From positions 26,143,901 to 26,207,900 of the forward strand of contig OZ038527.1 in NCBI GenBank assembly GCA_964036665.1: DNA of 64,000 bases, in the 5' to 3' direction. Origin of the DNA: Gordius sp. MW1. Its lineage: Eukaryota > Nematomorpha > Gordioida > Gordea > Gordiidae. Under the pieces are notes generated by a model. It was not told the DNA's origin and searched no databases. It saw only the letters and a list, made by a program, of their open reading frames with translations. The position numbers and the translations under genes are program-made. Below, in pieces: positions 1-64,000 of this stretch; position 1 is the first letter of the stretch, and each line of letters begins with the position of its first letter.

Positions 1-511
1 TAATAATACTATATATTAGCGAACAGCTGATTAATTCTCGAATATGATTGGTCTGCCATCTTAGGGACATACGCTAACAAACTAAAGGCTACATTCATTA
101 ATTGCGGAATTCAAAATTTACCTTCAAAAAATTTATACTAAAGCCCACAAACAAAGAATGAAAACTTATGTTCGCTGGGAAAAAACTGGAAACTTCATGG
201 TAATTAGTTAAAATTGTGTGGAACAACCACTAATATGTTATCGTTAAAAGTAACATTAACGCCACCTAGAATATATCCTCTCTAGGCTCTATAATTAAAT
301 GTTAACCATAAATATGGGAAGATAATTTTGTGATGTTATCTTTATTTCTTAATTATAATTTTTCATTTGCAATTTTTCGTTGCACAATTGCGCACATTGA
401 ACGTGTTAGTCCTAGGGCCGGATTTGATGTGTTAGATTTAAGCAATGGTCAGCATTAATCAAAAAGGAATTATTTTGCCAGTTTCGCAATTATCCGAGAT
501 AAAGCAACAAC
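1..511. other. AT-rich intergenic stretch, nothing recognised
   Basis: No open frame with family resemblance, no RNA gene and no clear repeat is visible. Base composition is like the rest of the AT-rich flanks. Confidence 0.5.
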
Positions 512-779
512 CTAGACAAATTGCCAAAAGAAATTCAAAGAAGCAAAGGTAATCAGTCCTGGGCTCGGGCGGTCGAAAAAGGTAAAGCCAACCCCAGCGG
601 TCATTAGCTGGTCTAATTGCGAAAACAAAAGAGAATAAAGTCTTTTACAGAAGCATAAGTCGACAGCCTTAAAAAAATCCGTATAAGTTTTCACGTCAAT
701 TATTGAAAATGACGAGTTGGACAGGACAGGACGGACACGACGGGACAACCAAAAGCAACCCCATAAATTGCATAACAAA
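512..779 (-). repeat. diverged end of the TTGCTATG-type TIR element
   Basis: Read on the minus strand, the right end (about 778 downward) starts with a degenerate form of the terminal motif TTGCTATGCAATTTATGGGC, followed by a (GTCC)-rich stretch. This is the same order as at 26202 and 28987. The inner part has drifted and the other end was not found. The open frame here is probably incidental. Confidence 0.5.
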
Positions 780-783
780 TTAA

Positions 784-1050
784 AGATGGCGCACTAAGTT
801 GCTTAATAAATCGTAATATTGCAAGTACCCATCAATTCTTTTTCCCCCTCAAACATATCTCTGACCGCCATCTTGAGGGAGGCCATCTTAATTTCTTCCA
901 TGGTGTTGGGTTCGTCCTCGGATCCCAAATCTTGGCGACAAAAAGCGCGCGGTCCCGCCAAATTAGCCGCGAGCGGATTGGTGGACGGTGATAAGTCACG
1001 TGAATACTGCCGAGGCATAGATTGGTCGAACGGAGGGGAAATCTGATTGG
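784..1050 (-). promoter_or_regulatory. promoter-like island (CCAAT x3, E-box, E2F, YY1)
   Basis: This is a GC-richer island in AT-rich DNA. On the minus strand it carries three CCAAT boxes (plus-strand ATTGG at 977-981, 1021-1025 and 1046-1050), an E-box CACGTG at 997-1002, an E2F-type site (plus-strand TCCCGCCAAA, 953-962) and a GCGCGC stretch at 945-950. YY1-type AAGATGGC motifs lie on the minus strand at 874 and 889 and on the plus strand at 784. The order (CCAAT, E-box, E2F, start codon, YY1 just inside the message) matches housekeeping promoters of animals. Motif identity is direct observation; promoter function is inference. Confidence 0.55.
829..901 (-). CDS. candidate first coding exon of an unidentified gene running left
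   Basis: A minus-strand ATG (901-899) sits in a good Kozak context (CCAACACCATGG), 50-150 bp downstream of the promoter-like cluster. The frame begins MEEIKMASLKMAVRDMFEGE and stays open past a possible splice donor (GT at minus-strand 828-827); read-through ends near 803. Twenty-four codons are too few to assign a family, and no downstream exon was recognised in positions 1-828, so the rest may lie outside the window. The YY1-type motifs fall inside the first codons, as in several known YY1-controlled genes. Alternatively the frame is incidental within a regulatory island. Confidence 0.35.
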
Positions 1051-2182
1051 TTGAGTGAGATGTATAAATTTTAATAAGTACGAGTCGTCATCATCATAAT
1101 TCATAGTATAAAATTGACATTTATCCCGAAAATAATTTAAAATTTCAAAAAATTTTATAACAAATATCTATGTCACATTTTAAAAATAAAATTAAACAAA
1201 AATATGGTTTACTAATTTTTTTGATCAACTAAATAATATTTTAAATCGCTATTTATACTCAACAGCCAGCTGGTTTGCGATAAAAATGCACGCAAACAAA
1301 CTTGTTCATCAATGGTTTTTCGATATAAAACACAGAAAATTGCATGGTTTAAAATTAATAAATATTTAAATAATTGCCCAACTTTAAAAAATAAAAAATG
1401 TAGTAAATTTGGATGTAATAAAATCGAGCGCTAACTTTATTCGCGGGATGCATGTCTCTATTCAGACCAAAATAGTTGGAACTGGATAATACGTCGAGGA
1501 GATAATATATAATAATAACAATGGTGGAATCCAACAAAAAAATATATATTATTATCTTTTCAAGGTTACCAAAAAACTGAGGTGTTGATCAATAATTTCT
1601 CTACAAAGTGGCCCTCTACCCCCTTCCCACCCCTGACTCCCCGCCCGATGCTTAATTCAGTTAAGCTCGTGAAGGCGATTCGTATAAAACCAAATTAAAT
1701 TCATAAAATATAGTTACAAATAAAAAATTTCAAACAAAATATCTAGTTTTTTAAAGCGGAAAATTATATTTTTAAAAAAAAGGGGGCCTATTCGACTTTT
1801 GAGAAATGGCTACCTTGGTGGGGGGGGGGGGGGAGGCTTAGGGGGGATGAATCCAAAAATCAATAAAATTGCTTTCACCTATATTGAGGTAAATGGTTTT
1901 CAACACTAGATTTTTAAAGAAGAGTAATTATATAAAAAAAAGGCAATTTTATTTTATTGTCATATCTACAATTGTGAATATACACATATATTATCCATTG
2001 TTTTAGGATTTTTATTCAAAGAGGTATGTTTAATCACTTTTAATCATGAAACTTAATTGTTTTTGTTGGTATTTATCATAATTACATTAATATTCTACTT
2101 TAAAAATGCTAAATTTAACATTTAGTTATTGATTTGATTTAGTCTTTCATTGGTAAAGCTTCAGCTTTCATAGTGGTGGCCC
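1051..2182. other. AT-rich intergenic stretch with G-homopolymer
   Basis: No gene is seen. A pyrimidine-rich patch lies at 1610-1645 and G-rich tracts at about 1818-1850. Everything else is AT-rich and without recognisable structure. Confidence 0.5.
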
Positions 2183-2384
2183 TAGTGTTGTAAAATGGGC
2201 TGGGTTTTGTTTGGTCGGCCTTTGGTTTTAATCGACTAAACATAAACAGGCCAAAAAAAATTTGGAAAACTTTTCTTAGTGGACCTCTAGGCTTAGTCGA
2301 AATTTGAAAAATAGACCAGTCGATTGTTAGTCTTAGTTAAGCCGAAGGTTGACCAAATATAACCCAGCAGTTTTTACAACACTA
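2183..2384. mobile_element. hAT-type MITE, TAGTGTTG family
   Basis: The 202-bp element has inverted ends TAGTGTTGTAAAA... and ...TTTTTACAACACTA. Flanking 8-mers GGTGGCCC (2175-2182) and GGTGGCAC (2385-2392) match at 7 of 8 bases, as expected for a hAT target duplication. The interior contains TCGGCCTTTGGTTTTA and related GGTCGACCTTTGG-like blocks shared with copies at 18579, 30685, 37433 and 45663 (reverse). No coding capacity. Confidence 0.75.
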
Positions 2385-3911
2385 GGTGGCACAAAGAAAA
2401 TTTATAGAGGAGGGGCCATAATATCTCTAAAAAAACGTTTATTAATAATAATTTCTATTTCGTTAAAAATCATGTTAAAATCTTTAAACATTAAATTTAA
2501 TAAATTGACTTTTATTAAGCTAAATAGTTAGGTTTGAAAGTTAGATATATAGACCATTTATGTGCATGGTCTAACATATCTACTGCATGACTCTTTATTT
2601 TGGTATATTGTACAATGTTTTCTTTACAAATTTTAACTAAACAACTTCAAATTTTAAACAGTGGAGGTGATGCATTTATATTATTATAATAAAAGTGCAA
2701 ATGTAAAAGAAAAAGGGTCAATTTTAAGAATATTTATGAGTTTTCAAAAATTACACAATTCATTATATTTCCCAAGGGTAAAAAACCAGGAAAAATAATT
2801 ATTAAGTTTTTATTAATTAAGTCCTAAAACATTCAAACTAAGCATAAAAAACATTTTTTAAGAATTTTACATACAAACTAGAAATTTGTACGGAAAAACC
2901 AGCAAATCAAATAATAAATACTATTAGCCTTGCCATCTATGAGCCATTATAAATTAACCAATTAAGTTAAATATACATCCAACTTCTTTAGCATGTGACA
3001 TGAAAATGGTAAAAGACATAAAACATTTTCACCCTTCTAAAATTTTCTTATCAAATACTAATCGAAATAGTTATCTATAAGACCAAATTAGATTCAGAAC
3101 ATATTTAAAATGGTTAATCATTCACGTTCTCAATTGTGGTAATTTATAAATTATTTTTTATTAACTATATTGAATAAAGGTAACCTGATTAAAACTTGTT
3201 TACAAATAGTGAAGGAAAGGCAAATTTATGTTGATTAGCTATATGGCATACTGATGAGCTCTAATAAGCCTGCATTATTATTTTAAAGTCAAAAGCTAAA
3301 GAATTAAGATATTTATATAATCACATGAGCTTCTAGTTTAAAAATACTCCTAGCTGGCAGGGAAGTAAAGTTATTCTTTAAGTTGCGTGTTTAGTTTTTT
3401 ATTAATAATTAGATATATTTACAATCAGTACCCTGTTTGCATAATTAAGGTTGGGTATAAAATTACTAAAAGTTGTATTTTTAACTATTAAATATAAAAT
3501 TTTAGGATTTGCAAATATAAGCATTCTTTAAATATTTTAATAAAAATAATTTAAAAACTTTTTACCCAGTAATAAAAGTAAATGGCCAAAATCAAACTAA
3601 TTCAAACAAAAAAATTAGCTATGTAGACATATAATTTTAAAATAATAAAGTTTGTTCAAATTTTTACATAAATTACATTAAGTTACAATTAAAGAATAAC
3701 AATGCAATCAAACAATTCAAACTTATTTCATATTTGATAAACTAAATAGAGTATATTTAATATAAAGTATCTTACTAAAATGAATGTTAAAGTTATTAAA
3801 TAAGCCTTATATAAGATAACTAGCAGATGAGTATTAAATATTAGTAATTCAAACATTTTACGAAATATTTATGAATCTCAATATCATTAAATAACCTTAC
3901 ATAGATAGTAA
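2385..3911. other. AT-rich intergenic stretch, nothing recognised
   Basis: Long AT-rich sequence. Short open frames show no family resemblance and have no coding-like composition. Confidence 0.5.
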
Positions 3912-4326
3912 AAAAGTTATAAAATTGTTTTCTGGATTGTGCAAATTGTAAAAATATTTTATAGAGAGCAACAGGGTACAAAAAGTAGTATCTCGGATTA
4001 AGTTGCAATTGACAAAAAAGCAAAAAACAAATAAATGTCTACGAAAATGCATTTGTCGATTTAAATGTCTGCATCTAACTCTAAACCTAACCTAAAACCC
4101 CGACCTAAAACACTAACCCTAACGTTTTCGTCTCTGTAGACCCCTCTCAAGGAGCATTTTCGTTAAATATTAATAGACATTCATAGACATTTATAGACAT
4201 TTTGTCAGTTAAACTTTGATCGAATGTATCGATACCAGTAATAAAAGTTATAAAATTGTTTTCTGGATTGTGCAAATTGTAAAAATATTTTATAGAGAGA
4301 AACAGGGTACAAAAAGTAGTTTCTCG
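3912..4326. repeat. 84-bp direct repeats flanking a ~250-bp insert
   Basis: Positions 3912-3995 and 4243-4326 are near-identical (about two mismatches in 84 bp), 331 bp apart in direct orientation. The DNA between (3996-4242) carries AATGTCTACGAAAATGC near its start and a loosely inverted counterpart (GCATTTTCGTTAA...TAGACAT) near its end, plus a degenerate CTAACC-rich stretch. It looks like a small insertion that duplicated a long target, or a local tandem duplication. Confidence 0.6.
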
Positions 4327-6193
4327 TTATTTTTTGGCGTAGAGTTTTCATTTATTTTTGGTATGTTTGTGGTGTAGGCAGAATTTGCTTCTAGGATCAG
4401 AGTTAAGAAAAATGTAAGCAGGCTACAAAAAAATGGTCCAAGTCTTATTTTATGTCTTTGTCTGCTAATCATATTAGCCATATTCCAAGAAGGGAGTCGA
4501 ATGATGTAAATCAAAACGTATTGGACATGGGAGAGGTGAAAGAGAGCCAGAAGACAATCACGTGTTACTTGGAGAGGAAAAATGGATTGGTGAATAATAA
4601 GTTAAATCAGGGCATGGGCCTTTCCAGCACAAGATGAAATTTACCAAAACAAACCCCACGACTGTAAACCAAATACATTAAAAGAAGAAAATCCGCCAAT
4701 CATATATTGCCCTAACCGAATCTTACGTCTTATTCTTATTACATCCTGATGAAGACTTTGAACTTAATCGCAAAATTAATACCCATTCTATTTCATATGT
4801 GCCTATACGCAAAAAAAGAACTGTTATTACCTACTTGGTTTAATTTATATAACTATATTCATAGCAAATAAAACAGGTTTTATGACGTAATATACAATTC
4901 AACCTTTATATGGCCAGTTTTTATTCTTCTAGTTTCGTACTCGTTAATAACCTTATTTTTATGTGCAGAAGACAAGATGGGCTATTAATAAGCAGCTCAT
5001 TCTCATATAAAAATATGGTGATCAGCATATGGCACGCGATATAACCAATATCTGCAGCTAAAATGGTGTAGCATAGATATTCACTATAATTCAGAAAATT
5101 TTGACCCTCGGTATAAAATATTTTTTTATCGAAACTCTATTGGGAAAGACTAAGGCGATAAGTTTATAATCTCACCAATAATAACCCTTTAATTAATCGA
5201 TTATAATATTTTATAAACATATACATGTAATCTTTTAATTAGCTACTTATTATTTTATCACTCATAAAGGCATTTCTCTGATCTAAACTAAATATATTCT
5301 TTCAGGCAAATTCAAAGGGGCACGGCAGTTGATGAGTCAAAACTAAATTAAATCTGGTTTGTTCGATAATTTTAATGCAATTTGAGGATTTAAGGTGTTG
5401 GTAAATCTTGTAGGCTGAAACTATTCCCACTCGGATGAGTAAAAACTAAAAAAAATCGACCTTTTATTTAATTTCTAAACTATTTCTTCAATATATGGTC
5501 GCATTTTATATTTTTTATAAGTTAAAAACGTGAGTAGTGGGGAATATTGTTATTTATATGAAAAACGAAAAGCGATAAGTGTATGCTTTTTCAGTTTTAC
5601 GATCTTATTATTTACTAAACTATAAGAAAAAGAGAGATCGTGTTTTAATCCGCATAAATCTAGAGGTAGTCTCCAGATACTACACATTAAGCAGTTCGGA
5701 GATATTTTTAAAATAATTGGAAGGTTATAAGAGTTCTTCAATGTTTTTAAAAAAATATATTAATAAACTATGTCAAAATGTAATTTAATACTTAGTTATC
5801 GCTCATGTTCTTATTTATTGATCAGTCAGTTAAAATTACCCTAAGGCTTACATATTAAAGAAAAAAAAAATGCTGTTTAAAAATTATTAAGATTTGTTTA
5901 GGACTTGATTGCTAAATATATGTTAATCGATGTTTCCTTTGCATTTAGTTAGGTCATAGGGGATACGGGCTAATTCCGAAACCTCAAAATCTCTAAACTA
6001 CGATTATGCTATTGCTACGATTTTGCAATTTTCATAAGTTTTAGTTTTAAACGTTTATCACATCCTCAATAAAAATATTTAATTTCACTCCATTAATTAA
6101 AGAAGTTAGATTTAGGTGCAACCTTTAAATTTACTTATGTATGAACATTGTTTTTTATGTTATTATAAAAAATATTTAACAAATTTTTTACAT
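4327..6193. other. AT-rich intergenic stretch, nothing recognised
   Basis: No gene, RNA or defined repeat was identified. Short open frames at 4290-4640 and 5550-5741 look incidental. Confidence 0.5.
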
Positions 6194-6201
6194 GTTGAAA
6201 T

Positions 6202-7309
6202 CAGAGGTCAGATTTGTTTGGAAGTTTATGCCCAAACCCGGCCCGGTTCAATTTTTTAACCTCATTGCCCGCCCGAGCCCGCCCGAACCCTTCTAGGTGT
6301 TCGCCCGGGCCCGCCCGAACATTAGAGCTGCCCGAAATATTAAATTTGCCTGTAAGGCCCGAAATTTTGCAATCTCAAATTCTTTCAACCACTATTTAAA
6401 AATAAGCATTAAATTAATGGCATATTGAATAAAACAAATATAGCAATATTTTATTATCCCGGAAAAAATCAAATTTCCTATATTATTTAAAAGTCGAATG
6501 ATTTTTCCAAATTAAACTTTTGATCTTTAATTTTAATCCTAATAGATCAAATAACGTAGTATTTGGTCCTTCTAAAAAATCTGGCCAGAGTTTCTTTAAA
6601 TAATTTTTATCACTGGCAAAACCGCTTTAGGTCACAATATTTTAATATATTAATTGTTAATGCATTTAGGTACAAACATGTTAGAACGTTTACAAATCAT
6701 AAAACAGCAAAATATTAATTAAATGCAATCGATGTCCTTGAAAATAGTTACATAGCAATTTTTTAATTAAGTTTAAAGTATACATGCTTTATAAATATTC
6801 TTACAATAGACAAAATTATACTCCCCTATTGGGTAAACCAGTTTAAGCCCCTACCCTATGAACAAACTTCTTAATGAATAAAATTAGTTCAATTAGTCAA
6901 TCTGTGCTCTTAGAACTTACTTTTTCTATAAAAAACAATAATTTATCAATAGAGTTTAAATGTTAATTGCATGCATTGTGGCAATTTGGGCATGACGTTT
7001 TGTATTATGTATAGACGGCTTATATGAATTACGAACAATGAAAGGGCTACATAAATTTAAATTTTTAAATCCTTTCCATGAACACAGCAAGGGATAGGGA
7101 CTTGGTGATAGATTGGTTCGGGCAAAAATTATAGAAATAACTTGGGGACAGATGGCGAAATCAAGTTTCTTAACTCTTTTAGCATTTTTATTTACAATCA
7201 AATAAAAAAGAAACAATATAATACATTATCTAAATTCTTTTTATTAAGCTCGAATCCTATCATCGTGCCCGCGGGCAGTCGGGCAGCGGGCCGGGCAATC
7301 TGGTCTCTG
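6202..7309. mobile_element. hAT-type non-autonomous element with CCCGCCCG-rich ends
   Basis: The ends are inverted (CAGAGGTCAGAT at 6202 against ATCTGGTCTCTG ending 7309). They are flanked by GTTGAAAT (6194-6201) and GTTGGAAT (7310-7317), a 7/8 match consistent with a hAT 8-bp target duplication. Subterminal blocks are rich in CCCGCCCG/CGGGC repeats (about 6235-6320 and 7265-7300) while the 0.9-kb core is AT-rich. No transposase is seen. Related subterminal repeats occur at 22350-22485 and 43640-43775. Confidence 0.65.
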
Positions 7310-7392
7310 GTTGGAATAATAACAGCAAACTTTAAAAATACTGCATAAGTAGTAAAATTAGCTTCATTCATTAAAGCATTTAGTATTATGAC

Positions 7393-7512
7393 TGTAATAT
7401 ATTGTTAAGCGTTCCTTGTGTGTATATATTTTATGTTACATATGTTTTCCTTGTTCTAAATACATTATTATTGTCCGGTTGTTATAATTCCATATCGTAA
7501 ATAAATACTACA
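7393..7512 (+). repeat. 5' LTR of the Ty3/Gypsy fossil
   Basis: 120-bp direct repeat beginning TGTAATATATTG and ending AAATACTACA. It is almost identical to 11261-11380. Confidence 0.9.
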
Positions 7513-7513
7513 A

Positions 7514-8145
7514 ATGGCGCTGGTCAAAATAGAAGAATTCACAGATCAAGTAGACATAGAAGATTGGCTGTGAGTGTTGGAGAATGCCATGGAAATTAAA
7601 GAAGTCGCGCCGGAGAACAAGAAGAAATATCTCATAACATTCATTGGCCTCCCTACCCTGAAAAAGTTAAAGCTTAAGGTATATCCGAAACTTATTAATA
7701 ACTGCACTTTTGATGAATTAGTAATTAATTTAAAATTATTATTTAAGAGTAAAAATTCTATTTTTTTTTCGAGACTAAGTTTTTTAAGATGTAGAAGAGG
7801 TACAGATTCAATTGAGGAGTATGCTCAAAAACTTGAGGGGTTAATAACAAAATGCAATTATGATGATGAAGATGAAATGTTAAGGGATGGGTTCTTATTG
7901 AATTTAGACAATAGCAGAGTAGAAAATGAAATCAGGATCAGGTTTCCAGAAGGTAAAGATGGAGATGAAAAGCTAAAATTCAAAACTGTATATAATTAGC
8001 TATAAGTTATGAAAGAGCAAGGGATGAAGTAGAGGATAAGGTCATACATAATGATATTAATAAAATTGTAAAAGGTCAAAATAATAACTATAGTGAGCTG
8101 ATATGTTTTAATTGTAAGAAACAAGGTCATATAGCTAGGTTTTGT
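7514..8145 (+). pseudogene. gag region of the Ty3/Gypsy fossil
   Basis: Capsid-like region starting just after the primer-binding segment. It ends in a CCHC zinc knuckle (CX2CX4HX4C spacing, about 8104-8145), the typical nucleocapsid signature. The region is part of an old element with interrupted frames. Confidence 0.7.
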
Positions 8146-8269
8146 CATTTAAATAAAAATAATTCTTATTATAAATTTAAGAATTTCAATAAGGAAATGA
8201 ATGGGAATTATTTAAATAGAGGAAATGATAACAATTACATTAGATGTATTAAAACTTATAAAATCAATA

Positions 8270-10917
8270 GAGCTTTGGTTAGAGCAATATTAAATGGGAA
8301 ACCTTATAATTTTGAGTTTGATACAGCTGCTCAGGCTACTGTAATAGATAAGCAGACTTAGATAGAGATAGGTCAGCCCGGGTTAACAGAATGTCCTAGC
8401 ATATTAGGTTATGGAAATTATAATATCAAAACTTTAGGTAGGTGTTTAGTTAAAGGGCAAATTAATGATAAATGTTTTGACATCTATGTGATAGTAGTCA
8501 ATGAAGGTGATTTAATATTAGGGTTGCCTGAAATTTTAAAATTTGGATTTGAACTGCCAAAAAATATTTATATTCGACAAATTAAGTTAGAAAATTTGAT
8601 TGATCAATTTCCCAAAGTATTTTCAGAGAAATTGGGCGTAGTAAACAATTTTTTGGTAGATTTACATTTAAAAACCCCTTATAGGCCTATAAGTTTGCCC
8701 CCGCGTAGGGTACCTTTTCCAATGAGGGAGGCCATTGAAAAAGAGATTAAAAGGTTATTGGAAGAAGATGTAATCGAAAAGGTTGATTCAAACACTGCAA
8801 TTCAATGGTGCACACCTACCGTAAATCGTTATAAGAAAGATAAATCAATCAGGATATGTGGAGACTTCAGAGTCACATTAAATGATTATTTGTACGATGT
8901 TGGGGATACGTTGCCTACTTTTGAAGATGTTACAGCAAAACTGATTGGAGGCAATAAATTTACCGTCATCGATTTAAAAGACGCATTCTTGCAGTTGAAA
9001 ATGTCTGAACGGAGTGCAAGGTTACTTACAATTGCAACACACTTAGGATTATATCGCTATCGCAGACTACCATTTGGAATCAAGGTTGCCCCTTTAATAT
9101 TTCAGAGGTATATAAGCAACCTTTTATATGGAATTCCCAACACGGCAGTGTTTATAGATGACATTATAATAACGGGAATAAATGACGAACAACATGTGTC
9201 AAATATTAAAGAAGTATTAAAACGTTTTGAAGAAGTAGGGATAACTACAACCCCGAGTAAAATAAAGTTCCTTCAAGATTCCGTTGTCTACTTAGGTCAT
9301 AAAATTAGTTCTAAAGGCATTCAACCTACGGAAGAGAAAATTTTGGCCTTAAGGGACTGCAAAAGACCAACAAACAAGTCTGAACTCAAAGGATTTTTAG
9401 GGTTATTGAATTATGTAGGAAGATTTATACCGATGCTTCAACCACAATGCGTCACATTACACAACCTTCTAAAAAAGGACTCTAAATGGGAATGGGGAAT
9501 AGAGGAAGAAAAATGTTTTGATAAATTAAAGACCCTAATATCAAAAGAAGATAGTGTGGTTCCTTATTCATTAAATAAACCAATAGTTTTATACACAGAT
9601 GCATGTGATACAGGACTGGGGGCGGTACTTATGCACGTGGAGCCTGATGGGAAAGAAAAGCCCATAGCGTATGCATCAAGAGTTTTAACCCCGGCAGAAA
9701 AAGAATATTCCACTATTGATAAAGAAGCTTTAGGTATCATATATGCTGTTAATAAATTCCATCAATACCTATATGGGAGAACATTCGTATTGAGAACAGA
9801 TCACCGACCTTTACGATATATATTTGGTCGCCAGGGACATCATCACAATTGCAACTTGCGATTACAAAGATGGAGTACAAAATTAATGGCATACGATTTT
9901 AAAGTTGAGTATATATCTGGTGATAGGAACCAAATAGCAGATTCATTATCGCGGTTACCTACCCTTGTAGATGTTAGTGAAGACATTCACATACACATGA
10001 TTGAAGATTTAGAATTTGATAGGAAGACGTTGGTGGAAGGAACAAGGAGGGATGCAAGATTAAATTCTGTTATTGATATGATCCGTTGCAATTGGAGCAA
10101 ACCTGCCAACGATGCAACTATTCGTAAGTTATTTTACCCAAAGAAAAATGTATTATCCGTTGAAAATAATTTACTTTACTGGCAAAATCGGTTAGTGGTT
10201 CCAGAAAATTTCAAGCAAGCTGTGCTCGAGAATCTGCACACCGGACATCCAGGGATATCGGGCATGATTGACCTAGCAAAATTTTATTGTTGGTGGCCAA
10301 ATATTAACGATGATATTGAAAACTTTGTTCACAGGTGTCAAAGCTGCCAACAAACTCGACCGAATATGGCCGAATCTCCCTTATATTTATGGCCTACTAC
10401 GGAGGAGCCAATGGACCGTGTACATATCGATTTGGCTGGTCCAGTTAACCACAAATATTGGCTAGTATTAGTAGATGCGTATTCAAAATGGCCAGAAGTA
10501 AGGATTTTAAATTCGCTACATTCAGATGGAATTATCAAGGCGTTGCGGGAATGGTTTGCACGGTTAGGAGTGCCTAGGGTCATAGTCACGGACAATGGGG
10601 GACAATTTACGGGACAAGAATTCGCAATTTTCACAAGAGCAAACGGAATTAAACACGTTCGGACATCCCCATATCACCCAAAATCTAATGGCTTATGTGA
10701 AAGATTTATTAAGACTTTGAAAATGCGGTTTTACTCTACTTTTAAGACAAATCGAGATGAAGAAAAGTCGATTGCTCAAGTCTTGATGACTTATAGACTG
10801 ACTCCCCATAATACTACCAGCGTGTCTCCTAGTGAACTAATGTTCAAAAGAAGAATAAGGTCCTCCTTGGACCAGCTACGTCGATCAGGTAGAGAGAAGA
10901 GAGATAACAATAGATAA
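8270..10917 (+). pseudogene. pol region (PR-RT-RH-INT) of the Ty3/Gypsy fossil
   Basis: A protease-like segment (DTA core, about 8320) is followed by a reverse transcriptase with the FIDD catalytic box (about 9150), an RNase H domain (YTDACD, about 9595), an HHCC-type zinc finger (about 10235-10350) and an integrase core with the D...D...E pattern (about 10425-10710). The order RT-RH-INT defines Ty3/Gypsy. Most of the region is still open over more than 800 codons, in keeping with the near-identical LTRs. The element as a whole is broken. Confidence 0.85.
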
Positions 10918-11260
10918 TATGTGGAAGCAGAAATATTATCACGATAGGAAGGCTTTTTACCGTACCTTTGAGGGGAGATAAAGTATGGGTAAAAAATGAA
11001 ATGGAAAAGGGTTGGCACGCTGGAGTAGTGAATCACAAAAAGAATGATTGGTCCTACGATGTTTGGGCAGAAGGGCGAGTAAAGCGGAAGCATGCAGACC
11101 AGTTAAGAAGAGCATTGGGGAATGTAACGAACTGGATAGGGGGTGATGACGAGAGGGAAGTACGAGAACAAGTAACCACGGCAATTAGTCCACGACCGCA
11201 GCGACGACGCCACCTCCAAGAAGATACGATGAAGAATATTATTAACTTGGGGGGGACTAT

Positions 11261-11380
11261 TGTAATATATTGTTAAGCGTTCCTTGTGTGTATATATTTT
11301 ATGTTACATATGTTTTCCTTGTTCTAAATACATTACTATTGTCCGGTTGTTATAATTCCATATCGTAAATAAATACTACA
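11261..11380 (+). repeat. 3' LTR of the Ty3/Gypsy fossil
   Basis: Matches the 5' LTR with about one difference and is followed at once by the target duplication ATGAC. Confidence 0.9.
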
Positions 11381-11385
11381 ATGAC

Positions 11386-12285
11386 ATTAATCAGGTATTA
11401 TATAGTTTATGGTATTCACAGCATTATAATAACTTTATGTTAATTAATATAAAGTTAGATTCTATCTCAAATAGAGGGCAGATGAGGCTTGTAAAATATG
11501 TAGTATCTATAGCAAACCACTAATTGATAATTTACTTATAAAAGTGTTAGCTGAGTTTTAATAAAAAACAAGGTATTTCATTTAAAATTGAGGTCTACAG
11601 TAATAAATTGAACTTATTTTTTGACTGGTTAATTGGCATACACTATGGTATAACTTTGAAATAAATACATTTAATGAACACTAATGTGTAAAATTATTAC
11701 AAGTATGAATATAGTCTTAATTGCAGATCATATATTTTTTTAAATCTACAAATATATTAATGCAGTCTTAACTATTGCTTTATGTTATTCACAATCTCAT
11801 TATGTAATAAAACATTGTATACAATATTGGTTAATTGATTTACAATTTTATATCATTACAAACGGGTAACAATCTATTTCATTTCTTCAACTGTAATTGT
11901 ACAAATTCTTTTGGCTTTAGCTTCAGCCTTCTTCAAACTTAAGTAAAATATTGGGTTAATAGGCACAATCGCGGAAACGCATAATCCCGAATCTTAATGC
12001 TACACTTGATGCCAATTAAGATGTTTTAAAAAATATGCATTCATTTCATATAAACAAGCCTTTACCAAATTTTTGGTTGAAAACAAATAAAGATAATAAT
12101 GAAAATATAAGTAAGCTTAGTTATTTAAATATAGTAAAATTATTTTTAAAATTTAATCAAATAGAAAAAACATAGGACTTTGATTATATCATAATCAGAA
12201 CCATGAATTTGAAATTGATGAGTATCAATAGCAGCCACACCCAAATAAATATAGAAATACATTATAATGAAATGTTTGAAATTTG
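11386..12285. other. AT-rich intergenic stretch, nothing recognised
   Basis: No gene or defined repeat is seen. Confidence 0.5.
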
Positions 12286-12289
12286 TAGA

Positions 12290-12752
12290 TGCCTATTTGT
12301 AAATCAATAAACTCTATTAAGATTGCATTAATATGTTTGTAGATATTTAAAATTTATAAGACTTTATAATTTTTGCTTGTAATTAATCATTAGTGTTTAT
12401 TAATTGCAGCCCATTTAAAAAATTCGAGATAGACACTACCTTGAATATATCATTGAATAAATGTCTTTAAAAATATTAATATAAATTAATATAGAGCAAA
12501 AATTAAGACTGCATTAATATGTTTGTAGATATTGACAATATCTGCAATTAAGACTATATATATTTTTGCTTGTAATTAAACATTAGTGTCTATTAATTTC
12601 AGCCCTCTTACAAAATTTGAGAAACATACTACCTTGAATATATTATTGAATAAAATATTCTATAAAATATTAAGATAAATTAACATAGAGCAACAATTAA
12701 AACTGTATCAATTTGTTTGTAGATATTGAAAAATTTAATATCTGCAATGAAA
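12290..12752. repeat. tandem repeat, ~190-bp unit, about 2.3 copies
   Basis: The block TTAATATGTTTGTAGATATT recurs in near-identical form at about 12329, 12510 and 12700, with the shared phrases TGCTTGTAATTAA, TTAGTGT, CAGCCC and ACTACCTTGAATATAT in the same order. The array abuts the dispersed repeat that begins at about 12755. Confidence 0.7.
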
Positions 12753-12754
12753 TA

Positions 12755-13446
12755 GGCGTCGGAAGGCGAGGCAGCGATGTAAGTAAAATACTTTACCAAG
12801 AAAAATTCAAATTTACTTTATTAACACGAATAACTATAGACGTAATAATTTATACGAATACTTAAGTACAACAATAAAAGGGGGATTTACAATTAAAATG
12901 ATTTGCGAAAGGAAAATTATAATATTCGGGAAAATTACAATAAATGGGGGAAAACGTAGGATTTGGGGACAATTACAATGGTTTAGGACAAGTACAAAGA
13001 TTGGGGAAAATTTATAAAGATTTGGAATATTTACAAAGATTTGGAAATATTTACAAAGATTTACGAAAATTTACAAAGACTAAAATATTGATGTGAGATT
13101 TCGGTTTTAAAGACGTTGAATCTTCCCTGGGTGGTGGGCTTGATTGAACGAGCAATGTACTGCAAATCTTCAGAAGGGGTTACGCGATGAAAAACAGATG
13201 TTGCTAAGTTAAAAATAAAAATAAAAAGTAATTAAAAAAAGAGAGCGTCAAAGAAACATAGCCACTTCCGCGTCTAAGTTAACCCGCGGTAAAAGTGCCT
13301 TCCTTTGACCAATTCCTTGCAGAACCGTTCTTTAACCCTTTTACATTAAAAATAATAAAACAAATCTAAGTAAGATCAAAGTATACCGCGAACATTAAAA
13401 CGTGGTATACTAAAAAATGGTACGTGGTATACAAGTATACCACATG
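12755..13446 (+). repeat. dispersed ~0.7-kb repeat, copy 1
   Basis: Reverse-complement counterpart of 39186-39795. Shared landmarks are GCGATGTAAGTAAAA near 12774, CCTGGGTGGTGGGCTTGATT near 13127, ACCCGCGGTAAAAGTGCC near 13281, and a cluster of CGTGGTATAC / GTATACCGCG motifs at 13379-13446. No protein is encoded. The palindromic GGTATACC motifs at one end suggest a transposon end. Family not recognised. Confidence 0.7.
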
Positions 13447-14541
13447 CGATTAAGATTATATTTATAATAATTTTAAACATTAATGTACTAAATGGTTTAT
13501 TGTATAAACTTTAACAAATTAAATGTGATTCATACATAAGTAAATTTTAAAGGTTGCACCCAAATCTAGCTCTTGAATTAATGGATTGAGAGTGGATGTG
13601 ATAAAACGTTAAAACTAAAAAACATATGGAAATGAAAAATCCTAGCAAAAGCATTATCGTAGTTTCAGGATTCTGTCGGGATTTAACCAATATCCCAAAT
13701 ATTGGATTAAATGTAAGCCTTATAGAACTGCACATTTGTTTAAGGCCTGTTAGAAATTTTACGTATGTCTTAAAAATTAATTGGGGAGAATTCTATAAAT
13801 TGTTTATATTATGTGGTTTTTATACAAAACGTGAATAGTGTACACCTAAAATGTGTGAATATTTTTATATGTACTTGACAAAAGTCAGGTGTTATATAAA
13901 ATGTGCTATCAGAAAACATTTTTTGGCATCACACATAATTTAATATATGTTAATTTTGGCGCCAAGTGTAGCATTAAAATTCGGGATTCTACGTTTTTGG
14001 GATTGTGCCTAGGAACCGTTTTTAGTCCAAATGGCATAAGGTATATTTTACATGCCCATTTTATATCCCATAGACGATATTCAAATTTTAATGATACTGT
14101 TATTCAGATCAGCGACCATATTTAATCTATTAATTGTTTCAAACAATCATGATTTCCTTCGCATAATATCAATAGTTGCTTACATGTTTAATATTAATTT
14201 GATAAATTTGGTAACTAATTATAAATGTGGGTAATCATTTTAGGGGTTGCAAGGAGGTGGTTTTCCCATTGCGCTTAAAATTTTTTTTAACTGCAAAGTT
14301 ATAGTTTGTTAGAATTTCCTTGATGCAAATATAACACGTTGCAACATCCTCATATCTCAGTTACCAACATATACGAATATAAATCGTAAGTGCATGCTTG
14401 AAATTAAGGGCCAACCCTACCATATGTAATTTAATTTTCCTCTTTGTGAAATGTACCCAATTTATAAAATATTTTTCTTATCAGAATCATATGTTTTAAA
14501 AAAACACAGCATGTGAGTTTTAATTTGCCTATAAAACGTTG
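13447..14541. other. upstream flank of the G-alpha gene
   Basis: AT-rich, with no clear promoter motif beyond scattered AT boxes. An in-frame TAA at 14521-14523, 18 bp before the chosen ATG, sets the start of the coding region. A non-coding first exon further upstream cannot be excluded. Confidence 0.4.
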
Positions 14542-15003
14542 ATGGCATTTACATGTAATCTTTGTTTCAACAACACGTCTAATAACGAGGCGAAAAATAA
14601 AAGTAAAAAAATTGATAAGGAACTTCAAAAAGACAACAGAGAATACAAAAGACAGATAAAACTGCTTCTTTTAGGACCCGGGGAAAGTGGGAAGAGTACA
14701 TTTATGAAACAGATGAAGATAATCAATGGGGTGGAATTTACTGATGAGGAAATAAATCAGTACAAATTAACTATATATAAAAATATAATGCGTGGGGCTC
14801 AAATTCTTACTAATGCAAGAAATAAATTAAACATTGAGTGGAAAAATGCATTATCTGCTAAACAAGCCAACAAATTATCTCAGTTTAATGACTATTTAAA
14901 TTTTACACCCGAAATTTTCAACAACAATGTTTGTGCAATCAAAAGTTTATGGAACGACTCTGCCCTAAAGGAAACATACGAAAGAAAAGCAGAATTTCAG
15001 ATA
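14542..15003 (+). CDS. G-alpha-12/13 exon 1
   Basis: Codes for residues 1-154: N-terminal helix with Cys5/Cys8, the P-loop, and the helical domain up to YERKAEFQI. It ends at ATA before the donor GTAACC. Read-through would stop four codons later. The exon is AT-rich, unlike exon 4. Confidence 0.9.
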
Positions 15004-18000
15004 GTAACCTCATAAAGATTTAATTAATTCTACTTTTTATTAGGGAAACTCAACATTTTATTTTTTAGAAAACCTTGAAAGAATATCTAAGCAGGTAATT
15101 CCTTTATTTAATATCTAAGTGCAATTTATATACAGCTTATTTATATGTATTTATTTTTGTTTTATTATAGGCTTCAAATAACTTATAAAAAATTTAGATT
15201 ATAACTTTTAATTATTTTCTGAATTTTTAAAATTATATCCACTGAGCCTTTTTAATGCCATCTGCTTACTATACCTTTTAATACATAGTTTTAAGAAAGA
15301 TTTATATGATTATACTTCTTAAAAATTAGCCCTAGTATTCTAAGTACACTAATAAGCCTCCTAAAATTTAATAGCTTTAGCTTTTCTTTATCGTTGCATT
15401 AAGTGTAAACTAGTATAAAATAACCCCTTTAAATTTTGTAATAACTAATATTAAATATTTTATTGATTGTGAAGCAGCCTAATAAAATTAGATATAATCT
15501 TTTAAATCATTTCATTTTTTTTTATTCCAAAAAAACCAATTATTGAATTCACCATTTTAGGATTACGTGCCCACCCATTCAGATATATTACATTGCAGGA
15601 AGGCGACGAAATGCATAGTGGAACACGTCATCAATATACACGGTCACCCATTCAGGTAATAATCAATCAGTTAATCAATAATCGATAATCAATCAATCGT
15701 CAAAATTATTTTGTTTTGACCCATTTTTCTCATGACTAATACCCTCTCGGGCGTTATTAGTGTTATCGATACTGTCAACTTTTTAATTTATAAATTTGTG
15801 CCAATCTTAGCATTTTAAATTAATGCGAAAACTTGCCCTAAAAAGAGTTGATTTGGTGCGAAGCGAAGCTTCTTATTTTACGATATAAAGGCGCTTTTAA
15901 TCTTTTTTTTTTGTTTATAATTAACTAATAAACGAGTTGCCTATTTTATGGATAATTTGATGTGAATTAGTGTTGCGAAAACGGCTGGGTTTTGTTTGGT
16001 CCCAAACAAAACCCAGCCGTTTTCGCAACACTAAATATATACCCATTAAAATTTTCTAATTAACAGCTCATAATTTTGAGACTTTTTTGGTCTGATAACA
16101 CGAGTAGTATTCAGGGGGTACCCCAACCTTAAAAAAATTGTATATATATGTAACAAATATTCGATTAAAATATAATAAAATTATTCGAAACATTATGCTT
16201 TCGTCATACCCCTCTTCTAATTTAAAGCTTGCCCTAGACCCACACCGTAGACTTTTATGGGGGAAGATAATAAAGTTTATACAATGGTAAAAACGACACC
16301 TTGGTATTAAACAGATATAAATATCGCACCTCATCATTAGCTTTTATTATTATTACCCTACCTTTTGCTATAAAAAATTTCCTTAATTTTGAATCTTTAA
16401 GAACTAGAGTTATCATGGGCGTAGCCAGGCCCCGCCCCCCTCTAAATTCAAAATATTTTTAAATTTTTATGTAATTATGGCTATAATTGCAAAAAATTAT
16501 TATTTTGCCCCTAACTAAAGCATGATTGCCCCCTCCCTCTCTAGATCCAATCCTGGCTACGCCCATGTTTATATCAAACTATAAAATAAGTTTTTCTTTT
16601 GCTCCCTCTCCTTATCTATTTTCTGGGTTGAAAATGGAGTTTGTAGTACACATAACGTTGGGCAATTTTAAGATCTAAGATACCACCACGTAGATTGGCT
16701 GTTTGTAAAAAATAAAGTACATGCTAGAGAAAGAGTAGAATAAGGGGGGAACAAATATTTTTATCTTAAAGTATTAATGTAATCGAATAAACTAGCTTTA
16801 CCCTTAATTATTTATAAAATTTAGAAATGTCTTTTAAAGTTGGGTATCCGTTGTTTGTTTATTAGTAAAATCTAACTAATTAAAAATTTAGGGCATTTTA
16901 ACACTTTAAATCCATTGTTATTTTCGCACTCATAAACGTCTGCTTTTTAAGCTATCGTCGCCTACAAATTTTATTAAATCTCTTCCTTAATCTTTCTTCA
17001 AATTGTTTCATGGCAAAGAATTCCATCAAAAATTGTTTTTTTAATTGAGTTTATTTGTAGTTGTGTTATTTGATTTTTCTCGTTTTTCTGGAATGATCGT
17101 TTCTGTGGTATCAATTGCTCAAACAAAACCCTAAGCCAAAATCACTTAGCAAATCAAAAACATTAGCATTTCTCGTCTATCAAGCGCAAAAGTTTAACCT
17201 TGAATCTCGTAATACCATTTTCAATGATGATCCGTTTAAATTTCATTAGATTTTGTGGGAGAATGATTAATCGCTCATCAATTTAGTCATTAGCACCCAC
17301 GAATCATTAATCATATAAGCAAGCGGGTGTGATTTCAACTTTTCTAGACTTCGCTACTATTTCTCTGTTGTCGCTCCCAAGTCACAAGTGTCGTATGGCG
17401 TGGGACTGGGGGAGTGGCAAAACCATTCCTAGCTATGTGGGAAATTTAGATAGTTTAGCGATTTAGAGCTTAATCCCCAACACAAACTCATTATTGTCTC
17501 TGCTGCCCCTTCTCGAAAAAACCTTTGAACAAATCTACTCAAATTAGATTTGTCCTCTCCCTTTTACCATCTAACTATTCACAAAGCTTCTTCTCAATTA
17601 ATCTAAAACATATCGATCAATCACAATTAATCAATCGACGAGGCCCCCTTGTTATCAATCATTTCCGTGGTCGCGTTATCCATTCCTTCAGCACTTGACC
17701 TCGTCGAGGGGGGGGGGCTGTCTAATGCTTTCACCGCTCTCTCCCTCGTTTAGCTGCTCGCTCCCTTGATTTGAAAGGAAGGCTCAAATTTGTCAACGTC
17801 TCGATTATCGCAGGAAGGGAGATTAGAGTATGTTAAAAGATCTCTTTTCTCCTTTAACCTAAAACAGTTACTAAGCCGCTAAAACTGCTCTTTGTGCTCT
17901 TTAAATCTCCGCACGCATTTTATTTGCCAATCGATCTCTATCTTTAAACCCCGGGATTATTATGGAAGTATGATTGGAGGGAATTGGCGCGTTAACCTCT

Positions 18001-20962
18001 TCTTTGACTACTTCTAATTTCTCATTCTCTCCACTCCACATGCTCACTTTTATCAACCTTCTTTCCAATACTGAACGGCGTTTTATGAAATCAATTTAAA
18101 CCCCCTTTTAATGTGTAAATTTAAGCCCTTAAGCCTTAGTTAAAATTTGTAGAAAAACGAGTTAGATAGTCATTTTTTTAATATGTTTGCCCCTACCCCC
18201 TTATAATTTAATTTCTGGCAGAGCCCTGCAGGGGCGGCTGGTTCAACAAGTTTTTTTGGGATTAATTTATGAACTAATACGACAGCAAATTAACTAATTA
18301 ATCAAATGTTTTTGCTTAAATATGATATCTCTTTTCGACTCGAGCTCCTCCTCCCCATCTGTAAAATTTGCGATTTAAAAGTGAAAAGATTTATTTTTCA
18401 TTTTTTAAAGGAATTTAAAAGTTGGATATTTAGAAGAGATCATTTTATGTTTTAAAATAAAAAAAATATTTATGAATTATACGATTTAAAAAGATCCTGG
18501 TTTAGACTCGGCAACCAAAAACATCGGGATTGTACAATTTAGCATGGCTTCAATTCGTGGCTACTTTAGACTTGATATTAGTGTTGTTAAAACGGCTGGG
18601 TTTTGATTGGTCGACCTTTGATTTAACTAGGACTTGCGGTCAGCTATGGTCTGTTTATGTTTAGTCGACTAAAACCAAAGGCCGACCAAACAAAATGCAG
18701 CCGTTTTTACAGCGCATACTTTTTTCTAATAAGTTAGCTATGGAAGGTCCATATACTGGTCCGCATTAGTTCTTTAGTTAAAAATGATCCTTTAATACGA
18801 TATGCCTAATTTTATTTTGATCATGACCACGATTTTTGGGCGTTTTTTATCGTTAGAACCCGAGATGGCACTAGGCTTACAGAGTGTATCTCTAATATAT
18901 ATGGACATTTCCTCATTTTCTTTTCAACCTTTTTTGCCCTTGATTAATAATTTATAAGCTCCTCTCAATGGACTGCCTCAGTTGTTTACTATTTGAAATG
19001 ATTGACGTGATAACACTGGACACTTTTAAGGTGCAAGTGTGTCCAATGACATTATCGATTAGTGACATCTGAGAGTGCCTAAACCCCTCCTTTTTAACAA
19101 AAAATAATGTGTTGAGCATAAAATCGATCTGAATTGTCCGCACCAAAACAACATAAAGAAAGGTTGTTAACGATTTTGTTATTGAACTTAGCCGATTTAA
19201 TAATATCAAATATAAAAAAAATTTCGTGCCACCCATACCATGGGCGTAGCCAACACTGGAATTAGAGGGGGGCAATAATGATTTAGGCAGGGGCAAAATG
19301 ATAATTTTTTGAAATTTTAGCCATATATATTAATGAATTTCAACACATTTTTTGATTCAGAAGGGGGCAGCCGCCCCTCCCTCCACCCCTCTCCTTCCCC
19401 CTTGGCTACGCCCATGGGTTGATAAATGTTCGTTGAGCTGAACTTGTTTTGGTTCTACCCTAGAATATGCTATTGCCGGTACTATAACTAGATTAGGACA
19501 ATTCGGTCATAATATTTTGATAGTGTATTAATTTTTTTTCGTGTGTTTGTCACTTTTTATTTGATTGTATAATATTTTTCAAAAAAAAATCGAGGAATAA
19601 ATTCAAATTTATTTAGAAAATCTAACGAATTATAGCTTAAATTTTAGAACATCATAAAAAGGTCGGACTCTGGCGGCCAATTTAATTATAAAATCGGACC
19701 GGGCCTGGTTCGGGCATAAAAATTTACCTCTGATAGAAAGCACCCTAGCTAAAGCCCGTAGTAATTTAAATTATAATCGCCACCTTTAACTTCCCGAATC
19801 GTCTTAAAACTGAGATATCATCATATATATTAACCATGAATACCATAAAGCTCTATCATATTTTCCTAAATAGTTATCTTACGGGCGAATTAATTTTTTT
19901 GGGGAAGGGGACAATATTATTTATTTTTATTGACTCGAGAGGTACAGAATAGGAAGGGTCTTGATTTAAGAATTATAAAAGTTATATGCACATTTAAATC
20001 TTACGATTGTTGGGCTCGGCTGTATTTTTCGATTCACGGCTATTAACTTTGAGAGAAGCCCTGGGTGCTATATATATATTAAAGAAACTTGATGCGCAAT
20101 GCTCTTCTTCTCATTAAATTTCCAAACTCTACTATTTTCAGGTGAAGATTATAGGTAATATGTGTGCTCCCCGAATATAACGTATAATAATAGTTATTCA
20201 TTTAGGTTTGTGGACGTAGGAGGTCAACGCTCTCAGCGCCAAAAATGGGTTCAATGTTTCGAGGGCGTCACTTCGATCATATTCATCGTAGATTCTTCTT
20301 CCTACGACGAATACCTCCCATGTCCAGCCGAACGCTTCAAGCGCACTAGCGCCGTTACCATGGCGACGAGCATCGGCGTCGTTACCATGGCAAACGGCGC
20401 TCGCGTTCCCACTTTACGCGTCTATCCCACATCCCCACCACCCCCACCACCTACTGCCGCGGACGACCACACTCTCGAAGTAGACGCTGCTGCCTCGCCC
20501 GACCCCGTACTCAATAAGTTGGATGAGGCGCGCGCCATTTTCGAGACTATCGTCAACAACCGCTTCTTCACCTCCGTCTCCATCGTCCTCTTTCTCAACA
20601 AAACCGACCTGCTCCGGGCTAAGCTGGCTTCAGCAGCAGCTCGCTCAAATTTGGCTCGACACTTTCCGAACTTTCAAAATGGCGTCGATACCGAAAAAAC
20701 TGTTTCTAGGAGTGAGACGAGCGAAGCAGAAAATGGGTCAGCTCTCGGAAGTGCCATTGAAGATGGCGCATGTTCGGATGCCGATTTGATTCAGGTGCAG
20801 ACTTTTATTCTCAACCTGTTTTTGTCGGTTCGACGTGATAAAAGTCGTCCTCTCTTCCACCATTTCACTACTGCCATCGACACCGCTAACATAGAACGCG
20901 TCTTCAAAGCCGTCAAAAGTACGATACTCGACAAAAATTTGCAGAGTCTGATGTTGGCTTAA
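14542..20962 (+). CDS. G-protein alpha subunit, G12/13 class (four coding exons)
   Basis: Heterotrimeric G-protein alpha subunit of the G12/13 class (GNA12/GNA13; fly concertina), which in known animals couples receptors to RhoGEF/Rho signalling at the plasma membrane. Exons 14542-15003, 15044-15094, 15561-15655 and 20206-20962 all have GT-AG borders and join in frame to 454 residues; the family is usually about 375-380. Seen: P-loop GPGESGKST (45-53, with Pro where Ala is usual), switch-I Arg184 and Thr187, DVGGQ (206-210) with the catalytic Gln, NKTD (334-337), and a TTA box (424-426). The C-terminal DKNLQSLMLA resembles vertebrate HDNLKQLMLQ. Cys5 and Cys8 are likely palmitoylation sites; there is no Gly2 for myristoylation. 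Two insertions (about 241-301 and 363-396) account for the extra length. All GTPase residues are kept, so it is probably functional. Confidence 0.9.
15004..15043 (+). other. G-alpha-12/13 intron 1, only 40 bp
   Basis: GT...AG, phase 0, pyrimidine-rich before the acceptor (TTTTTATTAG). Splicing it out restores the homologous order EFQI-GNSTFYFLENL, matching vertebrate EFQLGESVKYFLDNL. Confidence 0.8.
15044..15094 (+). CDS. G-alpha-12/13 exon 2
   Basis: Exactly 17 codons (residues 155-171, GNSTFYFLENLERISKQ), in phase 0 at both ends. It corresponds to the segment before the switch-I region of G12/13 proteins. Confidence 0.85.
15095..15560 (+). other. G-alpha-12/13 intron 2
   Basis: 466 bp, GTAATT...TTTTAG, AT-rich, no repeat recognised. 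Confidence 0.85.
15561..15655 (+). CDS. G-alpha-12/13 exon 3
   Basis: Codes for residues 172-202 and two bases of codon 203 (DYVPTHSDILHCRKATKCIV...). It holds switch I with the arginine finger Arg184 and the magnesium-binding Thr187. The usual Gly after the TK pair is Cys here. The codon split by intron 3 is AG|G (Arg). Confidence 0.85.
15968..16033. repeat. perfect 66-bp hairpin, solo ends of the TAGTGTTG family
   Basis: Two 32-bp arms, perfect reverse complements around a 2-bp centre. Each starts TAGTGTTGCGAAAACGGC. The arms match the ends of the TAGTGTTG MITE family, but the whole interior is missing. Confidence 0.85.
16414..16567. mobile_element. MITE, CATGGGCGTAGCCAGG family
   Basis: 154-bp element with inverted ends CATGGGCGTAGCCAGG and CCTGGCTACGCCCATG, and C-rich/G-poor subterminal tracts. 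No coding capacity. The family recurs at 19239, 21501, 23986 and, with a variant end (CGTACGCAGG), in the palindrome arms. Confidence 0.85.
17090..17960. promoter_or_regulatory. possible intronic regulatory block
   Basis: A repeat-free, less AT-rich part of intron 3 with many ATTA, ATCAATCA and ATCGAT motifs and pyrimidine-rich runs. No open frame. Motif clustering is seen; enhancer function is only a guess. Confidence 0.25.
18579..18719. mobile_element. MITE, TAGTGTTG family (diverged right end)
   Basis: Left end TAGTGTTGTTAAAACGGCTG, right end with GCAGCCGTTTTTAC then a degenerate terminus. Interior GTCGACCTTTG and TTTAGTCGACTAAA blocks match the 2183 and 30685 copies. Confidence 0.65.
19239..19416. 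mobile_element. MITE, CATGGGCGTAGCC family
   Basis: 178-bp element with inverted ends CATGGGCGTAGCCAA and TTGGCTACGCCCATG. G-rich left and C-rich right subterminal tracts mirror each other. Confidence 0.8.
20206..20962 (+). CDS. G-alpha-12/13 exon 4
   Basis: Codes for the end of residue 203 to residue 454: switch II, a 61-residue low-complexity insertion with a hexaproline run (241-301) at switch III, helix alpha-3 (DEARAIFETIVNN), NKTD (334-337), a second acidic/Ser insertion (about 363-396) and the C-terminal receptor-contact tail. Markedly GC-richer than exon 1 and the introns. Stop TAA at 20960-20962. Confidence 0.9.
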
Positions 20963-21822
20963 CCCCTTTGCTTCCCTTTCTATCAACTTCACTCCTTCCT
21001 TAAGGAACGGAAGATAAACTGTGAGCGACGTTATTTTTATGGCAAGCCATTTTTGGTTGGTTGATGATCTTAATGTGTTATTAAATCTCATTTCACAATC
21101 ACTACTAAATTTGAAACTTGCGAAAAGTTTGAAATCAAAGCTCAAATCAGATGAAGTATTTCACACATATCCAATTTACCGCCCCGACACTATGATCTCT
21201 CAACCACGGTTGTCAACCATTCGCGTTATATTATTTTATTAAATGAGCATTAGTTTTAGATATGATATGCAATATCAAGTTAAAATAGTTACCATCAGAA
21301 TCATCGAATATTATTTATCGCCAATTGTGCAGAAATTTAGAAAAGAACGGTTATTATCCAATATATACCAAGCGATTTTTATATACAAGCCACGTGAGGA
21401 TGGATGGTAGATGTAGAAAGAGTAGGAGGTTAGGCATAATTGGATATACTCCCTTATCACGAATCTGTAAATTGAATATTGTTGTTATTAACCTTTTAAT
21501 CATGGGCGTTGTCCGGGGGAAGTTTCCCTCCTCTCAAGTAAAATTCTTATATTTAAAACAAAATTATAATTGCATCTTAAAAATTAGGCTACGCCCATGC
21601 CTTTATCTATATTGTATGTACCTATGCGAGGATGCTTAACTAACTGATTTTTACTTCAGTGTTATCAGGTCCTTAAAATTTAATCACTACTTTACGCATT
21701 TTAATTACAATACGCGGTCAACGAAGCGATAACTTTATGTAAATACGATTAATTATATATTTATATCAACATACGCCATCTTGAAATGTTCTAGTCTTTA
21801 ATTTGCTAAAGTATAAAATAAA
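20963..21822 (+). terminator. G-alpha-12/13 3' UTR and likely poly(A) signal
   Basis: The first full AATAAA seen after the stop codon is at 21817-21822, followed by a T/GT-rich stretch (21831-21852). A weaker ATTAAA lies near 21079. A CATGGGCG-type MITE (21501-21599) would then sit inside the 3' UTR. Placement is inferred from motifs only. Confidence 0.45.
21501..21599. mobile_element. short MITE, CATGGGCG family
   Basis: 99-bp derivative with ends CATGGGCGTTGTCCGG and GGCTACGCCCATG. It is internally deleted relative to the 16414 and 23986 copies. Confidence 0.7.
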
Positions 21823-22350
21823 CATTACATTTGTGTTGTTGCCTTTTCTTTAGACGTGTGTGGCTCCTATATGTATATTTTCCATGGACGTAGCTTAAAT
21901 AGAAAATAACAAATTTTTAAACAAACAACGTTAAAAATATTTGAAAAAAATTTGTTTAATATGAATTAATATAGACACTGATTGGCAAATTTACACTGTA
22001 ATATAAATTTTTATTATTAATTTAACATTAATATGAGATTACTAGTTGCGTTATTTCTTATTAACGAATTTGAATTAATAAGGACATTAAAACTTTTTTT
22101 TGCAAATTATTTAAGCTACTTTTTTAGACAAATAATGTTTAATTTAAGTTTAATATTATGAGTAGTACGATGACGGAAAATCGGTTGATTGATCGTGTTT
22201 AATGGGTGTTCAGAGAAAGGTGGTTAAGGTTTTTATAAAGTTTTTGGTCGAATATTTAAAAATGATAGCTTTATTATGATATAACTTTAAATTTCATTTT
22301 ATAATTTAAAACAAAAACCCGTGCAGTTCTCTACTATTTGCTCTTTAATT
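21823..22350. other. AT-rich intergenic stretch, nothing recognised
   Basis: No gene or defined repeat is seen. Confidence 0.5.
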
Positions 22351-22354
22351 ATGC

Positions 22355-22585
22355 CAGGCTCGGCCTATTATATAAATTCTATAAATAATAGGCCCACCCC
22401 GAACTTTAAAGTCTATGATATTTAAGGCCAGACCCAAAAATTGAAGCTCAGGCCGGACCTATGGCCGCCCATGCAGGTCTCTAGTTGAGGCCAGAGCATT
22501 TATCGGAGAGCAAAAAATATCCTATAAATTTTTTACACTTAATTTATTTTCCCCCTCTCTAGTCTAAATCCTGGCTACGTTCATG
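22355..22585. repeat. decayed ends of two non-autonomous elements
   Basis: 22355-22485 is a GC-type subterminal block (GGCCGGACC, GGCCGCCC) ending ATGCAGGTCTCTAGTT. Almost the same terminus is at 43757-43772. The adjoining CCTGGCTACGTTCATG (to 22585) is a damaged right end of the CATGGGCG MITE. Confidence 0.5.
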
Positions 22586-22771
22586 ATATCTTCAATGTAA
22601 AGTCTATTAAAGTTTATGTCAGTTACTAGTTAGAAAAACAATGGTGAGATGTAAACAGATTTTTAAATTCATGACTTAGAGGTTGTTTAATATTTGGCAA
22701 AGAACATATTTTAAATTATCACCAAATGCACATAATTGCTTTTTCAATATTGACCATTTTTATTATTTACA

Positions 22772-23760
22772 TAGAGCCCTGTACGGGTGACCCGAAACCC
22801 GACCCGAACGGGTTGATTTTAAAATGCCTTCGGGTCGGGTTCGGGTTAAAAAAATTTAAATGCTTTCGGGTCGGGTTCGGAGAAAATTATAAAACTCGGG
22901 TCCGGGTCGGGTTTAAAGGTTATGAATTTTGTATTGAATAATAGACATATCTTTTAAATTATTGCTATTATATATAATATTTTATAATTAATATCGAAAT
23001 GTATGATTAATTTATCTCATACATTCATTTAAATTGGTTTCTTTTAAGTTATATCTGAATTTTGGAATAACGCAATTTTGGACTCAGAAAGGTAGAATAT
23101 CTTATGGATGCTATAAATTAAGATAAACATGTAATTGATATCACAAAACTTATTAACCATTTTGTGAACTCCCATTATTCTTTTTTAAATGTTGATGTCT
23201 CAACTTGCTTTAACATATACACAAGAATAAAATAAAATTAATATGATTATTATTAAATGAATGATTAAAATGTATAAAAACATTATTTTACAAACATGGT
23301 TTAAAATTTAGAGTTTAAAAAAAATGATCAAATTTTCTCCTTTCATTTCCGCACAATTGCCACAACCATAATTAGCCTTAAAATCAAAATTGCTTGATAA
23401 TAATAAAAACAGACTCATTTTTATTTAGCAAAAGTTTGAGAATATCTGCATTTTTTATGAAGATTATGAATGGCTTGTTATGTTAAGTGGGATACTTTGG
23501 GTAAAATATACTAAAAAAAACTTTTTTAGGATCTACTTTTTTTCCTAATGCTTTTACTTCTGGCAAACATGTTTAAAAGTGTTAAATCTGTCGTTATTTT
23601 TTTGGGATATAACATTTCGTTGCCATTTAAAACCATCGAAATCAATTTTACACCAATCACTTTTTTTACTTTCGGTCGGGTTTGGTTTAAAACGCTTTCG
23701 GGTTGAAAAAAACGCTTTCGAGTCGGGTCGGGTTGAAAAAAGTGACTTTGCAGGGCTCTA
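22772..23760. mobile_element. hAT-type non-autonomous element, TAGAGCCCTG ends
   Basis: 989-bp element with perfect inverted ends TAGAGCCCTG (22772-22781) and CAGGGCTCTA (23751-23760), flanked by ATTTACA on both sides (22765-22771, 23761-23767). Subterminal arrays of CGGGTCGGGTT motifs face each other at the two ends. The core is AT-rich with no transposase. Ends, subterminal repeats and a target duplication of 7-8 bp are typical of hAT MITEs. Confidence 0.8.
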
Positions 23761-23985
23761 ATTTACATTCAATGAATTTAACAAGCATGAATTGACTCTA
23801 ATATACTATGTGGTCTAAATGAAATTTATCAATAAGGGAAGACAGAGATGTGAATGATACGGTGTAGCTTTGGGTACACTAAGCTCGACCATATGACGAA
23901 TGACTTTCTCTGAAAAAAATGGGTATTTAACCTATGGCCATTATTAACGAAAATCGGCTAAGGTGCTATGGGCAATACTAAGAAG

Positions 23986-24136
23986 CATGGGCGTAGCCAG
24001 GTTTTGGTATGGGGGGGGGGAACGTTTAAAAGTTCAATTAGGGGGGGGGGCAAAACATAATTTTTTTTTATTTTTTAAGGGTTTTTGCATTGAAATTTTT
24101 TATTATGATTTAGGGCCCCCCCTGGCTAGGCCCATG
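23986..24136. mobile_element. MITE, CATGGGCGTAGCCAGG family, with 8-bp target duplication
   Basis: 151 bp. CATGGGCGTAGCCAGG at the left and CCTGGCTAGGCCCATG at the right. Perfect 8-bp duplication CTAAGAAG (23978-23985, 24137-24144) places the family with hAT-type elements. Confidence 0.88.
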
Positions 24137-24302
24137 CTAAGAAGGGAGACGAATTATGTGAGTCTCGAAAAGTACTGGACATTGAGATACCGGGGAAGAG
24201 AAGAAGAGGGAAGACCTCGTGTCACGTGAAAAGGGCAAGTCGATAAAGTTATGTAAACAAAAGAGATTAATCAAGCACTAACCCGATCTAGATGGAAGAA
24301 AC

Positions 24303-25760
24303 TAGTGATGCGGAAAAACCGAGAAAAATCTCGGTCTCGTCTCGTCTCGAACGAGAATTTGAAAAATGGAGTCGAGATCGAGACGAGAATTTTGATGTCG
24401 AGACGATACGAGATTTTTTTGGCGAGATCTCGACTTTTTATTGATCATTAGATTTTAGCAAATTATTGTGTATTTTAATCTACATGGTTTACATTTAAGG
24501 TGTTAAGTGTAAATCAATATGTATGGAATAATAAATTGCATAGCAATTGATATTTTATATTAAACCTAAGTGTTGTATATATTATACATTTTTGCAAAAA
24601 ATTTAAAATTTGGCAATCATTTACCTTAATATGGTTGACCCTAAGGGTATGTGAATAATTTTGTAATGTATTTCTCACATTCCATGGCATTATTTAATAT
24701 TACAAAATTTTAGGCTTAGAATGAGTTCTGATGGAGTAGTAAATATTACTAAAGCATATATGTATGCAGTACTCATCCTGCATGATGCGATATTATAAAT
24801 TGGTGGTCAATCAGTTTGAATAATTATACAAGTTAAGCTAAAGTGGCTTGATATTTTTGAGCACCCGCCAAAGAGTATTTATTGACACCCTAAAAGATTA
24901 ATAAATCATGAATATTTTAGTTTTTATGCTTCAACGAAGTGCATTCAAATTTACTATAATTTCTACAATTGTGAAATATAAAATAAATACTAGAACCTAA
25001 ACTGTATTCAATAAATAACTATTTGATGGCAAAGTTAATTAGAACTGTAAGGTAATTATTTGGAATATAAATTTGTTATAATGATTTTTGTCTTACATTT
25101 AAATCAGTTATCAATTCTGTAAATAATAGTAATATCATTAAAAGTCACTGAACTTTGTAATTTATAGCGCTATAGTAAACATGCAATAAACACTATGGAC
25201 TATAATTGATGATGGTATAATCAATGGACTTAAACGTTTGCCTTAACTTTAGCAAGGGTTAATAAAGGGTCTCAATTTGCTCAATAATGCAACTAAGTGA
25301 ACTATAAGCGAACTTATAATTTTCCAAGTCTATTTATAGTTGAGAGACACAGTGAATTTGATACAAATGTTATAATTTGCTAGAACAATAAAATTTATTT
25401 TTCTATATTTCAAATTTATTTATAGTTTTTTAGTCTGCACTTTTTATAGAAAATGTTACCTTTATGAATTAATTCATATCTTTACATTGCCAATGAGATG
25501 TCGTGTCCTGTTAAATCTTCCAATAGTTTTTGTAATATATTTTTCAAAAAATATAAAAGTTTGCCATTTGGATTTTTTAACACTTATTTAATGTTTTTAA
25601 TAAAACAGGAGAAATTTTTATTACGTAAATATTTTTTTTTAAAGTCGAGACGAGACGAGATCGAGATTTTTCTAGACCGAGACGAGATCGAGATTTTCAT
25701 AATCGCTCCCGAGACGAGACGAGATTTTGTTTTCGAGACCGAGACGAGATCGAAACACTA
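24303..25760. mobile_element. hAT-type non-autonomous element with GAGACGAGAT repeats
   Basis: 1,458-bp element between perfect 8-bp duplications GAAGAAAC (24295-24302, 25761-25768). Ends are TAGTGATGCGG and CGAAACACTA. Both subterminal regions are built from the short motif GAGACGAGATCGAGAT (inverted between ends), probably transposase-binding arrays. The 1.2-kb core is AT-rich and non-coding. Confidence 0.88.
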
Positions 25761-25954
25761 GAAGAAACATATCAAAATAAACTCCACGATTGTGAGTAAG
25801 AATATAGGAACTCTTAAATTTGTTATACCCAAAAATAGCATACAAGCGAGATTAGTGACCCGTTGCACATTAAGTTTTTTGAAGGCTCTGAAGTAATATA
25901 TGGTAGGGCAAAAATTTATATACTATAATAGATAGTTGAGACATGTCTGAAATT

Positions 25955-26070
25955 CTCATAAAGACGAGACCGAGATCCTTTAGGCTGAGACAAGACGAGA
26001 TCGAGATTCCCATAATCAGGGCCAAGACGAGATTTTGCTTTCGAGACCGAGACGATCGAAATACTAGAGG
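25955..26070. repeat. truncated end of the GAGACGAGAT hAT element
   Basis: GAGACCGAGAT-type repeats end in GATCGAAATACTAGAGG, a mutated copy of the right terminus at 25760. No left end or target duplication is visible. Confidence 0.65.
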
Positions 26071-26089
26071 TGTTAAATATAACTATGTT

Positions 26090-28288
26090 AATCAGAAGAT
26101 AATAATAAACCCTTTCAGGAGTGCCGCAATTAAATTAAAAGTATCCTTTAATTAGCGCCATCTATAGGCAATTTTAATTAGAGACTAATTTGAACTATTA
26201 ATTGCTATGCAATTTATGGGCTCGTTTTTTGGTGTCCGTCCGTCGTCCGTCGTCCGTCGTCCGTTACCCTCCCTATCTATTTGCATTGGGTATATTAGGT
26301 TATCGCTTTTTTAAATTAATGCATGAGAAAGAGTTGCCCCACCCCTCATCTCTATCTCCCTCGCTGTGTTATTTTTTAAATTAATGCATAAGAGGTGCCC
26401 CACCCCTCATCTCTATCTCCCTCGGTGTGTTATAATATAAGATTTGTTAAATTATCTATTATATAATAAACATAAATAAAAGTTGTTTACTTTTAATTGC
26501 TATGCAATTTAACTAGTTATATAATAAACATATATAAAAGTTGTTTACTTTTAATTGCTATGCAATTTAACTAGTTTTTGTTAATAAACATAGATAAAAG
26601 TTGTTTACTTTTAATGCTATGCAATTTAACTAGTTATATAATAAACATAAATAAAAGTTGTTTACTTTTTAATTGCTATGCAATTTAACTAGTTTTGGGG
26701 TTAGAATCCCGGAGTTTTTTTGACTCTTATGATTGTTCTTGTTACTATCATTGATAATAAGAATTTATGGCCGTCCGCTGGCTGCTGACCAATGAAAAAA
26801 ATGACCATTGGCCAAAATGTGAATCGAAATTATTTTTTTCGTTTTTTTTGACTTATGATTGTTCCTGTTTCTACCATTGCTATTATGACTTTTTGGCCGT
26901 CCGCTGGCTGCTGACCAATGTTATATAATAAACATAAATAAAAGTTGTTTACTTTTAATTGCTATGCAATTTAACTAGTTTTTGGGTTAGAATCCCGGAG
27001 TTTTTTTTGACTCTTATGATTGTTCTTGTTACTATCATTGATAATAAGACTTTTTGGCCGTCCGTTGGCTACTGACCAATGAAAAAAATGACCATTGGCC
27101 AAAATGTGAATCCGAGTTTATTTTTTCGTTTTTTTTTGACTATTATGATTGTTCCTGTTACTACCATTGCTATTATGACTTTTTGGCCGTCCGCTGGCTC
27201 CTGACCGATGGAAAAAATGACCATTGACCAAAATGTGAATCGAGATTATTTTTTTCGTTTTTTTTTTTGACTATTATGATTGTTCCTGTTCCTACCATTG
27301 CTATTATGACTTTTTGGCCGTCCGCTGGCTGCTGACCAATGGAATAAAATGACCATTGGCCAAAATGTGATTCGAAAACTTTTTTTTTCGTTTTTTTTTG
27401 ACTATTATGAATTTATGTCCACTTTTACCGTGTCCTGGCTGCTGACCAATGAAAAAAAATGACCATTGGCCAAAATGTGATTCAAAAATTTTTTTTCGTT
27501 TTTTTTACTCTTATGAATTTATATCCACCTTACCGTGTGCTGGCTGCTGACCAATGAAAAAAATGACCATTGGCCAAAGTGAGCATCAAAATTTTTTTTC
27601 CGTTTTTTTGGCTATCATTGACTTATAAAGTATCTGTTGGTACTGACCAATAGAGAAAAAGTGACCATTGGCCAAATTTTGATTTTTTTAATTAAAAATT
27701 GTTCAAATTCAACAAAAAATTTCTCCCAACAATTCTGCAAATTCTTAACATTGTGTTGTTTTATAATATAATGTTTGTTAGACCCATAATCACTAAAGGC
27801 CATAAAAACTAATGTAATACGCAACTAGATGCAAACACTAAATCTAACCCTAACCCTTGCCTATATTACATTTTGCCTTTATTACATTTTGCCTATAATG
27901 GAAAATTTGTATAAATAATTAGTTAATCATTAGGCATTTAATACCCCCCTATAGGCATTCTCGCCTCTTCCCACCTTTCTCGCCCCTTCCCACCTTTCTC
28001 GCCCATAAATTGCATAGCAAATATGATACATTTATACGAAGTACAGATGAGTCGTCCCCCCTTCCCTTCCCCTCTTCCCTTCCCTTCTCCCCCTTCCCAC
28101 GAGGGCCGAAGGCCCGAGTTTATATATTCCTATCTGTTTTAGCATGTGATTCGAAAATGATAACAGACATATAACGTTTTCGCTCTTATTAGAGCTCATA
28201 TAGTTAATTTTCTAGTCACACACTAAGCGAATTAGAGGATTAATTTAATTGCGGCACTCCTGAAAGGGGTTATTATTATTTTCTGATT
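26090..28288. repeat. outer 49-bp inverted repeat pair enclosing TIR element A
   Basis: 26090-26138 and 28240-28288 are reverse complements with about two mismatches (core CAGGAGTGCCGCAATTAAAT). They lie 64-220 bp outside the ends of element A. They could be the ends of an older element into which A inserted. Confidence 0.65.
26202..28020. mobile_element. TIR element A with internal tandem repeats
   Basis: 1,819 bp with 20-bp inverted ends TTGCTATGCAATTTATGGGC (26202-26221) and its complement (28001-28020). Inside, in order: GTCC-rich stretch, two copies of a GTGCCCCACCCCTCATC block, four 60-65-bp repeats (26455-26695) each containing AATTGCTATGCAATTT, then about eight degenerate ~125-bp repeats (26700-27660) with the inverted core CCAATG...CATTGG. 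No transposase. No clear target duplication, so the superfamily is open. Confidence 0.75.
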
Positions 28289-28986
28289 ATTATCGAAAAC
28301 CCGCAATTTATGAACCAATTTCTAATACAATAACTATGTTACCTGGTAAAATTGGTTAAACTATATGGAAACTCATAGTATCAAATTAATTTACAATTCT
28401 TGCGTTGTGTATATATTTAATTAAACAAGATAATATTCTGATGTACTAATGTTCCAAATGTCTATTATTAATTTTGAGTCAAATGCTAAAAAAGATAGGG
28501 ATATATTTAGCCATATAATCTGATTAAACCTGCCCCTAGATGGCAGTCACTCGTACATTGGGCTATTATCTCGGTTAATTCGATTGAAACTGTGGTACCC
28601 TTCCCCCCCCCTCCCCCACTCTATTCCCTTCTTCACATGCTGCGTTATTTTTCCCCCCTTATAATTTTATTTACCTATCACGACGCTTCAATGATTTTTA
28701 TATAGGCATAAAACAACTCATACTGAAATAACACAGGTCTACCAAAAAACATCCTGCAATCGGACCCATAATTCTGATAGAAAATTTTGCGCTGAAACAT
28801 AATCTGTTTTTAGTTTTTTTCCACAATTACCAGTTTTATAGATATACGAGGTTGAAGGTTCCAAAAATGCCCTTTTTAAGCCTTTTTGAGGCTATATTTC
28901 CACGGTATTTTTAATATTTAGTGAAGAATAGTAATATATTGATGTAGATTAAAGTTTCATCTATAGGTCCATTCTTTTATTTTTAA
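28021..28986. other. AT-rich stretch with pyrimidine tracts
   Basis: Contains C/T-rich runs (28047-28100, 28598-28620) and a short GGGCCGAAGGCCC palindrome (28102-28114). Nothing coding. Confidence 0.5.
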
Positions 28987-30508
28987 TTGCTATGCATTTT
29001 ATGGGCTCGTTTTTTGGTGTCCGTCCGTCCTATGTCCGTTGTCCGTTACCCTCCCTATCTATTTGCATTGGGTATATTAGGTTATCGCTTTTTTAAATTA
29101 ATGCATGAGAAAGAGGTGCCCCACCCCTCATCTCTATCTCCCTCGGTGTGTTATATATAAGATTTGTTAAATTATCTATTATATAATAAACATAGATAAA
29201 AGTTGTTTACTTTTAATGCTATGCAATTTAACTAGTTATATAATAAACATAAATAAAAGTTGTTTACTTTTTAATTGCTATGCAATTTAACTAGTTTTGA
29301 GGTTAAAATCCCGGAGTTTTTTTGACTCTTATGATTGTTCTTGTTACTATCATTGATAATAAGAATTTTTGGCCGTCCGCTGCCTGCTGACCAATGAAAA
29401 AAATGACCATTGGCCAAAATGTGAATCGAAATTATTTTTTTCGTTTTTTTTGACTATTATGATTGTTCCTGTTTCTACCATTGCTATTATGACTTTTTGG
29501 CCGTCCGCTGGCTGCTGACCAATGTTATATAATAAACATAAATAAAAGTTGTTTACTTTTAATTGCTATGCAATTTAACTAGTTTTTGGGTTAGAATCCC
29601 GGAGTTTTTTTGACTCTTATGATTGTTCTTGTTACTATCATTGATAATAAGACTTTTTGGCCGTCCGTTGGCTGCTGACCAATGAAAAAAATGACCATTG
29701 GCCAAAATGTGAATCCGAGTTTATTTTTTCGTTTTTTTTTTGACTATTATGATTGTTCCTGTTACTACCATTGCTATTATGACTTTCTGGCCGTCCGCTG
29801 GCTCCTGACCGATGGAAAAAATGACCATTGGCCAAAATGTGAATCGAAATTATTTTTTTCGTTTTTTTTTGACTATTATGATTGTTCCTGTTCCTACCAT
29901 TGCTATTATGACTTTTTGGCCGTCCGCTGGCTGCTGACCAATGGAATAAAATGACCATTGGCCAAAATGTGATTCGAAAACTTTTTTTTCGTTTTTTTTG
30001 TTGACTATTATGAATTTATATCAACTTTTACCGTGTCCTGGCTGCTGACCAATGGAAAAAAATGACCATTGGCCAAAATGTGATTCGAAAATTTTTTTTT
30101 CGTTTTTTTTACTCTTATGAATTTATATCCACTTTTACCGTGTGCTGGCTGCTGACCAATGGATTAAAATGACCATTGGCCAAAGTGAGCATCAAAATTT
30201 TTTTTTCCGTTTTTTTGGCTATCATTGACTTATAGAGTATCTGTTGGTACTGACCAATAGAGAAAAAGTGACCATTGGCCAAATTTTTGATTTTTTTAAT
30301 TAAAAATTGTTCAAATTCAACAAAAAATTTCTCCCAACAATTCTGCAAATTCTTAACATTGTGTTGTTTTATAATATAATGTTTGTTAGACCCATAATCA
30401 CTAAAGGCCTTAAAAACTAATGTAATACGCAACTAGATGCAAACACTAAATCTAACCCTAACCCTTGCCTATATTACATTTAGCCTATATTACATTTTGC
30501 CTATAATG
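28987..30508. mobile_element. TIR element B, second copy of element A
   Basis: Same order as A: terminus TTGCTATGCATTTTATGGGC (28987-29006), GTCC stretch, CCCCACCCCTCATC block, 60-65-bp repeats (two plus one), and about eight 125-bp repeats ending near 30290, then the CTAACCCTAACCC-containing tail. The right terminus is missing; at 30508 the sequence switches to the start of a third copy. Confidence 0.75.
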
Positions 30509-30684
30509 GGTTTTTTGGTGTCCGTCCGTCCGTTGTCCGTTACCCTCCCTATCTATTTGCATTGGGTATATTAGGTTATCGCTTTTTTAAATTAATGCAT
30601 GAGAAAGAGGTGCCCCACCCCTCATCTCTATCTCCCTCGCTGTGTTATTTTTTAAATTAATGCATAAGAGGTGCCCCACCCCTC
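30509..30684. repeat. partial third copy (C) of the TIR element
   Basis: Begins inside the GTCC stretch and keeps two GTGCCCCACCCCTCA blocks. It is then cut by the satellite-carrying element that starts at 30685. Confidence 0.75.
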
Positions 30685-31735
30685 AGTGTTGTAAAAAGAC
30701 CTGGGTTTTTTTAGCCGTCCTTTGGTCTTAGTCGACTAAACCAAAAAGACCTCGAGGTCTTTTGGTCTGTTTTCTTAGTCGACCTTTGGTTGAGCTAATA
30801 CTTGGAGAAAAGACCTTAAAGGTAGTTAGGCTATTTTATTTAGCCAACCTTTAGGTTTAGTCATAATTTTGTTAATACCCCAAAGGTTTTTACTTGTTAT
30901 TATTAGTCGACCTTTGGCTTGGCTTAGGTCTGGCGGGGTGGTAGGAAAATAATATATAATTTAATGAGTGAATTTAAAATTAAGCTATATATAGTTACGG
31001 GTAGATTTTTAATTGTACTGATATGATTTAATAATGGTTGAGGGTGATTTTTGATATTGATACCTAGTTGTAAAATATAATTTTAAGAATCAATCATTTG
31101 TCAAGCTAATTTGGTGACAATTGTCATAATGGTCCTTTATAAAGCAAAATAAATTGTTTTGACGGAAATTGGTGGGGTATGGTGTCATAAATATGTTTCA
31201 AACTTAAAATTTAAGTTTGTCACCTAAGCTTGGTGACAATTGTCATAATTGTCATTTTAAAAGCTAGATAAATACTTTTAACGAAAATTGGTCGGTTAGA
31301 GTGTCATAAAAATGTTGCAAACTTAAAATTTAAGTTTGTCACCTTAGCTTGGTGACAATTGTCATATTTGTCATTTTTAAAGCTAGATAAATACTTTTAA
31401 CGAAAATTGGTCGGTTAGGGTGTCATAAAAATGTTGCAAACTTAAAATTTAAGTTGGTCACCTTAGCTTGGTGACAATTGTCATAATTGTCATTTTAAAG
31501 GCTAGATAAATACTTTTAACGAAAATTGGTTGGTTAGGGTGTCATAATAATGTTGCAAACTTAAAATTTAAGTTTGTCACCTTAGCTTTGTGACAATTGT
31601 CATCATTTTTAAAGCTAGATAAATACTTTTAACGAAAATTGGTCGGTAAGGGTGTCATAAAAATGTTGCAAACTTAAAATTTAAGTTTGTCACCTTAGCT
31701 TGGTGACAATTGTCATAATTGTCATTTTAAAGGCT
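30685..31735 (+). mobile_element. satellite-carrying element, TAGTGTTG-family end (array A)
   Basis: Begins AGTGTTGTAAAAA, the end shared with the 202-bp MITE at 2183. About 270 bp of GGTCGACCTTTGG / AGACCTCGAGGTCT palindromic blocks follow, then ~130 bp of AT-rich DNA, then five to six 119-bp satellite monomers (about 31105-31735). The array stops abruptly at the outer edge of the left palindrome arm. The same left end and array start recur inside both arms. Confidence 0.7.
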
Positions 31736-32194
31736 AAGCATTTTACCCCTCTTGATGACAAAGCTTATGCGTCCGAGCACATATGCTAGATATGTGTTTA
31801 CGTCCAAGTCAGAGCAAAACAGCAACTTTACAACTATACGTATAATATATGAAGCTTAAATGTTTTATTGCTGCATAAAAATTTTCTTTCATATTAAATC
31901 AGGCTAGACCCGTTACAATATGAATGAACCAGAGGAATATAAACATTAGATTCTACAAAGTATTTTATGTCATGGTTATGCGTTTATTTTGTAGAAGAAA
32001 CTTAAATTACATTTAAAACTCAGTGACATTTCTTTAAGGCTTATGCTAAGCTTTATCATAAATAAATTGCATAGCAATTAATAAGTATTAATATGCTCTT
32101 CCCCAATTAATTACATATATGCTTTTTATTCCATATCATAAAAGAAGCTTTTCCGTGTAAATTATATTATTGGATAAACTTATTTGGGTAATAA

Positions 32195-32509
32195 AAAAAA
32201 ATTTCAATACAAAAACCCTTAAAAATTAAAAAAAAAATTATGTTTTGCCCCCCCCCCCCAATTAGTCACTGCCCTTTCCTAATTAGACACTGCCCCTCCC
32301 TAATTAGCCACTGCCCAAATTTTGGATAGTCGAGGACCTTTTTTTTTGCTCTCAGGAAAATTTTTGGTAGGGACAATTTTTGGATGTCGAGACCTTTTTT
32401 TTGCTCGCTGAAAAATTTTTAAATTATTTTTTTGGTGTCAGAAAATTTTTTTTTTAATTCTACCCCACCCCCCCCCCCCCCCCTAATTCAAAACCTGCGT
32501 ACGCCCATG
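32195..32509. repeat. MITE remnant, variant CATGGGCGTACGCAGG end (left arm)
   Basis: Right end CCTGCGTACGCCCATG at 32494-32509, with the poly-C tract and CAGTGGCTAATTAGG-like repeats of the family. The left terminus is lost. Mirrored at 50588-50905 and repeated in later tandem units. Confidence 0.6.
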
Positions 32510-33535
32510 TTAAATCAAAGTCATTTTTTTGCTTATTTTTCACGTCAATTATTATTATAGGACGGTCGTGTCCCCTCCTGCGTGGCTAAATAAATTAAGT
32601 GGGCCTGGGCCTTGGACCCTCTTTAACTATTTGTTTAAAAATTTTTGCATAATAAACACTTACCAATTATATTTGATATATTCTTAATCTATTAAAATTT
32701 ATCTATAAAATGATATATATTCTGCTAATACACCCGGGTAAATGGCAAAACAACGTTTGCCGGGTTCATCTAGTGCAAAATAAAATCTAAAGTTAATTTC
32801 TATCATAGCACCTTTCACAATATAGAACGCGAATGGCTTAAAAATATAAAAAAGCCACATATGTATGAAATATATTTTGACAAATATATGCAAAAGGAAG
32901 ATTTTATGGATTCAAGATAATTTATATATAACTTTGCCCGTAGAACACAACGTTAAAACCTATTTGGACATGAAAGGTACGCCCGTTTTAGTCAATTTCA
33001 CATCTTGATCAAGTTGGACGTATTGCAATGTTTGTCGTGTTACTTTTACAAAACACAAGTATCCAAAGGCCAGTGTTCTAGGCAGGATTGCCTCAAGGGG
33101 GGGGGCGTAGATTTTGTATCAAAAAGTTTCGATTAAACAAAAATAATTTAAATTATATACATTCAATATCTACAATGGGTTTTTGATAAAAAAAACATCA
33201 ATATTATCTACAATAATAAGTTTGTACATAAAAAAGCATTAACAATTAATTTGTTTAAATCGTGACCCAATTGCACCTGTGGTCTTTCTTCCATGAGCGC
33301 AATTTGCAAAGAGCTCCTTACAAATTCTCTGTAAACCCAAGCCGGAGCCATTGTTTGAATTTGAAATATGCCTTAGTTTTTTAGGCTTAATTGGTCCCCC
33401 AATACGAAAAAACCAATTGCCCGAGCTCGGTCCGCTAATTTTTTGATAAGCAAGAAACCAGCATGGATCTTTCACAGAGATATTCTTTTATATTTTGCAG
33501 CCTTTTAAATGCAATTTTTTTGTTAATTTTATTTA

Positions 33536-33896
33536 GAGGTTGAGTTGTTGGTCAAAGGAGGGTGCGAGATAGCTACCCACGCCGCACGCTTAGCCCTGGA
33601 ACACCTCCCTCTGGGTGACTCCTTTCTAAAACTGGATTTTAAAAATGTTTTCAACAGCGTTCGCCGCACAGCTTTTATTAACGATTTTATCAAGCTATTT
33701 CCCCAATACACTAACTACATCATTTTAAGTTACGGGTGCCCTTCAATTTTGAAATTTGAAAAATTCTTCCTTGAATCCGCAGAAAGGATCCAACAAGGCG
33801 ACTCCCTAGGCCCCCCTTTATTCTGTTTGGTCATAAATCACATAATTAATGAAATTAACAAACATTGTAAACTCAGGGTTCAAGCTCGGGAGAGGA
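33536..33896 (+). pseudogene. non-LTR (LINE-type) reverse transcriptase fragment, left arm
   Basis: The frame reads LKLDFKNVFNSVRRTAF...ERIQQGDSLGPPLFCLVINH, matching RT motifs (first catalytic Asp in LDF, then GvQQGDpLGPLLF) of LINE-type reverse transcriptases in invertebrates. The fragment ends before the YxDD catalytic box, so it cannot be active. The N-terminal part is also missing. Confidence 0.75.
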
Positions 33897-33949
33897 CAAA
33901 AACTTTTATATATATTTTTAAATTAAATTAATATTTTGTTCTTGTTAAT

Positions 33950-34020
33950 ATCATTGATAATATGAATTTATGACCGTCCGCTGGCTACTGACCAATGAAA
34001 AAAATGACCATTGGCCAAAT
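33950..34020. repeat. single 125-bp-type repeat (CCAATG...CATTGG), left arm
   Basis: CCGTCCGCTGGCTACTGACC followed by the inverted CCAATG/CATTGG core, the same unit as in elements A and B. Mirrored at about 49076-49146 and in the tandem units. Confidence 0.7.
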
Positions 34021-34305
34021 AAGTCGAAATTTTTATGAAACTGGCCGGGAAATGTCCGATATTTTTAAAATGAAAAGGTATTTTAGGAATCGGAAAATGT
34101 TATTTTACCCCTGGCCGCCCTGGGCACCTACGGGTAAAGTTTCGAGCGAATCGGGCGGGTAGTTTCAGAATTTAGCCCTTATTTAAAACTAAAAGGAATT
34201 TTTATTTTAATTTTTTTTTCTTTAAAATTTAATTAATATTATGTTCTTGTTAATACCATTAATCTCTCAAACATATAATATAATTAACACACGAGGACAA
34301 AACTG

Positions 34306-35896
34306 TTTTTTGTGACTATGTTGGATGCTGCTGAAAACAATCTCTCGGCAGGAACTAACGTGCCTTGTTGGGCTAAAAAAATTTTTTGGCTATTTTCGAT
34401 ATCTTGGGATATTTTTTAGGTTTCTTGACCACCAATCCAAGATATTTTGGTAGGCTAAATAATACTAAAATGTAATATACACCAATAAAATTCATATCAA
34501 TTTATATATTACCATCAAGTAAGGAATGATCCAAATATGTATTTAATTCTTCATTATTCGGTTGGATATTACTTCTTAAAATATAATTAATAATAATTTT
34601 AAAAATGCTCTTCTAATAATTGAAATGCTAATGAAGATAATGGCTGAGATGATTCCGTTATTGACGTAGTCGTCAATGTTAACAGAACCTCTAATTCCAA
34701 TTCATTTTTTGCCGTAATACAATCCTTTGACATTTTTTGCCTTTTCAAATCTATCAAGTTAAACCCCGACGTAAAAGTTAAAGGAATTATATAAACATTC
34801 ATATTTATTTAATTTCTCTAATATTAATTTCGTAGATTTTTTATCTTGGGGCTCTCAGCTTTAAAACCAGTAATATATTTTCCAATTTTATCGACATAGT
34901 AGGGGCATAATACTAACGATGGAGTCGTTTGTGTGTAAATGTATTCGGTCATAACATCAAAAGCAGATATTAAAGATTCGATTTTTTTTGAAAAATCGAA
35001 TTTCTTCTTCCGAGCATAAAGGGCCACTCAAAGCCCACCCATCACCAACATTCTAAACAATTATAATAAAAATTAATATTAATTTACCTTATTGAACACC
35101 CTCAGCATATTAAAGGTGCTATTCCACCTAGTTACAATATCAAGGGGAATTTTAACTCCGGCAAATTCTGTAAATTTTTGCATGAGCTTAGGAGACGTAT
35201 GTAACCTTCTCACCCATCTCGACACTTTGATTAAATCCTCTTCAAGAACTTTAATCCCCGCCTTTACCAATAGGTTTATGACGTGTCCAAGGCATCTGAT
35301 GTGATAAATACCCGTCGTTTTTGTTTTAATACAATATGATTTAGGGCCAAAATCATGTTAGTGGCATTATCCGTTGTAATAGCCACTACCTTGTTGGAGA
35401 TGTTGAATTTAGTCTCTATACCCAAAAAATTGTGCGATATTATAACCTGTATATGGGTATGGTAGGCATGATATCTCTATACAAAACTTTGTCATTTGAA
35501 ATGTGCTTTAATAATGTGCGCAATAATACCCAAGTAGGATTTACATTGGACGCTTGACCATACATCCAATGTTAAAGATATATCATCAGCTTGATTTAAA
35601 ATCTCTTGTATAACGATAACTTTATCCTCATACAGACTTTTAATGTTGTTGACCAAGCTAGGTCTTGATATTACTTTTATTGAGGCGTTGATACGCTCAA
35701 ATATATGTTTAAACTTTTTATTTTCAATAAGGCGAAATGAAAGGCCTTCTTCTATTTTTAACATGGTTATTAATTAATTAATTTCTGTATTTCCTCCGCA
35801 GACCTATTTCCCTTTAATATTGATTTTTTCGATGGGTTTTGAATATTGGGATGGCATGTTGTATAGTGGTATTTCAAATTACCTAATATATCGTTT
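34306..35896 (-). pseudogene. hAT transposase pseudogene, left arm
   Basis: Pieces in several minus-strand frames: BED-finger end LGNLKYHYTTCHPN (about 35870), EGLSFRLIENKKF...ISLTLDVWSS (35764-35492), TTDNATNMILALNH (about 35370), LIKVSRWVRRLHTSPKLMQK...TRWNSTFNML (35270-35079), and the C-terminal dimerisation motif VPAERLFSAASNIVTKN (about 34360-34306). This order is diagnostic for hAT transposases. Frameshifts and stops break it at several points. Identical lesions occur in the right arm, so it was dead before the palindrome formed. Confidence 0.85.
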
Positions 35897-36655
35897 TAGA
35901 TAGAAAAATATATCTAAAAAAATTAATAAATAAAAATGTCATTTTAAGGATATTTATGTCTGGCTAGAAAGGATTACCTAAGGGAGGGGCATAATTTTTT
36001 TTATTAATTACATATGGAAAAAACTATTCTTGTTGAGGTTTTTCCACTATATATCTTGTCCCAAACACGGCATTTTCACCTGCTTTTTGACGACGTCCAA
36101 ATATACCTAGAGCGTAAATTAAAGGGAGTTACTAGGCCAATGTTACACGATCCAAATTCTTGTACTGTATAAGCGTTCTGACATTCCATTTCCTTATTCA
36201 ATCCAAAAAATAACGAAGACCGATTCGTGTTTTTTGCATTCGGAAAAACACGAATCGTAGGAAATAAACAAAATTTCTTACTCACGTTTTCATTTTGTGA
36301 TTTCGGTCTCGTGTATCCACCATTTTTCATTCTTTCAAGAATTTTCATTTTATTACATGGAATCAATTAATTGAAGCAAAGGAAAAATAGGAACTGATTA
36401 TGGTATTTGTTTAATTTATATAGTGGATATATTATTTAGGTAATTTTTGTAAGTATAATTCATGAAGATACTTTTTGAAAACAACATCATGGAATCAAAA
36501 TGAAGCTAGAAACAAATTCAAATATTATTGCAAAATGGAATATTTTCTTAAAATAAATTATAATATGCATAAACACTGTTTTCCACATAAGATATTTTCT
36601 TAATAACTCACTTGTAAATTTACTTGTAGTGTGTAATTTTAATTGTTCAAGTATT

Positions 36656-37106
36656 AATCTAAATGCAAAATTAGAATTTTTTGATAGTGGGCCTCTTAGT
36701 TTTCAGATTTTAATATAAAAACAAGCAATAATATTAATAAGACCATGATTATCCATAATCTTAAAAAGAATAAAGGGAAATGATAGGACTTTAATTTATA
36801 AGTAGCATCAATCAATAATACTTCAGGATATTTAGAATATTTTTGATGCTGTTCTTGTGTTTGGGATAACAAGTCACAGAACACATTCCCAATATGTACG
36901 TCTACATAATTCCCATTAACATCTAAGATATTGATGAGAGAAAGCAACTCACTTGATTCTTGCTTTTTATTGGACTTCTTAATCCTTATATTATAGAGAT
37001 CTCTTAAAAATTTTTTGAAGCTTAAGGACATTGGCATCAATGTCATTTATCTATACCACAATCCCTGTTTCCTCAAAATCTAATTTTCTTTGCTTAGGAA
37101 GATGAT
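36656..37106 (-). pseudogene. MULE-like transposase fragment, left arm
   Basis: LPKQRKLDFEETGIVV, then KKFLRDLYNIR and SQTQEQHQKYSKYPEVLLID followed by ATYKL, with a shifted-frame DNHGLINIIACFYIKSEN. The LLIDATYKL...PLF...G pattern is the first catalytic-Asp region of Mutator-like (MULE/SWIM-type) transposases. Only this part survives, with a frameshift. Confidence 0.6.
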
Positions 37107-37432
37107 GAAAATAGTTTTCATCTAAAATATACAATGATTATATACAAACTAATACATTGGTTTTGCTTCCCTCCCAGCATATTTTTGTTCTAAGGCAGAT
37201 GCAAGGGTTAAGCCTGTGGGGCTAAAGAAGGAATATTGTGTTTATTCGAGGGAAAAATACTAATGACTACAAAAATAGCGAAACTGGTATAATCGCGTGT
37301 CTATATGCAAAACATGAATGATTTTTGGTATTCAAATGAGAGTTGGCTCTGCGTATTGGTAACGCTAATATTCAAATGAGGGTTAATTCTGCGTGCGTAT
37401 ATTTCTCTCCGTATCACGACCACTACACTACC

Positions 37433-39152
37433 TAGTGTTGTAAAAAAGACCAAAGGGTTTTCGACCAGGTTATGGCTAAGGTTTAGTCTTGGTCTATTTT
37501 TCAAAAAGACCTCGAGGTCTTTTGGTCTGTTTTCTTAGACCTTTATGGTTTAGCCGATACTTGGAGAAAAGACCTAAAGGTTCTCAAGGTCTTTTGGCCT
37601 ATTTTGTTTAGCCAACCTTTAGGTTTAGTCAGAATGTTGTTAGTAAACCAAAGGTTTTTACTTGTTACTATAAGTCGACCTTTGGTTTGGCTTAGCTGTT
37701 TTGGTGTGGGGGAAAAATAATATAATTTAATGAGTAATTCAAAATTAAGCTATATTATATATAATATAGTTACGGGTAGATTTTTAATTGTACTGATATG
37801 ATTTAATAATGGTTGAGGGTGATTTTTGATATTGATACCTAGTTGTAAAATATAATTTTAAGAATCAATCATTTGTCAAGCTAATTTGGTGACAATTGTC
37901 ATAATGGTCCTTTATAAAGCAAAATAAATTGTTTTGACGGAAATTGGTGGGGTATGGTGTCATAAATATGTTTCAAACTTAAAATTTAAGTTTGTCACCT
38001 AAGCTTGGTGACAATTGTCATAATTGTCATTTTAAAAGCTAGATAAATACTTTTAACTAACGAAAATTTGTCGGTTAGGCTGTCATAAAAATGTTGCAAA
38101 CTTAAAATTTAAGTTTGTCACCTTAGCTTTGTGACAATTGTCATATTTGTCATTTTTAAAGCTAGATAAATACTTTTAACGAAAATTGGTCGGTAAGGGT
38201 GTCATAAAAATGTTGCAAACTTAAAATTTAAGTTGGTCACCTTAGCTTGGTGACAATTGTCATAATTGTCATTTTAAAGGCTAGATAAATACTTTTAACG
38301 AAAATTGGTCGATTAGGGTGTCATAAAAATGTTGCAAACTTAAAATTTAAGTTTGTCACCTTAGCTTTGTGACAATTGTCATCATTTTTAAAGCTAGATA
38401 AATACTTTTAACGAAAATTGGTCGGTAAGGGTGTCATAAAAATGTTGCAAACTTAAAATTTAAGTTTGTCACCTTAGCTTGGTGACAATTGTCATAATTG
38501 TCATTTTAAAGGCTAGATAAATACTTTTAACGAAAATTGGTCGATTAGGGTGTCATAAAAATGTTGCAAACTTAAAATTTAAGTTTGTCACCTAAGCTTG
38601 GTGACAATTGTCATAATTGTCATTTTTAAAGCTAGATAAATACTTTTAACGAAAATTGGTCGGTTAGAGTGTCATAAAAATGTTGCAAACTTAAAATTTA
38701 AGTTTGTCACCTTAGCTTGGTGACAATTGTCATAATTGTCATTTTAAAAGCTAGATAAATACTTTTAACGAAAATTGGTCGGTTAGGGTGTCATAAAAAT
38801 GTTGCAAACTTAAAATTTAAGTTTGTCACCTTAGCTTGGTGACAATTGTCATAATTGTCATTTTAAAAGCTAGATAAATACTTTTAAACAAAAATTGGTT
38901 GGTTAGGGTGTCATAATAATGTTGCATACTTAAAATTTAAGTTTGTCACCTTAGCTTGGTGACAATTGTCATAATTGTCATTTTAAAAGCTAGATAAATA
39001 CTTTTAACCAAAATTGGTCGGTTAAAGTGTCATAAAAATATTGCAAACTTAAAATTTAAGTTTGTCACCTTAGCTTGGTGACAATTGTCATTTTAAAAGC
39101 TAGATAAATACTCTTAACGAAAATTGGTCGGTTAGGGTGTCATAAAAATGTT
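37433..39152 (+). mobile_element. satellite-carrying element in left arm (array L)
   Basis: Starts TAGTGTTGTAAAAAA and repeats the layout of the 30685 copy. About eleven 119-bp monomers (37880-39152) follow; the first is divergent (CTTTATAAAGC). Each monomer holds TGACAATTGTCA and AAACTTAAAATTTAAGTTT. The array ends at the palindrome spacer. Confidence 0.8.
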
Positions 39153-39185
39153 ACGTAATCTGTCAAATCCTAAACTTATGTTGTT

Positions 39186-39795
39186 TATGTGGTATACTTT
39201 GATCTTACTTAGATTGTATACCACGTGTTGGTATATCGCGTTTTAATGTCCGCGGTATACTTTGATCATATTTTGTTTTATTTAATATAATGTTAATGTA
39301 AAAGGGTTAACGAATGGTTCCGCAATCCTTATAATTAAAAAAAGGAATTGGTCAAAGGAAGGCACTTTTACCGCGGGTTAATCTAGACGCGGAAGTGGCT
39401 AATTTTCTTTGACGCTTTCTTTTTTAATTATTTTTACTTTTTATTTTTAACTCAGCCACATCTGTTACTAATCTTTGCAGCCCCGTCTGAAGATTTCCCG
39501 TACTTTGCTCGTTCAATCAAGCCCACCACCCTGGGAAGATTCAACAGCTATAAAAGCGAAATCCCATGTCAATAATGCAGTCCTTGAATATTTTTTCCAA
39601 AACTTTGTACTCTTCTTAAATCCTTGTAATTGTCCCCAATCCCTACATCTTTCCCCTTTTATTGTAATTTTACGAAACGTTATAATTTTATCTTCGCGAA
39701 CCTTTTTTGTAAATATAAAGTCGATTTCGCGTGAATAAGCCATCTTTTAATTTTGTAAAATCTCTTTTTACTTACATCGCTACTTTCGCCTTAGA
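39186..39795 (-). repeat. dispersed ~0.6-kb repeat, copy 2
   Basis: Reverse complement of 12755-13446: GGTATAC cluster at 39192-39260, GGCACTTTTACCGCGGGTTA (39361-39380), AATCAAGCCCACCACC (39518-39533) and TTTTTACTTACATCGCT near 39765-39782. Divergence from copy 1 is considerable. Confidence 0.7.
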
Positions 39796-40179
39796 CCGCC
39801 AGCCATTACATTTGGTATGGTGTTGTAGTTGCGCGCATTCGCAACCACATATATATTGAAGTACAGTGAACTCATACACACACCAAAACCCCCCCCTCTT
39901 CCCTCTCTTATTATTAGCGTCTGTATACGCATCTTATTGTATACGCGTAGTCCCTCTCCCCCTATTGATCGCTATGCGATATATTATAGTTAACAAGATC
40001 TATTTGTCGACGCGCAACAATATAGAGGTACATATCAATCCGCGTGTGCGGATTGGTGCAGATATTTAACTCACGCCCGAAGGAGGAAACCAGGAATTAT
40101 TCTACAAAACGAAAAAGGAAATATTTTATACGGAAAAATTAATTTGAAATTCAAATTGCCCCCCCCCCCCTTTTCCTGA

Positions 40180-40342
40180 ATAGAATGGATAAAATTATTC
40201 CCGTTTGCCATGAACAACCGTCACAGCGCAGGGATATTGGATAAAATTATTCCAGGAACATCCCGTTAGCCATGAACAAAATTCACAGCGCAGGGATATT
40301 GGATAAAATTATTCCAGGAACATCCCGTTTGCCATGAACAAC
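40180..40342 (+). repeat. ~67-bp tandem repeat, about 2.3 copies
   Basis: CAGCGCAGGGATATTGGATA and ATTCCAGGAACATCCCGTT alternate twice, with a partial third CCATGAACAA. Confidence 0.8.
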
Positions 40343-41589
40343 CTAATCTGTCAAAGGAAAAAACCACACAATTTTATTGGAGGTTACACAAGTATATACT
40401 AAATTTTGCTTAATTGGTATATAGTTTTGATATAGTGGATTATTAAATTAAATGTTTTTAATATTGTAAACCCATAATCAAACGTTTGTGATAAAAACTA
40501 TCCGATTGCATTATATCAATTATTATTTTGGTCTACATATATCCTTACCCCTGACCCTAATTTTCAATGAAAGGGAAAAGTATCGTATCTCTCGATACGA
40601 GGATACTTACCCCCCCCCCCCCCTTCTATACAAAGAAATAGACGCCGCTAATTAATTCCGGTACGTGAATGTAAATTGATGTCTACCACTTCAAACGCGG
40701 TACATCCCCCCCCCCGCCATGCACATATATTTCTTTACATTTAATTTCTAATACGCATATGTTATTTTCCCCCCCCCCCCCCGACGCGCTTATATTATTT
40801 ATTTTATCCCCATATATGATTGTGTATCACTGATAATATGCCTGAGTCATTATGATAGTACGGGGATATCTTTTAGATATTCATTAATTTTTTCCTGGTT
40901 GTATTTGTGTAATAGAAATAAAGTTTATACACAAGAGAGATTTTAGTTTAATAATACGACATTTTTACCGGGGAGAAGGTTGGTTTTCCCCGGCCCCCTA
41001 TCATCCAATAAAATCTCCCCAATATATCTCTAAAATCTCCCCAATATATCCTAAATGACCTATCCCCCTTTTCATCAATTTAATCCTGTCACGAATATTC
41101 TTCCCAAGTTATTCTGGGTTCTACTAGTTTTTTAATCATATCACATAATAATTCTGTGGATATGAAAGTTTATTATAAAAAATTAATCAATTGGAAATGA
41201 ATAATCGTATATATAAGTTACTTATAATGCAATTCCTTGATACCCTAGCGAAATTTGTTGATATATATGTATATTTAAATTTATTTAATAGTAATAATTG
41301 ACAAAATATAAGTTATAAATTTATAAAGATGCTTATCTATAGCAAAATTTGTTCCATAATTTTTTTAAATGATTAATAAATTGTTTGTAAATTCTTCTTT
41401 ATTTGAGTTTGTCTATTATAACTTTAAAGTAGTAGGAAAATATTTAGTGTTATACATACATAGATATTTTTATTAAAGATTATTCCAATCGCGCAAACAC
41501 AACACTTCGTTTTCATCTTATATAAATAAATAACACACAACCCTTTGGATGGATAAGTCTGTGTTGACATACTGTCTGTCATAACGATA

Positions 41590-42480
41590 TCATTAAAAAA
41601 ATTTCAATTTCTTTTAAATAAGCAATTTCTTCCTCACTGCACAGTGGCCCATCTGATAGCCAACCATCTTCAACTTTTAAATTGTTTATCGTAGTTATAT
41701 GCTAGGAAAAATATATAATTATAAATAAGAAAACATACTTCATTAAACACTTTTAACATCTTAAATGTACTATTCCACCGGGTTACTATATCCAAGGAAA
41801 TAGTGATTTCGGCAACCTCCTTAAATCGTTGCATCAATTTCGGTAATGTATGCAGCTTTCTAACCCAGCGAGAAACCTTTACGATATCATTTTTCAAAAT
41901 AGATAACCCTTCTTTAACAAATAGGTTTATAATATGTCCAAAACATCTTATATGGAATATCTTTGAAATTCTTATTTGATTTATTATATTCATTACAGCG
42001 ACCATATTTACTGCGTTATCGGTGTTTATAGATAAAACTTTGTCTTCCATGTTATATTTTTTCATAATGTCTGTAATTTTTTCGGCTATTTGTCCCGTAT
42101 GTGGGTATGAAATTTCCAAAACGTAACTTTTTAGTTCAAAAATTTCGTTTATAAAATGCCCAGTTACGCCAATATAAGATAAACGTTGTATACTAGACCA
42201 CTAGTCTATGGTCAACGATATTGAATCGCTCTTCTCAATAATTTGTTGAACGATTATAAACTTTTCCTCGTAAAGTTTTTTAATATTTTGCGTATAAGTG
42301 GGCCTTGTATTTATTTTTATTGAACTATTAATTCGGGTAAACATTCTCCTAAAACTTTCACATTCGATAAGTCTAAAGGAGAGTCCTTCTCTAATTATTA
42401 ACTTTTAATCATATCATTAATTTCTTTATTATTTTCTTCCAGCCAATCTCCCTTTAATATACATTTTTTTTAATGAAAAA
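41590..42480 (-). pseudogene. second, diverged hAT transposase pseudogene in the spacer
   Basis: Minus-strand reading gives EGLSFRLI..., ISLTID-stop-WSSIQ, HTGQIAEKITDIMKKYNMED, INTDNAVNMVAVMN, HIRCFGHIINLFVKEGLSIL and VSRWVRKLHTLPKLMQRF...TRWNSTFKML. It is homologous to the arm copies but clearly more diverged from them than they are from each other. One in-frame stop falls in the catalytic DVWSS region. The C-terminal dimerisation domain was not found. Confidence 0.8.
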
Positions 42481-42829
42481 AATAGTATACCTAAAAATGA
42501 TTAATTGCTTTTTGTAACTGGCTTACTAATGTGTAGCCAGACAGCATCACACACACTCACTCCCTCCCTAGCCGTACCATATTTTACAAGTTATTTTCAT
42601 TGTTTCGCTAAGGCACACGCACAGCACATGCAATCCCATTTTCCCCCCATTTTAACTAGCTAATACCCACCCCACCCATATTTATGGATCTGGCACGTAG
42701 CCAAGAATTGCTAAAAATTAAATCAAACGCTTATTTGGTAAAATTATTTATTAAAAAATAAAACGCACATAATAAAATTATAGATTGATAATAGAATTAT
42801 TTTGATGTAAAAAAATACAAGCATCAAAA

Positions 42830-43300
42830 ATCTCCGAGTTGAAATTTTATTTGAAAAAATATTCGATTTGAGAGTCGGCGAATATTAAAATAATGATTCG
42901 ATTCGAACATTCGATTATTTTTCAAGTTTTTTAATTATGAATTTATTGATAAAAATGCAAAGATTGAATATAAAAATATAAAATGTTAGCAAACATTTTG
43001 AATTTTTTTTAAGTTGAACCTCATATAGTATGTAAAAAGATATTTTTATATTTTGTGTATGCTTATAAAATTTAAATGTAGTGATCGGAGAAAATAACTA
43101 ATTTGCGGAAATATAAAAACAGCTTAATTATTTTTTGTCATGTATATTTAAATAACTATCAACCAAGTATAAATAATTTTTCGAATCCCTTTTTAAAGAT
43201 TCAATTCGGATTTTCGAATCTCACCAGTTAAATATTAGAGTCGAAATTCAGACATAAGGATTTGATCCGAATCTAATCTCGAATCGAATATTTCCCAGAG
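42830..43300. repeat. GAATC/ATTCGA-rich repeat, probable element ends
   Basis: TTCGATTCGAACATTCGATT near 42895-42915 and GATTTTCGAATCTC...CGAATCGAAT near 43210-43290 form two motif-rich blocks around an AT-rich core. This resembles the subterminal arrays of the hAT elements at 24303 and 22772. Termini not resolved. Confidence 0.4.
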
Positions 43301-43639
43301 GTGTACTTTCCACCATCTATTTTTTCTCGTTGATCTTTAACCTTATGTAGGTGTCAATTTCTTTACTTAAAATTATTTCTGAATATTTTCAGCTATTAGG
43401 AGTAGATTTTTTGTTCCATACTCAATTGTTTGTCTTTGTACATTAAAATAGCGCTAAATGAATGAATCAATAACTTTTAATTAATAAATCGTTAAATCCA
43501 ACAAGATTTCCATACACGGATCAATGCCATCCGTTTAGTTATAGCGCGTTTTTATATTTTTTTAGTCGTGTGTGTAATTTTTTGTATACCATTAAATAAA
43601 AATATTGTTTTAAACATAACAAAGAACTACTTAGGCTAC

Positions 43640-43775
43640 TACTAAATTATTCCGGGCCGGGCCTATATTTTATGAATTAGGCCCGGCCCGTCCCGGAATT
43701 CCAAAGCTTCAAAATTTAGGACCCGAGCCCGGCCCGGGCCTCGGGCTGCCCGTGCAGGTCTCTAGTTATGACACA
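43640..43775. repeat. GC-type subterminal repeat, TGCAGGTCTCTAGTT end
   Basis: GGGCCGGGCC, GGCCCGGCCCG and CCCGAGCCCGGCCC blocks end in CGTGCAGGTCTCTAGTT, nearly the same terminus as at 22485. Confidence 0.55.
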
Positions 43776-44174
43776 GTTATTTTCAACAAAATTGTTAATT
43801 CCAAGCAATTTATTATATAAAAATTGACACTCTATCATAAAACTTGTTGGGGTTCTAAAAAACTGATAGAAAAAAAGTTATTAACGAGAAAGATATTAAA
43901 TTAAAAGGGAGATTTTAGCTTCGATTTTCTATCTTTTTTTCTCTAGTCTCTTTTAAATTTGACAAAGCAATATAACCAACCCCTATGACTGATAAATGTT
44001 AATGTTACTGGTTGAAACCCATATATTAATTTAGAATCGTTTAAACTGAGTTATTACTATAAATAACGAAGATAAAAAATATGAATTAAACTTAACAAGT
44101 ATTATGGTACAATTATTCGATTTTACCAACGTCACTATAATAAATTGACAACTAATTTTTAAAAATACATTGTT

Positions 44175-45663
44175 GGAACATTTTTATGACACCCTAACCG
44201 ACCAATTTTTGTTAAAAGTATTTATCTAGCTTTTAAAATGACAATTATGACAATTGTCACCAAGCTAAGGTGACAAACTTAAATTTTAAGTATGCAACAT
44301 TATTATGACACCCTAACCAACCAATTTTTGTTTAAAAGTATTTATCTAGCTTTTAAAATGACAATTATGACAATTGTCACCAAGCTAAGGTGACAAACTT
44401 AAATTTTAAGTTTGCAACATTTTTATGACACCCTAACCGACCAATTTTCGTTAAAAGTATTTATCTAGCTTTAAAAATGACAAATATGACAATTGTCACC
44501 AAGCTAAGGTGACAAACTTAAATTTTAAGTTTGCAACATTTTTATGACACCCTAATCGACCAATTTTCGTTAAAAGTATTTATCTAGCCTTTAAAATGAC
44601 AATTATGACAATTGTCACCAAGCTAAGGTGACAAACTTAAATTTTAAGTTTGCAACATTTTTATGACACCCTTACCGACCAATTTTCGTTAAAAGTATTT
44701 ATCTAGCTTTAAAAATGATGACAATTGTCACAAAGCTAAGGTGACAAACTTAAATTTTAAGTTTGCAACATTTTTATGACACCCTAATCGACCAATTTTC
44801 GTTAAAAGTATTTATCTAGCCTTTAAAATGACAATTATGACAATTGTCACCAAGCTAAGGTGACCAACTTAAATTTTAAGTTTGCAACATTTTTATGACA
44901 CCCTTACCGACCAATTTTCGTTAAAAGTATTTATCTAGCTTTAAAAATGACAAATATGACAATTGTCACAAAGCTAAGGTGACAAACTTAAATTTTAAGT
45001 TTGCAACATTTTTATGACAGCCTAACCGACAAATTTTCGTTAAAAGTATTTATCTAGCTTTTAAAATGACAATTATGACAATTGTCACCAAGCTTAGGTG
45101 ACAAACTTAAATTTTAAGTTTGAAACATATTTATGACACCATACCCCACCAATTTCCGTCAAAACAATTTATTTTGCTTTATAAAGGACCATTATGACAA
45201 TTGTCACCAAATTAGCTTGACAAATGATTGATTCTTAAAATTATATTTTACAACTAGGTATCAATATCAAAAATCACCCTCAACCATTATTAAATCATAT
45301 CAGTACAATTAAAAATCTACCCGTAACTATATTATATATAATATAGCTTAATTTTGAATTACTCATTAAATTATATTATTTTTCCCCCACACCAAAACAG
45401 CTAAGCCAAACCAAAGGTCGACTTATAGTAACAAGTAAAAACCTTTGGTTTACTAACAACATTCTGACTAAACCTAAAGGTTGGCTAAACAAAATAGGCC
45501 AAAAGACCTTGAGAACCTTTAGGTCTTTTCTCCAAGTATCGGCTAAACCATAAAGGTCTAAGAAAACAGACCAAAAGACCTCGAGGTCTTTTTGAAAAAT
45601 AGACCAAGACTAAACCTTAGCCATAACCTGGTCGAAAACCCTTTGGTCTTTTTTACAACACTA
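44175..45663 (-). mobile_element. satellite-carrying element in right arm (array R)
   Basis: The end CAACACTA at 45656-45663 mirrors 37433. About nine 119-bp monomers (44175-45207) correspond in order to left-arm monomers, with the left arm holding about two more. It lacks its far end at the spacer junction. Confidence 0.8.
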
Positions 45664-45989
45664 GGTAGTGTAGTGGTCGTGATACGGAGAGAAATATACG
45701 CACGCAGAATTAACCCTCATTTGAATATTAGCGTTACCAATACGCAGAGCCAACTCTCATTTGAATACCAAAAATCATTCATGTTTTGCATATAGACACG
45801 CGATTATACCAGTTTCGCTATTTTTGTAGTCATTAGTATTTTTCCCTCGAATAAACACAATATTCCTTCTTTAGCCCCACAGGCTTAACCCTTGCATCTG
45901 CCTTAGAACAAAAATATGCTGGGAGGGAAGCAAAACCAATGTATTAGTTTGTATATAATCATTGTATATTTTAGATGAAAACTATTTTC

Positions 45990-46440
45990 ATCATCTTCCT
46001 AAGCAAAGAAAATTAGATTTTGAGGAAACAGGGATTGTGGTATAGATAAATGACATTGATGCCAATGTCCTTAAGCTTCAAAAAATTTTTAAGAGATCTC
46101 TATAATATAAGGATTAAGAAGTCCAATAAAAAGCAAGAATCAAGTGAGTTGCTTTCTCTCATCAATATCTTAGATGTTAATGGGAATTATGTAGACGTAC
46201 ATATTGGGAATGTGTTCTGTGACTTGTTATCCCAAACACAAGAACAGCATCAAAAATATTCTAAATATCCTGAAGTATTATTGATTGATGCTACTTATAA
46301 ATTAAAGTCCTATCATTTCCCTTTATTCTTTTTAAGATTATGGATAATCATGGTCTTATTAATATTATTGCTTGTTTTTATATTAAAATCTGAAAACTAA
46401 GAGGCCCACTATCAAAAAATTCTAATTTTGCATTTAGATT
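45990..46440 (+). pseudogene. MULE-like transposase fragment, right arm
   Basis: Mirror copy of 36656-37106 with the same LLIDATYKL motif and the same frameshift. Confidence 0.6.
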
Positions 46441-47199
46441 AATACTTGAACAATTAAAATTACACACTACAAGTAAATTTACAAGTGAGTTATTAAGAAA
46501 ATATCTTATGTGGAAAACAGTGTTTATGCATATTATAATTTATTTTAAGAAAATATTCCATTTTGCAATAATATTTGAATTTGTTTCTAGCTTCATTTTG
46601 ATTCCATGATGTTGTTTTCAAAAAGTATCTTCATGAATTATACTTACAAAAATTACCTAAATAATATATCCATTATATAAATTAAACAAATACCATAATC
46701 AGTTCCTATTTTTCCTTTGCTTCAATTAATTGATTCCATGTAATAAAATGAAAATTCTTGAAAGAATGAAAAATGGTGGATACACGAGACCGAAATCACA
46801 AAATGAAAACGTGAGTAAGAAATTTTGTTTATTTCCTACGATTCGTGTTTTTCCGAATGCAAAAAACACGAATCGGTCTTCGTTATTTTTTGGATTGAAT
46901 AAGGAAATGGAATGTCAGAACGCTTATACAGTACAAGAATTTGGATCGTGTAACATTGGCCTAGTAACTCCCTTTAATTTACGCTCTAGGTATATTTGGA
47001 CGTCGTCAAAAAGCAGGTGAAAATGCCGTGTTTGGGACAAGATATATAGTGGAAAAACCTCAACAAGAATAGTTTTTTCCATATGTAATTAATAAAAAAA
47101 ATTATGCCCCTCCCTTAGGTAATCCTTTCTAGCCAGACATAAATATCCTTAAAATGACATTTTTATTTATTAATTTTTTTAGATATATTTTTCTATCTA

Positions 47200-48790
47200 A
47201 AACGATATATTAGGTAATTTGAAATACCACTATACAACATGCCATCCCAATATTCAAAACCCATCGAAAAAATCAATATTAAAGGGAAATAGGTCTGCGG
47301 AGGAAATACAGAAATTAATTAATTAATAACCATGTTAAAAATAGAAGAAGGCCTTTCATTTCGCCTTATTGAAAATAAAAAGTTTAAACATATATTTGAG
47401 CGTATCAACGCCTCAATAAAAGTAATATCAAGACCTAGCTTGGTCAACAACATTAAAAGTCTGTATGAGGATAAAGTTATCGTTATACAAGAGATTTTAA
47501 ATCAAGCTGATGATATATCTTTAACATTGGATGTATGGTCAAGCGTCCAATGTAAATCCTACTTGGGTATTATTGCGCACATTATTAAAGCACATTTCAA
47601 ATGACAAAGTTTTGTATAGAGATATCATGCCTACCATACCCATATACAGGTTATAATATCGCACAATTTTTTGGGTATACGGACTAAATTCAACATCTCC
47701 AACAAGGTAGTGGCTATTACAACGGATAATGCCACTAACATGATTTTGGCCCTAAATCATATTGTATTAAAACAAAAACGACGGGTATTTATCACATCAG
47801 ATGCCTTGGACACGTCATAAACCTATTGGTAAAGGCGGGGATTAAAGTTCTTGAAGAGGATTTAATCAAAGTGTCGAGATGGGTGAGAAGGTTACATACG
47901 TCTCCTAAGCTCATGCAAAAATTTACAGAATTTGCCGGAGTTAAAATTCCCCTTGATATTGTAACTAGGTGGAATAGCACCTTTAATATGCTGAGGGTGT
48001 TCAATAAGGTAAATTAATATTAATTTTTATTATAATTGTTTAGAATGTTGGTGATGGGTGGGCTTTGAGTGGCCCTTTATGCTCGGAAGAAGAAATTCGA
48101 TTTTTCAAAAAAAATCGAATCTTTAATATCTGCTTTTGATGTTATGACCGAATCCATTTACACACAAACGACTCCATCGTTAGTATTATGCCCCTACTAT
48201 GTCGATAAAATTGGAAAATATATTACTGGTTTTAAAGCTGAGAGCCCCAAGATAAAAAATCTACGAAATTAATATTAGAGAAATTAAATAAATATGAATG
48301 TTTATATAATTCCTTTAACTTTTACGTCGGGGTTTAACTTGATAGATTTGAAAAGGCAAAAAATGTCAAAGGATTGTATTACGGCAAAAAATGAATTGGA
48401 ATTAGAGGTTCTGTTAACATTGACGACTACGTCAATAACGGAATCATCTCAGCCATTATCTTCATTAGCATTTCAATTATTAGAAGAGCATTTTTAAAAT
48501 TATTATTAATTATATTTTAAGAAGTAATATCCAACCGAATAATGAAGAATTAAATACATATTTGGATCATTCCTTACTTGATGGTAATATATAAATTGAT
48601 ATGAATTTTATTGGTGTATATTACATTTTAGTATTATTTAGCCTACCAAAATATCTTGGATTGGTGGTCAAGAAACCTAAAAAATATCCCAAGATATCGA
48701 AAATAGCCAAAAAATTTTTTTAGCCCAACAAGGCACGTTAGTTCCTGCCGAGAGATTGTTTTCAGCAGCATCCAACATAGTCACAAAAAA
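47200..48790 (+). pseudogene. hAT transposase pseudogene, right arm
   Basis: Mirror copy of 34306-35896 with the same order (BED finger end, DVWSS, TDNATN, TRWNSTF, dimerisation AERLFSAASNIV) and the same lesions. A few substitutions separate the two (for example Ser for Tyr in VMTE-SIYTQTT). The last ~50 bp are also the start of tandem unit 1. Confidence 0.85.
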
Positions 48791-49199
48791 CAGTTTTGTC
48801 CTCGTGTGTTAATTATATTATATGTTTGAGAGATTAATGGTATTAACAAGAACATAATATTAATTAAATTTTAAAGAAAAAAAAATTAAAATAAAAATTC
48901 CTTTTAGTTTTAAATAAGGGCTAAATTCTGAAACTACCCGCCCGATTCGCTCGAAACTTTACCCGTAGGTGCCCAGGGCGGCCAGGGGTAAAATAACATT
49001 CTCCGATTCCTAAAATACCTTTTCATTTTAAAAATATCGGACATTTCCCGGCCAGTTTCATAAAAATTTCGACTTATTTGGCCAATGGTCATTTTTTTCA
49101 TTGGTCAGTAGCCAGCGGACGGTCATAAATTCATATTATCAATGATATTAACAAGAACAAAATATTAATTTAATTTAAAAAAATATATAAAAGTTTTTG

Positions 49200-49560
49200 T
49201 CCTCTCCCGAGCTTGAACCCTGAGTTTACAATGTTTGTTAATTTCATTAATTATGTGATTTATGACCAAACAGAATAAAGGGGGGCCTAGGGAGTCGCCT
49301 TGTTGGATCCTTTCTGCGGATTCAAGGAAGAATTTTTCAAATTTCAAAATTGAAGGGCACCCGTAACTTAAAATGATGTAGTTAGTGTATTGGGGAAATA
49401 GCTTGATAAAATCGTTAATAAAAGCTGTGCGGCGAACGCTGTTGAAAACATTTTTAAAATCCAGTTTTAGAAAGGAGTCACCCAGAGGGAGGTGTTCCAG
49501 GGCTAAGCGTGCGGCGTGGGTAGCTATCTCGCACCCTCCTTTGACCAACAACTCAACCTC
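49200..49560 (-). pseudogene. LINE-type RT fragment, right arm / unit 1
   Basis: Mirror of 33536-33896 (LKLDFKNVFNSVRR...QQGDSLGPPLFCLV), lacking the YxDD box. Confidence 0.75.
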
Positions 49561-50587
49561 TAAATAAAATTAACAAAAAAATTGCATTTAAAAGGCTGCA
49601 AAATATAAAAGAATATCTCTGTGAAAGATCCATGCTGGTTTCTTGCTTATCAAAAAATTAGCGGACCGAGCTCGGGCAATTGGTTTTTTCGTATTGGGGG
49701 ACCAATTAAGCCTAAAAAACTAAGGCATATTTCAAATTCAAACAATGGCTCCGGCTTGGGTTTACAGAGAATTTGTAAGGAGCTCTTTGCAAATTGCGCT
49801 CATGGAAGAAAGACCACAGGTGCAATTGGGTCACGATTTAAACAAATTAATTGTTAATGCTTTTTTATGTACAAACTTATTATTGTAGATAATATTGATG
49901 TTTTTTTTATCAAAAACCCATTGTAGATATTGAATGTATATAATTTAAATTATTTTTGTTTAATCGAAACTTTTTAGTACAAAATCTACGCCCCCCCCCC
50001 CTTGAGGCAATCCTGCCTAGGACACTGGCCTTTGGATACTTGTGTTTTGTAAAAGTAACACGACAAACATTGCAATACGTCCAACTTGATCAAGATGTGA
50101 AATTGACTAAAACGGGCGAACCTTTCATGTCCAAATAGGTTTTAACGTTGTGTTCTACGGGCAAAGTTATATATAAATTATCTTGAATCCATAAAATCTT
50201 CCTTTTGCATTATTTGTCAAAATATATTTCATACATATGTGGCTTTTTTATATTTTTAAGCCATTCGCGTTCTATATTGTGAAAGGTGCTATGATAGAAA
50301 TTAACTTTAGATTTTATTTTGCACTAGATGAACCCGGCAAACGTTGTTTTGCCATTTACCCGGGTGTATTAGCAGAATATATATCATTTTATAGATAAAT
50401 TTCAATAGATTAAGAATATATCAAATATAATTGGTAAGTGTTTATTATGCAAAAATTTTTAAACAAATAGTTAAAGAGGGTCCAAGGCCCAGGCCCACTT
50501 AATTTATTTAGCCACGCAGGAGGGGACACGACCGTCCTATAATAATAATTGACGTGAAAAATAAGCAAAAAAATGACTTTGATTTAA

Positions 50588-50905
50588 CATGGGCGTACGC
50601 AGGTTTTGAATTAGGGGGGGGGGGGGGGGGGTAGAATTAAAAAAAAAAATTTTCTGACACCAAAAAAATAATTTAAAAATTTTTCAGCGGGCAAAAAAAA
50701 GGTCTCGACATCCAAAAATTGTCCCTACCAAAAATTTTCCTGAAAGCAAAAAAAAAGGTCCTCGACTATCCAAAATTTGGGCAGTGGCTAATTAGGGAGG
50801 GGCAGTGTCTAATTAGGAAAGGGCAGTGACTAATGGGGGGGGGCAAAACATAATTTTTTTTTTAATTTTTAAGGGTTTTTGTATTGAAAATTTTTTTATT
50901 ACCCA
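50588..50905. repeat. MITE remnant with CATGGGCGTACGCAGG end (unit 1)
   Basis: Left terminus present, followed by a G-homopolymer and GCAGTGTCTAATTAGG repeats. Right terminus not found. Repeated near 55745 and 60888 with different G-tract lengths. Confidence 0.6.
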
Positions 50906-51950
50906 AATAAGTTTATCCAATAATATAATTTACACGGAAAAGCTTCTTTTATGATATGGAATAAAAAGCATATATGTAATTAATTGGGGAAGAGCATATT
51001 AATACTTATTAATTGCTATGCAATTTATTTATGATAAAGCTTAGCATAAGCCTTAAAGAAATGTCACTGAGTTTTAAATGTAATTTAAGTTTCTTCTACA
51101 AAATAAACGCATAACCATGACATAAAATACTTTGTAGAATCTAATGTTTATATTCCTCTGGTTCATTCATATTGTAACGGGTCTAGCCTGATTTAATATG
51201 AAAGAAAATTTTTATGCAGCAATAAAACATTTAAGCTTCATATATTATACGTATAGTTGTAAAGTTGCTGTTTTGCTCTGACTTGGACGTAAACACATAT
51301 CTAGCATATGTGCTCGGACGCATAAGCTTTGTCATCAAGAGGGGTAAAATGCTTGAGGAGTTAAGTTGTAACAGCAAATACAAGCTCAAGCAGTAAAAAT
51401 GTTAGCTTGTTTGCAACTTTAAATAAAAGTAGTTTTGTAGGAGCAATTGCTGATAGCAAGTTGCTTGTCCATTTTGCTCAACGAATGTGTTAATTAATTA
51501 TGTCTTATGCGATTTTTCCCACCTTTTATAAAACCTTGCATTGTGACCTGAACTAAAAATATTATTAAATATAAATTTAGAAACATTAAGTCATATTAAA
51601 AATGTCAAAATAATTATTTATACAATAAAACATAATTTCGCCATTTATAAAAAATAAATCTTAAAAATCATTTTAGATATATATAATAAAAATCGAGAAA
51701 AAAATGAGTTCGCACCTTTAATATAATTAAAACATTTACACCTTTTCTTAAAAACGATAAAATATAAAGTTAAACCATATTAAAATTGTCAAAAAAATTA
51801 TTACCATCTGGGTGAGACAGATAATTCAAAAATTTATAATTAAATAAATTTTACATGTATAAAAAATAAATTTTGATTTCAAAATATATTTTAGCCATAT
51901 GTAAATAAAATGGCAAAATAAATTAGCCTTAAAAAATATTTATCCATAAC

Positions 51951-52230
51951 AAATAGCCATTGGCATAGGGAGGGGTGGTTTTCCGATTAGAACCCCTCCC
52001 ATGATTTTTAATTTATATAATTTTTACATTGTATATTTATAAAAAAATATTTGTTGGAATTTTATTTTGTATTTTATTATTTTTACGCCAATATCACTTT
52101 AAACTTTTAGGAAACAAAACATTTAGAACTCAAAAAAATCGTTACAAAAAATTTGATCTTACAAATTTTATACCCCCCCCCCCCCCCCCCTTTGAGGAAA
52201 TCCTACTTACGCCTATGCAAATAGCCATGT
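51951..52230. mobile_element. MITE with GGCATAGG ends (unit 1)
   Basis: GGCATAGGGAGGGG at the left and CTTACGCCTATGC at the right, flanked by AAATAGCCAT on both sides. A long C-tract lies near the right end. Present in all three units (also about 57100-57370 and 62240-62525). Confidence 0.6.
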
Positions 52231-52287
52231 TATTGTTGAACAACAGAATGTATTAAAACAAAACAACTCATTATAATGTGATATGAG

Positions 52288-52542
52288 ATGCTATGAGCAG
52301 TGCTTGCTCATAGCATTTGCTCATATTAAACTGTTAGTTAACTTATAATGCTGCTCAGGCACACAGCTCTATACATGAGTTACTTTTTGCTACTATCTTT
52401 TCGCCTCTCGAGCATTTTCATCTGATACTGTATCCTACTCATGAGTAGAGTAGGATACACAGTGCTTGTGAGGGGACAGAGCTTACAGTGAGCAATGCTC
52501 ACTGGAGCAAATTACCATCACTAATTATACGTCATATGACGT
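52288..52542. repeat. cluster of perfect short hairpins (unit 1)
   Basis: ATGCTATGAGCA/TGCTCATAGCAT (52288-52316, 5-nt loop), TGTATCCTACTC/GAGTAGGATACA (52429-52459, 7-nt loop), CAGTGAGCA/TGCTCACTG (about 52485-52505), and the palindrome ACGTCATATGACGT (52529-52542). All four are kept in units 2 and 3. Confidence 0.75.
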
Positions 52543-52589
52543 CTTTATTAAGTGCCAAAACGTATAAAACAACGTATAAAACAAAAAAA

Positions 52590-52760
52590 CTTGACCCCTA
52601 AAAAACTAGTGGACCGATTTGGCTCGAACAAATCTTAAAACATGCTCCGGAGTATGGGGAATAAACTGTAAAATTTTGAGCCAAATAGGTCTGGTAGTTT
52701 TCCAAATTTGGTGGTGGCATACAAACAAACAAACACACATACACACAAACACAAACATAG
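52590..52760 (+). repeat. RTE- or SINE-like 3' tail with microsatellite (unit 1)
   Basis: GTGGACCGATTTGGCTCGAA ... GGTCTGGTAGTTTTCC ... GGTGGCATACAAACAAAC, ending in a CAAACACACA microsatellite. This style of 3' end is known from RTE LINEs and their SINEs. No protein part adjoins it. Confidence 0.5.
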
Positions 52761-53076
52761 TTTCATTTTTATTAATTGACATTAGCATTTTTCCATTTTT
52801 TTAACAATCAACTTGAAAATAGAATATACTAGCTGATTCTCATCACTAATTCAAACTACATAAATTACTCCTGTTTTTAATTTGACTATTAAAAGGTAAA
52901 TTATTTCAATAAAGTTATATTTTAAATTTCTTAAGGTTAACCGTGAAGTTTAGCTAATCCTCATCGTTAATTTAAATTACATTTAATACATATTCAAAAG
53001 CAAGTAATTTAAATTTTATAAATGTTTCTTGCAAATTAAATTAATATGATATGATAACTTGTTTATAAAATTTATT

Positions 53077-53258
53077 TTTATAGTGGGAAGCTGTCTCTGC
53101 ATTCCGAAGAAAAAACACGAAAAGAAGAAAATTGATTTTAAGATTTATTCTTTAAATATAACCACAATTACCACGCCATCTAATGTTGAGATATATCCTG
53201 AAATGGTCCGGCAGGTGGCTCTCCGTGGGGAGATAAACATATCTACAGAACACATGTA
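53077..53258 (+). other. conserved open segment of unknown origin (unit 1)
   Basis: A 66-codon frame (53059-53259) is identical in all three units and is preceded by an acceptor-like TTTTTATAG, ending near a GTAATT donor-like site. It resembles an internal exon, but no family is recognised. Confidence 0.25.
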
Positions 53259-53274
53259 ATTATGAATAGATGTA

Positions 53275-53415
53275 TGTGAGTATGGATCATAGGTACCTAT
53301 GGATGGATGGATCATACGTATGTATAGATGTATGGTTCATACATATGTATGGATGGATGGATCATACGTATGTATAGATGTATGGTTCATACATATGTAT
53401 CGATGGATGGTCCTT
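53275..53415 (+). repeat. GGAT-rich minisatellite (unit 1)
   Basis: About two and a half copies of a ~50-bp unit (GGATGGATGGATCATACGTA and GTATAGATGTATGGTTCATA). Repeated near 58410-58550 and 63570-63710. Confidence 0.85.
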
Positions 53416-53645
53416 AATTGCATACATCTATTCATAAATTTATTTAATGTTAAAATGCTTTTATTCTTTAAAATTGATACACGATACAATAAAGGAGCTT
53501 AAAATAATATTATAAATAAAAAAAATTATTCATCACATTCGTCAATAGCCAACACGGGCCATGTGTCAGATAAACATTTGTAATTATATTTAGATATCAA
53601 AATGCCGATTTTTTGGCGTAAAATAAAGCTGGGTGAGTATTTAGC

Positions 53646-53900
53646 TTAGGGGGATCTGTTTCCTATCGATTTAAAAAGTGCTAATGCTTTTTTGCCAAGA
53701 GTAGCCGAACCGGAAGCTACTATTGGAATAAAAATCTTAGAATGAGCATTGGCTCGGTATTTGAGTGTTTTACGATCTTCGGCACAAGAAAGTGGGTTAT
53801 AATTATTATTAGTTGGCGCAAAGATATCGATGCAGGTAAAGTCCCATGCTAGGAACTTACCATCCTCCCAGGGGATCAAAGAAGCTCCGTCGGAACTAAC
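53646..53900 (-). pseudogene. LINE C-terminal domain fragment (end of unit 1)
   Basis: Minus-strand reading SSDGASLIPWEDGKFLAWDF then TCIDIFAPTN...KTLKYRANAHSKIFIPIVASGS. This resembles the C-terminal part of invertebrate LINE-like reverse transcriptase proteins (pattern PDG..L.PW..GK.L.WD.T..DT.A). It abuts the unit junction exactly. Confidence 0.65.
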
Positions 53901-54354
53901 CCTGCCGAGAGATTGTTTTCAGCAGCATCCAACATAGTCACAAAAAACAGTTTTGTCCTCGTGTGTTAATTATATTATATGTTTGAGAGATTAATGGTAT
54001 TAACAAGAACATAATATTAATTAAATTTTAAAGAAAAAAAAATTTAAATAAAAATTCCTTTTAGTTTTAAATAAGGGCTAAATTCTGAAACTACCCGCCC
54101 GATTCGCTCGAAACTTTACCCGTAGGTGCCCAGGGCGGCCAGGGGTAAAATAACCTTTTCCGATTCCTAAAGTACCTTTTCATTTTAAAAATATCGGACA
54201 TTTCCCGGCCAGTTTCATAAAAATTTCGACTTATTTGGCCAATGGTCATTTTTTTCATTGGTCAGTAGCCAGCGGACGGTCATAAATTCATATTATCAAT
54301 GATATTAACAAGAACAAAATATTAATTTAATTTAAAAAAATATATAAAAATTTT

Positions 54355-54717
54355 TGTCCTCTCCCGAGCTTGAACCCTGAGTTTACAATGTTTGTTAATT
54401 TCATTAATTATGTGATTTATGACCAAACAGAATAAAGGGGGGCCTAGGGAGTCGCCTTGTTGGATCCTTTCTGCGGATTTAAGGAAGAATTTTTCAAATT
54501 TCAAAATTGAATGGCACCCGTAACTTAAAATGATGTAGTTAGTGTATTGGGGAAATAGCTTGATAAAATCGTTAATAAAAGCTGTGCGGCGAACGCTGTT
54601 GAAAACATTTTTAAAATCCAGTTTTAGAAAGGAGTCACCCAGAGGGAGGTGTTCCAGGGCTAAGCGTGCGGCGTGGGTAGCTATCTCGCACCCTCCTTTG
54701 ACCAACAACTCAACCTC
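54355..54717 (-). pseudogene. LINE-type RT fragment, unit 2
   Basis: Same fragment as 49200-49560 with two or three replacements (for example His for Pro in GYGC-H-SIL). No YxDD box. Confidence 0.75.
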
Positions 54718-57700
54718 TAAATAAAATTAACAAAAAAATTGCATTTAAAAGGCTGCAAAATATAAAAGAATATCTCTGTGAAAGATCCATGCTGGTTTCT
54801 TGCTTATCAAAAAATTAGCGGACCGAGCTCGGGCAATTGGTTTTTTCGTATTGGGGGGCCAATTAAGCCTAAAAAACTCAGGCATATTTCAAATTCAAAC
54901 AATGGCTCCGGCTTGGGTTTACAGAGAATTTGTAAGGAGCTCTTTGCAAATTGCGCTCATGGAAGAAAGACCACAGGTGCAATTGGGTCACGATTTAAAC
55001 AAATTAATTGTTAATGCTTTTTTATGTACAAACTTATTATTGTAGATAATATTGATGTTTTTTTTATCAAAAACCCATTGTAGATATTGAATGTATATAA
55101 TTTAAATTATTTTTGTTTAATCGAAACTTTTTAGTACAAAATCTACGCCCCCCCCCCTTGAGGCAATCCTGCCTAGGACACTGGCCTTTGGATACTTGTG
55201 TTTTGTAAAAGTAACACGACAAACATTGCAATACGTCCAACTTGATCAAGATGTGAAATTGACTAAAACGGGCGAACCTTTCATGTCCAAATAGGTTTTA
55301 ACGTTGTGTTCTACGGGCAAAGTTATATATAAATTATCTTGAATCCATAAAATCTTCCTTTTGCATTATTTGTCAAAATATATTTCATACATATGTGGCT
55401 TTTTTATATTTTTAAGCCATTCGCGTTCTATATTGTGAAAGGTGCTATGATAGAAATTAACTTTAGATTTTATTTTGCACTAGATGAACCCGGCAAACGT
55501 TGTTTTGCCATTTACCCGGGTGTATTAGCAGAATATATATCATTTTATAGATAAATTTCAATAGATTAAGAATATATCAAATATAATTGGTAAGTGTTTA
55601 TTATGCAAAAATTTTTAAACAAATAGTTAAAGAGGGTCCAAGGCCCAGGCCCACTTAATTTATTTAGCCACGCAGGAGGGGACACGACCGTCCTATAATA
55701 ATAATTGACGTGAAAAATAAACAAAAAAATGACTTTGATTTAACATGGGCGTACGCAGGTTTTGAATTAGGGGGGGGGGGGGTAGAATTAAAAAAAAAAT
55801 TTTCTGACACCAAAAAAATAATTTAAAAATTTTTCAGCGGGCAAAAAAAAGGTCTCGACATCCAAAAATTGTCCCTACCAAAAATTTTCCTGAGAGCAAA
55901 AAAAAAGGTCCTCGACTATCCAAAATTTGGGCAGTGGCTAATTAGGGAGGGGCAGTGTCTAATTAGGAAAGGGCAGTGACTAATGGGGGGGGGCAAAACA
56001 TAATTTTTTTTTTAATTTTTAAGGGTTTTTGTATTAAAAATTTTTTTTATTACCCAAATAAGTTTATCCAATAATATAATTTACACGGAAAAGCTTCTTT
56101 TATGATATGGAATAAAAAGCATATATGTAATTAATTGGGGAAGAGCATATTAATACTTATTAATTGCTATGCAATTTATTTATGATAAAGCTTAGCATAA
56201 GCCTTAAAGAAATGTCACTGAGTTTTAAATGTAATTTAAGTTTCTTCTACAAAATAAACGCATAACCATGACATAAAATACTTTGTAGAATCTAATGTTT
56301 ATATTCCTCTGGTTCATTCATATTGTAACGGGTCTAGCCTGATTTAATATGAAAGAAAATTTTTATGCAGCAATAAAACATTTAAGCTTCATATATTATA
56401 CGTATAGTTGTAAAGTTGCTGTTTTGCTCTGACTTGGACGTAAACACATATCTAGCATATGTGCTCGGACGCATAAGCTTTGTCATCAAGAGGGGTAAAA
56501 TGCTTGAGGAGTTAAGTTGTAACAGCAAATACAAGCTCAAGCAGTAAAAATGTTAGCTTGTTTGCAACTTTAAATAAAAGTAGTTTTGTAGGAGCAATTG
56601 CTGATAGCAAGTTGCTTGTCCATTTTGCTCAACGAATGTGTTAATTAATTATGTCTTATGCGATTTTTCCCACCTTTTATAAAACCTTGCATTGTGACCT
56701 GAACTAAAAATATTATTAAATATAAATTTAGAAACATTAAGTCATATTAAAAATGTCAAAATAATTATTTATACAATAAAACATAATTTCGCCATTTATA
56801 AAAAATAAATCTTAAAAATCATTTTAGATATATATAATGAAAATCCAGAAAAAATGAGTTCGCACCTTTAATATAATTAAAACATTTACACCTTTTCTTA
56901 AAAACTATAAAATATAAAGTTAAACCATATTAAAATTGTCAAAAAAGTTATTACCATCTGGGTGAGACAGAAAATTCAAAAATTTATAATTAAATAAATT
57001 TTACATGTATAAAAAATAAATTTTGATTTCAAAATATATTTTAGCCATATATAAATAAAATGGCAAAATAAATTAGCCTTAAAAAATATTAATCCATAAC
57101 AAATAGCCATTGGCATAGGGAGGGGTGGTCGATTAGAACCCCTCCCATGATTTTTAATTTATATAATTTTTACATTGTATATTTATAAAAAAATATTTGT
57201 TGGAATTTTATTTTGTATTTTATTATTTTTACGCCAATATCACTTTAAACTTTTAGGAAACAAAACATTTAGAACCCAAAAAAATCGTTACAAAAAATTT
57301 GATCTTACAAATTTTATACCCCCCCCCCCCCCCTTTGAGGAAATCCTACTTACGCCTATGCAAATAGCCATGTTATTGTTGAACAACAGAATGTATTAAA
57401 ACAAAACAACTCATTATAATGTGATATGAGATGCTATGAGCAGTGCTTGCTCATAGCATTTGCTCATATTAAACTGTTAGTTAACTTATAATGCTGCTCA
57501 GGCACACAGCTCTATACATGAGTTACTTTTTGCTACTATCTTTTCGCCTCTCGAGCATTTTCATCTGATACTGTATCCTACTCATGAGTAGAGTAGGATA
57601 CACAGTGCTTGTGAGGGGACAGAGCTTACAGTGAGCAATGCTCACTGGAGCAAATTACCATCACTATATACGTCATATGACGTCTTTATTAAGTGCCAAA

Positions 57701-58778
57701 ACGTATAAAACAACGTATAAAACAAAAAAACTTGACCCCTAAAAAACTAGTGGACCGATTTGGCTCGAACAAATCTTAAAACATCCTCCGGAGTATGGGA
57801 AATAAACTGTGAAATTTTGAGCCAAATAGGTCTGGTAGTTTTCCAAATTTGGTGGTGGCATACAAACAAACAAACACACAAACACAAACATAGTTTTATT
57901 TTTATTAATTGACATTAGCATTTTTCCATTTTTTTAACAATCAACTTGAAAATAGAATATACTAGCTGATTCTCATCACTAATTCAAACTACACAAATTA
58001 CTCCTGTTTTTAATTTGACTATTAAAAGGTAAATTATTTCAATAAAGTTATATTTTAAATTTCTTAAGGTTAACCGTGAAGTTTAGCTAATCCTCATCGT
58101 TAATTTAAATTACATTTAATACATATTCAAAAGCAAGTAATTTAAATTTTATAAATGTTTCTTGCAAATTAAATTAATCTGATATGATAACTTGTTTATA
58201 AAATTTATTTTTATAGTGGGAAGCTGTCTCTGCATTCCGAAGAAAAAACACGAAAAGAAGAAAATTGATTTTAAGATTTATTCTTTAAATATAACCACAA
58301 TTACCACGCCATCTAATGTTGAGATATATCCTGAAATGGTCCGGCAGGTGGCTCTCCGTGGGGAGATAAACATATCTACAGAACACATGTAATTATGAAT
58401 AGATGTATGTGAGTATGGATCATACGTACCTATGGATGGATGGATCATACGTATGTATAGATGTATGGTTCATACATATGTATGGATGGATGGATCATAC
58501 GTATGTATAGATGTATGGTTCATACATATGTATCGATGGATGGTCCTTAATTGCATACATCTATTCATAAATTTATTTAATGTTAAAATGCTTTTATTCT
58601 TTAAAATTGATACACGATACAATAAAGGAGCTTAAAATAATATTATAAATAAAAAAAATTATTCATCACATTCGTCAATAGCCAACACGGGCCATGTGTC
58701 AGATAAACATTTGTAATTATATTTAGATATCAAAATGCCGATTTTTTGGCGTAAAATAAAGCTGGGTGAGTATTTAGC

Positions 58779-59033
58779 TTAGGGGGATCTGTTTCCTATC
58801 GATTTAAAAAGTGCTAATGCTTTTTTGCCAAGAGTAGCCGAACCGGAAGCTACTATTGGAATAAAAATCTTAGAATGAGCATTGGCTCGGTATTTGAGTG
58901 TTTTACGATCTTCGGCACAAGAAAGTGGGTTATAATTATTATTAGTTGGCGCAAAGATATCGATGCAGGTAAAGTCCCATGCTAGGAACTTACCATCCTC
59001 CCAGGGGATCAAAGAGGCTCCGTCGGAACTAAC
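58779..59033 (-). pseudogene. LINE C-terminal domain fragment, unit 2
   Basis: Copy of 53646-53900 with an unchanged protein reading from MIPWEDGKF onward. Confidence 0.65.
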
Positions 59034-62000
59034 CCTGCCGAGAGATTGTTTTCAGCAGCATCCAACATAGTCACAAAAAACAGTTTTGTCCTCGTGTGTT
59101 AATTATATTATATGTTTGAGAGATTAATAGTATTAACAAGAACATAATATTAATTAAATTTTAAAGAAAGAAAAATTAAAATAAAAATTCCTTTTAGTTT
59201 TAAATAAGGGCTAAATTCTGAAACTACCCGCCCGATTCGCTCGAAACTTTACCCGTAGGTGCCCAGGGCGGCCAGGGGTAAAATAACCTTTTCCGATTCC
59301 TAAAGTACCTTTTCATTTTAAAAATATCGGACATTTCCCGGCCAGTTTCATAAAAATTTCGACTTATTTGGCCAATGGTCATTTTTTTCATTGGTCAGTA
59401 GCCAGCGGACGGTCATAAATTCATATTATCAATGATATTAACAAGAACAAAATATTAATTTAATTTAAAAAAATATATAAAAATTTTTGTCCTCTCCCGA
59501 GCTTGAACCCTGAGTTTACAATGTTTGTTAATTTCATTAATTATGTGATTTATGACCAAACAGAATAAAGGGGGGCCTAGGGAGTCGCCTTGTTAGATCC
59601 TTTCTGCGGATTTAAGGAAGAATTTTTCAAATTTCAAAATTGAATGGCACCCGTAACTTAAAATGATGTAGTTAGTGTATTGGGGAAATAGCTTGATAAA
59701 ATCGTTAATAAAAGCTGTGCGGCGAACGCTGTTGAAAACATTTTTAAAATCCAGTTTTAGAAAGGAGTCACCCAGAGGGAGGTGTTCCAGGGCTAAGCGT
59801 GCGGCGTGGGTAGCTATCTCGCACCCTCCTTTGACCAACAACTCAACCTCTAAATAAAATTAACAAAAAAATTGCATTTAAAAGGCTGCAAAATATAAAA
59901 GAATATCTCTGTGAAAGATCCATGCTGGTTTCTTGCTTATCAAAAAATTAGCGGACCGAGCTCGGGCAATTGGTTTTTTCGTATTGGGGGACCAATTAAG
60001 CCTAAAAAACTCAGGCATATTTCAAATTCAAACAATGGCTCCGGCTTGGGTTTACAGAGAATTTGTAAGGAGCTCTTTGCAAATTGCGCTCATGGAAGAA
60101 AGACCACAGGTGCAATTGGGTCACGATTTAAACAAATTAATTGTTAATGCTTTTTTATGTACAAACTTATTATTGTAGATAATATTGATGTTTTTTTTAT
60201 CAAAAACCCATTGTAGATATTGAATGTATATAATTTAAATTATTTTTGTTTAATCGAAACTTTTTAGTACAAAATCTACGCCCCCCCCCCTTGAGGCAAT
60301 CCTGCCTAGGACACTGGCCTTTGGATACTTGTGTTTTGTAAAAGTAACACGACAAACATTGCAATACGTCCAACTTGATCAAGATGTGAAATTGACTAAA
60401 ACGGGCGAACCTTTCATGTCCAAATAGGTTTTAACGTTGTGTTCTACGGGCAAAGTTATATATAAATTATCTTGAATCCATAAAATCTTCCTTTTGCATT
60501 ATTTGTCAAAATATATTTCATACATATGTGGCTTTTTTATATTTTTAAGCCATTCGCGTTCTATATTGTGAAAGGTGCTATGATAGAAATTAACTTTAGA
60601 TTTTATTTTGCACTAGATGAACCCGGCAAACGTTGTTTTGCCATTTACCCGGGTGTATTAGCAGAATATATATCATTTTATAGATAAATTTCAATAGATT
60701 AAGAATATATCAAATATAATTGGTAAGTGTTTATTATGCAAAAATTTTTAAACAAATAGTTAAAGAGGGTCCAAGGCCCAGGCCCACTTAATTTATTTAG
60801 CCACGCAGGAGGGGACACGACCGTCCTATAATAATAATTGACGTGAAAAATAAGCAAAAAAATGACTTTGATTTAACATGGGCGTACGCAGGTTTTGAAT
60901 TAGGGGGGGGGGGGGGGGGGGGTAGAATTAAAAAAAAAAATTTTCTGACACCAAAAAAATAATTTAAAAATTTTTCAGCGGGCAAAAAAAAGGTCTCGAC
61001 ATCCAAAAATTGTCCCTACCAAAAATTTTCCTGAAAGCAAAAAAAAAGGTCCTCGACTATCCAAAATTTGGGCAGTGGCTAATTAGGGAGGGGCAGTGTC
61101 TAATTAGGAAAGGGCAGTGACTAATGGGGGGGGGGGCAAAACATAATTTTTTTTTTAATTTTTAAGGGTTTTTGTATTGAAAATTTTTTTATTACCCAAA
61201 TAAGTTTATCCAATAATATAATTTACACGGAAAAGCTTCTTTTATGATATGGAATAAAAAGCATATATGTAATTAATTGGGGAAGAGCATATTAATACTT
61301 ATTAATTGCTATGCAATTTATTTATGATAAAGCTTAGCATAAGCCTTAAAGAAATGTCACTGAGTTTTAAATGTAATTTAAGTTTCTTCTACAAAATAAA
61401 CGCATAACCATGACATAAAATACTTTGTAGAATCTAATGTTTATATTCCTCTGGTTCATTCATATTGTAACGGGTCTAGCCTGATTTAATATGAAAGAAA
61501 ATTTTTATGCAGCAATAAAACATTTAAGCTTCATATATTATACGTATAGTTGTAAAGTTGCTGTTTTGCTCTGACTTGGACGTAAACACATATCTAGCAT
61601 ATGTGCTCGGACGCATAAGCTTTGTCATCAAGAGGGGTAAAATGCTTGAGGAGTTAAGTTGTAACAGCAAATACAAGCTCAAGCAGTAAAATAGCTTAGC
61701 TTGTTTGCAACTTTAAATAAAAGTAGTTTTGTAGGAGCAATTGCTGATAGCAAGTTGCTTGTCCATTTTGCTCAACGAATGTGTTAATTAATTATGTCTT
61801 TGCGATTTTTCCCACCTTTTATAAAACCTTGCATTGTGACCTGAACTAAAAATATTATTAAATATAAATTTAGAAACATTAAGTCATATTAAAAATGTCA
61901 AAATAATTATTTATACAATATAACATAATTTCGCCATTTATAAAAAATAAATCTTAAAAATCATTTTAGATATATATAATGAAAATCGAGAAAAAAATGA

Positions 62001-64000
62001 GTTCGCACCTTTAATATAATTAAAACATTTACACCTTTTCTTAAAAACGATAAAATATAAAGTTAAACCATATTAAAATTGTCAAAAAAATTATTACCAT
62101 CTGGGTGAGACAGAAAATTCAAAAATTTATAATTAAATAAATTTTACATGTATAAAAAATAAATTTTAATTTCAAAATATATTTTAGCCATATATAAATA
62201 AAATTGCAAAATAAATTAGCCTTAAAAAATATAAATCCATAACAAATAGCCATTGGCATAGGGAGGGGTGGTTTTCCGATTAGAACCCCTCCCATGATTT
62301 TTAATTTATATAATTTTTACTTTGTATATTTATAAAAAAATATTTGTTGGAATTTTATTTTGTATTTTATTATTTTTACGCCAATATCACTTTAAACTTT
62401 TAGGAAACAAAACATTTAGAACCCAAAAAAATCGTTACAAAAAATTTGATCTTACAAATCTTATACCCCCCCCCCCCCCCCCCTTTGAGGAAATCCTACT
62501 TACGCCTATGCAAATAGCCATGTTATTGTTGAACAACAGAATGTATTAAAACAAAACAACTCATTATAATGTGATATGAGATGCTATGAGCAGTGCTTGC
62601 TCATAGCATTTGCTCATATTAAACTGTTAGTTAACTTATAATGCTGCTCAGGCACACAGCTCTATACATGAGTTACTTTTTGCTACTATCTTTTCGCCTC
62701 TCGAGCATTTTCATCTGATACTGTATCCTACTCATGAGTAGAGTAGGATACACAGTGCTTGTGAGGGGACAGAGCTTACAGTGAGCAATGCTCACTGGAG
62801 CAAATTACCATCACTAATTATACGTCATATGACGTCTTTATTAGGTGCCAAAACGTATAAAACAACGTATAAAACAAAAAAACTTGACCCCTAAAAAACT
62901 ACTGGACCGATTTGGCTCGAACAAATTTTAAAACATGCTCCGGAGTATGGGGAATAAACTGTAAAATTTTGAGCCAAATAGGTCTGGTAGTTTTCCAAAT
63001 TTGGTGGTGGCATACAAACAAACAAACACACATACACACAAACACAAACATAGTTTCATTTTTATTAATTGACATTAGCATTTTTCCATTTTTTTAACAA
63101 TCAACTTGAAAATAGAATATACTAGCTGATTCTCATCACTAATTCAAACTACATAAATTACTCCTGTTTTTAATTTGACTATTAAAAGGTAAATTATTTC
63201 AATAAAGTTATATTTTAAATTTCTAAAGGTTAACCGTGAAGTTTAGCTAGTCCTCATCGTTAATTTAAATTACATTTAATACAAATTCAAAAGCAAGTAA
63301 TTTAAATTTTATAAATGTTTCTTGCAAATTAAATTAATATGATATGATAACTTGTTTATAAAATTTATTTTTATAGTGGGAAGCTGTCTCTGCATTCCGA
63401 AGAAAAAACACGAAAAGAAGAAAATTGATTTTAAGATTTATTCTTTAAATATAACCACAATTACCACGCCATCTAATGTTGAGATATATCCTGAAATGGT
63501 CCGGCAGGTGGCTCTCCGTGGGGAGATAAACATATCTACAGAACACATGTAATTATGAATAGATGTATGTGAGTATGGATCATACGTACCTATGGATGGA
63601 TGGATCATACGTATGTATAGATGTATGGTTCATACATATGTATGGATGGATGGATCATACGTATGTATAGATGTATGGTTCATACATATGTATCGATGGA
63701 TGGTCCTTAATTGCATACATCTATTCATAAATTTATTTAATGTTAAAATGCTTTTATTCTTTAAAATTGATACACGATACAATAAAGGAGCTTAAAATAA
63801 TATTATAAATAAAAAAAATTATTCATCACATTCGTCAATAGCCAACACGGGCCATGTGTCAGATAAACATTTGTAATTATATTTAGATATCAAAATGCCG
63901 ATTTTTTGGCGTAAAATAAAGCTGGGTGAGTATTTAGCTTAGGGGGATCTGTTTCCTATCGATTTAAAAAGTGCTAATGCTTTTTTGCCAAGAGTAGCCG
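59034..64000 (+). repeat. tandem unit 3 (partial, runs off the window)
   Basis: Same order, at least 4,967 bp. About 165-190 bp of the unit lie beyond the window edge. Contains the LINE RT fragment (59488-59850, minus, now with an additional stop in the QQGD region), MITE remnant near 60888, hairpin cluster near 62581, RTE/SINE tail near 62885, minisatellite near 63570 and the start of the C-terminal fragment. Confidence 0.92.
59488..59850 (-). pseudogene. LINE-type RT fragment, unit 3
   Basis: As in unit 2, with the QQGD glutamine codon changed to a stop (AERI-stop). No YxDD box. Confidence 0.75.

Follow-up and report, generated by a model that had tools for sequence, protein, structure and literature searches.

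Background

By the time a large palindrome is found, the traces of its origin have often been lost. In the human DUP-TRP/INV-DUP rearrangements at PLP1 and MECP2, as set out in the account cited, one junction lies in inverted repeats and is explained as break-induced replication, and the second joins a non-homologous site with microhomology and restores the normal orientation (PMC4352052). Galileo, a transposon of the P superfamily in Drosophila, carries long inverted repeats, and its recombination is reported to rearrange chromosomes and to leave chimeric copies with displaced flanks (PMC2775673). Tetris, a foldback element of Drosophila virilis, has long inverted repeats that contain satellite-like units of about 220 bp; the authors of that report found no copy coding for a transposase and propose a relationship to Mutator (PMC4079207).

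In this study we analysed a window of 64,000 nucleotides from Gordius sp. MW1 (positions 26,143,901 to 26,207,900 of contig OZ038527.1) that contains a near-perfect palindrome of 20 kb. Our preferred reading, to which we give a probability of about 0.68, is that an inverted duplication was seeded by a hAT-like foldback transposon, here called T, through template switching that left one homologous junction at the ends of T and one non-homologous junction.

Results

A palindrome centred on a single transposon

The palindrome is real. When the window was compared with itself by BLAST, 31736-38926 was recovered as an inverted match of 51354-44174 at 99.4% over 7,195 columns, a likeness of 7.2 kb that excludes chance by far and confirms the near-perfect palindrome of the preliminary description. 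The arm coordinates add up to 83096 with zero indels over about 33121-38034 (34095 pairs with 49001, for example), so that the mirror sum given there also holds, and the arms differ six times in the 4,312 bp of 33121-37432. Differences are few, as had been claimed, but they are not evenly scattered: 10 substitutions and six indels fall in 31736-33130, against two substitutions in 33131-34352. The outer edges at 31736 and 51354 are the limits of the BLAST match, and 51354 is no natural boundary, the right arm leading into a tandem array whose 5.15-kb units extend beyond the window. Both arms stop within the 119-bp satellite of the terminal inverted repeats of T, which leaves the inner edge soft.

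The locus had been described as a palindrome with a 5-kb spacer. That spacer is not free-standing: together with the innermost 1.7 kb of both arms it constitutes a single foldback-type transposon, T (37433-45663). Since these 1.7-kb stretches are T's own inverted repeats, the duplicated flank amounts to 5.7 kb per arm. On the left it comprises U' (31736-34352, forward strand), a 2.6-kb piece of the tandem unit of 5.15 kb, 98.8% and 99.0% identical to window units 2 and 3 and 12 substitutions plus six indels away from unit 1, followed by the array edge X (34353-37432, forward strand), of which full-length copies exist on other chromosomes. On the right it comprises X' (45664-48743, reverse strand; four differences from X in 3,071 bases) and, as delimited by the self-match, the inner half of unit U1 (48744-51354, reverse strand). 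U1 opens the macrosatellite array proper (48744-64000, reverse strand; U1 48744-53900, U2 53901-59033, U3 from 59034), which extends beyond the window to C1:26220300.

The arms had been held to contain only dead transposons, and our scans agree. Their longest stop-free frame has 134 codons and belongs to a reverse-transcriptase fragment in U' (33527-33931; RVT_1, E 1e-7), by inspection a LINE. Within X, a fragment that we take to be MULE-like (36135-37215) includes a ZSWIM1-3 RNaseH-like match (36696-37046, E 1.3e-7), and the frame 35079-35773 on the reverse strand may be likened to a hAT transposase, by resemblance only, and has no match in Pfam. Neither Rfam at gathering thresholds nor a tRNA scan gave a match anywhere in the window. 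The finding says nothing about gene dosage or function, and none is indicated.

Anatomy and affiliation of T

The ends of T are inverted repeats of more than 1 kb bearing the 119-bp satellite. The left repeat (37433-39152, forward strand) consists of an end of the type that we call E (37433-37886) and of satellite (37886-39152), and the right one (44173-45663, reverse strand) of satellite (44173-45210), with nine monomers in the order found on the opposite, E0, side of the C8 copy, capped by an E-type end. Between them, the interior (39153-44172) holds a putative hAT-like transposase remnant (41670-42200, reverse strand) and nested repeats. The foldback architecture is also seen in the C6 copy of T, whose inverted ends of 1,014 bp are 98.0% identical, with internal repeats at about 118-119-bp spacing.

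Ten T loci were examined at both ends, those at C4 and C3:24563 on the assumption that both ends belong to one element. Nine carry [CT]AGTGTTG at both termini, which we take to be of hAT type; the tenth has eroded ends. Three of the ten show an 8-bp target-site duplication, one shares six bases, four have none that is clean, and one, that in the window, is mirrored. The duplication is exact at C3:6536599-6552303 (GGTCGAAC) and at a further copy, T', on C8 (GCAGGCAC), the same insertion on C1 having one mismatch. The mirrored flanks, found at no other of the ten loci, are ACACTACC on the left (37425-37432) and GGTAGTGT on the right (45664-45671), both read on the forward strand: the second is the reverse complement of the first, and there is no direct 8-bp repeat.

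To judge from its sequence, T is probably hAT-like. The C6 copy matches hAT-like_RNase-H at E 9e-4, with 19.8 bits against the Pfam cut-off of 27, barely better than what the window's own hAT-like frame in T reaches, likewise below the cut-off, against an unrelated family (E 1.7e-3). The window's frame matched no hAT family in Pfam, and a sequence search of the PDB with it gave three matches (E 0.2 to 0.71) and no transposase up to E 1. A search of the open-licence literature gave no member of the hAT superfamily with 8-bp duplications in which tandem repeats accompany long terminal inverted repeats, an absence that is not thereby proven.

Un-palindromic relatives, a flipped interior and a displaced end

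The order U-X-T occurs without a palindrome at C8:33797112-33811082 and C3:7177116-7190293, and C5 agrees with it up to the interior of T. At all three loci the 39152 end of the interior is next to E, the end of T that faces the array, and in the window it is the 44173 end that the array side adjoins. Relative to C8 and C3, the C1 locus shows T's interior in the opposite orientation and, on the far side of T, a reversed copy of X-U'. Neither the C8 nor the C3 copy is a pristine ancestor, since both lack target-site duplications and they differ in their E0 flanks.

Directly outside the left arm lies a displaced E0-type end of T (30684-31736, forward strand), made of a 424-bp end and five and a third 119-bp monomers and cut at 31736; it is 97.9% identical to the corresponding E0 end on C8. 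Each arm holds a monomer identical to its fifth, a 112-bp variant of which the sequence compared contains no further exact copy, and this ties the remnant and both arms together; monomers 2, 3 and 4 differ from the right arm at 4, 3 and 3 columns, a point against our preferred reading. At 31736, within the satellite and 1,052 bp inward from T's terminus, monomer 6 passes into U' through a non-homologous junction that shows about 1 bp of microhomology when compared with the intact U, as at the second junction of a DUP/INV rearrangement. This junction is spanned by one of 40 scored genome matches (from 292 candidates), the other 39 starting at 31736.

The right end of T is chimeric. In mirror coordinates it is E-type to about 37763 and E0-type at four diagnostic columns between 37812 and 37967 (the E0 group by which these columns were chosen includes the remnant in the window itself), and thereafter its monomers follow those of C8's E0 side. 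The change of type at 37763-37812 thus lies within inverted repeats, as does the first junction of a DUP/INV rearrangement. By nearest match, the left satellite reads R1-R6, L, L, R8, L10, L11, and the plain model predicts L1-L11; because of this patchwork, extra conversion between T's ends, before or after the event, is needed. It is a sign that the ends of T have recombined with each other, perhaps before the palindrome arose.

Relationship of the arms to other copies

Full-length copies of 34360-37860 (98-100%) are present on C1 (the two arms), C3 (two), C5 and C8, with partial copies elsewhere. The X arms are 0.13% apart, against 0.42-0.82% from the four other full copies of X compared. 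Each of the six differences in 33121-37432 occurs in one arm alone and in none of the other copies that were aligned there, of which there were 12 at two of the columns, five at three and four at one. The arms are each other's closest relatives, the X arms are sisters and the inner arms are recent, in support of the recent origin proposed earlier. The accompanying proposal, that arm-to-arm conversion keeps the arms alike, is superfluous for X, and the outer right arm shows variants of the neighbouring array, not those of the left arm: at four columns it has the state of the local array, the left arm having that of other loci. Most simply, the array was homogenised after the event and the left arm, outside the array, retained the older state.

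Discussion

The two junctions are best explained as one homologous exchange between T's inverted ends and one non-homologous join with about 1 bp of microhomology. By analogy, this logic would be that of an inverted-repeat-mediated DUP/INV rearrangement, a known kind of DNA-copying accident that is unusually legible here. From C8 and C3, the ancestral order would have been left flank, E0 end, T interior, E end, X and U array. During replication or break repair, a copying strand would have switched template twice. The switch between the two inverted ends of T, at the border of end and satellite, would have reversed the direction of copying, which would then have taken in the T interior, X and 2.6 kb of U, before the new end at 31736 was joined, almost without homology, to the satellite of the E0 end. 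The outcome would be left flank and E0 remnant, followed across the join by U', X, flipped T, X' and the U array. We infer this ancestral state, a single event, and a replicative route, by break-induced replication and template switching, in preference to a sister-chromatid crossover.

Such a crossover between T's inverted ends, giving a dicentric or acentric palindromic chromatid that broke in U and was rejoined to the E0 side, is an unlikely origin. Like template switching, it would yield a chimeric right end, a flipped interior and a single non-homologous join, and the sequence favours neither route; breakage-fusion requires two steps and the rescue of a dicentric. It is improbable that independent U-X blocks were joined by ectopic recombination between T copies and then homogenised by arm-to-arm conversion. 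The missing target-site duplications and differing E0 flanks of the C8 and C3 copies would be expected from such exchanges, and the satellite does have a conversion patchwork, but none of the six private differences is common to another aligned copy, and U' stops at an arbitrary point, at which the remaining 39 scored copies have no join to satellite.

Maize Ac/Ds is a hAT element, as T probably is. Its alternative transposition yields inverted duplications like the present one, in the events described (PMC8225341), and aberrant transposition of T, with reversed ends or between sister chromatids, would be a related origin. We consider it very improbable: as in the described Ac/Ds reaction, new joins should lie at the transposon termini, with an 8-bp target duplication, whereas the join at 31736 lies within the satellite, with about 1 bp of microhomology. 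An assembly artefact, conceivable in so repeat-rich a region, is the most doubtful explanation, given the arm-specific substitutions, the four columns at which each arm follows different relatives, a left arm ending on T's own displaced end, and 5 kb of interior between the arms, unlike a missed-adapter hairpin read.

Compared with the PLP1 and MECP2 rearrangements as described in the source cited, our preferred template-switching reading shares the pairing of one inverted-repeat junction with one non-homologous microhomology junction. It differs in that the inverted repeats are transposon ends only 5 kb apart, and the palindrome is at the kilobase scale and old enough for arm-specific mutations. 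Nor is there an inverted triplicated segment between duplications: X and U' are present twice, inverted, and there is no triplication because the spacer is present once and flipped. With Galileo, as reported, T shares long inverted repeats, recombination and a chimeric copy with a displaced flank; the reported Galileo inversions arise between two copies at different sites, whereas here the two ends of one copy would have recombined to give an inverted duplication, and the target duplication is of 8 bp in T and 7 bp in Galileo. Satellite-bearing inverted repeats are common to T (119 bp) and Tetris, a likeness of architecture, and T differs from the published Tetris in its 8-bp duplications and weak hAT-like match.

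Wider roles for T were also considered. The different flanks of T's E0 end on C1, C8 and C3 raised the idea of a giant composite transposon uniting U array, X and T, which was rejected: with the patterns of the C8 and C1 flanks, the same 8-bp duplication was not found at the expected far place and orientation. These patterns, with up to one mismatch, occurred genome-wide at 19 places for C8 and seven for C1, against 0 and 10 for controls, and T' lies inside the sequence common to C1 and C8, not at its end. A reciprocal partner of the C8 E0 flank was sought at two of the three exact pattern places (all but C6:20589814), neither of which proved to be a T end of type E. Not every inversion of U needs T, because one turning point of a U array, at C3:1435058-1435691 (another lies near C3:1327231), has a T-free spacer of about 630 bases, with no similarity to the window at E 1e-3. 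It is a speculative, rather unlikely extension that T acts as a recurrent engine. On this view hAT-like elements whose ends carry satellite would repeatedly recombine between their own ends and between copies, and would so palindromise and disperse the 5.15-kb macrosatellite with its X edge (C1, C3, C5, C8); if true, the spread of the macrosatellite would be driven by foldback-end recombination, not by transposition.

At this locus a single assembly suffices to retrace an inverted duplication step by step, because the seed transposon, its displaced terminus, the non-homologous join and the un-palindromic relatives all persist, and the homogenisation of the array is visible eating into one arm. 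A foldback-type, probably hAT element may be added to the inverted repeats able to seed such events.

Anatomy of the palindrome

Comparison of the window with itself bore out the inverted repeat of the preliminary description, with arms at 31736-38926 and 51354-44174 that are 99.4% identical, and base-by-base alignment upheld the mirror sum of 83096 without indel from about 33121 to 38034. Between 33121 and 37432 the arms differ at six of 4,312 bases. The window occupies positions 26143901-26207900 of contig C1 in a genome of 211.8 Mb in 12 contigs, and at most the best 40 candidates of each DNA search were scored, so that copy numbers are lower bounds and claims of uniqueness apply to the scored matches.

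The spacer and inner arms are a single transposon, T (37433-45663), and the outer arms are its flank. The outermost part, U' (31736-34352), is a portion of a 5.15-kb tandem unit, U, whose array fills the window from 48744 onward and runs to position 26220300 of the same contig (C1), while 34353-37432 (X; X' in the right arm) is the edge of the array and holds hAT-resembling and MULE-like remnants. Elsewhere in the assembly, U forms arrays on contigs C3 and C8, adjoins X on C5 and occurs in one more place on C4. At C3:1303119-1554672, U changes direction repeatedly, in a series of five or more blocks (+ - + - +) that covers about 250 kb. The arms at one of these turning points, C3:1435058-1435691, are at least 2.3 kb long and 99.2% identical, and no T was found in the spacer of about 630 bases between them.

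The window also contains a retrotransposon, of gypsy type by inspection, at 7574-11276 (pol frame of 851 codons without stops; gag match below cut-off, E 1.4e-3), and, at 14524-20962, exons of a gene for a G-protein alpha subunit; in the frame at 20159 the conserved domain contains a proline-rich stretch, which would be an insertion or an unspliced intron. An element rich in tandem repeats (26452-30505; two copies, 26582-27901 and 29184-30509, 97.5% identical) belongs to a family of many copies, of which all matches listed elsewhere, among the best 40 of 6,113 candidates, end by 30685, where a displaced end of T begins.

The central transposon

Genome searches with the spacer and with X led to C6:20722638-20729800, where the 428-bp inner-arm end is found twice, in opposite orientations, on either side of spacer fragments; the inverted ends of this copy measure 1,014 bp, are 98.0% identical and contain a 119-bp satellite. 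T terminates in [CT]AGTGTTG, and exact 8-bp target duplications were found for two independent insertions, GCAGGCAC at C8:33690681-33696813 (one mismatch where this insertion recurs on C1) and GGTCGAAC at C3:6536599-6552303. Because of these duplications and of the terminus, which we take to be of hAT type, T is most likely a foldback-type hAT element. Transposase evidence for this identity is thin: the C6 copy gave a weak hAT-like RNase-H match below cut-off (E 9e-4), and the window frame 41670-42200 gave below-cut-off matches to unrelated families only (best E 1.7e-3). A 202-bp element at 2183-2384, with the T-like termini [CT]AGTGTTG and 8-bp flanks GGTGGCCC and GGTGGCAC, is perhaps a miniature hAT-like element.

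Comparison with non-palindromic loci

In the non-palindromic U-X-T arrangements on C8 and C3, T runs from one end type, E, to another, E0 (33802914 to 33811082 and 7184453 to 7177116, respectively), whereas E ends stand on both sides of T in C1. The E0 end missing there, and with it five and a third monomers of the satellite, sits alone at 30684-31736 and is joined to U' at 31736 with microhomology of about 1 bp; among the best 40 of 292 candidates, one scored match spans this junction and 39 start at it. Relative to the array, the interior of the C1 T is flipped; the three loci with the interior next to X all have it the other way round. The C5 locus comprises U, X, an E end, satellite and part of the T interior; at C3:7138408 T is truncated within its satellite, and at C3:7286270 X ends short of T.

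A normal insertion is flanked by direct repeats on both sides; the flanks of the C1 T, ACACTACC and GGTAGTGT, are mutual reverse complements. Both ends were inspected at ten T loci, the 202-bp element being left out, and mirrored flanks occurred in the window only (1/10). Good target duplications were present at three loci, namely C3:6536599 and the C1 and C8 copies of one insertion, T'; six flank bases are shared at C3:24563, the ends are eroded at C6:6912, and the C8 T, C3:7177116, C6:20722638 and C4:15519663 have no clean duplication. The two T' copies (C1:26243282-26249752 and C8:33690681-33696813) share their flanks and lie near the U arrays of both contigs, which suggests, on the basis of these copies, that C1 and C8 may have a long segment in common from T' to U-X-T. 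The E0 end has three different flanks (C8:33811082, C3:7177116 and window 30684), with no matching target duplication at these sites, while the E sides all lie in the same X sequence; this pattern resembles the outcome of ectopic recombination between copies of T.

Origin of the palindrome

Two junctions would be enough to produce the C1 structure: a homologous switch between the inverted ends of T, and a join at 31736 made almost without homology, the product being left flank - E0 remnant // U' X T(flipped) X' U. Human DUP-TRP/INV-DUP rearrangements, as outlined in PMC4352052, pair a homologous inverted-repeat junction with one nearly free of homology; the C1 locus has the same pairing of junction types but, unlike the rearrangements outlined there, no triplication. 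The same junctions would result from replicative switching or from a crossover between sister chromatids with subsequent breakage and joining. Alternative transposition of a hAT element, as outlined in PMC8225341, is disfavoured, because the non-homologous join lies 1,052 bp within the end of T.

The satellite monomers place the homologous junction. The right satellite has nine monomers, which match the nine of the C8 E0 side in order, with 0-3 differences each, except for monomer 5, a 112-bp variant with eight differences from its counterpart; the end capping them is nevertheless of E type. The change from E to E0 type falls between 37763 and 37812 (mirror coordinates), at the same place in both arms, as judged from four E0-type columns beyond it, the window's own E0 remnant being one of the three sequences that define the E0 group. 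The sequence compared contains the 112-bp variant in exact form precisely three times, once in the E0 remnant and once per arm, all of them on C1. Because of this confinement, a single T copy is the most likely source of both remnant and palindrome; against such an origin, remnant monomers 2 to 4 each differ in 3-4 columns from their right-arm counterparts. By nearest match the left satellite is a mosaic of E0-side and E-side monomers, which would require at least one conversion between T ends besides the main event.

Age and maintenance of the arms

X and X' differ at four of 3,071 bases, compared with 13-25 differences from four other X copies, and all six arm differences between 33121 and 37432 (four left, two right) are private among the copies aligned. 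If an insect-like mutation rate of about 3e-9 per site per generation applied, and assuming no conversion, the divergence of the inner arms would translate, roughly, into a time on the order of 100,000 generations. The outer stretch, 31736-33130, carries 10 substitutions and six indels between the arms. At columns 32405, 32887, 33119 and 33120 the right arm has the state of units U2-U5 of its own array, whereas the left arm has that of all eight aligned copies outside this array; array variants therefore entered the right arm and were not reversed by arm-to-arm conversion. On the simplest reading, copying of the left arm would have preceded the spread of these variants.
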